Positions 1 through 39,669 of a stretch of 39,669 nt of DNA are shown here, in pieces (positions within the stretch are counted from its first letter, which is position 1; each line of letters starts with the position of its first letter). Location: contig SYLI01000094.1 in the NCBI GenBank assembly GCA_005809105.1, positions 1 through 39,669 of the forward strand, read 5' to 3'. The notes beneath the pieces are model-generated. The model had not been told where the DNA came from and did not search any database. It saw nothing but the letters and a program-made list of their open reading frames with translations. The translations under genes were made by a program, and so were the position numbers. This DNA is from Verrucomicrobiales bacterium. Its GTDB lineage: Bacteria; Verrucomicrobiota; Verrucomicrobiia; Limisphaerales; UBA1100.

Positions 1-836
1 GAATGGGCGGCATGGGAATGGGCGGAGGCATGTTTATCCCGCGCATTCTAAACCCCTACTACGGGGTGAATTTCCCCATGTGGATGCCCGAGCCAAGCCT
101 GGCTTTCGGCGCGGTCAACACGATTCCATTCATGGATCCGATGGAGCTTTTCCAGCTCGCGACGGATTGGTCGCAGCAGGCCTTCCGTTCGCGCGGGGCT
201 TCCGGCCAGGTGAGCGGCAGTGCCGGAATTCTAAGTGGTCCGGGCTACCGCCGTGTGGCAACTGCAGGCCAACTCCAGTACGTGGCGACTCTGGCCACGC
301 GGGAATTTGCCGCACAGCGCATGGGGTCGCCGGGGATGGGTTTCGCCAGCGTGCTCCCCCCTCCAGATGTCATCATTAACCGCAACATGTTTAGCGGCAT
401 GGGAGGCATGGGAGGCATGGGTGGAATGAATGGGATGGGTGGTATGGGCGGCATGAACGGGATGGGTGGTATGGGAGGAATGGGCGGCATGGGTGGAATG
501 AATGGGATGGGTGGTATGGGCGGCATGAACGGGATGGGTGGTATGGGAGGAATGGGAGGCATGGGAATGGGAGGCATGGGTGGAATGAATGGGATGGGTG
601 GTATGGGCGGCATGGGCGGTGGAATGGGCGGCATGGGCGGTGGTATGATGTTTGCAGTGGCGCGCGCGGAGCGGAAGTCGGTGATTGCCAACGAAAGCGC
701 GATTCAACGCGCCAATGGCAAGCCAGTGACCACTGTCAGTGCGAGGCAATCTGCGCGAGGAGGGGGTGTGCGCGAAGCGGTCACCCCTGCGGGGGAACAG
801 CGGCGGTTCTTGCGGGGTGGGCGGGCCAGCCCGTAG
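1..836 (+). CDS. GGM-repeat protein, 5' truncated
   Basis: The reading frame is already open at the window edge and ends at TAG 834-836, so the N-terminus is missing. The visible part starts with Gly/Met-rich sequence. A unique segment of about 115 residues follows, rich in aromatics and Pro, and then a long Gly-Gly-Met/Asn-Gly-Met tract (about nt 394-650). A basic, Arg-rich tail of about 60 residues ends the protein. I do not recognise the unique part and assign no function. Gly/Met-rich tracts of this kind are usually disordered, surface-exposed or metal-binding, but that is only analogy. A hairpin terminator follows the stop. The opposite strand is also open across the repeat, which I take as a by-product of the repeat composition. 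Confidence 0.6.
   Translation, partial: MGGMGMGGGMFIPRILNPYYGVNFPMWMPEPSLAFGAVNTIPFMDPMELFQLATDWSQQAFRSRGASGQVSGSAGILSGPGYRRVATAGQLQYVATLATREFAAQRMGSPGMGFASVLPPPDVIINRNMFSGMGGMGGMGGMNGMGGMGGMNGMGGMGGMGGMGGMNGMGGMGGMNGMGGMGGMGGMGMGGMGGMNGMGGMGGMGGGMGGMGGGMMFAVARAERKSVIANESAIQRANGKPVTTVSARQSARGGGVREAVTPAGEQRRFLRGGRASP
394..652 (+). repeat. GGM-coding tandem repeat with a 72-bp higher-order unit
   Basis: Short imperfect units encoding Gly-Gly-Met and Asn-Gly-Met are organised into a larger unit. Positions 421-492 and 493-564 are 72-bp copies differing by a single base (C versus A in a GGC/GGA-type codon). A partial third copy starts at 580, displaced by a 15-bp insertion. All units are multiples of three, so the frame is kept. 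Confidence 0.9.
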
Positions 837-862
837 CCCACCCAACCATTGAAGACGAGTTC

Positions 863-896
863 AGGCCAGCCGCGAGATGCTGGCCTTCTTCATTTT
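863..896 (+). terminator. Rho-independent terminator after the GGM-repeat gene
   Basis: An 8-bp perfect stem, AGGCCAGC (863-870) with GCTGGCCT (879-886), encloses the 8-nt loop CGCGAGAT. A T-rich tail (TTCTTCATTTT) follows. It lies 27 bases after the stop codon and close to the convergent helicase stop at 906. Confidence 0.7.
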
Positions 897-905
897 GGTC
901 CAACC

Positions 906-3401
906 CTAGTGCCGGTGCAGGCGAAGCTGGTGGTCCACTCTCTTGGTCTGCTTGAAACTTAAGCGTGGCAACTCGGTGAGCGTGGGGGACTGAGTTTCGT
1001 TTAACACCTCGGCGGCCCGCCGGCATAGATCCGCCCAGCGTTCCCACTCAAGCGGCGGCGCGTGGGTGATGCGCCGGAGAAGGCTGCGCCACTCCACGAT
1101 CAGCCGGTCGATGTCGCCTTCCTCGGCCACGGTTCCCACCCATTCATGTTTGCTGGCGGGATTGGCGTGGATGCTGCGGGCGATTTGCTCGGCGCCCGAG
1201 CCGTACTCGTAGGGGACGCCCGCCTCCAGATAGCCGAGGATGGATTCGCGACCGTACAACTGCCGGCAGGCGTAGGCCAGACGGCCTTCCCAGCGGTGCT
1301 CCTCGCCCGAAAACCGGAAGCCCGCCTTCAGGTTTGCCAGGTCGTACACCAGTTCGTCGGTCGGATAGCGTTCATCCTCCAGACCGGCGGCGATGGCCAG
1401 GCCGTCACCCTGGGTGAACAGGCTGACGACGCGCCCGCGGCGTGTGGGCGTGCCGGTTTCATCAATCAACTTCATGCGCCGCCATTGCGCCGCGGTGGCG
1501 CCCGCGCCAACGAGTTTGCGGCAGCCGGCGACCTGCGGGCAGCGCGCGCAGTCCTCAGGCGGGATGTCCCGCGCGGGCGGTTTCCACAGGGGCACGCCCG
1601 CATTGTCCACCGGCACGTCCGCCGTCATGCCGGCAAGGCTCAGTTGCGCCAGGAGCTTTCCGGGGGCGCGCACGAAGTGCAGCACGGGCGTGCCCTGGGC
1701 CTTGAGCTGGTGCTCCAGTCGCGGGGCGATCTTGTCGCGCCACAATTCTGGTTTGATTTCGTGCCCTTGAATCTGCAGCAGGCGTCGCACCCAACGTCCA
1801 GGCTCAAGCCGGCCATTGGGCAGCCGGTCGGCCACCGTCACGACACGGCCGTGTTCGACCGGCAAGCCCGGCGCCGAGATGACTTCGAGCTTGCCGCGCC
1901 CGAAATGGTCGGCCAGCTCCGGCATCGCCAGCAGCGGTTGCAGGGAGGGCCTCTCGCCGGGAACCGCGTCTTTGGGAATCACGCGAACCTGCGCCAGCGG
2001 CATCGCAACGGGTTCGGGATGCGTCTGCCATTGACCCAGGCTGTTGAGCATCTGCCGCGCGCGGCGGCGGACATGCCGCGAGCGCTCCGCGTCGGTGCGC
2101 AGGCCACAGGGGGTGTCGGGATGTTTCACCGAAAACTCCACGCCCAACAGGATGGGGCTCGTGGTGAAGAGGCGTTCCTGCACGCGCACGGCCGCGCCAA
2201 ATGGATCACCTCCGCTCTGCGCCGCCACTGACATGATGGCCAGCAGCGCGCCCCAATCCACCAGCCCGCTGCGGGCGAGCACGCCGGGTGCCGCGTCGCG
2301 AAGGCCCAGCCCGTTGGCGCTGAGGATGAGGTAGCCGGTCTCGTCCAGCCCACGCCGGCCGGCGCGGCCAAACATCTGCAACAACTCGTCCGGGCGAATG
2401 GGCGTTTGACGGTTGTCGCGCGAGTAGCTGTCGGCGGCCAGCGCGACGGAACGCAGGGAGAAGTTGATGCCTGCGGCCAAGCCCAGCGTCGCCACCACCA
2501 CGCGCAGTTGGCCGGCCTTGGCCAGGGGTTCGATGATCCCGGCGCGCGCGCCGTAGGAAAGCCCGCTGTGGTGATAGGCGATTCGCGATTGCAGCATGCG
2601 CGCCATGCGCGGGTCCACCAATCGCTTCTGTTCCGGGGTGAGCTGCAAGGGATCGGGTGTGGGCAGTGCACTGGCCAGGCTGGCGGCGAGCTTTTCCGCG
2701 CCCTGCCGCCGCGGTGCAAAGATCAGGATTGGGCCCAGATCGTCGGCCAGTGCCTTGGCGATGAGCCCGGGCCAGTAGCCGCGGATTTCCTTGGGCACGT
2801 GCCCCTGCAGTTGCGAGGGATGCACCTCCTCCAATGGCACGGGCCGGACGTGATGCTCGATGACGCGCACGCTCCGGCCCAGCCGGCGAAGCCATTGCGC
2901 GACGTGCCCGGGGTTGGCCACGCTGCCGGAGAGCAGCAGCAACTGGGTCGTGGAAGGGGCGAGCGCGATGGCGATTTCGTAGTTGAGGCCGCGGTCGCGG
3001 TCGCCGATCAGCTGGTATTCGTCGATGACCAGAAGGTCGGGCCCGCTGCCGCGGATGAGGCGGTTCTTCTGGGTTTCGAGGGTGGCGACCACGACGGGCG
3101 CGTCGAGGTTTTCAGACACGTCGCCCGTGGCGATGCCCACATCCCAGCCGCGCGCACGCCACTCGGCCACCTTGTCGTTGGCCAGCGCGCGTGTCGGCAC
3201 GGTGTACACGGCGCGCGCGCGGGTTTTGCCCTGATTGGCCCACGATTCGAACACGAGGGTTTTGCCCGCGCCGGTCGGGGCGTGAACAATCACGTCCTCT
3301 CCCTGTCGCAAGGCGCCGATGGCCTGTTGCTGCCAGAGGTCGGGAATGACGAGATGATTGAGCGAGGGCGCCGGATCAGGTGGGGACGCAGGGCTCGGCA
3401 C
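906..3401 (-). CDS. DEAD/DEAH-box helicase, SKI2/Hel308-like
   Basis: This is an 831-residue superfamily 2 helicase that should use ATP hydrolysis to unwind or remodel DNA or RNA. The Walker A motif APTGAGKT is at residues 41-48, and motif II, DEYQ, is at 127-130. A motif III-like SGS is at 158-160, and motif VI, QMFGRAGRRG, lies in the second RecA domain. The arrangement resembles SKI2, Hel308 and HelY proteins, but the C-terminal half is not clearly any of them. A C-x2-C-x5-C cluster is at about residues 618-627. The start is GTG at 3401, because no upstream ATG is available in this frame. The gene stands alone and diverges from the tRNA-Leu gene. The exact substrate cannot be read from the sequence. 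Confidence 0.85.
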   Translation of the reverse strand: MPSPASPPDPAPSLNHLVIPDLWQQQAIGALRQGEDVIVHAPTGAGKTLVFESWANQGKTRARAVYTVPTRALANDKVAEWRARGWDVGIATGDVSENLDAPVVVATLETQKNRLIRGSGPDLLVIDEYQLIGDRDRGLNYEIAIALAPSTTQLLLLSGSVANPGHVAQWLRRLGRSVRVIEHHVRPVPLEEVHPSQLQGHVPKEIRGYWPGLIAKALADDLGPILIFAPRRQGAEKLAASLASALPTPDPLQLTPEQKRLVDPRMARMLQSRIAYHHSGLSYGARAGIIEPLAKAGQLRVVVATLGLAAGINFSLRSVALAADSYSRDNRQTPIRPDELLQMFGRAGRRGLDETGYLILSANGLGLRDAAPGVLARSGLVDWGALLAIMSVAAQSGGDPFGAAVRVQERLFTTSPILLGVEFSVKHPDTPCGLRTDAERSRHVRRRARQMLNSLGQWQTHPEPVAMPLAQVRVIPKDAVPGERPSLQPLLAMPELADHFGRGKLEVISAPGLPVEHGRVVTVADRLPNGRLEPGRWVRRLLQIQGHEIKPELWRDKIAPRLEHQLKAQGTPVLHFVRAPGKLLAQLSLAGMTADVPVDNAGVPLWKPPARDIPPEDCARCPQVAGCRKLVGAGATAAQWRRMKLIDETGTPTRRGRVVSLFTQGDGLAIAAGLEDERYPTDELVYDLANLKAGFRFSGEEHRWEGRLAYACRQLYGRESILGYLEAGVPYEYGSGAEQIARSIHANPASKHEWVGTVAEEGDIDRLIVEWRSLLRRITHAPPLEWERWADLCRRAAEVLNETQSPTLTELPRLSFKQTKRVDHQLRLHRH

Positions 3402-3448
3402 GCGCGCAAAATAGGTGGAAGGCGGTGGCGTGCCAACTCACAAACTTG

Positions 3449-3476
3449 TTTACTTGAAAGGCGCGCTGCCTATCAT
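3449..3476 (+). promoter_or_regulatory. Candidate promoter of tRNA-Leu
   Basis: TTTACT (3449-3454) and TATCAT (3471-3476) are separated by 16 bases, and the -10 hexamer ends 12 bases before the tRNA. The boxes are partial matches to the sigma-70 consensus, in a local AT-rich patch within GC-rich DNA. Confidence 0.45.
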
Positions 3477-3488
3477 GCCCGCTCCCCG

Positions 3489-3575
3489 GCCGGAGTGGCG
3501 GAATCGGCAGACGCGCCAGACTCAAAATCTGGTTCCCGTAAGGGAGTGTGGGTTCGACCCCCTCCTCCGGCACCA
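3489..3575 (+). tRNA. tRNA-Leu (anticodon CAA)
   Basis: The acceptor strands GCCGGAG and CTCCGGC pair fully, and the CCA end is encoded (to 3575). The anticodon stem CCAGA/TCTGG holds the loop CTCAAAA, giving anticodon CAA, which reads UUG. The long variable arm (TCCCGTAAGGGA hairpin) is typical of class II tRNAs such as Leu. The T loop begins TTCGA, and the T stem appears to have one mismatch. Confidence 0.93.
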
Positions 3576-3655
3576 CTTTTTGGGGTGGGTGCAAACCCTG
3601 GCGAAGTGGCAGTTGGCCCGTGACAGTCCGCGGGAGGTCTGCTCCAATCTCCCCC

Positions 3656-4597
3656 ATGCCAGCCCACCTCTTGCAACGGACGACCCTGGGTGCCTTGGTG
3701 CTTGCCTGCATGGGTTTGCTCACGGCCACCCATGGCGCCCCGGCCGCGAAGGGCCCCGCCGACTTTGCCATTCAACTTCACAGGCCCGCCAAGGCCGGCC
3801 AGCGGTGCCGCATAGAGGTGAAAGGCTCGTACATGGATCGCACTGAAACCAAGCAGGGCGAGCAGGAGGATGAGGATCTCAATTCGTTCCTCTATGACTT
3901 CAATGGCACCGTCACCGTTCTGGCGGTGACGCAGGGCGCCGGCATCAAAAAGGTGGCGCTGGAGGTGGAACGCTTCACCATCACCGAAGAGGACTTCACC
4001 TTCGAAGCATTCCCCAAGGGCACGCGGCTGGTCGGATTCACGAAAGGGCGCGACGAGGTCTTCGAGGTGATTCTCGAAGGCCAGAAGGAGGGCCGTCCGG
4101 TGCCCGAGGGTTTGGAACTGGACGCGCTGCAACAGGTCAACATTCTAAGCCGCGAGGACAGCGCCAACGATGACGTGGTGTTCGGCAGTCAAAAACGTCG
4201 CAAGCTGGGGGAAAGCTGGGACTTCAACAAGACCGCCTCCATGGCGGACCTCGAGCGGGAGGGCGCCCGATTCGACGCGAAGAAATTCTCAGGCCGCACC
4301 ATTCTTGACCAGCTCGTGAAGGTCGATGGCATAGAGTGCCTGCTCATTCGCGGCGAGGTGGATGCCACCGATTTCCAGCCGCCGCTGCCCAAGGATTTCC
4401 GCGTGGAACAATCCAGCATGCAGGTGCGTTACTCGGGCAAGTTCCCCACCGATGTCCGCCTGCCGGAACTGGAGATCACGATGGAATTCAAGTTGGGCTT
4501 TCGCGCCAAGGCGGCCCCTGGCAAGGCCGGCGCTCCCATCCAAATCGCCAATCAACGCATTGCTCGAAGGGCCATCCGCATCATCCCGCTCAAGTGA
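3656..4597 (+). CDS. Exported protein of unknown function
   Basis: The protein has 313 residues. The start at 3656 is chosen because it gives a classic signal peptide: a short polar N-terminus, a hydrophobic core (LGALVLACMGLL) and an Ala-rich cleavage region near residue 27. The frame is open further upstream, but that stretch runs into the tRNA. The mature part is acidic and rich in beta-type segments, and I see no catalytic motif. The PQQ-type propeller gene follows after 34 bases, so the two may be co-transcribed. Placement outside the cytoplasm is an inference from the signal sequence, and the function is unknown. Confidence 0.75.
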   Translation: MPAHLLQRTTLGALVLACMGLLTATHGAPAAKGPADFAIQLHRPAKAGQRCRIEVKGSYMDRTETKQGEQEDEDLNSFLYDFNGTVTVLAVTQGAGIKKVALEVERFTITEEDFTFEAFPKGTRLVGFTKGRDEVFEVILEGQKEGRPVPEGLELDALQQVNILSREDSANDDVVFGSQKRRKLGESWDFNKTASMADLEREGARFDAKKFSGRTILDQLVKVDGIECLLIRGEVDATDFQPPLPKDFRVEQSSMQVRYSGKFPTDVRLPELEITMEFKLGFRAKAAPGKAGAPIQIANQRIARRAIRIIPLK

Positions 4598-4631
4598 AGC
4601 GCCTCCTCCGGCGCGAACACCCCACCTATCC

Positions 4632-5873
4632 ATGAACCGACTCCTCGCATGGGCCCTGGCGCTGGCTTGCACCGCGTCCATCTGGGCCGAAGACTGGCCG
4701 CGCTGGCGCGGACCCCGCGACAATGGCAGTGCCGCCGCCGGCGACTACCCCGACAAGCCGGCGGAGTCGATCCTCTGGAAGACACCCCTGCCGGGAAAGG
4801 GGTGTTCAACACCCATCGTGTGGCAGCGTCAAATTTTTCTCACGGCCCCCGTGGACGGTCAGGATGCGGTGCTGGCCTTCGACTGGGCGGGCAAGAAGCT
4901 CTGGCATCGGATCGTGGGGGTCGAGGTCGCGGGCAAGCACCAGAACGGCTCCGGATGCAACCCCTCGCTGGCCACCGACGGCCGCCACCTCTTCGCTGCG
5001 TTTAAGAGCGGCACGCTCGCGGCGCTTTCAATGGACGGCACGTTGGTCTGGAAGCTCAATGTGCGGGAACGCTTCGGCCGCGACACGCTCTACTGGGATG
5101 CGGGCACTTCGCCCTGCACCACGCGCACGCATGTGGTGATGGCCATCATGCACGAGGGCGAGTCGGGACTGGCGGCCTTTGACAAGCAGACGGGCGCACT
5201 GGCGTGGAGGACGCCGCGCCAATATAAGGTGCCTAGGGAAAACGACCACGGCTACACCACCCCCATCGTTGTCACAAGACAGGGCCGCGAAGAGATTCTC
5301 ACTTGGGGCGCCGAACACCTCACGGCTCATCAAGCCGAGGACGGCAAACTGCTGTGGGAATGTGGCGGGTTCAATCCGAGCCGCAAGGCCAACTGGGTTG
5401 CCGTGGGCTCCGGTGTGGTGTGGGAGGAGACGGCCATCGTGTCACATGGCCGCGGGAGCATCCTTGCCGGGGTGAAATTGGGTGGCAAGGGCGACGTCAC
5501 CGAATCCCACCGCACCTGGACGCGAACGGACACGGGTGCCTTCGTGCCCACACCCGCAGCTTCGGAGGGCCGGGTGTATCTGGTTCGCGATCGCGGTGAG
5601 GTCGTGTGTGTGGACGCGCGCAACGGCAAGACGTTGTGGGAGGGGCGCCTGCCTGAGGACCGCAACAGTTACTATTCCTCGCCAGTGCTCGCGGGCGGGA
5701 AACTCTACGCGGCGCGAGAGGACGGTGTCCTCTTCGTTGCACGCTGCAGGGACAAGCTGGAGTTGATTTCCGAGAACCGGATGGGTGAAAGAGTGGTGGC
5801 CGCGCCGGTGCCGGTGGAGGGAAGGCTGTTGGTACGGGGTGAGAAGCACCTGGTGGCTGCGGGAGCCCGGTAG
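4632..5873 (+). CDS. Secreted PQQ-type beta-propeller protein
   Basis: This is a 413-residue exported protein. A signal peptide occupies about residues 1-19 (ending WAE), followed by WPRWRGPRDNG, the usual opening of planctomycete and verrucomicrobial PQQ-like/BamB-like propeller proteins. Repeated blades end in Lys-x-Leu-Trp-type turns such as GKKLWHR, GTLVWKL, GKLLWEC and GKTLWEG, separated by Ala/Gly-rich strands. The fold normally serves as a scaffold or binding platform, and true quinone binding cannot be judged here. A second propeller gene follows 116 bases downstream. The gene starts at ATG 4632, 34 bases after the preceding exported-protein gene. Confidence 0.8.
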   Translation: MNRLLAWALALACTASIWAEDWPRWRGPRDNGSAAAGDYPDKPAESILWKTPLPGKGCSTPIVWQRQIFLTAPVDGQDAVLAFDWAGKKLWHRIVGVEVAGKHQNGSGCNPSLATDGRHLFAAFKSGTLAALSMDGTLVWKLNVRERFGRDTLYWDAGTSPCTTRTHVVMAIMHEGESGLAAFDKQTGALAWRTPRQYKVPRENDHGYTTPIVVTRQGREEILTWGAEHLTAHQAEDGKLLWECGGFNPSRKANWVAVGSGVVWEETAIVSHGRGSILAGVKLGGKGDVTESHRTWTRTDTGAFVPTPAASEGRVYLVRDRGEVVCVDARNGKTLWEGRLPEDRNSYYSSPVLAGGKLYAAREDGVLFVARCRDKLELISENRMGERVVAAPVPVEGRLLVRGEKHLVAAGAR

Positions 5874-5886
5874 AGGCCCCAAATAT

Positions 5887-5904
5887 TGTACGTGTACATA
5901 TAAT
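5887..5904 (+). promoter_or_regulatory. Inverted repeat abutting a TATAAT box
   Basis: TGTAC (5887-5891), a GT spacer and GTACA (5894-5898) form a perfect 5+5 inverted repeat. It runs directly into TATAAT (5899-5904), an exact -10 consensus in an otherwise GC-rich region. The start codon of the second propeller gene lies 85 bases downstream. No good -35 box is visible at 16-18 bases, which would fit an activator- or repressor-controlled promoter. This is a candidate only. Confidence 0.45.
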
Positions 5905-5989
5905 TTCGATTGCATGGGGTTGGCTCTTGCAGGACAGTGCCGGTGAAGGGCGGCGGCATGAATGCGCCGCCCTAGGAGCCCGAAAACAC

Positions 5990-7105
5990 ATGCGTGCGAT
6001 GGGGTGGCTTTTCTGTGGCATTCTCGGATGCCATTGGGCTTGGGGCGCCGCCTCGTGGCCGATGCACCGGGGCAATCCCGCGTTGAACGGCGTCGCCGCC
6101 GAGGTGTTGCCCGATGCCCTCGTGCTCCGGTGGAAATTCAAGACAGGCGGGCCGGTGAAGTCTTCCGCAGCCATCGTCGACGGCCGGGTCTTTGTGGGGT
6201 CTGATGACGGGCAGGTGTACGCGCTGAACCTCAAGGATGGTGCCAAGCTTTGGGCGCACAACGCGACGGATCCCTTCGAAGCCTCACCGTTGGTGCTGGG
6301 AGGGCTGGTCATTGTGGGGGGAATCGACGGCGTTCTCTACGCGCTCGAATCGGGCACGGGCAAGGTGCGCTGGCAAGTGAAGACGGGAGACAAGATTGTC
6401 GGCGGCGCCAATGTCGTGAAATCGCCCGATGGAAAGACCGACCGCGTGCTCGTCGGCAGCCACGACTATACCCTCTACTGCGTCGAGGCGCGCACGGGCA
6501 ATGAGGTGTGGAAGTACAAGGCGGAGAATTTCATCAACGGCTCGCCGTCGGTGACGCAGGGCCGCACCCTCTTCGGCGGCTGCGATGCGCTGCTGCATGT
6601 GATTGACGTGGCCAAGGGCGAACGCGAGAAGGTGGTGGAGGCCGGTGCCTACATCGCTGGCAGTGCCGCGGTGGACGGCCCGTTGGTTTACGTGGGCCAC
6701 TACGAGAATGAGTTTCTCTGCATCGACATCAAGGAGGGCCGGGTGGTGTGGAAGTACCGCGACCGGCAGTTTCCCTACAACTCGTCCCCGGCGTTGACCA
6801 AGGATCGCGTGATCTTCGGCGGGCACGACAAGCGGCTGCACTGCCTCACCCGCGCGAAGGGCGAGGTGATGTGGGTGTTTAACACGCGCGGACAGGTCAA
6901 CAGTTCGCCCGTGGTGTGCGGGCAGCGCGTGCTCGTGGGCAGCAACGACGGGCGACTCTACATGGTCTCGCTGGCTGACGGCGCGCGCGTGTGGGATTAC
7001 GAGACCCAGGATGCCATCACCGCCTCCCCGGCCGTGGCCGAAGGGCATGTGGTGGTTGGCAGCGAGGATGGCCACGTGTATTGCTTTGGTGCCCGCAAGC
7101 CATGA
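5990..7105 (+). CDS. Eight-bladed PQQ-type beta-propeller protein
   Basis: This is a 371-residue exported propeller. ATG 5990 is preferred over the earlier in-frame ATG because it is preceded by AGGAG (5974-5978) and begins a signal peptide (MRAMGWLFCGILG, with cleavage after WGA). Eight successive blades can be counted by the recurring pattern V-x-V-G-s-x-D-g-x-[LV]-Y-[AC], followed about 10 residues later by a Gly-x-x-x-W turn. Examples are VFVGSDDGQVYAL, VIVGGIDGVLYAL, VLVGSNDGRLYMV and VVVGSEDGHVYCF. It probably acts in the periplasm as a binding scaffold. Its stop overlaps the radical SAM start (ATGA, 7102-7105), so the two are translationally coupled. This may be the first gene of the long downstream operon. 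Confidence 0.82.
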   Translation: MRAMGWLFCGILGCHWAWGAASWPMHRGNPALNGVAAEVLPDALVLRWKFKTGGPVKSSAAIVDGRVFVGSDDGQVYALNLKDGAKLWAHNATDPFEASPLVLGGLVIVGGIDGVLYALESGTGKVRWQVKTGDKIVGGANVVKSPDGKTDRVLVGSHDYTLYCVEARTGNEVWKYKAENFINGSPSVTQGRTLFGGCDALLHVIDVAKGEREKVVEAGAYIAGSAAVDGPLVYVGHYENEFLCIDIKEGRVVWKYRDRQFPYNSSPALTKDRVIFGGHDKRLHCLTRAKGEVMWVFNTRGQVNSSPVVCGQRVLVGSNDGRLYMVSLADGARVWDYETQDAITASPAVAEGHVVVGSEDGHVYCFGARKP

Positions 7106-8439
7106 TGGCCGCCCCTTCCGCTTCTGCCGTTCCGCCGCTGGAAGCCCCGACGGCCGCGGGCAATTACTTCGTCTCCAACTATCCTCCGTTCTCGTTCTGG
7201 AAGCCGGACCGCGTGGGGGAGGTGGCGGCAGCCCTGCGCCGCCCACCGGCGCCGGGCACGGAGCTGGGCGTGTACCTGCACATTCCCTTTTGCCGGAAGC
7301 GCTGCCACTTTTGCTACTTTCGCGTCTACACGGACAAGAACGCCGCCGCCATCAAAGCGTATCTGGACGCGGCGTTGGACGAGCTGAGCCTCTACGCGGC
7401 GCAACCCTTCATCGGCGGGCGGCGCGTGGGCTTTGTGTACTTTGGTGGCGGCACACCATCCTACCTGTCGGTGGAGCAGTTGCGATATTTGACCGAGGGC
7501 ATGAAGGCGCGGCTGCCGTGGGACAGCGCGGAGGAGGTGACCTTCGAGTGCGAGCCGGGCACATTGACGGAGGAAAAGCTGCGTGCCATCCGCGGCATGG
7601 GCGTCACGCGGCTGAGCCTAGGTGTCGAGAATTTTGACGACCACATTCTGGAGATCAACGGGCGCGCGCACCACGGCAAGGAGATCGATCGCGCCTACGC
7701 CGCCGCGCGCGAGGCGGGGTTCCCGCAAATCAACATCGATCTCATTGCCGGCATGGTTGAGGAGACGGAGGCCAACTGGCGGCAGTGCGTGGCCCGAACG
7801 CTGGAGCTGGCGCCCGACAGTGTCACCATCTACCAGATGGAAGTGCCCTACAATACCACGCTGTACCGGCGCATGCAGGAGGAAGGCAAGCTCACCGCAC
7901 CCGTCGCAGACTGGGAAACCAAACGGCGCTGGGTGCAGTTTGCGTTCGAGCAGCTGGAGCAGGCCGGCTACACCGTGGGCAGCGCGTACACAGCCGTGCG
8001 CGACAAGGCACGCACGCGATTCGTCTACCGCGACCAGCTGTGGGCGGGGGCGGACCTCCTGAGTCTGGGCGTGGCCAGCTTCGGCCACATCGGCGGTGTG
8101 CATTATCAGAACCACCATGACTTCGACCCGTACGTGGCCCGCGTGCAGGCGGGGGAGTTTCCCCACTACCGCGCGCTGACACCCAGCGAGGAGGAGCGCC
8201 TCATCCGCGAATTCATCCTGCAGCTCAAGCTGGGCTCGCTGAGTTTGCGGTCCTTCGCGAACAAGTTCGGCGTCGACCTTCGCACGCGCTTCGCCGAGCC
8301 CTTGGAGCGCCTACGCCAGTGGGGATTCCTCTGCGTCGAGGGCGACACCCTGCGCATGAGCCGCGAGGGGCTGCTGCAGGTGGATCGGCTGCTGCACGAG
8401 TTCTTCCTCCATGAACATCGCAATGCGCGATACGCGTGA
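7102..8439 (+). CDS. HemN/HemW-like radical SAM protein
   Basis: This 445-residue protein belongs to the coproporphyrinogen III oxidase-like radical SAM family. The cluster-binding motif C-x3-C-x2-C is at C64, C68 and C71 in YLHIPFCRKRCHFC. A GGGTPS motif follows at about 118-123, as in HemN and HemW, and a HemN C-terminal-like region lies near residues 350-440. The fourth Cys of true HemN (CxC) is absent. Homologues act as haem chaperones (HemW), methyltransferases or cyclopropane-forming enzymes, so haem synthesis is not assured. Its setting beside chorismate-lyase-like, halogenase-like and ligase genes favours a tailoring role in a biosynthetic pathway. The start ATG 7102 overlaps the previous stop, and a second ATG follows immediately. 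Confidence 0.85.
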   Translation: MMAAPSASAVPPLEAPTAAGNYFVSNYPPFSFWKPDRVGEVAAALRRPPAPGTELGVYLHIPFCRKRCHFCYFRVYTDKNAAAIKAYLDAALDELSLYAAQPFIGGRRVGFVYFGGGTPSYLSVEQLRYLTEGMKARLPWDSAEEVTFECEPGTLTEEKLRAIRGMGVTRLSLGVENFDDHILEINGRAHHGKEIDRAYAAAREAGFPQINIDLIAGMVEETEANWRQCVARTLELAPDSVTIYQMEVPYNTTLYRRMQEEGKLTAPVADWETKRRWVQFAFEQLEQAGYTVGSAYTAVRDKARTRFVYRDQLWAGADLLSLGVASFGHIGGVHYQNHHDFDPYVARVQAGEFPHYRALTPSEEERLIREFILQLKLGSLSLRSFANKFGVDLRTRFAEPLERLRQWGFLCVEGDTLRMSREGLLQVDRLLHEFFLHEHRNARYA

Positions 8440-8446
8440 GCTTGCA

Positions 8447-9040
8447 ATGACCCACCGCCCGATGGCCGCCGAAACCCCGCCCGACACCAAGCCCGGCGCC
8501 GTGTCGCCCCTATTGTTTCCGCTGGACGAATTTTACGTCCGGCAAGGGCGTGCCGTGCCCGCCGCAATCGCTCTCGAGGGTGTTGACGTTCCAGAGCCTT
8601 ACCGGTCGCTGCTGGTTCATTCGAACGACATGACGCCCACTCTCGAGGCGTTCCACGGCGACACCCTCCACGTGCACGTGCTGTACGCCGAGGAGCGCGG
8701 CGACCATTATCATCGCGAAGTTCTCCTCGAGCTGGACGGCACGAACCGTGCGGTGGAATACGGCGCCATCCGGATCAACCTCGCCTTGCTTCCGGCGGAC
8801 GCGCGCCGCGATGTGCTGGCCGCGCGCCAGCCGCTGGGGCACATCCTTCGGGCCCACCGCATCGCCCATGCCAGCCGGCCCAAGGCCTATCTGCGCTTCG
8901 TGGCCGACGAGCACATTGGTGGTGTGCTGCGGCTCAGCGATCGCCCCGTGCTCTTTGGCCGGCGCAACACACTGACCGAACGCGGCAATCTGCCGCTGGC
9001 GGAGATTGTGGAAATCCTGCCGCCTGAGCCCGCCTCCTAG
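8447..9040 (+). CDS. Chorismate lyase-like protein (UbiC/DUF98-type)
   Basis: The protein has 197 residues. The central and C-terminal parts follow the order seen in UbiC. REVLLEL (R90-L96) matches the REILL strand that carries the chorismate-binding Arg. Next come PLGHIL (129-134), LFGRR (169-173) and a final LAEIVEILP (184-192) holding a candidate catalytic Glu. Chorismate lyases convert chorismate to 4-hydroxybenzoate and pyruvate. The fold is also shared by non-catalytic UTRA domains, so activity is inferred. Nearby PaaK-like ligase and 4HBT thioesterase genes fit an aromatic acid product. Several in-frame starts exist (8411, 8423, 8447, 8462). I use 8447, which avoids overlapping the radical SAM gene. 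Confidence 0.65.
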   Translation: MTHRPMAAETPPDTKPGAVSPLLFPLDEFYVRQGRAVPAAIALEGVDVPEPYRSLLVHSNDMTPTLEAFHGDTLHVHVLYAEERGDHYHREVLLELDGTNRAVEYGAIRINLALLPADARRDVLAARQPLGHILRAHRIAHASRPKAYLRFVADEHIGGVLRLSDRPVLFGRRNTLTERGNLPLAEIVEILPPEPAS

Positions 9041-9049
9041 TCGTTCCCG

Positions 9050-10324
9050 ATGCCAGCGGATACCGAATCTCTGGACGCGGTTATCATCGGCGCGGGCCCG
9101 GCGGGTTCGGCCGCCGCCACCATCCTGGCCGAGCATGGCCGGCGCGTGCTGGTGATCGAGCGCGAACAATTCCCGCGCTACCACATCGGCGAGTCGCTCA
9201 TCCCCTTTTCCTATCACCCGCTTGAGCGGCTGGGCCTCATCCCGCGCCTCGCGGCGTCGGCCTTCCAGAAAAAGTACAGCGTCGTGTTCGTGCAGCCCAA
9301 CGGTCAGGCCAGCCAGCCCTTCTATTTCTTCAACCGATACGACCGCGACACGGTGGCCCAGACCTGGCAGGTGGTGCGCGCCGAATTTGACCTCATGTTG
9401 ATGGAGAATGCGCGGGCCAAGGGCGCGCGCGTGCTGGAACAAACAACCGTGACCGGACTGGTGCGCGAGGGCGGGCGCGTCGCGGGAGTGCGCACGCGGC
9501 ACGCGAACGGAACGGAGGGAACCTTCCTCGCTCCTGTCACTCTCGATTGCACGGGCAAGGAAGCCCTGAGCGCGGTGGGGCAGGGCTGGCGCGTCAAGGA
9601 TCCGTTTCTCAACAAGGTCGCGGTGTGGACGTACTACCGGGGTTCGCGCCGCGAAACGGGCATTGATGAGGGACAGACGACGGTCGCCTTCGTGCCGGAT
9701 AAAGGTTGGTTCTGGCACATCCCCCTGCACGACGACCGCGTCAGTGTCGGCGTGGTGGCCGAGGGCAAATACCTCTCGCGCGGGGGCGTGCGCGATGCGG
9801 GCGCGATGTTCCGGCGCGAGATCAGCCAGAACGCGTGGGTGGCCGATCACCTCTCGATGGGTGAACAGACGGGACCCTACTATCTTACCAGTGAGTTTTC
9901 CTTTCACGCCCGCCACTGCTACAGCCCCGGGCTGTTGCTGGCCGGCGACGCATTTTGTTTCCTCGATCCAGTGTTCTCCAGCGGACTCATGCTGGCGCTC
10001 AAGAGCGGGGTGATGGCGGGCGACGCGGTTCACGCCGCGCTGGAGGCGGGCGACCTCTCGCCGGCCCGGTTTGTCGAGTACGGCCGCGACCTGCGCACTG
10101 GCATCGAGAACATGCGCAAGCTCGTGTACGCGTTCTACAATCCGGAATTTTCTTTCAAGGACGTGATTGAGAAATTCCCCGACGCGGCGGGGGAGATCAC
10201 CGACTGCCTCTCCGGCGACGTGGGGAAGGACTTCACCCGGCTGTGGGAGCGTGTGAGCCAGTTCGTGCCGCTGCCCGAATGCCTGCCCCTGGGCGCGCCG
10301 CTTGCGGAGGTGGGCGCGCCATGA
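9050..10324 (+). CDS. FAD-dependent halogenase-like oxidoreductase
   Basis: This is a 424-residue flavoprotein. The N-terminal Rossmann motif GAGPAG (residues 14-19) and the following E36 bind FAD. GESLIP (48-52 region) is typical of the flavin-dependent halogenase/geranylgeranyl-reductase group. Two motifs regarded as hallmarks of flavin-dependent halogenases are present: W-x-W-x-I-P at W220-P225 and F-x2-P-x2-S-x-G at F304-G312. A Lys pair at K74-K75 lies in the region where halogenases place their catalytic Lys, but alignment is needed to decide. Related enzymes occur in aryl-polyene and xanthomonadin-type clusters, and some family members oxidise without halogenating. It starts 9 bases after the chorismate-lyase-like gene and overlaps the glycosyltransferase start (ATGA). 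Confidence 0.8.
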   Translation: MPADTESLDAVIIGAGPAGSAAATILAEHGRRVLVIEREQFPRYHIGESLIPFSYHPLERLGLIPRLAASAFQKKYSVVFVQPNGQASQPFYFFNRYDRDTVAQTWQVVRAEFDLMLMENARAKGARVLEQTTVTGLVREGGRVAGVRTRHANGTEGTFLAPVTLDCTGKEALSAVGQGWRVKDPFLNKVAVWTYYRGSRRETGIDEGQTTVAFVPDKGWFWHIPLHDDRVSVGVVAEGKYLSRGGVRDAGAMFRREISQNAWVADHLSMGEQTGPYYLTSEFSFHARHCYSPGLLLAGDAFCFLDPVFSSGLMLALKSGVMAGDAVHAALEAGDLSPARFVEYGRDLRTGIENMRKLVYAFYNPEFSFKDVIEKFPDAAGEITDCLSGDVGKDFTRLWERVSQFVPLPECLPLGAPLAEVGAP

Positions 10325-11631
10325 ACCTCCTTCAGATCACGCCGGGTGCGGGCAAGATGTACTGCGGAAACTGCTTCCGCGATAACACGCTGGTGGCCGC
10401 GCTGCGCCAGGCGGGTCATTCGGTGACCCTTCTGCCGCTCTACCTGCCGCTGACGCTGGAAGAGGCGGATCAGAGCGCGGGCACGCCGCTCTTTTACAGC
10501 GGTGTCAACGTGTACTTGGAACAGGTGCTCCCCCTCTATCGCCACGCGCCGCGATGGGTGCACCGGTTGGCGGGTTCGAGGCGGGTGTTAAACTGGGCTG
10601 CCGGTCGCGCCGCCAAGACACGCGCAGCGGATGTGGGCGAGCTCACCCTTTCCATGTTGCGCGGCGAATCTGGAAACCAGTCTTGTGAGCTGGACGAGAT
10701 GTTGGCTTGGCTGCAGACCCAGCCCCGGCCGGATGTGGTCTGCCTGTCCAATTCGCTGCTGCTGGGCATGGCTCGAAATCTGCGCTCCGGATTGCACGCG
10801 CCCATTGTCTGCCAGCTCCAGAACGAGGAAGCCTTTGTGGATCAAATGCCCAATGGGCTTCGTGAGCAGGTGTGGGAACTCATGGCGGAGAGCGCGCGCG
10901 ACGTGGCGGCCTTCGTGGCGCCCAGTCGTTATTACGCCAGCCGAATGCAGTCGCGCCTGCGCATCCCTGCAGACCGGCTTCATGTCGTGCCCAACGGTAT
11001 CAATCCCGCCGGCTTCGAGGCCGCCAGCGCGCCGCAACACCCGCCGGTGCTGGGCTATTTCTCGCGCATGTGCCGCGACAAGGGGCTGGATACGCTGGTG
11101 GACGCGTACATCCTGCTGCGAGGGCGCAATCGGATGTCGCAGCTCAAGCTGCGGATTGGCGGTGGCTGCGGGCCCGGCGACGAGCCGCTCGTGAAGGAGC
11201 TGCGCCAGCGGCTGGATGCGCACGGACTGCTGGGCGACGTGGATTTTCAGCGCAATCTGGATCGCGCGGACAAGCAGCGCTTCCTCGCGTCGCTCTCGGT
11301 GCTATCGGTGCCCGCGAGGTTTGGCGAGGCGTTTGGATTCTACGTCATCGAGGCCATGGCCGCGGGCGTGCCCGTCGTGCAGCCGCGCTGCGCATCCTTT
11401 CCGGAGCTGGTCGAGGCCACCGGCGGGGGCGTGTGCTACGATCCGCCCGGTGCGTCCGATGCGCCCGCGTTGGCGGCGGCATTGGAAGATATGCTGAAGG
11501 ATCCCGCCCGCGCCCGCGCCATGGGATTGCAGGGGCGACAAGTCGTGCTGGATCGCTTCACCCACACGGCCATGGCGCGGACCATGGCGGCCCTCTTTGA
11601 ACAGGTGTCCACTCAACCCCAGCCCTTCTGA
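10321..11631 (+). CDS. GT4-family glycosyltransferase
   Basis: The protein has 436 residues and a GT-B architecture. The N-terminal acceptor domain opens with a Gly-rich loop, and the segment GKMYCGNCFRDN (residues 12-23) resembles one I recall from a subgroup of planctomycete and verrucomicrobial glycosyltransferases. A retaining GT4 signature follows in the C-terminal domain: E-x7-E at E336-E344 (EAFGFYVIE), then MAAGVPVV and a donor-site region around FPELVEATGGG. It should transfer a sugar from a nucleotide donor to an acceptor that the sequence does not reveal. Translational coupling to the halogenase-like gene (ATGA overlap, 10321-10324) suggests glycosylation of the same product or a lipid carrier. 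Confidence 0.88.
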   Translation: MNLLQITPGAGKMYCGNCFRDNTLVAALRQAGHSVTLLPLYLPLTLEEADQSAGTPLFYSGVNVYLEQVLPLYRHAPRWVHRLAGSRRVLNWAAGRAAKTRAADVGELTLSMLRGESGNQSCELDEMLAWLQTQPRPDVVCLSNSLLLGMARNLRSGLHAPIVCQLQNEEAFVDQMPNGLREQVWELMAESARDVAAFVAPSRYYASRMQSRLRIPADRLHVVPNGINPAGFEAASAPQHPPVLGYFSRMCRDKGLDTLVDAYILLRGRNRMSQLKLRIGGGCGPGDEPLVKELRQRLDAHGLLGDVDFQRNLDRADKQRFLASLSVLSVPARFGEAFGFYVIEAMAAGVPVVQPRCASFPELVEATGGGVCYDPPGASDAPALAAALEDMLKDPARARAMGLQGRQVVLDRFTHTAMARTMAALFEQVSTQPQPF

Positions 11632-11635
11632 TGCT

Positions 11636-12061
11636 ATGGCCAGCGAATTCTGCATCCAACGCCGCGTCGAGTTCAGCGAGACCGACATGGCCGGCATCGT
11701 GCACTACGCAAATTTTTTCAGGTACATGGAGACGGCCGAGCATGCGTTCTTTCGCTCGCTGGGCACGTCCATCGTGGATGCCTCGCTGGGTGTGGGCTGG
11801 CCGCGGGTGCACGCCGAGTGCGACTACCGGCGCCCGCTGCACTTTGAGGATGAAGTCACGGTGCGCCTGCTGGTGGAGGCCAAGCATGCGCGGAGCCTGC
11901 GCTACCAGTTCCGGTTCCTGCGCCAGAACGAGGAAGTCGCGCGCGGCGCGCTCACGGTCGTCTGCGTCAGGCGCGACGCCGAAGGCAAGATGAAGGCCAC
12001 GGATATTCCCGCTGCCATCTCCGGGCTCATCGATATGGCCGATGCCACGCAGCTTGAATGA
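11636..12061 (+). CDS. 4HBT/YbgC-type acyl-CoA thioesterase
   Basis: This is a 141-residue hot-dog fold protein. The segment F-S-E-T-D-M-A-G-I-V-H-Y-A-N-F-F-R-Y-M-E holds the 4-hydroxybenzoyl-CoA thioesterase signature, with catalytic Asp at D17. The length matches YbgC and 4HBT enzymes (about 130-145 residues). It should hydrolyse an acyl- or aroyl-CoA or a carrier-protein thioester. Similar thioesterases are regular members of aryl-polyene clusters. The start is ATG 11636, 4 bases after the glycosyltransferase stop. An earlier in-frame start would overlap that gene and adds non-conserved residues. Together with the nearby AMP-forming ligase it suggests an activated aromatic acid intermediate. 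Confidence 0.88.
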   Translation: MASEFCIQRRVEFSETDMAGIVHYANFFRYMETAEHAFFRSLGTSIVDASLGVGWPRVHAECDYRRPLHFEDEVTVRLLVEAKHARSLRYQFRFLRQNEEVARGALTVVCVRRDAEGKMKATDIPAAISGLIDMADATQLE

Positions 12062-12116
12062 TGCGGGTGACAAACGGTTTGAAGTCCCTCCACCCGCCCA
12101 CTACATTGCCCCCCGC

Positions 12117-12683
12117 ATGATGACGGCCAACACTTCCGTACCCTTTCCCGCGTGGCTCTGCTGGGCACTGCTCACGGTCGCGTGCTGGGGCATCTACGGC
12201 ATCTTCCTCCACTCCGGCGCACAGGGCATGGCCGACGCCGAGACGGGGCGCATCAAGGCGTTTCTGTGGGTGGGCTTGGCGTATTTCCTCACGGCGGTGC
12301 TGGCACCGCTTGTGATCCTCAAGCTGCGGGGCGCGTCGCTGGCATTCTGGGCCTATCCCGCAGCGGGCATGGGATGGTCGCTCGTGGCGGGCATTCTTGG
12401 CGCGGTGGGCGCGCTGGGGGTACTGCTGGCCTTTGGCGCGGCGCCAAAGCCCACACCGCTTTATGTGCCAGTCGTCATGTCCATCATCTTTGCCGGCGCG
12501 CCCATCGTAAACGCCGTGGTGTCCACCACCCGGGAGCATCATTGGCCGCACGTCAAGGCGCCCTTCCTGCTGGGAATCGTGCTTGCGGCCGTGGGGGGCT
12601 ACCTCGTCACCAAATACAAGCCTACGCCGCCCGCCAAGTCTGCCGGCGCGGCGCCCACGACACAGGCCGGCGCCGCCCGTTAG
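12117..12683 (+). CDS. Small DMT/EamA-like membrane protein
   Basis: This is a 188-residue integral membrane protein with about five predicted membrane spans: residues near 12-31 (WLCWALLTVACWGIYGIFL), 44-66, 74-104, 112-136 and 142-162. A short, Pro/Ala-rich cytoplasmic or periplasmic tail follows. The W-G-x-Y/F pattern in the first helix and the repeated Gly-rich helices resemble one half of a drug/metabolite transporter, which normally has ten spans. It may therefore work as a dimer. The function is not assignable. It starts at tandem ATGs (12117, 12120), 55 bases after the thioesterase, and ends 13 bases before the ligase. Confidence 0.7.
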   Translation: MMTANTSVPFPAWLCWALLTVACWGIYGIFLHSGAQGMADAETGRIKAFLWVGLAYFLTAVLAPLVILKLRGASLAFWAYPAAGMGWSLVAGILGAVGALGVLLAFGAAPKPTPLYVPVVMSIIFAGAPIVNAVVSTTREHHWPHVKAPFLLGIVLAAVGGYLVTKYKPTPPAKSAGAAPTTQAGAAR

Positions 12684-12696
12684 AGGTTTTTGCGAT

Positions 12697-13959
12697 ATGG
12701 GTTCCCCCGGCCACGGCCGCGCCGACGAGCAGCTCGCCCGCCTTCGCGCCCTGCTTGCCGCTCTACGTCCGGCCAACTCGTTTTACACCTCCAAGCTTGC
12801 GGCCGCCCACGCCCCCGCGGATGTGTCGAGCCTAGCGGAGTTTGCCGAGCGGTTCCCCTTCACCACCAAGGCGGAATTGGTGGCAGACCAAGCCCAGTAC
12901 CCGCCCTACGGCCGCAATCTTTCCTTCCCCGTGGCGCAGTACACGCGCTGTCATCAGACGAGCGGGACTCGCGGTGCGCCGTTGCGCTGGCTGGACACCA
13001 AGGAGAGCTGGCAGTCCATGGTGGATTCGTGGAGGACCGTCCTTTCCGCCGCGGGCGTGCACGCGGGCGACCGCGTTTTGTTTGCGTTCTCCTTCGGGCC
13101 CTTCCTCGGGTTCTGGCTGGCCTTCGACGCCGCGGTGCAGACGGGCTGCCTCTGCTTTCCCGGCGGCGCGCTCTCCAGCATCACGCGCCTGCGGCTCTTG
13201 CTGGAGAACCGCGTTACCGTGCTCTGCTGCACCCCCACCTATGCGTTGCACCTGGCGGAGGTGGCCGCGCGTGAGCAGGTGAATCTGCGGGAGGGATGCG
13301 TGCGGGTGTTGCTGGTGGCGGGCGAGCCCGGCGGCAGCATCCCGTCGGTTCGGGAACGGCTTCAGGCGGCCTGGCCGGGCGCGCAGGTGTTTGATCACCA
13401 TGGCATGACCGAGACCGGGCCGGTGAGCTTTCAATCGGTCGACCATCCTGATTGCTTGGAGGTGATGGAGGGCGACTACCTCGCCGAGGTGGTGGAGCCT
13501 TCCAGCGGCGCGCCCGTGGTAGCGGGGCAGGCCGGCGAACTGGTGCTGACAACGCTGCAACGCACGGCTTCGCCGGTGCTGCGCTACCGTACCGGCGACC
13601 TCGTGAAAGCGCTGCCCGGCGCCGGTCCCCTGCGGCTGGCCGGCGGAATCCTGGGGCGCGTGGATGACATGGTCATCATCCGTGGCGTGAATGTCCATCC
13701 AACGGCCGTGGATCACATCTTGCGCCAGTTCCACGAGATTGCCGAATACCGCGTTCGCGTCACCCGCGAGGGCGCGCTGTCGGGGCTCATCATCGAAGTG
13801 GAGCCCTCGCATGGCGCTGCGCTCTCCGTCGCCTCGGTCGAGGAAGCACTGCGCGCGGCTTTGGGCCTGCGCGTGCCGGTGAAGTTGATGCCCGCCGACA
13901 GCCTCCCGCGATTTGAATTGAAGGCCGCGCGGTGGATTGGAGAATCCTCCCATGCCTGA
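12697..13959 (+). CDS. PaaK-like AMP-forming acyl/aryl ligase
   Basis: This is a 420-residue member of the adenylate-forming superfamily, closest in layout to phenylacetate-CoA ligase. The phosphate-binding loop reads TSGTRGAP at residues 88-95, where the usual second Thr is Arg. The motif HGMTETGP is the adenine-binding A5-type motif. The YRTGDLV segment carries the ribose-binding Asp, and GRVDDMVIIRGVNVHP marks the hinge into the C-terminal domain. It should activate a carboxylic acid as an acyl-AMP and pass it to CoA or another thiol. An aromatic substrate such as 4-hydroxybenzoate is inferred from neighbours only. The start is ATG 12697, because the longer frame would overlap the membrane-protein gene. 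The stop overlaps the next gene by 8 bases. Confidence 0.85.
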   Translation: MGSPGHGRADEQLARLRALLAALRPANSFYTSKLAAAHAPADVSSLAEFAERFPFTTKAELVADQAQYPPYGRNLSFPVAQYTRCHQTSGTRGAPLRWLDTKESWQSMVDSWRTVLSAAGVHAGDRVLFAFSFGPFLGFWLAFDAAVQTGCLCFPGGALSSITRLRLLLENRVTVLCCTPTYALHLAEVAAREQVNLREGCVRVLLVAGEPGGSIPSVRERLQAAWPGAQVFDHHGMTETGPVSFQSVDHPDCLEVMEGDYLAEVVEPSSGAPVVAGQAGELVLTTLQRTASPVLRYRTGDLVKALPGAGPLRLAGGILGRVDDMVIIRGVNVHPTAVDHILRQFHEIAEYRVRVTREGALSGLIIEVEPSHGAALSVASVEEALRAALGLRVPVKLMPADSLPRFELKAARWIGESSHA

Positions 13960-14641
13960 ATCGCAGCCGCTGGTGCGCCTGGAAGCCGTGTCGAAGGAAT
14001 ACCCCGGTCACGACGGGGCCGTGCTGACGGTGCTCGCTGACCTCTCGCTTGCAATCCACGCCGGTGAGTCGGTCGCCGTGACCGGCCCCTCCGGGTCGGG
14101 CACGAGCACGCTGCTCAACCTCATGGGCGCGCTGGATCTGCCCACGCGCGGCCGTGTGTGGTTGCAGGGCGAAGACCTGGCGGCGTTGGATCGCGACCAG
14201 CTCGCCGCGCTGCGCAACCGCGCGCTGGGTTTCGTCTTCCAAAGCCATCACCTCCTGCCGCAGTGCACCGTCATGGAAAATGTGCTCTTGCCCACGCTGG
14301 CGCGGGGGCGCGCCGATGCAGAGGCGCCCTCGCGCGCGCGCCGACTGCTTGATCGTGTGGGGCTTTCCAACCGCATGGCGCACCGGCCCGGAGAGCTTTC
14401 TGGGGGTGAGCGGCAGCGCGTGGCGGTGGTGCGTGCGCTTATCAACCGCCCGCGGCTGCTGCTGGCTGACGAGCCAACGGGTGCGCTCGACCACGCCACG
14501 GCCCAGTCGCTCAGTCATTTGCTGGTGGAGCTTAATCGTGAGGAGCAGGTGACCCTGGTCGCCGTGACGCATTCGCCCGATCTGGCGCGCTGCATGAACC
14601 GCCAGTTCCAGCTTTGCGAAGGCCGCCTGCGAGAGCCATGA
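13952..14641 (+). CDS. ABC transporter ATPase (LolD/MacB-type) with altered Walker A
   Basis: The protein has 229 residues and is the usual size of LolD/YbbA ATPases. The Q-loop FVFQSHHLLPQ, signature LSGGERQRVAVVRAL, Walker B LLLADEPTGALD and the switch His in VTH are all intact. Walker A reads GPSGSGTST, so residue 51 is Thr (ACG, 14102-14104) where nearly all family members have the catalytic Lys. A single A-to-C change would explain it, so it may be a sequence error or a real inactivating or adapting change. The start ATG 13952 has GGAGAA just upstream and overlaps the ligase stop. It pairs with the permease that follows (ATGA overlap). Confidence 0.88.
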   Translation: MPESQPLVRLEAVSKEYPGHDGAVLTVLADLSLAIHAGESVAVTGPSGSGTSTLLNLMGALDLPTRGRVWLQGEDLAALDRDQLAALRNRALGFVFQSHHLLPQCTVMENVLLPTLARGRADAEAPSRARRLLDRVGLSNRMAHRPGELSGGERQRVAVVRALINRPRLLLADEPTGALDHATAQSLSHLLVELNREEQVTLVAVTHSPDLARCMNRQFQLCEGRLREP

Positions 14642-17600
14642 CACGCTGGACTCTCATCGCGCGCAGCCTGCGCTTCCACGCCCGTTCGCACGCGGGCACG
14701 GTGCTGGGCGCGGCCGTGGCGGCGGCGGTGTTGACCGGCGCGCTGGCTGTGGGCGACTGCGTGCGCCACACCCTGCGCCGGCAGGCGCTGGAGCGGCTGG
14801 GGAAAATCCATGCGGCGCTGATTCAGCATGACCGCTACTTTCGCGCGGCGCTGGCAACGGAGATGCAGGAGACGACGGCTGGCGCCCCGCTACTGGTTGC
14901 CGCGCTGCGCCTCAATGCCACGGCGCAGCACCCCGAATCCAAGGCGCGCGCCAGTCAGGTGCAGCTCATGGGGGTCACGGACGATTTCTGGAAGTGCGCG
15001 CCGTCCGGCAGCCCTCCCGTCGCGCTCGCTGCAGAAGGCGCGCTGATTAATCCACGGCTGGCCGCGCAGCTGAATCTGAAGCTGGGCGACACCTTCTCGA
15101 TGCGCATCGCCAGGCCCAGCATCCTCCCGCGCGACGCGCCTCTGGCGCTGGCGGAAGACCTGACGGTGCGTTTGAGACTGCGCGTGGCGGGCATTCTGGA
15201 CCCTCAATCGCAACTGGCCGACTTCAACCTGCGGCCCGGCGCGACGCCCCCGCACAACGTGTTTGTGAGTCTCGACTGGCTGCAGAAAGAGGCCGAAATG
15301 CCCGGGCGCGCCAACGTGCTGCTCGCCGCCGCCGGCGACACGGGCGCCGCGACTTCCGCGATTCTGGCACAAGCCAACACGAGCTTAAGAAAGCACTGGC
15401 AGCTGGCCGATGCCGAACTGGAGCTGCGCGAACTTCCACAGCACGACGTGCTCGAGCTGCGCACCGGCCGCATCTTTCTGGATCCACCCGCGCTGGAGGC
15501 GGCGCGCGGCGCGGGCAATGCCACGCAGACCGTGCTCACCTACCTGGTCAACGAAATCCGCTCTGGCAATCACACCGTACCCTACTCGATGGTGACGGCT
15601 CTGGAATCCTCGGCGCCGCCCTTGGCAGACTTTCCCAATCTGGGGACGCAAGGCGTGGTGCTCACCCAGTGGCTGGCCGAGGAATTGGGTGCGCGGAAGG
15701 GAGACCCCTTGAGCCTGTCGTATTACGTGCTGGGGATGAATCGACAGCTTGAGGAACGCAACGCAACCTTCACCGTGGCGGGCGTTGTGCCCACGTCGGC
15801 GCACGGTGGCGACCGCGAGCTCATGCCCGACTTTCCCGGCATTGCCGGCGTGGATGAAATCCGCAATTGGGAACCGGGGATTGACGTGGATCTCAAGAAA
15901 ATCCGTCCGCAAGACGAGGCGTATTGGAAGGAACACCGCGGCACACCCAAGGCCTTCTTGTCGTGGGACGCCGGGAAGGCCCACTGGGCCAACCGCTACG
16001 GCGCCGCCACGGCCGTGCGCTACGAACTTGGCCCCGGCCGACACCAGGAAATCGAAGCGGCGCTGCGGCAGCGTCTGGATCCTGCGGCGATTGGCTTGCA
16101 GTTTCGCGACGTGCGCACCTTCGCGCTGGACGGCCGGTCAGCCAACGACTTTGGCGTACTGTTCGTCAGCTTGAGTTTTTTTCTCATCACGGCGGCGTTG
16201 CTCCTCATGGGACTGCTCTTCGCCTTTGGCACCGAGCAGCGTGCGCCGCAATGGGGCACGATGCTGGCCATTGGATTCACGGGCCGCCAAGTAGGCACGC
16301 TGGTTCTGCTCGAGGGAGCGGTGCTCGCCGTGTTGGGGTCCGGACTGGGTGCGCTGGCGGGGCTGGGATACACGCACCTCTTGACGCGCGGGCTGGGCAC
16401 CATTTGGGCGGGCGCGTTGGGAGCCGGCAGCATTGATTATCATGTGCTGCCGGTAACCGTGGTGGTGGGGATGTGCGGCGGCATCGTCATGGCGCTTTTC
16501 ACCGTCTGGCTGACCTTGCGCCGGCTTCGACAAGCGCAGGCCGCCACCCTGCTCAACGCCGGAATGCATCTGGCGCGGCCGCAGCCCGGAGCCTCTCGTT
16601 CCGGCGCTCTCACCGCCGCCCTTTGTCTGTGCGGCGCGCTCGTGCTGGCGTGGAGCATGAAGGGCGCGGCAGGGCAGGCCAAGGCGGGAGGATTCTTCGG
16701 CGCCGGCGCGCTGCTTCTGGCATCGGGCATTGGCGCGTGTCACGCGTGGCTGGGAGGGCTGGCTTCGGCGGGAGGGACAGGCTTTGCCTCGCTGGGTGCC
16801 ATGGGTTGGCGTGCTGGCGCGCGCCGTCGCGGGCGCAGCCTGGCGTGCGTCAGCCTGCTGGCATGCGGCGTCTTTCTGGTGGTGGCCGTCGGTGCATTCC
16901 GAGTTCCGCCGGAACAGGGCATGGGAACACGCACTTCGGGCACGGGTGGGTTCGCCTTTTTTGGCATTGCCGATGCAGCGGTGTTGCACGACCTAAACAC
17001 CTCGGCCGGGCGCGAGAAGATGGCGGTGAACGAATCCAAGGTGCCGGCGGGCACGCTGGTGCCACTGCGCCTGCGCGAGGGCGACGACGCCAGTTGTCTC
17101 AACCTCAACCAGCCGCGTGAGCCGCGCGTGCTGGGCGTTCAACCCGCGCTCTTGGCCCGTCGCGGTGCGTTTACCTTTGCCGCCGAGGAAGCGGGCGGGG
17201 ATCGACTCCACGGCTGGGATCTGCTCTCCCGTCGCTATGCCGACGGAGCCGTTCCCGGTGTGGTGGACTTGAGCACGGGGCAGTGGGCACTGCACAAGCG
17301 AGTCGGCGACACACTGGACTATCCCGACGAGCGCGGCGGCACCTTCCGCATCCGCATCGTGGGTATGCTGGCCCATTCCATGTTGCAGGGCGACCTGCTG
17401 ATCGCCGAGGATCAGTTCGTGCAACGCTTTCCCTCTGCCGCGGGTTATCGCGTGCTGCTGGTGGATGCCGCGCACGCCGACGCCGCGCAGGCAGCGCGAA
17501 AGGAGCTGGAGTTTGCCCTCGAGGATCACGGATTGGAACTCACGGCCGCCACCGACCGTCTGGCAGCCTTCAGCCGCGTTCAGAATACCTACCTCGACAT

Positions 17601-17967
17601 TTTTCAGGCCTTGGGTGGTCTCTCGCTGCTGCTGGGCAGTGCCGGGCTGGGCGTGATGGTGCTGCGCAATGTGCTGGAGCGTCGCGGCGAACTGGCACTC
17701 ATGGAAGCCGTGGGATTTGGCAGGGGCGCGTTGCACTGGCTGGTCTGGGCCGAACACGGCGGATTGCTGGCGATGGGAACACTCGCAGGCGTGATGTCGG
17801 CCCTGCTGGCGGTGTGGCCGGCCTTGGATGCGCCAGGTCACGGGATGCAGCCTTCGGCGATTGCCCTCACGGTGGGCGCCATCCTCCTGAGCGGAATGGT
17901 CTGGATCGGGCTGGCGACCTCAATGGCTTTGCGCGGCGAGCTGCTGCCCTCGCTGCGCAGCGAATGA
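14638..17967 (+). CDS. Large FtsX/MacB-type ABC permease
   Basis: This is a 1109-residue membrane protein. A first membrane span lies near residues 20-40 (AGTVLGAAVAAAVLTG). A long extracytoplasmic domain runs to about residue 505. A group of spans follows at about 510-650, with further spans and a second extracytoplasmic region, and three C-terminal spans of FtsX type end the chain (LGGLSLLLGSAGLGVMVLRNVL onward). The layout is of the type VII/MacB-YbbP kind, which drives extraction or export of lipids, peptides or lipoproteins by mechanotransmission rather than by a channel. It is much longer than LolC/E (about 400 residues) and MacB (about 650). Coupled translation with the ATPase indicates one transporter. 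Cargo is unknown, though the product of the preceding biosynthetic genes is a reasonable guess. Confidence 0.85.
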   Translation: MTRWTLIARSLRFHARSHAGTVLGAAVAAAVLTGALAVGDCVRHTLRRQALERLGKIHAALIQHDRYFRAALATEMQETTAGAPLLVAALRLNATAQHPESKARASQVQLMGVTDDFWKCAPSGSPPVALAAEGALINPRLAAQLNLKLGDTFSMRIARPSILPRDAPLALAEDLTVRLRLRVAGILDPQSQLADFNLRPGATPPHNVFVSLDWLQKEAEMPGRANVLLAAAGDTGAATSAILAQANTSLRKHWQLADAELELRELPQHDVLELRTGRIFLDPPALEAARGAGNATQTVLTYLVNEIRSGNHTVPYSMVTALESSAPPLADFPNLGTQGVVLTQWLAEELGARKGDPLSLSYYVLGMNRQLEERNATFTVAGVVPTSAHGGDRELMPDFPGIAGVDEIRNWEPGIDVDLKKIRPQDEAYWKEHRGTPKAFLSWDAGKAHWANRYGAATAVRYELGPGRHQEIEAALRQRLDPAAIGLQFRDVRTFALDGRSANDFGVLFVSLSFFLITAALLLMGLLFAFGTEQRAPQWGTMLAIGFTGRQVGTLVLLEGAVLAVLGSGLGALAGLGYTHLLTRGLGTIWAGALGAGSIDYHVLPVTVVVGMCGGIVMALFTVWLTLRRLRQAQAATLLNAGMHLARPQPGASRSGALTAALCLCGALVLAWSMKGAAGQAKAGGFFGAGALLLASGIGACHAWLGGLASAGGTGFASLGAMGWRAGARRRGRSLACVSLLACGVFLVVAVGAFRVPPEQGMGTRTSGTGGFAFFGIADAAVLHDLNTSAGREKMAVNESKVPAGTLVPLRLREGDDASCLNLNQPREPRVLGVQPALLARRGAFTFAAEEAGGDRLHGWDLLSRRYADGAVPGVVDLSTGQWALHKRVGDTLDYPDERGGTFRIRIVGMLAHSMLQGDLLIAEDQFVQRFPSAAGYRVLLVDAAHADAAQAARKELEFALEDHGLELTAATDRLAAFSRVQNTYLDIFQALGGLSLLLGSAGLGVMVLRNVLERRGELALMEAVGFGRGALHWLVWAEHGGLLAMGTLAGVMSALLAVWPALDAPGHGMQPSAIALTVGAILLSGMVWIGLATSMALRGELLPSLRSE

Positions 17968-17984
17968 ACGAAATGGAGGACACC

Positions 17985-18638
17985 ATGAATCACGCAAGCA
18001 AACGCACCGTGCTGCTGGTGCTGGTGGTGGCAACCGCGCTGACGGCGGCGCCGAAGGCTCCCGATCCACAGCGGGTCTTTGCTGAGGACTTCAGCCGGGC
18101 TGAAGCGCTGCCTGATACGCTGCTCATTTTGAATGGCGAATTTGCCCTGCGCAGCGAGGGCGGCAACCGGTTCTTGGAATTGCCGGGGACGCCGCTGGAT
18201 CAGTACGGCATCATGTTTGGCCCGACGCGGCAGGCGGGAGATCGGGTGTCGGCTCGATTTTGGGGCACGCGTGCGGGCCGGCAACAACCCGCGTTTGGCG
18301 TCGGGCTCAACGGGGTCGGCGGCTACCGGCTGATGATCAGCGCGGCCAAGCGCAGGCTGGAGCTTCTCAAGGGCGATGTGGTCGTCGCTGGCGCCGATTG
18401 GATTTGGACCACGGGCCGGTGGGCGCATCTCTCGCTGCAAGTGCGTGCCATGGCCGCCGACAAGTGGCGTGTGGAAGGCAAGGCATGGATGGAAGGCGAA
18501 CGCGAGCCGGAGGGCTGGAATGTCGTTTGGAATGAGGATGCAATGCCTGCCCCCGGCCGCGCCAGCGTGTGGGCGCATCCTTATTCGGGCACGCCCATCC
18601 GGCTGGATGACCTGCGCGTGGTGCCGGCGGCACCCTAA
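17985..18638 (+). CDS. Exported protein of unknown function
   Basis: The protein has 217 residues. The start at ATG 17985 is chosen over 17964 and 17973 because a perfect GGAGGA (17975-17980) sits 4 bases upstream and the product begins with a signal peptide (TVLLVLVVATALTAAP). The mature protein is rich in beta-strand-like segments and Trp, such as GRWAHLSLQVRAM, which recalls concanavalin-like sandwich proteins of the DUF1080 type common in planctomycetes. I do not see catalytic residues. It follows the ABC permease by 17 bases and may be the last gene of the operon. It might be a periplasmic partner of the transporter, but that is a guess. Confidence 0.72.
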   Translation: MNHASKRTVLLVLVVATALTAAPKAPDPQRVFAEDFSRAEALPDTLLILNGEFALRSEGGNRFLELPGTPLDQYGIMFGPTRQAGDRVSARFWGTRAGRQQPAFGVGLNGVGGYRLMISAAKRRLELLKGDVVVAGADWIWTTGRWAHLSLQVRAMAADKWRVEGKAWMEGEREPEGWNVVWNEDAMPAPGRASVWAHPYSGTPIRLDDLRVVPAAP

Positions 18639-18652
18639 AGTCTGCTTTGCCG

Positions 18653-18681
18653 TTGACGCGGGCGGGCAATGCGATTGAATT
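18653..18681 (+). promoter_or_regulatory. Weak candidate promoter before the isomerase-like gene
   Basis: TTGACG (18653-18658) is followed after 17 bases by TGAATT (18676-18681). The -35 is good and the -10 is poor. The start codon at 18688 would make the transcript nearly leaderless. Confidence 0.25.
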
Positions 18682-18687
18682 TGGCCC

Positions 18688-19518
18688 ATGCAATGCCTCC
18701 GCTCTCGTCCGTGGTCACGTCTTTCGATCCTGTTGGGCGCTCTCTGCTTCGCCGTGGCGTTGCCCGCGGCCGACTACGCACCCACGGTGGGGCTGCAGAC
18801 GTGGACCTGCCGCAACATGAGCTTCGATCAGGCGGTGGCCTTCGCCGTCAAACACGGGCTCAAACAAATCCAGATGATGGGCGGCCACATGGATCCCAAC
18901 GCGCCGCGTGAGGAGACGCTGCGCAAGAAGGCCATCCTCGATCAACACGGGCTTACGGTATACACGTTTGGCGTCGCGGGCACCTCGCCGGACAAGGAGA
19001 AGAATCGCAAGCTCTTTGAGTTCGCCAAGCTGGTTGGGATCAAGCTCATCGTCGTGGAGCCGACCAACGACAAGGCGCTGTGGGATGGGCTCGAGGCGTT
19101 GGTGAAGGAGTACGACATCAAGCTGGCCATCCACAACCACGGCAAGGAATCGGTGTACGGCACGCCCGAAAAAGTGTGGAGCGTGCTGAAGGGACGCGAC
19201 CGGCGCATCGGCGTCTGCATGGACGTGGGCCACTTGGTGGGCGCAGGTTTTGACGCCGCCCAAGCGTTTCGCGGATACGAGGGGCGCGTCTACGACATCC
19301 ACCTCAAAGACAAGAAGACGGAGAAGGTTGACGGAAAAAGCGTGCTCTTGGACGTGAAAGTGGGAACGGGCGACGCCGACTACAAGGGGCTGTTCGCCGA
19401 GCTCAAGAAAGCGCGCTGGGGCGGCGTGCTCGCCATCGAGACGGACAACGGCACGTTTGCAAAGGACCCCACGGAATTTGTCACGGCGGCCATTGCGTTC
19501 GTGAAGCAGCAGCGCTAG
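18688..19518 (+). CDS. Secreted sugar phosphate isomerase/epimerase-like TIM barrel
   Basis: The protein has 276 residues. A signal peptide of about 27 residues (LLGALCFAVALPAAD) precedes a xylose-isomerase-like (AP endonuclease 2 family) TIM barrel. Candidate metal ligands are the Glu of VVEPTN, the Asp and His of CMDVGHL, the His of DIHLKDK and the Glu of AIETDN, in the order expected for this family. The length is normal for the fold. Such exported proteins are numerous in Planctomycetes and Verrucomicrobia and are thought to act on sugars or cyclitols, but the individual substrates are mostly unknown. It lies 49 bases after the preceding gene and converges on mqnA. Confidence 0.83.
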   Translation: MQCLRSRPWSRLSILLGALCFAVALPAADYAPTVGLQTWTCRNMSFDQAVAFAVKHGLKQIQMMGGHMDPNAPREETLRKKAILDQHGLTVYTFGVAGTSPDKEKNRKLFEFAKLVGIKLIVVEPTNDKALWDGLEALVKEYDIKLAIHNHGKESVYGTPEKVWSVLKGRDRRIGVCMDVGHLVGAGFDAAQAFRGYEGRVYDIHLKDKKTEKVDGKSVLLDVKVGTGDADYKGLFAELKKARWGGVLAIETDNGTFAKDPTEFVTAAIAFVKQQR

Positions 19519-19532
19519 CTCCGCAAGAGGCG

Positions 19533-20300
19533 TCAGCGCACGTACGCGGGGTCGTAGACGCGCCCCACTGCTGACTTGCGCAACAGTGCCGTGAACCGCG
19601 CAAGCCCCGACTTCTCTGGGTTTTCCAGCCCATAGTGCAAATTCGAGGTGAGGTACGTCCGGCGCGTCGACTCGTCGTAGCGTGGATACGAGGCGATGAT
19701 CTGCTGCAAATCCCCTAGCCCCCGGGCCCTGGCTTGGCGCAGCTTCTGGCGCAGAGCCGCGTCGTGCGCGCCCCGGCGCAGCGCCCACACCGCGTAGACA
19801 AAGGGCAGGCCGGTGAGCTCATGCCACGCCGCCCCCAGATCCCAGATGGTGTGGTCGTGGGGCGAGTCGAGAAAATCCAGCCCCGCATTGCCGATGAGCA
19901 GGACGAAGTCATGGTTTGCTGCAGTGCCCGGATCCTCAAGCGGCAGCAGTTGCGGTGCGAGTCCACGCTGGGAGAGCAGCACGCGCAAGAGGTTTACGCT
20001 TGTCAACGAGGCGGTGTCACAATAAATCGCCTTCGCCTCTTCGATCGGGCGGCGGTGCGCCAAGAACACACTGCGGACAGCACCATGCGAAGCCACGGCG
20101 ATGCCATCGAGGATGTCGTAGCCCTCCGTCAACAGCACGGCCGTGACACTCAAGAGCGCCGCATCCACCTCTCCTTCATGAAGCAGCTTGGCCAGCGCGG
20201 AGGGCGGAGCGAAGATCGTGTCGCCCTCGATGCCATGGGTGAGCGGAGCGGAATTGAGGAAGGGTACCGAGCCAATGCGCGGGCGCGCGGGGTTGTTCAT
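19533..20300 (-). CDS. mqnA: Chorismate dehydratase MqnA
   Basis: The 255-residue protein has the periplasmic-binding-like fold of MqnA, which removes water from chorismate to give 3-[(1-carboxyvinyl)oxy]benzoate, the first step of the futalosine route to menaquinone. The N-terminal IGSVPFLNSAPL motif and the S-V-T-A-V-L segment are typical of MqnA. The Asp/Thr-rich region around YCDTASLTSVNLLRVLL is also as expected. The start ATG at 20300 overlaps the mqnE stop (ATGA), so the longer upstream frame is rejected. The neighbouring mqnE, ubiA-like and ubiX genes confirm the pathway assignment. Confidence 0.9.
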   Translation of the reverse strand: MNNPARPRIGSVPFLNSAPLTHGIEGDTIFAPPSALAKLLHEGEVDAALLSVTAVLLTEGYDILDGIAVASHGAVRSVFLAHRRPIEEAKAIYCDTASLTSVNLLRVLLSQRGLAPQLLPLEDPGTAANHDFVLLIGNAGLDFLDSPHDHTIWDLGAAWHELTGLPFVYAVWALRRGAHDAALRQKLRQARARGLGDLQQIIASYPRYDESTRRTYLTSNLHYGLENPEKSGLARFTALLRKSAVGRVYDPAYVR

Positions 20301-21463
20301 GCGGTGGCGAGATTGTGGTCGAGCAGCGGCGACCGGCCGCCCGCATCTGGCAGGGACGGCGCGCCGGCTTCGCCCCACTCGCGCACGGGTTCATAAAACG
20401 TGTTTCGCTGCACGGCGGTTCTCCCCACTTCGCGGATGGCCTTCACCATGTCGGCCTCCGATTGACACTGCGGCGTGGGCGCGCCGGCCATGTGGAAGAT
20501 GTGCTCCTCAAGGATCGTGCCGTGCAGGTCATCGGCGCCAAAGCTCAAACCCACCTGCGCGAGCTTGAGCCCCATGCCCACCCAGTAGGCGGTGATGTGG
20601 TCGAAGTTGTCCAGATACAGACGGCTCACGGCGAGCGTGCGAAGCTGGTCAAATCCCGTGGGCGGATGATCCACGGGCACCTGGTTGTTCTCCGGCTGAT
20701 AGGGCAGGGGGACGAACCCCGTGAAGCCGTGCGTCTCATCCTGCAGGGCGCGCAGCTGGCGCAGGTGGTCAACGCGGTCGGCGGGCGTCTCGACATGGCC
20801 AAAGAGCATCGTGCAGGTGCTGCGTCCCCCCAGCCGGTGCCACGCGCGATGCACCGCCAGATACTCTTCGGCAGATTCCTTGCCGCGCGCAATCGCCTGA
20901 CGCACCTCCTTGTTAAAAATCTCCGCTCCGCCGCCCGTGAGCGAATCGAGCCCGGCGTCTTTAAGTTCGATGAGCGTTTGCTCGACGGATTTCCTTCCCT
21001 GCCAGGCGAGGTGCAGGATTTCGATGGCCGTGAAGCATTTCAATTGCAGCCGGGCGTCAAGTGCCTTGAGCGCGCGCAGCATCTCCACGTAGTAGCCAAA
21101 CGGCAGCGTGGGGTGCAGCCCGCCCACGATGTGCAGCTCCGTGATGCCCAGCGCCAGCGCCTCGCGCGCTTTGGCGACCATCTGCTCCACGGACAGCTCG
21201 AAGCCATCGGCGTCGCGCTTCTTGCGCGCAAAGGAACAGAACTGGCAGGAGAGGATGCAGTAGTTGGAATAGTTGATGTAGCGATTGAGGATGTAGCTGG
21301 CGCGGTTGCCCACCTTGCGCGCGCGGGCTTGGTCGGCCATCGCACCCACGGCATTGAGGTCCTTGGACTCGAAGAGGCGCAACGCGTCGGCTTCCGACAA
21401 TCGCTCGCCCGCCGCCACCTTCTCGCGCAGGCCATGCAGTGCAGTGTCTTCGCCTCGGCGCAT
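20297..21463 (-). CDS. mqnE: Aminofutalosine synthase MqnE (radical SAM)
   Basis: This is a 388-residue radical SAM enzyme. The C-x3-C-x2-C cluster is at C69, C73 and C76 (YCILSCQFC). GGLHPTLPFGYYVEML is characteristic of the MqnE/MqnC/CofH group. MqnE joins the MqnA product to SAM-derived adenosine to form aminofutalosine, acting in the cytoplasm. The assignment as MqnE rather than MqnC rests on the close coupling to mqnA and on overall resemblance. It begins one base after the ubiA-like stop and its own stop overlaps mqnA, so the three genes form a compact operon. Confidence 0.88.
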   Translation of the reverse strand: MRRGEDTALHGLREKVAAGERLSEADALRLFESKDLNAVGAMADQARARKVGNRASYILNRYINYSNYCILSCQFCSFARKKRDADGFELSVEQMVAKAREALALGITELHIVGGLHPTLPFGYYVEMLRALKALDARLQLKCFTAIEILHLAWQGRKSVEQTLIELKDAGLDSLTGGGAEIFNKEVRQAIARGKESAEEYLAVHRAWHRLGGRSTCTMLFGHVETPADRVDHLRQLRALQDETHGFTGFVPLPYQPENNQVPVDHPPTGFDQLRTLAVSRLYLDNFDHITAYWVGMGLKLAQVGLSFGADDLHGTILEEHIFHMAGAPTPQCQSEADMVKAIREVGRTAVQRNTFYEPVREWGEAGAPSLPDAGGRSPLLDHNLATA

Positions 21464-21464
21464 G

Positions 21465-22478
21465 TCAGAACGTCCGGTAGCTCCAGAACGTGTGGAAGGC
21501 CACCTCAGCCCACACCACGGCGATGAAAATCATGCTGATGGTGGCGTTGAGTCGGAAGAAGGATTTTTCTGCCCACTGCAGCCCGCGCCGCCGCACGATC
21601 CAATGTTCCAATCCAAGCAGAAGCAGGGTGATCAACATCCCGACCCAATACGGAAATCGAAAGCTGGCAATGAGGCCCAAAAAAACCAGGAGGCCAAACA
21701 TGGCGATGTGCGCGAGCAGCGCCGCCGCAAGCGCATTCTGCGGCCCCCACCGCACCACGAGTGAATGGAGCCCGTGCGTGCGGTCGAAGTCGTAGTCCTG
21801 AATGGCGTAGATCATGTCAAATCCCACCAGCCAGAGGAGGACGGCTGCGGCCATGACCGTGGGCAGCAGGGCGCCGCTGCCGACAGAGCCGAGCATCTCG
21901 GTGAACCAGCGCCATCCCGACGCGCTGCTGTTGATGGGCGCGAAATCAAACGAGCCTGTCACCGCGATCCACGCGCCCACCGGCGCCAGCGCCAGCGCCG
22001 CGCCGAGCACCAGGTGTGTAAAGTCGGTGAAGCGCTTGGTGAGCGAATAGCCGAGGATGATTCCGAGGGCCACGGGAGAAAGCCGGAAGCAGAGCGGGTT
22101 GATGAGCAGGCAGACCCCGACGAAGCCGGCCGAAGCGGCGACACAGAGCACGGAGGCGCTGAAGAGGCCGATGCGTCCCGCGGGCAGGTGCCGATCCCGC
22201 GTCCTTGGATTGGCCGCGTCAAACTTGCGGTCGGCGATGCGGTTAAACGCCATCGCGGCCGTGCGTGCCGTCGCCATGGCGGCAAGGATGAGCAGGAAAA
22301 GGCGCCATCCGGGCCAGCCGTGCTTCATCAGCGGCGGGGGATTAGACAGCAGGAAAGACTTTGAGCGCGCCGCCAGCAGCATCGACGCCAGCGCAAAGGG
22401 CAGCGCGAAGAGCGTGTGCGAGAACTTGACGAACTCCGCCCATGTGCACAGAAGGGCCCATATCCGGTTCCCGGTCAC
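21465..22478 (-). CDS. ubiA: UbiA-family prenyltransferase (MqnP-like)
   Basis: This is a membrane prenyltransferase of about 337 residues. The first Asp-rich motif, N-R-I-A-D-R-K-F-D, is near residues 79-87, and the second, QDYDFDRTHGLHS, is in the middle of the protein. Both bind the Mg-diphosphate of the prenyl donor. About eight to nine hydrophobic spans are visible. In futalosine-pathway genomes the UbiA homologue MqnP prenylates the dihydroxynaphthoate-type ring, and the setting between ubiX and mqnE supports that role. Start choice: the frame is open to a TTG at 22514. I prefer GTG 22478, which places the conserved FVKFSHTLFALPFAL segment at the usual distance from the N-terminus. Confidence 0.85.
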   Translation of the reverse strand: MTGNRIWALLCTWAEFVKFSHTLFALPFALASMLLAARSKSFLLSNPPPLMKHGWPGWRLFLLILAAMATARTAAMAFNRIADRKFDAANPRTRDRHLPAGRIGLFSASVLCVAASAGFVGVCLLINPLCFRLSPVALGIILGYSLTKRFTDFTHLVLGAALALAPVGAWIAVTGSFDFAPINSSASGWRWFTEMLGSVGSGALLPTVMAAAVLLWLVGFDMIYAIQDYDFDRTHGLHSLVVRWGPQNALAAALLAHIAMFGLLVFLGLIASFRFPYWVGMLITLLLLGLEHWIVRRRGLQWAEKSFFRLNATISMIFIAVVWAEVAFHTFWSYRTF

Positions 22479-22540
22479 GGGCCCGACATTGCTCAAGGCT
22501 TGGCCAAAACTCAAGCCCGCGCCCGGAATGAAGCGCGCCG

Positions 22541-23101
22541 TCAGTCTGCCGGTTCATCCGCCCAGCGCGGGCCGATGTCGTGCGTCAGTCCCAGATGGTC
22601 GAGCACGCGGGCCACCACCGTGTCCGCCAGTTCCTCCAGCGTGCGCGCGCCGGAGTAGAAATACGGGTTGGCCGGCAGGATGGTTGCGCCGGCCAGCAGC
22701 AGCAGCTCCATGTTTTTGACATGGACTAAATTGAGCGGCGTCTCGCGGGGCACGAGGATCAGCCGCCGCCGCTCCTTGAGGCAGACATCGGCCGCGCGCA
22801 GCAGCACGTCGGTGCTGAAACCGTGCGCGATGCGGCCCATCGTGCCCATCGTACAGGGAATCACCACCATCGCATCGGGCGCATGGGTGCCGCTGGCGAA
22901 GGGCGCGTTCATGCTCTTGATGGCGTGCTGGTGCGCTCCTTCGGGCACACGAAGGCCACCGGGCAATTCCCCGGCCAAAACCTGCTGCGCGTACGGGCTC
23001 ATCACCAGGTGCAACTCATGCTGGCGCGCGTCGATGCGGTCCAGGAGGCGCTGGGCGTAGATCGCCCCGCTGGCTCCGGTGATGGCCACGAGCAGTTTCA
23101 C
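22541..23101 (-). CDS. ubiX: UbiX-type flavin prenyltransferase
   Basis: The protein has 186 residues, the normal UbiX length. It begins with VKLLVAITGASGAIYAQRLL (FMN-binding loop) from a GTG start at 23101. The segment PCTMGTMGRIAHGFSTDVLLRAADV is the conserved UbiX core, and LVPRETPLN carries the phosphate-binding Arg. UbiX makes prenylated FMN, the cofactor of UbiD-type decarboxylases. In futalosine organisms UbiX and UbiD homologues are linked to the late decarboxylation step. No ubiD is present in the window. It is the first gene of the mqn operon on this strand. Confidence 0.9.
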   Translation of the reverse strand: MKLLVAITGASGAIYAQRLLDRIDARQHELHLVMSPYAQQVLAGELPGGLRVPEGAHQHAIKSMNAPFASGTHAPDAMVVIPCTMGTMGRIAHGFSTDVLLRAADVCLKERRRLILVPRETPLNLVHVKNMELLLLAGATILPANPYFYSGARTLEELADTVVARVLDHLGLTHDIGPRWADEPAD

Positions 23102-23250
23102 GAGGCAAGTGCGTTCATCGCCCCGGCAGAATAATCCACCGCCGTGATCGGCGACAAGGCGACAGGATGGAGAAATCGGCTCGACCTTTCCGTGCAAGAT
23201 GCGTACGGTTCGTTCCGGTCGTTCGCGACATGAAGGGGAGGTTAAGACCA

Positions 23251-24465
23251 ATGCTTTGGCGCACGGCTGGGCCCGTGCTGGCCGCGCTCCTGCTGGTCAG
23301 CTGCCAGACCTCGCCGGACAACCGGGCCCCCGTCGTCTTTCGCACGGCCGAACCCCCCGAGACACTGCCGCCCCCGGTGGTCGGAACCGGGCCAACCCGC
23401 CCCGTGGTACCCGGGCCGGTGGACAAGCCCGTGCCACCGGTGGTGCGTCCTTCGGTTCCCGAAGCTCCCACACCCGCCGCGCCACAATCACCCTCGCGCA
23501 CCATCGTGCCACCGACGCCGCTGGTTCCCGAGCGGCCCGCACCGGGATGGGAAATCGTGCAGACCAAGCTTCCTCCCGCTGCGTTCACGGCCAGGGTTGC
23601 CGGTGTGGAATGGATTTCATTGGAAGCCTGGGGCCGGCGCCGTGGCAACTGCCAGTTCGCGCGGCTCAAGAATCAGGGCGAGTTGATTCACCGGCTGGTG
23701 ATTTCCGGGCAGCGATTTGATCTGATGGCGGACAACCGGCTGGTGCACTGCCAGGGCGTCCAGGTCTGGCTGGGTTTTTCTCCGAAGCTGGTCAAGGGCC
23801 ACCTCTATCTGCATCCGCTGGACATGCACAAGCACATCGACCCGCTGGCGTCCGCCATGCAGCACTTGGGGCGCGTGGTGGTGATTGACCCGGGCCACGG
23901 CGCCGACAATCTGGGCACGCAGAGCATCGTCAACCGGAAATTCGAGAAGGAGTACACGCTGGACTGGGCGCTGAGGCTCAAGCCCCTGCTCGAGTCGCGC
24001 GGCTGGAAAGTGCACCTCACCCGCACCGCCGACAAGGGCGTGGCCAATGAAGACCGGGTGGAGTTTTCCGACCGCGTGCGCGCGACGCTCTTTGTCAGCC
24101 TGCATTTCAACTACGCCGCGCCCCACGTGAGCGGACTGGAGACCTACTGCATCGCCCCGGTGGGGATGCCCTCGCACCTCACGCGCGGGTTCAAGGATCC
24201 CGTGGAACGCGCCCTTCCCAACAACGTCCACGACACCACCAACCTCCAGCTGGCCTCGCGCGTCCACAGCCAGATGCTGGCCACCTGCGGGATGGACGAC
24301 CGGGGAGTGCGGCGGGTCCGGTTCATGTCGGTGCTCAAGGACCAAAAACGCCCCGCCATCCTGGTCGAGGGCGGCTATCTTTCCAACGCGGCGGAGGCCC
24401 GGCGGATCGACTCGCCGGAGTACCGGCAGAAGCTCGCGCAGGCCGTGGCGGAGGCGCTGCCGTAG
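23251..24465 (+). CDS. N-acetylmuramoyl-L-alanine amidase, lipoprotein
   Basis: The protein has 404 residues. A lipoprotein signal ends in L-V-S-C with lipidation at C18, followed by a Pro/Val-rich linker (about residues 25-115). A conserved but unassigned domain lies at about 115-205. The C-terminal Amidase_3 catalytic domain contains DPGHG with Zn-ligand H216, a Glu in the KFEKEYTL segment, the second His in FVSLHFNY and the terminal Glu in LVEGGYLSN. It should cleave the amide between muramic acid and L-Ala of peptidoglycan at the outer membrane or in the periplasm. The start ATG 23251 has GGGGAGG (23235-23241) at 9 bases, so the longer frame from 23167 is rejected. Confidence 0.88.
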   Translation: MLWRTAGPVLAALLLVSCQTSPDNRAPVVFRTAEPPETLPPPVVGTGPTRPVVPGPVDKPVPPVVRPSVPEAPTPAAPQSPSRTIVPPTPLVPERPAPGWEIVQTKLPPAAFTARVAGVEWISLEAWGRRRGNCQFARLKNQGELIHRLVISGQRFDLMADNRLVHCQGVQVWLGFSPKLVKGHLYLHPLDMHKHIDPLASAMQHLGRVVVIDPGHGADNLGTQSIVNRKFEKEYTLDWALRLKPLLESRGWKVHLTRTADKGVANEDRVEFSDRVRATLFVSLHFNYAAPHVSGLETYCIAPVGMPSHLTRGFKDPVERALPNNVHDTTNLQLASRVHSQMLATCGMDDRGVRRVRFMSVLKDQKRPAILVEGGYLSNAAEARRIDSPEYRQKLAQAVAEALP

Positions 24466-24478
24466 CGTGCGCTAAAAG

Positions 24479-25012
24479 CTACCAGCGGGCGGGGACGGTC
24501 CGGTGCTTTCCGGTGCGGTCGGCGTAAAGCACCTGCTGGTGGGACGCGCCGTACTCGTGGACCAGGCGGGTGATCTTGACGTCAAAACAGCAGTACTCGG
24601 CGATGTCCATCATTCGGCCCTGCTTGAACCATTCGAGCGCCTGAAGTCCTTCGGCGGTTTTTTCCACGCCCAGCGTCGCCTGCGCGATCGAGTCCAGCGA
24701 GAGCCGGTGGGTTAGGTGCTTTCCCAGTTCCACCATCATGTCCAGCGTCGGCAGCTGGCGCAGGTCCAGCGAGGTGTAGGCGTGGAGCACCTCGTAGTCA
24801 AAGCGCAGGATGTTGAACCCCACCACCAGGTCAGCGCGTTGCAATTCCTGCACCAGCCCGTCCACGTGGGGCTCACCGTAGATCGCATAGCCGCCGCGCG
24901 CCGTGCTGTACGTCACGCCCACGCTCATGCCCATGCGGGAGATGTGGCCCCAGCCGCCGACATCGTGGGCCGACCGCTGCGTTTCCAGGTCAAAATAGAC
25001 GATGTTCTTCAC
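24479..25012 (-). CDS. DEDD-type 3'-5' exonuclease-like protein
   Basis: The 177-residue protein has a ribonuclease H-like fold. Exo I is Y-F-D-L-E-T (D8, E10), Exo II is V-G-F-N-I-L-R-F-D, and Exo III is E-Y-C-C-F-D-V-K-I-T, which is of the DEDDy type with Tyr four residues before Asp. All four acidic residues are present, so it is probably catalytic on nucleic acid. It is related to the YprB_N/RNase_H_2 group of short exonucleases. It starts at GTG 25012, which overlaps the lipoamide dehydrogenase stop (GTGA). The functional link to that gene is not obvious. Confidence 0.8.
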   Translation of the reverse strand: MKNIVYFDLETQRSAHDVGGWGHISRMGMSVGVTYSTARGGYAIYGEPHVDGLVQELQRADLVVGFNILRFDYEVLHAYTSLDLRQLPTLDMMVELGKHLTHRLSLDSIAQATLGVEKTAEGLQALEWFKQGRMMDIAEYCCFDVKITRLVHEYGASHQQVLYADRTGKHRTVPARW

Positions 25013-26409
25013 CGTTTCACAGAGTGGGTGGACTGGCCGAACAATCCCTCGGCGGCTTCCATCACCGCCTCGCCCAGCGTGGGATGCGCCACAATGGTGT
25101 CAGTCAGATCGCGCGCCTTGGCACCCAACTTCAGTGCCAGAGCCAGTTGCCCGATGAGTTCGCCGGCGCTGGCACCGGCGATGTGGCCGCCCAGAAGAGC
25201 GCCCGAGTCGGCGCAGGCCACGAGTTTCACGAAGCCGTCGGCCTCGCCCGAGGCCACAGCCTTGCCGATGCCCGCGAAGGGAAACCGTGCGACGCGCACC
25301 GAAAGGCTGCGAGCCTTGGCCTCTTCTTCAGACAGGCCGACCGTGGCGATTTCTGGATGGGTGAACACGACAGCGGGAACCTGGTGATAGTCCATCCTCG
25401 ATGCGTGCCGGCCCGCAAGCAGGTTGTCCACCACAACACGGCCTTGTGCGGCGGCGACGTGCGCCAGAGCCAGTTGGCCGGTGACGTCGCCGATGGCGTA
25501 CACGCCCGGCGCCGTGGTTTCCATGTGGTCGTCCACACGGATGGCATGGTGCTCCAGTTGCACGCCGGCGGTTTCAAGTCCCAGATCCCCGCTGTTGGGC
25601 GTGCGACCGACGGCGACGAGCAGCCGGTCGCCCGACAGGGTGTGGCCGTCGGCGAGCGTCACGCGAACGCGCGAACCCTCCACAACGGTGCCGGTGATGC
25701 GCTGCTGCAATTTCACCTCGATGCCCGCGTGCCGGAAGCTGCGCGCAAGCGCAAGTCCCAGATCCCGGTCCAGCCCGGGCAGCAGGTGGTCCATCATCTC
25801 GATCACGCTCACGCGGCTTCCCAGCCCGGCGAAGAGGGAGGCAAATTCGCAGCCGATATAACCGCCGCCGGCAATGATGAGTTCGCCAGGCGGCGTGTCC
25901 AGTTCCAGCAGATCGTCGCTATTGAGGATGACTCGGCCGTCGCGCGGCGCCACGGGAAGTTCCTTCGGGCGCGACCCTGTGGCGATGATGATGGCGCGCG
26001 CAGCCTGAAGGCAGGTCGGCGCGCCGGCGCCCTGTACCTCCACGACACGTGAGCTCTGCAGGCGGCCGCGACCCTTCACCACCGTCACCCGGTTCTTCTG
26101 CAGCAACGCCTGCACGCCCTGGCCGAGTTTCGCCACCACATCGCGTCGGCGCTGGATCATGGCGGGCAGGACGGCCGCATCTGCCGCCACGTGGATTCCC
26201 ATCGCCGCGGCGGCGCGAGCCTGGCGCAGGAGGGCGACACTGGCGACCATGGCCTTGGTGGGGATGCAGCCCGTGTTGAGGCAGGCGCCGCCCAGGCCGG
26301 CCTGTTCCACCACCGTCACGCGCAGGCCCTGATGGGCCGCGCGCAGTGCGGTGATGTACCCGCCGGGGCCTCCACCGAGGATGGCCAGATCGGTTTCTGC
26401 GACGCTCAC
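25009..26409 (-). CDS. lpdA: Dihydrolipoyl dehydrogenase
   Basis: This is a 466-residue FAD-dependent pyridine-nucleotide disulphide oxidoreductase. FAD loop GGGPGG is at residues 12-17, and the redox pair C43-L-N-T-G-C48 is followed by IPTK. The NAD-binding motif GGGYIGCEFASLF lies in the middle, and YAIGDVTG is the second FAD motif. The C-terminal HPTLGEAVMEAA carries the active-site His and Glu. It reoxidises dihydrolipoyl groups of 2-oxoacid dehydrogenases or the glycine cleavage system. No E1, E2 or gcv genes are near. The start is GTG 26409, giving the standard short N-terminus. The much longer open frame upstream overlaps pssA and is rejected. Confidence 0.9.
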   Translation of the reverse strand: MSVAETDLAILGGGPGGYITALRAAHQGLRVTVVEQAGLGGACLNTGCIPTKAMVASVALLRQARAAAAMGIHVAADAAVLPAMIQRRRDVVAKLGQGVQALLQKNRVTVVKGRGRLQSSRVVEVQGAGAPTCLQAARAIIIATGSRPKELPVAPRDGRVILNSDDLLELDTPPGELIIAGGGYIGCEFASLFAGLGSRVSVIEMMDHLLPGLDRDLGLALARSFRHAGIEVKLQQRITGTVVEGSRVRVTLADGHTLSGDRLLVAVGRTPNSGDLGLETAGVQLEHHAIRVDDHMETTAPGVYAIGDVTGQLALAHVAAAQGRVVVDNLLAGRHASRMDYHQVPAVVFTHPEIATVGLSEEEAKARSLSVRVARFPFAGIGKAVASGEADGFVKLVACADSGALLGGHIAGASAGELIGQLALALKLGAKARDLTDTIVAHPTLGEAVMEAAEGLFGQSTHSVKR

Positions 26410-26557
26410 GCCGGGGAATCTAGTGGGTGGGCCCGTGCGCCGGAACCTAAAAAGTGGACGCCCGTGGGAATCGCCTTTCCATGGCCGCCATCTTTTGGAT
26501 ACTCTCACCTCCCACAATCCTGGAGAATTCCCACCCTTGGGTGCTGCTGGGAGCAAA

Positions 26558-27439
26558 ATGCAAACGACCCCGCCTTCCGACTCCGAAACGCGCGAACGCA
26601 GTCCGGAGCTCAAGATTTATTTCCTGCCCAACCTGTTCACGGCCGGCAACCTCTTCTGCGGATTCCTCGCGCTGACGCTGATCGTGCAGGCGCCCTCGCT
26701 GTTCGATGAAGCGACGTTTGCGGAGGCGCGGCAGAAGATCGTCTGGGCGCTGGAGCTCATCCTGCTCGCGTGCATCTTGGATGTGCTCGATGGCCGCGTC
26801 GCGCGGCTGGGCGGCTATGATAGCCCCTTCGGTCGCGAATTTGACTCGCTGGCCGATGTTGTGTCCTTCGGCGTGGCGCCGGCCTTCCTGGTGTACAAAG
26901 TGGTGCTTGCCGACGTGTTCCGACAGAACTGGGAGGAGATCGGCTGGTTCATCGCGTCCATCTATGTGATCTGCGGTGCGCTCAGGCTGGCGCGGTTCAA
27001 CTGCCTGGCCACGATGGCCGAGAGCAATCCTGTGCCCGATCATGGCCGCGAATTCATGGGCTTTCCCATTCCGGCGGCGGCGGGGCTCATCGCCAGCATC
27101 GCGTATTTCCTCATTTGGTTTGAGGAAAAGGATTTCGTGAAGAGCAACTGGAAATTCGCGCTGCCCGTGCTGCTGCTGTTCCTCTCGGCCATGATGGTGA
27201 GCAAGGTGCCCTATCCCACGTTTAAGACCGTGGACTGGCGTGCGCGGCGGTCGTTCATCTTCATGGTGCTGGTAATGCTGGCCTTGGGGTTCCTGGTCAC
27301 GTTGGGCCGCAAGGCGCTGCCGGTGGCGATGCCTTTCGTATTCCTGGCGTACCTGATCTACGGGTTTGTGCGGCCATGGCTCTCGCGGCGGACACGCCAT
27401 GAGATCGAGGAAGGAAACGACGAGCACGCGGGTGCGTAG
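26558..27439 (+). CDS. pssA: CDP-diacylglycerol-serine O-phosphatidyltransferase
   Basis: This 293-residue membrane enzyme joins CDP-diacylglycerol and serine to make phosphatidylserine, the precursor of phosphatidylethanolamine. The CDP-alcohol phosphotransferase signature D-G-x2-A-R-x8-G-x3-D-x3-D is complete from D78 to D100. FLPNLFTAGNLFCGFLAL (22-39) is the typical PssA first span, and FMGFPIPAAAGLI is also characteristic. About eight hydrophobic spans are seen, and the C-terminus is charged. The start ATG 26558 follows a GGGAG sequence. The gene diverges from lpdA, with a 148-base region between them. Confidence 0.9.
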   Translation: MQTTPPSDSETRERSPELKIYFLPNLFTAGNLFCGFLALTLIVQAPSLFDEATFAEARQKIVWALELILLACILDVLDGRVARLGGYDSPFGREFDSLADVVSFGVAPAFLVYKVVLADVFRQNWEEIGWFIASIYVICGALRLARFNCLATMAESNPVPDHGREFMGFPIPAAAGLIASIAYFLIWFEEKDFVKSNWKFALPVLLLFLSAMMVSKVPYPTFKTVDWRARRSFIFMVLVMLALGFLVTLGRKALPVAMPFVFLAYLIYGFVRPWLSRRTRHEIEEGNDEHAGA

Positions 27440-27463
27440 CGCGTCCTGGTGGGAGGGCGCAGG

Positions 27464-29212
27464 CTAGCGAAGGTACTGCTCCACCGCCTGCTTGCGCTTG
27501 GCCAGGAACTTGAGCCGGCCTTCGATTTCCTCCAGTTGAGCCTGCTGCACCAGCCGCTTGGTATCATCCTGCGGCGCGCCGCCGCCCGACTGGATGTGCT
27601 TGCGTTCATCTTCCAGTTCGCGGCGCTTGTGGTCGAGCGACCTTGAGTAGAATTCCAGGCGCACCTTCTCCAATTCCGGCTGGAACCAGCGCGGGGGCGC
27701 CATGGCGACGCGTTGCGGGCCGAAACTGGGCACGTAGTGTTCGCGGCTGGATTCCTCCTGGCTTTGCCGCCGGCGCGCGCGCAATTCGTCGCCAGCCAGC
27801 GCCAGCCGCACTTCCTGTTCACTGGGGGCCACCCGCTTGGTGAGGCTCAGCACGAATCCGCCCCTGGCCGTGGCGACAAAGCGCGTGATGCGGTCGGAGG
27901 GCTTGGTCATGTCGCGCTCGGAGGGAAGTCCGCGCACGGCCTGCTTCAGGTCGGGCAGATCCACGTAGTCCTTGATGAGGTTGAACCGGTCCGCCGCCGT
28001 GTCCTTCATGGAGAAGGAGGGCACCTGCAGCAGCTTCACGCGGTGGCTCTTCTCGTGAGATTGGGTGATTTCGGCAAAGCGTTTGCCCGCGCCCAGCTGG
28101 TTGGAAAGGTTGGTGTAGAACTGGCGGCCGCGCTCCAGCGCAAGCTCCATCGTCTGATCGGCCACGAACGACTGCCGCAGCGCGTTGGACTTGGCGGCGT
28201 CGAGCGACTCGAACTTGGGCAGCTCGCCCTCGATGCGCCGGACGAGGCCCGCGATGTAAAGGCCATCGTTCTCGATGGAGATGGGCTCCGGCAGCACGGT
28301 GTTGGGGCCCAGCCCCTGGACGCGCTGCAGCACTTCTCCCAGCTTGTGGGCGGCGAGGTCGCCCACGGCGACCTCCTCCTCCTGCAACGCCAGCGAGCGG
28401 TTCGTCGCGATGGAGCGAAGTTCCTCCATCCGATAGTCCTTGGCGCGCAGCAGCGGCGCGATGGCGCGCTGTTCCTTGTTCGCCTCGGCGCGCCCGCCCT
28501 TGGTGTAGTCCAGCTTCAGGTAGGCCACGCGCACCTTGTCCGGCTCGCGGTAGCGTGCCGTGTGGTTGGTGTAATAGTCCTTGAGACCCCCCGCCACGTT
28601 GGTGACGCTCGCATTGAAATCGCCCGCGCGGATGGCCGCCACCTCGGTGTCGTACACCTCCAGGTCCTCGGCCAGGATGGGGCGGAATGCGCGGCTGCTC
28701 ACCAAGGCGCCCCCCGAGCCCATGACGAGGTTGAGCTGTTCGATGGCCATCTGGCTCGCCACGTAATCGCGCAGGTCGTCCTCTCCCACACGGATGCGCG
28801 CCAAGAGCTGCTTGTACATGGCGTGGCTGAACTTGCCCCCGACGGAAAACTGCCGCTTGATCTCGTCCTCCACCACCTCATCGCCAAACTCGATGCCCAG
28901 CGTCCGCGCCCTGGCCAGGAGCAGCGCGCGCAAGCGGCCCTCGTACTCCAGCCGGTCTCCGTCGGGCTCGCCATCGCCGTCCAAGTCCACCTTGAGCCGC
29001 GTGGGATCGGGCACTCCCTGCAACAGATAGCCCACATACACCTCGCGCTGCGCACGGGCGTCATCAGCGGAAAGACCCTGCACGCGACCGTCAGACTCGA
29101 ACCAGTCGCGCGGGCTGGCGCCGGGCGTGAAGAAGATGACAAAACTGATGACCGTGAAAATGATGATCACGATCCAAAGCATCTGCGAATGTTTGCGAAT
29201 GGTGCCGAACAT
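27464..29212 (-). CDS. SurA/PpiD-like membrane-anchored chaperone
   Basis: The protein has 582 residues. A single N-terminal membrane anchor (about residues 11-29, LWIVIIIFTVISFVIFFTP) without a cleavage site places the rest in the periplasm. An EF-hand-like acidic loop, D-L-D-G-D-G-E-P-D, occurs near residues 76-84. The SurA_N-type helical chaperone region follows (around EFGDEVVEDEIKRQF and MAIEQLNLVMG). No clear parvulin active site is visible in the second half, which ends in a long charged coiled coil. The layout fits PpiD-type folding factors of outer-membrane or secreted proteins. Peptidyl-prolyl isomerase activity is doubtful. Confidence 0.72.
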   Translation of the reverse strand: MFGTIRKHSQMLWIVIIIFTVISFVIFFTPGASPRDWFESDGRVQGLSADDARAQREVYVGYLLQGVPDPTRLKVDLDGDGEPDGDRLEYEGRLRALLLARARTLGIEFGDEVVEDEIKRQFSVGGKFSHAMYKQLLARIRVGEDDLRDYVASQMAIEQLNLVMGSGGALVSSRAFRPILAEDLEVYDTEVAAIRAGDFNASVTNVAGGLKDYYTNHTARYREPDKVRVAYLKLDYTKGGRAEANKEQRAIAPLLRAKDYRMEELRSIATNRSLALQEEEVAVGDLAAHKLGEVLQRVQGLGPNTVLPEPISIENDGLYIAGLVRRIEGELPKFESLDAAKSNALRQSFVADQTMELALERGRQFYTNLSNQLGAGKRFAEITQSHEKSHRVKLLQVPSFSMKDTAADRFNLIKDYVDLPDLKQAVRGLPSERDMTKPSDRITRFVATARGGFVLSLTKRVAPSEQEVRLALAGDELRARRRQSQEESSREHYVPSFGPQRVAMAPPRWFQPELEKVRLEFYSRSLDHKRRELEDERKHIQSGGGAPQDDTKRLVQQAQLEEIEGRLKFLAKRKQAVEQYLR

Positions 29213-29353
29213 GAGCGTTCAAAAAGAGACGGCGCACCATAGGTTGCCCCCGCGGCCGCGGTCAACGAAATTGCTGCGGAGGGGCCGCAGGAGGAAAATC
29301 TTTACAATCGCGCAGGCCGTTGCAAGGCTTCGTCCCCTGATACTGTGCGCCCC

Positions 29354-29758
29354 ATGAAACATCTTGCCCTGTTGGCGCTGGCGGCCGGTTGCGCGATTCC
29401 CAGCGGCTTTTTTGATCACAAGGTCACGAACCTGACCGCCACAAGGCTTCCGCGCAATGCCACGGGCATTTATCTCGTGGAGATGGAATTTGCCTCCAAC
29501 GAAAAGGCGATCCTGCACGACTCCATCAAGGCCGAGGTGCAGGTGAGTGGCCACAACGCCAGCTATCCCATGAAGCGGCTCCCCAAGGGGCAGCTCACCA
29601 ATCGCTGGGAGGCGCCCATCGGGCCGCTGAAGCCTTCGGAGACCAACGTGTTTTACCGGATCAAAGTGTCGTGGCAGTATGATGCCATCCCCGAGCCGCG
29701 TTCCAACAGCCTGCTCGAGCCCAAGACCGGGCCGCGCCGGCTGCAGATCTTCGACTGA
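29354..29758 (+). CDS. Small exported protein, probably lipoprotein
   Basis: The protein has 134 residues. It begins with a short signal (MKHLALLALAAGC) ending in a lipobox-like A-A-G-C, so lipidation at C13 is possible though the -3 residue is not ideal. The rest looks like a compact beta-domain with no Cys and no catalytic motif. I do not recognise a family. It diverges from the SurA/PpiD-like gene with 141 bases between, so it probably has its own promoter there. I found no convincing one. Confidence 0.65.
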   Translation: MKHLALLALAAGCAIPSGFFDHKVTNLTATRLPRNATGIYLVEMEFASNEKAILHDSIKAEVQVSGHNASYPMKRLPKGQLTNRWEAPIGPLKPSETNVFYRIKVSWQYDAIPEPRSNSLLEPKTGPRRLQIFD

Positions 29759-29829
29759 CGCCGTGGGGTCTTGCGCATTGTGAATAACCTTTCGCAAAGG
29801 CTCGTCCCCCTCATGGTTCGAACGGCTCC

Positions 29830-30210
29830 ATGAATCTCCCGCGCCATCTGAGGGTGACGGCTGTGGCGGCCCTGGCGTTTTCGCTGGGGTTGCACTGGAT
29901 GGTGCTGCAGTCCGTCGCGTGGATCAGCATGGCCGTCGAGTTCTCGCGCGACTTGCCGACGCTCACCGCGCTCAAGCGCGCATTTGACCGGCAGCACGCC
30001 TGTCATCTATGCCGCGTCGTGGCGGCCGGCAAGAAATCGCAGCAGGACGATGAGGGCCAATCGCTGTCCATCCAGCTGGAGGCAGTGCTCAATCCGTCAT
30101 TTCTCCGTGTCCATCCCCCCGCGTCATGGCAGCCAGCCTTCACGCCGCAAAGTGCATGGGTAACGCTCGGCGCCGCTCCACGGCCGCCGCCTCCCCGGTT
30201 CAGCGCCTAG
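29830..30210 (+). CDS. Small membrane-anchored protein with HxCxLC motif
   Basis: The protein has 126 residues. An N-terminal hydrophobic segment (about 9-35) is followed by H-A-C-H-L-C-R-V-V-A-A-G-K-K at about residues 56-69, then a Pro-rich C-terminus. From memory, similar short proteins with a CxLC...AGKK core occur in Verrucomicrobia, and the layout recalls the DUF2946 family, but I cannot confirm this without a search. The His and Cys residues would suit binding a metal. No function is assigned. It stands between the lipoprotein-like gene and the pseudopilin gene, 71 and 101 bases away. Confidence 0.6.
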   Translation: MNLPRHLRVTAVAALAFSLGLHWMVLQSVAWISMAVEFSRDLPTLTALKRAFDRQHACHLCRVVAAGKKSQQDDEGQSLSIQLEAVLNPSFLRVHPPASWQPAFTPQSAWVTLGAAPRPPPPRFSA

Positions 30211-30311
30211 AACCCCATCCTTAGGTATCGCACTCCGCACGGCCTGTGTTGGGTGGGAATGATCCCTCCCGCTGTCGAGTGCCCCCGGAAAACCCTTTGC
30301 ACCCAGACTCC

Positions 30312-31160
30312 ATGAAACTGAAAACTTTGATCCGAAGCACGCCGCGACAGGCGGGGTTCACCCTCATCGAATTGCTGGTGGCCATCGCCATCATCGGCAT
30401 CCTGGGCTCGCTGCTGATGCCTACACTCTCCCGGGCCAAGCTGCGCGCCAATCGCGTCAAGTGCCTCAACAACCTCAAGTCCATCGGCCACACCTTCAAG
30501 GGATTCGCCACCGACAACAACTCCCGGATGCCGTGGCTCCTGACCACGCGCGACGCCAACGTGCTTTATCAGGGCGACTGGACCCGCTCGATGCACGTCG
30601 AATGGCTCTGGTCGACCCCCACCATCGCGTCGTCGTTGGGCAGCCCCCGTTCGCTGCTCTCGCCGTTGGATCCGGATTGCTCCGAACAGAATGGCGCGGT
30701 CGGCATCAAGATTGCCGGTGCCGTGCCCAAGAACGCGCAGAGCTATGCGGTGCATCTGGGGGGCGATGAACTCCGCAGCGCGCCCACCATCCTGGCGTTC
30801 ACACGCAACGTGCATGGCTCAGCGCCCACGGGCTTCAACTATCCTGCGTCCGGCGGCGTCCACACGCCGCAGTTCTCGAACCTGCTGAGCGCGCAAACCC
30901 TCAAGGGCTGCGAGTTTGTGGGTGCACCCAAGAGCCACGGGCCGGTCAATGAATGCCCGACGGCCATCGCCGGCCTGTTGACCAATGATCAGGGGCAGAT
31001 GGCCATGACCGATGGGAGCGCCTCACAGGCGACCACGAAGGACTTGCACAAGGCCATCCTCACCCATGCCGGGACCACCGGTGGCATCACCAAGCTGCCC
31101 AATGAAAACGTGGCACGGCCCAACCGCAGCGGTGCCGTGAGCCACGGCCCAACCTCGTAG
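30312..31160 (+). CDS. Prepilin-type (PulG-like) protein
   Basis: The protein has 282 residues. The N-terminus [25 protein letters not shown] holds a type IV prepilin cleavage site after G15, with F16 as the new methylated end, the conserved Glu at E20 and a hydrophobic helix to about residue 42. A region rich in small residues follows, and near the C-terminus GQMAMTDGS resembles the H-x9-DG motif of the many pseudopilin-like proteins of the PVC bacteria. It is probably assembled or secreted through a type II secretion or type IV pilus system encoded elsewhere. Start ATG 30312 gives the proper short leader. A strong terminator follows. Confidence 0.85.
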
Positions 31161-31181
31161 CGGGGGCCTGCCCTGATTTCA

Positions 31182-31205
31182 CCCGCCTTTGGGGCGGGTT
31201 TTTTT
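31182..31205 (+). terminator. Rho-independent terminator between pseudopilin gene and purS
   Basis: The 7-bp stem ACCCGCC (31182-31188) pairs with GGCGGGT (31194-31200) around a 5-base loop and is followed by a run of T to 31205. It separates the pseudopilin unit from the purine operon. Confidence 0.88.
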
Positions 31206-31222
31206 GTGCCAACAAATGCGGC

Positions 31223-31251
31223 TTGACGGTGCCACTGTTTGGCGGCTTTTG
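31223..31251 (+). promoter_or_regulatory. Weak candidate promoter of the pur operon
   Basis: TTGACG (31223-31228) is followed after 17 bases by CTTTTG. The -35 box is good and the -10 box is poor. Position argues for it: it lies just after the terminator and 31 bases before purS. No PurR-like operator or purine riboswitch fold was recognised. Confidence 0.3.
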
Positions 31252-31281
31252 AGAGCCGCGGCCGGGCCCATGCACCGCTCC

Positions 31282-31517
31282 ATGAAAGCTAAGATTGTCA
31301 TTACCCCAAAGAAGGCGGTGTTGGATCCGCAAGGCAAGACGGTGCAGAACGCCCTCATCCACATGGGCTATGCGGGCTTTGGCGCCGTGCACGTGGGCAA
31401 ATACATCGAGGTGGAACTGGCCGGTGCGGACCCGCAGGCGGTGCGCCAGCAGATCGACGACGCCTGCCGCAAGATTCTCAGCAATCCGGTGATCGAGGAT
31501 TACCGGTTCGAGATCGA

Positions 31518-31521
<4 letters not shown>
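31282..31521 (+). CDS. purS: FGAM synthase subunit PurS
   Basis: This 79-residue protein is the small dimeric subunit that joins PurL and PurQ in the three-part formylglycinamidine synthase found in Gram-positive and many other bacteria. The typical features are KAKIVITPKKAVLDPQGKTV at the N-terminus and GKYIEVEL in the middle. Start ATG 31282 matches the family N-terminus, and an alternative ATG 12 bases upstream would add four residues. It overlaps purQ by ATGA (31518-31521). Confidence 0.93.
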
Positions 31522-32228
<707 letters not shown>

Positions 32229-32247
32229 CGCGACCGCACGATTGCCG

Positions 32248-34569
32248 ATGTCCGAACCCGCCATCACGCCCGAGCTGGTCGCCAAGCACAACCTCACGCC
32301 GGAGGAGTACCAGAAGATCCTCGAGATCCTCGGCCGCACGCCCACCTACACCGAGCTGGGAATCTTCAGCGTGATGTGGAGCGAGCATTGCTCCTACAAA
32401 AACACCCGGCCGCTGCTGAAGGGTTTTCCGACAAAGTCGGCGACGGTTCTGGTGGGTGCGGGCGAGGAAAACGCGGGCATCCTCGACATGGGCGACGGCA
32501 TCGCCATTGCCTTCAAGATCGAGAGTCACAACCACCCGAGCGCGGTGGAGCCTTTTCAGGGCGCGGCCACGGGCGTGGGCGGGATTGTGCGCGACATCTT
32601 CACGATGGGTGCGCGCCCGGTGTGCGCGCTCAACTCGCTGCGCTTTGGCGAACTTTCAAACCCCGAGGTGCGCCGGCTCTTCTCGGGCGTCGTCTCGGGC
32701 ATCGCGCATTACGGCAACTGCTTTGGCATCCCAACGCTGGGTGGCGAGGTCTATTTCGACAAGTCGTACGAGGGCAATCCACTGGTGAACGCCTTCTGCC
32801 TGGGCGTGCTGCGCCATGAGCAGATCACGCGCGGCGCGGCGCACGGCGTCGGCAATCCGGTGTTTTACGTGGGCCCGGCCACCGGCCGCGACGGGCTGGC
32901 GGGCGCGGCCTTTGCGTCGCAGGATCTGACGGAGGAATCGGCCGAGCATCAGCGCGGCGCGGTTCAGGTGGGTGATCCCTTCATGGAAAAGCTCGTGTGT
33001 GAAGCGTGCCTGGAACTGCTCGCCACGGGCGCGGTGGCCGGCATGCAGGACATGGGCGCGGCGGGGCTGACGTGCTCCACCTGCGAAACGGCGGCTCGGG
33101 CGGGGACAGGCATTGAAATTGAGCTAGACCGGGTGCCGCAGCGCGCGCCGGGCATGACCTCCTACGAGATCATGCTGAGCGAATCGCAGGAGCGGATGCT
33201 GGTCGTGGTGCATCGGGGGCGCGAGGAGGAGGTGCAGCGCATCTTCGACAAGTGGGACCTGCCCTGGGCGCACATCGGTACCGTCACCGACTCCGGCCGG
33301 ATGGTGGTGCGCCACGGCGGCCGGATCGTGGTGGACATCCCTGCCAAGCAGATCGCCGACGAATCTCCCGTGTACCAGCGCGAGGCACGCGAGCCCAAGT
33401 ATCTGCAGGAGGTGCGCGCGTTCCGGCTCGATGGCATGGCTGACACCCTTGACGCCGTGGGTGAACTCAAGCGGCTGCTCGCCTGGCCCAGCATCGCCTC
33501 CAAACACTGGGTCTATCGCCAGTACGACCATCAGGTGCGGGCGGGCACGGTGGTGCTGCCCGGCAGCGACGCGGCCGTCATCCGCATCAAGGCGGACTCG
33601 CTTCCGGTGATGAGCGCGGAGCTGGCGGCGAAGGTGGGCGACAAGCCCGTGCCTGAAAAACTCCTCGCGCTGTCGGTGGATTGCAACGCGACCTACGTCT
33701 ATCTGGACCCCTACGAGGGCGGAAAAATTGCCGTGGCGGAGGCTGCGCGCAACCTGGCCTGCAGCGGCGCCGTGCCGCTGGGGGCCACCGACAACCTCAA
33801 CTTTGGCAATCCGCACAATCCGGAAATCTTCTGGCAGATTCAGGAATCCGTGCGCGGGCTGGCCGACGCCTGCCGCGCGTTCCACGCGCCGGTGACGGGC
33901 GGCAATGTCAGCCTTTACAACCAGAACCCCGGCGGGCCCATCGATCCCACGCCCACCGTGGCCTTGGTCGGCCTCATCGCCGATCCGGCCCACATCACCA
34001 CCCAATGGTTCCGGGACGAAGGCGACGCGATCATTCTGCTGGGCGACGCGGTGGATCTGGCCGACCCTTTGCGGGGGCTGGGCGGCTCGGCGCACCTGCA
34101 AGTGGCGCATGGCAAGAAGACCGGCACGCCGCCGCGCATGAATCTGGAGAAGGAGAAGACGCTGCACACGACGCTGCTCGGCCTCATCCAGTCCGGCTCC
34201 GTGAAGAGTGCGCACGACTGCAGCGAGGGCGGGCTGGCGGTGGCGGTAGCCGAATGCTGCATCAGCCAGTGTGTCGCACGCGGCACGCCGCGCCTCATCG
34301 GCGCGGAATTGAATCTGACGCTTCCCCCGGGCGTGCGCCTGGACGCGCTGCTCTTTGGCGAGACCCAGAGCCGCGTGGTGATCTCGGTGGCGGATCACGA
34401 CGCGGTGAAGGTGGTTGAGCGCGCCCGGCTGATGGGCGTGCCGGCGGCGCGGATCGGCACCGTGGGCGGGGCACCGCTGTCGGTCGCGGTGGGCGAAGCC
34501 CGGCTGACTTGGAGCTTGCAGGAGTTGCACGACCTCTGGTGGAGTTCCATCGACCGCCTGATGCAGTGA
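32248..34569 (+). CDS. purL: FGAM synthase large subunit PurL
   Basis: This is the 773-residue small-type PurL (not the 1300-residue fused form), so it needs PurS and PurQ. It makes formylglycinamidine ribonucleotide from FGAR, ATP and ammonia. [14 protein letters not shown] and the Gly-rich [16 protein letters not shown] segment are hallmarks, and GGNVSLYNQ marks the second half. The start is ATG 32248 ([11 protein letters not shown]). A TTG two codons earlier is less likely. The stop TGA overlaps the purF ATG by one base. Confidence 0.95.
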
Positions 34570-36026
34570 TGAGCCAACCCAAACACTACTGCGGCGTCTT
34601 CGGCGTCTATGGCCACCCGAATGCGGCGGAGATGACCTACTACGGCCTCTACGCGCTGCAGCACCGCGGGCAGGAGAGTGCGGGCATCGTCGCCAGCGAC
34701 GGCCGGCAGTTCCGCGTCCACAGGGGCATGGGGCTGGTGCCGCAGATTTTTGACGGCGACGTGCTGCACGGACTGGTGGGCAACGTGGCGGTGGGGCACG
34801 CGCGCTATTCCACAACGGGCTCCTCGCACCTGCGCAACGCGCAGCCGCTGACGGTGGACTGCGGCCGCGGGCAGATCGCCATCGCGCACAACGGCAACCT
34901 GACCAACGCCTCGCAACTGCGTGACGAACTGGAGGCCAACGGATCGATCTTCCAGACGACGGTGGACAGCGAGATCATCCTGCACCTTCTGGCGCAGCCC
35001 TCGCCCAACGGCGAGGGAAGCTCGCTGGTGCGGGCCATGCGCCGGATCGAGGGGGCCTACTCGCTGGTGGTGATGACGGAGAATGAGCTGATCGGCGTGC
35101 GCGACCCCCACGGATTCCGGCCGCTCAGCCTGGGCCGGTTGGGCGACGCCTGGGTGCTGGCCAGCGAGACCTGCGCGTTTGACCTCATCCAGGCGCAGTT
35201 CGTGCGCGACGTGGAGCCGGGCGAGATTGTCATCCTGAACAAGGACGGGATCAAGAGCATCCAGGCATTCCCCGAACACACGCGGCGCGCGTTCTGCATT
35301 TTCGAGTACGTGTACTTTGCGCGCCCGGACAGCTCCATCGCCGGGCGCAACGTCTACAAGGTTCGGGTGGAGATGGGCCGGCAGCTGGCGCGGGAGCACC
35401 GCATCGAGGCCGACATCGTCGTGCCCGTCCCCGACAGCGGCAACTGCGCCGCACTGGGGTACTCGCTGGAGAGTGGCATCCCCTTTGAGATGGCGTTCGT
35501 GCGCAATCACTACGTGGGGCGCAGTTTCCTGCAGCCCAGCCAGCTCATCCGCGACTTCAATGTGCGCGTGAAGCTCAATCTCGTGGGCGAGCTGGTGAAG
35601 GGGAAGCGGGTCATCATCGTGGATGACTCCATCGTGCGGGGCACGACATGCAAGACGCGCGTCAACAACCTCAAGCAGGCCGGCGCCAAGGAGGTTCACG
35701 TGCTCGTCTCGTGCCCGCCCCACATGAACCCCTGCATGTACGGCATCGACTTTCCCGATCGCAGCAAGCTCATGGCCGCCAACCACTCGACGGACGAAAT
35801 CCGCCGCTACCTCAATGCCGACTCGCTGTGCTATCTCTCGCAGGAGGGCATGGTGCTGGCCACCGGCCAGCCGCGGAATGGCTTTTGCATGGCGTGTTAC
35901 GACGGCGATTACCCCGTGCCCTATGACCCCGGCGTGGACAAAGAGATCATGGAGCGACGGCGCGCGCGGGTGGAAAGTCTGGGCGAAACGCTGGCCCGGC
36001 AGGATCGCCAGCCGCGCCTGCTCTAA
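34569..36026 (+). CDS. purF: Amidophosphoribosyltransferase PurF
   Basis: This 485-residue enzyme makes phosphoribosylamine from PRPP and glutamine, the first committed purine step. The catalytic Cys is C8 (CGVFG), preceded by a seven-residue propeptide that must be removed, as in Bacillus PurF. The PRPP loop VIIVDDSIVRGTT is at 348-360. Cys residues in AFCIFEY, SCPPHMNPC and FCMAC match the ligands of the [4Fe-4S] cluster of the Bacillus-type enzyme, which the E. coli type lacks. The start ATG 34569 shares a base with the purL stop (TGATG). Confidence 0.95.
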   Translation: MSQPKHYCGVFGVYGHPNAAEMTYYGLYALQHRGQESAGIVASDGRQFRVHRGMGLVPQIFDGDVLHGLVGNVAVGHARYSTTGSSHLRNAQPLTVDCGRGQIAIAHNGNLTNASQLRDELEANGSIFQTTVDSEIILHLLAQPSPNGEGSSLVRAMRRIEGAYSLVVMTENELIGVRDPHGFRPLSLGRLGDAWVLASETCAFDLIQAQFVRDVEPGEIVILNKDGIKSIQAFPEHTRRAFCIFEYVYFARPDSSIAGRNVYKVRVEMGRQLAREHRIEADIVVPVPDSGNCAALGYSLESGIPFEMAFVRNHYVGRSFLQPSQLIRDFNVRVKLNLVGELVKGKRVIIVDDSIVRGTTCKTRVNNLKQAGAKEVHVLVSCPPHMNPCMYGIDFPDRSKLMAANHSTDEIRRYLNADSLCYLSQEGMVLATGQPRNGFCMACYDGDYPVPYDPGVDKEIMERRRARVESLGETLARQDRQPRLL

Positions 36027-36066
36027 ATTGGCCCGCGCCCATTTTTTTTAGGAAGCATCCGGACTC

Positions 36067-37116
36067 ATGAAATCCAAAGCCTATGCCGCGGCCGGCGTCG
36101 ATATTGCCCTCGGCAACCACGTCAAGGCCGGGCTGCCGCGGCTGCTCGCCTCCACGCACCGGCGCGAGGTGCTGGGCAAGGTGGGCGGGTTTGGCGGCTT
36201 GTTCGCCCTGAACACGCGGCGCCACCGCCAGCCGGTGCTGGTGGCCAGCGTCGACGGGGTGGGCACCAAGCTCAAGCTCGCCTTTGCGATGGACCGGCAC
36301 GACACCATCGGCGAAGACCTCGTCAACCACTGCGTCAACGACATCGCCGTGCTGGGTGCGGAGCCGCTGTTCTTCCTCGACTATCTGGGCACCGGCAGGC
36401 TGCAGCCGCGCGTGTTCAAGGACATCATCTCGGGCTTTGCGCGCGGGTGCGCGAAAAACGGCTGCGCGCTCATCGGGGGCGAAACGGCGCAGATGCCCGG
36501 CTTTTACAAGGCAGGCGAGTACGACCTCTCCGGCACGATCGTCGGGGTGGTTGAGAAGTCCCGAATGCTCAACGGCCAGAAGTCTGTCCGGCGCGGCGAC
36601 GCGCTGATCGGCATCGCTTCAAGCGGGCTGCACACCAATGGCTACTCGCTGGCGCGGAAAATCTTTTTTGAAAAGCTGAAACTCAAGCCCGCCAGCCGCG
36701 TGGCCGAACTGGGCACGACACTGGGCGACGAGCTGCTCAAGGTGCACGAGAGCTACGGCCCGCTCGTGCAGGCGCTGCTCAAGAAGTTCAATCGCACCGC
36801 GGCGGCCATCAAGGCCCTCGCGCACATCACCGGCGGCGGTTTCACCGACAACATCCCGCGCACATTGCCCGCCCGTTGTGATGCCGTGATCCGCAAGGGC
36901 TCGTGGGACATGCTGCCGGTGTTCCGGATGATTGAAGCCCAGGGCGGCGTGGAGCAGGGCGAACTCTACGAGGTGTTCAACATGGGCATCGGCATGACCG
37001 TGACGGTGGCCGCCGACCGGGCTGACGCCGTGCTGCGCTTTATCCGGTCGCACCATCACCCTGCGTGGCTCATCGGCGAGGTGGTGCGCGGCACCGGCAG
37101 GGCGCGTGTGGTGTAG
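36067..37116 (+). CDS. purM: AIR synthase PurM
   Basis: This is a 349-residue phosphoribosylformylglycinamidine cyclo-ligase that converts FGAM to aminoimidazole ribotide with ATP. VASVDGVGTKLKLAF, GGETAQMPGFY and ITGGGFTDNIPR are diagnostic. It resembles PurL in fold (PurM superfamily). AGGAAG lies 11 bases before the start. The 40-base gap after purF holds a run of eight T, but no stem was found with it. Confidence 0.95.
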   Translation: MKSKAYAAAGVDIALGNHVKAGLPRLLASTHRREVLGKVGGFGGLFALNTRRHRQPVLVASVDGVGTKLKLAFAMDRHDTIGEDLVNHCVNDIAVLGAEPLFFLDYLGTGRLQPRVFKDIISGFARGCAKNGCALIGGETAQMPGFYKAGEYDLSGTIVGVVEKSRMLNGQKSVRRGDALIGIASSGLHTNGYSLARKIFFEKLKLKPASRVAELGTTLGDELLKVHESYGPLVQALLKKFNRTAAAIKALAHITGGGFTDNIPRTLPARCDAVIRKGSWDMLPVFRMIEAQGGVEQGELYEVFNMGIGMTVTVAADRADAVLRFIRSHHHPAWLIGEVVRGTGRARVV

Positions 37117-37122
37117 GGACGG

Positions 37123-38415
37123 ATGAACATCCTCGTCATTGGTTCGGGGGGACGCGAGCACGCGCTGGTGTGGAAGCTGGCGCAGTCGGCGCACACGCGC
37201 CGGCTGATTTGCGCCCCCGGTAACGCGGGCATCGCGAGGGAGCGATTGGCCAATGGCACGCCGGTGACCTGCGTGCCGGTCGCCGCGGAGGATCTCCCCG
37301 CGCTGCTCGATCTGGCGCGGCGCGAACTTCCCGACCTCACCGTGGTGGGCCCCGACAACCCTCTGGCGGCCGGCATCGTGGATCGGTTCCAGTCCCACGG
37401 GCTTGTCATTTGGGGCCCGAATCAGCAGGCCGCGCAGTTTGAGGCCAGCAAGGCGTTCTCTCAGGCGTTCATGGAACGCCACGGCATCCCCACAGCCCGA
37501 TCTGGCACATTCGACGAGCCCGACGCGGCGAAGCAGTTCGCCCGGTCGCTGGGTGGCCGCTGTGCCGTCAAAGCCGACGGATTGGCGCTCGGCAAGGGTG
37601 TGTTGCTGACGGACGACCAGGCGACAGCCGAGCGAGCGGTTGACGACGTCATGGTGGGCGGGGCGTTCGGCGCGGCGGGCCGGCGCGTGGTGATTCAGGA
37701 GCTGTTGGAGGGGATGGAGATTTCGCTGCACGCGTTGTGCGATGGCAAGGTGGCCAGACTCTTTCCGGCCTCGCAGGATCACAAGCGGGCACTCGATGGC
37801 GACGCCGGCCTCAACACCGGTGGCATGGGCGCGTATTCGCCCGCGCCGTTTCTGACGGAACCGGAGCTGGCGGCCGTGGGCGACGCCATCCTTCGGCCGT
37901 GGCTGCGGGGTTGCGCGGCCGAGGGGATTGACTTTCGCGGGCTCCTCTATCCCGGGGTCATGCTGACGAGCACGGGCCCGCGGGTGCTGGAATTTAACGC
38001 GCGGTTTGGTGACCCTGAGGCGCAGGTGTACCTGACGAGGCTTGAGAACGATCTGGTGAAGCTGCTCATGGCAAGCTGCGCTGGCACGCTGGCCGATGTC
38101 CCGCTGCGGTGGAGCCCATGCGCAAGCGTGTGTGTGGTGATGGCCAGTGGCGGCTATCCCGGCACTTATGCCAAGGGCAGGCCCATCACGGGCTTGGGCG
38201 CGGCGGGTGCATTGCCCGACACCAAGGTGTTCCATGCAGGCACCTGCGAGCGCGGCGGCGGGGTGGAAACCAGCGGAGGTCGTGTGCTGGGGGTGACGGC
38301 ATGGCGTCCGACAATCGAAGCGGCGCGCGAGGCGGCCTACGCTTGTGTGGACAAGATTTGCTTTGAAGGCGCACACGTTCGCCGCGATATTGCAGCCAAG
38401 GCGCTGCTGGGTTGA
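37123..38415 (+). CDS. purD: GAR synthetase PurD
   Basis: This is a 430-residue ATP-grasp ligase that couples phosphoribosylamine and glycine to glycinamide ribonucleotide. The N-terminal VIGSGGREHALVWKL, the ATP-grasp segment AVKADGLALGKGVLL and the metal-binding EFNARFGDPEAQV are all present. It starts 6 bases after purM. Glycine for this step can come from GlyA, encoded just downstream. Confidence 0.95.
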   Translation: MNILVIGSGGREHALVWKLAQSAHTRRLICAPGNAGIARERLANGTPVTCVPVAAEDLPALLDLARRELPDLTVVGPDNPLAAGIVDRFQSHGLVIWGPNQQAAQFEASKAFSQAFMERHGIPTARSGTFDEPDAAKQFARSLGGRCAVKADGLALGKGVLLTDDQATAERAVDDVMVGGAFGAAGRRVVIQELLEGMEISLHALCDGKVARLFPASQDHKRALDGDAGLNTGGMGAYSPAPFLTEPELAAVGDAILRPWLRGCAAEGIDFRGLLYPGVMLTSTGPRVLEFNARFGDPEAQVYLTRLENDLVKLLMASCAGTLADVPLRWSPCASVCVVMASGGYPGTYAKGRPITGLGAAGALPDTKVFHAGTCERGGGVETSGGRVLGVTAWRPTIEAAREAAYACVDKICFEGAHVRRDIAAKALLG

Positions 38416-38442
38416 CGCGGCGAGCTATTTTTTCCGCAGGGC

Positions 38443-39564
38443 ATGAAACTCATCCTCTTCATCTGCACCGGCAACATCTGCCGCAGCCCGATGGCGGAGG
38501 GTTACTTTCGCAAGCGGGCGGGAGCGTTGGGGCGATACACCGTGGCGTCGGCGGGCGTGCGGGCCACCGACGGATATCCGCCCAGCACCCACGCGGTGCG
38601 CGCGCTGGCAGAGCTGGGCATCGACATCAATCGCCAGCGCAGCCGACAGCTGACGCCCGCCATGGTGGCGCAGGCCGATTACATCTTTGGCATGACGCGC
38701 GGGCACGTCGAGGAGGTGCTCTTCACCTGTCCGCAGGCGGCAGACAAGACCTTCCTCATCCGTGAATTTGTCGAGGGACAGCATCCCGCCGAAAAGGAAG
38801 TGGCCGACCCCATCGGGTGCGGCTTGGAAGCGTATCTGGATTGCCGCGAACAAATCCGGCAGGGAATCGAAGCACTCTTGAAATTTATTGAACAGCCCAA
38901 CATGAGCGAGAAAACACAAACGGCGACCACACTGGCGCTGGGCTCCGATCACGCGGGGTTCGGCCTCAAGGAATCCATCAAGCAGCACTTGGCCGGGCGC
39001 GGCCTGGAGGTGCAGGACTTTGGTGCCACCTCTGGCGAATCGGTGGATTATCCGGACTACGCGCAGGCCGTGGCGGGCAGCGTGGCCGCCGGAAGGCACG
39101 CGCTGGGCATTCTCGTGTGCAAGACGGGTGTCGGGATGAGCATGGCCGCCAACAAGGTGGCGGGCGCGCGCGCCGCGTTGATCGCCAGCGCCGAGGCAGC
39201 AGGCCTTTCCCGCGAGCACAATGACGCCAACGTGCTGTGCTTGGGCGCGGCGCACACGACAGCCGAGCAGGCGCGCTGCATCGTGGACGCCTTTCTTGGC
39301 GCGCGATTTGAGGGCGGGCGCCATACGCGCCGCGTGGAGAAGCTGGAGCCGGCGCGGTCGCTGGAGGCGGTGGACCCCGACGTGGACGAATTGGTGGGGC
39401 ACGAACGCCGGCGGCAGCAGGAGAACATCGAGCTTATCGCCAGCGAAAATTTCACGAGCCCGGCGGTGATGCAGGCGCAGGGATCGGTGCTGACCACCAA
39501 GTATGCCGAGGGTTATCCCGGCAAGCGCTGGTACGGCGTCTGCGAGAAAGTGTACGTGTCCTAG
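38443..39564 (+). CDS. rpiB: Fused LMW phosphatase - ribose-5-phosphate isomerase B - GlyA N-terminus
   Basis: One open frame encodes three enzymes in the order ywlE-ywlF-glyA known from Bacillus. Residues 1-153 are a low-molecular-weight phosphatase: C8-x5-R14 in CTGNICRSP, with the acid D122 in ADPIG. Position 12 is Ile, as in tyrosine phosphatases, rather than the Thr that marks arginine phosphatases such as YwlE. Residues 154-300 are RpiB, with SDHAG at 168-172 and catalytic C226 in [10 protein letters not shown]. It ends [10 protein letters not shown] without a stop. From about residue 307 the frame continues as serine hydroxymethyltransferase ([26 protein letters not shown]) until TAG at 39562. 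Internal starts at ATG 38902 (M154) or GTG 39334 are possible, but there is no stop codon between the three parts. Substrates would be phosphotyrosine-type proteins, ribulose/ribose 5-phosphate and serine. Confidence 0.82.
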
Positions 39565-39669
39565 CCACTATACATCGACCGCGCGCGCGAGCTCTTTGGC
39601 GCCGAGTATGTCACCGTGCAGCCGCACTCGGGCAGCGGCGCCAACTTGGCGGTATACTTTTCCGTGCTC
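39361..39669 (+). pseudogene. glyA: Partial glyA frame broken by an in-frame TAG near the window end
   Basis: GlyA (PLP enzyme, serine to glycine plus methylene-THF) starts at about 39361-39370 and is cut by the window edge. The frame stops at TAG 39562-39564, then resumes in the same frame as [20 protein letters not shown], clearly GlyA. Around the stop, invariant positions are changed: YGG to YGV, KVDVVE to KVYVS-stop, and later SQAN to SGAN. Several changes are G to T. I take this as low-quality sequence at a contig end more than a true pseudogene, but cannot prove it. Confidence 0.6.

Follow-up and report, generated by a model that had tools for sequence, protein, structure and literature searches.

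A divergent chorismate-lyase-like protein linked to a radical SAM enzyme and a halogenase-like flavoenzyme in Verrucomicrobiota

What does a protein resembling chorismate lyase do in a bacterium that makes its menaquinone by the futalosine route? The question is raised by a small gene in a 39,669-nucleotide stretch of Verrucomicrobiales DNA (the whole stretch is called the window here). A sequence-only reading of that DNA had proposed that the protein is not needed for ubiquinone, and that it either serves some other use of 4-hydroxybenzoate or binds a ligand without catalysis. Of these two proposals the first is favored by the evidence described below. The protein likely acts as a catalytic chorismate lyase and feeds 4-hydroxybenzoate into a dedicated pathway; this is our best reading, and we infer both the reaction and the later steps from the predicted fold, the pocket residues and the neighboring genes. 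The features of the window that enter into the argument are collected in Table 1.

Table 1. Genes and codons of the window that bear on the argument
Feature	Position	Strand	Basis or remark
PQQ/BamB-type beta-propeller protein	5927..7105	+	commonly precedes the radical SAM gene; TTG start assigned mechanically
HemN/HutW-like radical SAM enzyme	7102..8439	+	PF04055, HemN_C; nearest solved proteins HemN 1OLT and NocN
Divergent chorismate-lyase (DUF98/UbiC fold) gene, 197 aa	8447..9040	+	homologues, conserved residues, predicted fold
Met62 codon (UbiC Met34 counterpart)	8630..8632	+	invariant in 75 sequences; aligned to UbiC
Arg90 codon (UbiC Arg76 counterpart)	8714..8716	+	invariant in 75 sequences; aligned to UbiC
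Glu189 codon, proposed catalytic Glu	9011..9013	+	invariant in 75 sequences; aligns with AF1396 Glu
Flavin-dependent halogenase-like enzyme	9050..10324	+	PF04820; nearest solved proteins halogenases
GT4-type glycosyltransferase	10321..11631	+	PF00534, PF13439; recurring neighbor
4HBT/YbgC-type thioesterase	11636..12061	+	PF13279; NCBIfam YbgC types below cut-off; start chosen by reading
Recurring protein without Pfam match, membrane-like by reading	12042..12683	+	
PaaK-like AMP-forming ligase	12697..13959	+	PF00501, PF14535; start chosen by reading
LolD-type ABC ATPase	13937..14641	+	257.5 bits, below LolD cut-off of 307.75
FtsX/MacB-type ABC permease	14638..17967	+	PF02687, PF12704
Small protein without Pfam match, cluster end	17973..18638	+	relatives in 7/80 loci
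mqnA and mqnE, futalosine menaquinone route	19533..21463	-	NCBIfam, PF02621
UbiA-like prenyltransferase beside mqnE	21465..22514	-	TIGR01475 above cut-off; MqnP models below theirs

The open reading frame is present as the sequence-only reading gave it, with an ATG at 8447, a stop codon at 9038-9040 and a product of 197 amino acids. An alternative in-frame ATG lies upstream at 8411, and its use would mean an overlap with the radical SAM gene. The reported placement between a radical SAM enzyme and a halogenase-like flavoenzyme is also correct: the radical SAM gene stops at 8439, leaving a gap of 7 bases to the lyase gene, and 9 bases separate the lyase gene from the flavoenzyme ATG at 9050. 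Homologues with 34-100% identity occur in 45 of 58 genomes (the window's own genome and 57 relatives from its order), and a scan of GTDB genomes gave 264 confirmed lyase stretches, which together argue that the frame is a real gene. A profile of the lyase family was positive in 12 of 288 genomes drawn evenly from the phylum, the window's own genome included, and in 5 of 29 genomes from the class of one planctomycete. The family is thus frequent in the window's order and patchy elsewhere. In one locus (L180, G280:C1:57623-58045) the lyase match contains two in-frame stops next to cluster genes that look intact, and this copy is possibly a pseudogene or an assembly error. Several other loci (L076, L078, L084, L095, L117 and others) are titled Klebsiella pneumoniae, Akkermansia muciniphila, Proteobacteria or Acidobacteria; these titles look wrong because the encoded proteins are 50-57% identical to the window protein, and the metagenome bins concerned look misnamed or mis-binned.

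The protein has no Pfam match up to E 10 and no NCBIfam match up to E 0.1, and it is missed both by the UbiC chorismate lyase profile PF04345 (at E 10) and by PF01947, the DUF98 profile that carries the Pfam name Rv2949c-like. Neither profile found a match elsewhere in the window's own genome (PF04345 at E 1), but as both profiles miss this protein too, the result says little about a second lyase. Among 240 genomes of the phylum, two had a PF01947 match, one of them above cut-off. The family assignment comes from structure prediction. The 80 best of the 264 GTDB stretches (L066-L145) were taken as a set of loci, and an alignment of 75 sequences, consisting of the window protein and 74 of these loci with six left out, yielded an AlphaFold2 model with a mean pLDDT of 91.0 and a pTM of 0.86. 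The top Foldseek matches of the model are chains of AF1396/DUF98 (E 3.7e-8), followed by UbiC entries at E 4e-4 to 1.5e-3 that are interspersed with UTRA domains. With VIA-align 2, the closest fold is again AF1396 of Archaeoglobus fulgidus (2NWI; Z 17.0, rmsd 1.9, 143 residues aligned), a protein described as Pfam DUF98 and probably a member of PF01947, while four UbiC entries reach Z 11.4-12.2 (1G81 with Z 12.2 over 141 residues).

At the sequence level these relationships are distant. Identity is about 22-23% with AF1396 and about 20% with UbiC, and the hmmsearch match of the lyase family to AF1396 is weak (E 0.057). An hhalign comparison of the 75-sequence alignment with UbiC gave E 4.6e-4 and a probability of 32.7, in an alignment that ends before the glutamate; against a PF01947 domain found within the phylum (L183) it aligned just 24 columns. 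In a comparison with 2NWI, a PF01947 domain of this phylum gave a match at E 1e-7. The lyase also differs from AF1396 in having 48 residues before the matched part, and the fold matches barely test its first 49 residues. Judged by the predicted model, the family is chorismate-lyase-like and nearest DUF98. The original label of the protein therefore stands by fold, to DUF98 and UbiC alike, and fails by Pfam and NCBIfam profile; a fold unlike that of UbiC was looked for and not found.

The catalytic reading depends on the pocket. In E. coli UbiC, 4-hydroxybenzoate is bound by Arg76, Glu155 and the amides of Met34 and Leu114 (PMC7879144). The hhalign comparison pairs Met62, Arg90 and the PLG motif of the lyase with UbiC Met34, Arg76 and Leu114, and the counterpart of the last, Leu130, is kept in at least 90% of the 75 sequences. 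These residues for binding 4-hydroxybenzoate are retained in loci titled Verrucomicrobia as well as in loci titled Planctomycetota. The C-terminal Glu189 is one column off UbiC Glu155 in the alignment, and it aligns without a gap, in the same motif run, to the C-terminal glutamate of AF1396. The lyase shares with AF1396 a C-terminal glutamate that stands before the final proline, a feature that would mark the DUF98 family. Glu189 is the candidate catalytic residue because two distant relatives (L179 and L181) replace Glu186 but retain Glu189. An arginine and a C-terminal glutamate, candidates for the active-site pair that the sequence-only reading had asked for, are thus invariant in all 75 sequences, though the glutamate does not fall in the very column of UbiC Glu155.

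The fold and the pocket also bear on the proposal that the protein is non-catalytic, a ligand-binding protein of the chorismate-lyase/UTRA fold that acts, for example, as a sensor or a carrier of an aromatic intermediate. UTRA domains match the model with Z 8.4-13.0, equal to or above UbiC, and the one-column offset of Glu189 would also fit a protein that binds without cleaving. However, the nearest fold is DUF98 and not UTRA (Z 17.0 against 13.0), and the winged-helix DNA-binding domain that UTRA regulators of the GntR/HutC type carry at their N terminus was not found: the roughly 50 residues before the matched fold hold one short helix (26-32) in the AlphaFold2 model and no Pfam match, too little for the usual DNA-binding domain to fit. 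The retention of the UbiC ligand residues across loci titled with two phyla likewise argues against this proposal, which we regard as rather unlikely, and another use of 4-hydroxybenzoate is favored over it.

A second alternative keeps catalysis and changes the substrate, making the protein a lyase or mutase that acts on a related enolpyruvyl or chorismate-like compound and gives, for example, 3-hydroxybenzoate or another aromatic acid. The distance of the family from both AF1396 (23%) and UbiC (20%) leaves room for such a change, and the neighboring genes do not fix the substrate. Against it, the pocket residues for 4-hydroxybenzoate are retained, and the chorismatases known to yield 3-hydroxybenzoate adopt a different fold. 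We consider this alternative improbable.

If the lyase makes 4-hydroxybenzoate, its classical uses are ubiquinone and aryl polyene pigments. The mqnA and mqnE genes are where the sequence-only reading had placed them, MqnE scoring 456.4 bits against an NCBIfam cut-off of 434.55 and MqnA matching PF02621 with 150.4 bits (and no NCBIfam model at 1e-5). The UbiA-like prenyltransferase beside mqnE is probably MqnP, to judge from its sequence matches, and a gene for a UbiX-type protein lies next to it at 22541-23251. The window's own genome has three UbiA-family genes, namely this menaquinone-linked one, a heme O synthase gene (TIGR01473 above cut-off, and by reading adjoining a heme-copper oxidase gene) and an EboC-like gene that scores below cut-off. 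The earlier view that the lyase is not for ubiquinone fits this inventory. As for pigments, the genome (95.93% complete) has one strong match to the ketosynthase profile PF00109 (165 bits); two further matches are short, covering 40-46 positions with 25 and 22 bits. No ketosynthase was found among the operon proteins scanned. The aryl polyene reading was dropped because the strong matches number only one. Although the thioesterase, the PaaK/FlxY-like ligase and the LolD-type ATPase of the cluster resemble parts of pigment clusters, the other assignments of the UbiA-family genes, the presence of MqnA and MqnE and the lack of more than one strong ketosynthase match make it highly improbable that the lyase supplies ubiquinone or an aryl polyene, and both appear unlikely as its outlet. 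Five other carriers of the lyase have more ketosynthase matches (4 in G030, 7 in G345, 8 in G346, 10 in G054 and 23 in G039); by their listed positions all are off the lyase's contig except in G346, where the distance is more than 190 kb. The frames that hold the many matches of G039 and G054 are very long, which suggests that these relatives encode large polyketide synthases.

The lyase gene belongs to a tight run of genes on the same strand, from about 5927 to 18638, in which the beta-propeller stop codon and the radical SAM ATG overlap. Among solved proteins the radical SAM enzyme is closest to HemN (1OLT) and to the methyltransferase NocN, and with none of the 22 NCBIfam models listed does its score reach the cut-off. 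Its HIPFCRKRCHFCY motif (CX3CX2C) is invariant in 68 of 68 aligned proteins. The nearest solved relatives of the flavoenzyme are halogenases: 8ZOP, 3E1T (which we take to be CndH), ChlB4, CmlS and PltA. A catalytic lysine and a WxWxIP motif mark flavin-dependent halogenases, and here Lys75 is kept in 53 of 54 aligned proteins and GWxWxIP in 54 of 54; all these motif counts refer to distinct proteins of at least 380 or at least 400 amino acids from the window and the 80 loci. Because both features are kept, halogenation is likelier for this enzyme than plain hydroxylation. It counts against the proposed pathway that some of CmlS, CndH and PltA act on carrier-bound substrates, and that a scan of the operon proteins turned up no carrier-protein domain. 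Farther along the run, the PaaK-like ligase is below the NCBIfam cut-offs for PaaK and FlxY. Near the contig end, a single frame at 38443-39564 seems by eye to fuse a low-molecular-weight phosphatase, an RpiB-like protein and a GlyA-like start.

The tie between the lyase and its two neighbors proved stronger than could be seen in the sequence-only reading, and it shows in joint presence and absence, in conserved gene order and in one fusion. Across the 58 genomes, the radical SAM enzyme was detected (at E 1e-60) in 44 and the flavoenzyme in 46, two of the latter being weak matches (G006, 40% identity; G020, 38%) that were scored absent under a requirement of at least 50% identity. In the 35 genomes that are at least 90% complete, the counts for both lyase and radical SAM enzyme, lyase only, radical SAM enzyme only and neither are 27/0/0/8, and in all 58 they are 44/1/0/13; in the sole genome with a lyase only (G049), the lyase begins at base 238 of its contig. 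The corresponding counts for the flavoenzyme are 26/1/0/8 and 44/1/0/13, so that its presence agrees with that of the lyase in 34 of the 35, and the one lyase without it, in G020, is at a contig end. Fisher p-values from these tabulations overstate independence because the genomes are related. In G037, G040, G044 and G051 the flavoenzyme gene is on another contig even though the lyase's contig runs on; G009 and G015, where the lyase is at a contig end and the flavoenzyme gene is likewise elsewhere, were excluded from these separations.

Gene order was followed by tblastn in the best 80 of the 264 loci. The radical SAM gene lies within 3.5 kb upstream in 68 of the 72 loci with room for it (it is missing from L112, L128, L134 and L138), and the flavoenzyme gene within 3.5 kb downstream in 52 of 73; of the other 21, three have it about 5 kb away and one sits at the 45% identity threshold. 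All counted neighbor matches are on the lyase's strand. The 58 genomes and the 80 loci overlap, with at least 16 of 35 fetched stretches being the same DNA as loci. Six loci from one family of the window's class (L173-L178) all have the radical SAM gene, and the 16-20 kb fetched around their lyase genes showed no flavoenzyme; for this reason the radical SAM enzyme and the lyase look like a tighter pair than the lyase and the flavoenzyme. In a member of another class of the same phylum (L172), a single frame of 597 amino acids joins a lyase domain, with motifs DM, YYRE, PLG, YGRRN and EIVEILP, to a flavoenzyme domain that starts at about residue 180 and contains GWFWYIP. As one case in one draft assembly, this fusion may reflect a sequencing error that removed a stop codon. 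A 1123-amino-acid frame in L189 was rejected as a second fusion: it is merely open upstream of the lyase's own start, and the radical SAM and flavoenzyme genes there are separate. Additional HemN-like radical SAM copies with 46-49% identity occur in G043:C66 and G024:C112, two of them in tandem in G043.

Known systems help to place the cluster. In Mycobacterium tuberculosis, Rv2949c catalyzes the formation of p-hydroxybenzoic acid, which an AMP ligase then activates on the way to phenolic glycolipid (PMC7205293). Compared by description, that system resembles ours in combining a lyase, a ligase and glycosylation, and differs in that a polyketide synthase elongates the acid there, whereas a scan of the operon here found no such synthase, in a genome with one strong ketosynthase match. 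E. coli UbiC shares the fold and the Met34, Arg76 and Leu114 counterparts with the lyase; apart from the low identity and the shifted glutamate, it differs in that ubiC is beside ubiA and this lyase gene is not. Marine clusters of the Bmp5/Bmp6 type, in which Bmp6 is presumably the lyase, are alike by description in that one cluster joins a chorismate lyase and a flavin halogenase, as here. The excerpt available for the tetrabromo-biphenyldiol cluster has these two enzymes acting on 4-hydroxybenzoic acid, and it lists a cytochrome P450 and names no radical SAM enzyme (PMC10579414). Planctomycetes, a phylum that also carries the lyase cluster, produce 4-hydroxybenzoate esters and halogenated phenols, among them alichondrichlorin and 3,5-dibromo-p-anisic acid, one of which has a 4-hydroxybenzoate part, and the alichondrichlorin genes are stated to be unknown (PMC12078418); the likeness is one of halogenated compounds and shared phylum, and nothing in these data ties the lyase cluster to either compound. 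A system of chorismate lyase and halogenase is thus of a known kind. The features that look new are the branch to which the lyase belongs, its radical SAM partner and the occurrence in two phyla. A literature search on the cluster found no paper, which is weak evidence of absence in that subscription papers were mostly outside its scope. We know of no product of a pathway with a lyase, a radical SAM enzyme and a halogenase.

The pathway can be pictured as follows. The lyase, as a divergent branch nearest the DUF98/Rv2949c-like family, would convert chorismate to 4-hydroxybenzoate and pyruvate, and the product would enter the dedicated pathway encoded by the gene run rather than ubiquinone synthesis. 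The PaaK-like ligase might activate 4-hydroxybenzoate, the flavin enzyme might halogenate (or hydroxylate) the ring, and the HemN-like radical SAM enzyme might introduce a further change; the glycosyltransferase and the ABC exporter would then finish and move the product. More tentatively, the lyase, the HemN-like radical SAM enzyme and the flavin halogenase may constitute an undescribed system that makes a halogenated, radically modified 4-hydroxybenzoate compound, glycosylated and exported, and that many Verrucomicrobiota and some Planctomycetota have as part of their standing metabolism; a lipid-linked aromatic, a pigment and a new redox cofactor are candidate product classes. The close co-occurrence of the three enzymes marks a widespread pathway in a group from which halogenated compounds and compounds derived from 4-hydroxybenzoate have been isolated. 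Since both Pfam and NCBIfam miss this lyase, the production of 4-hydroxybenzoate is probably under-annotated in these phyla.

The cluster is larger in some lineages. In two loci titled Planctomycetota (L133 and L141), it is preceded by genes for a sodium symporter, an AMP-binding protein, an aldehyde dehydrogenase and an iron-type alcohol dehydrogenase, their families having been scanned in L133 only. The same genes, minus the AMP-binding one, precede the cluster in the ORF calls of L140, and several of them are found in L179-L181, of the window's class, by reading of the protein starts. These additional genes suggest a step from carboxylate to alcohol in those lineages. A right-handed beta-helix protein of about 727 amino acids (L135:7183-9363), with a weak match to a GH141 insertion domain, also recurs near the lyase, with 10 gene calls in L066-L145, often between the lyase and the radical SAM gene.
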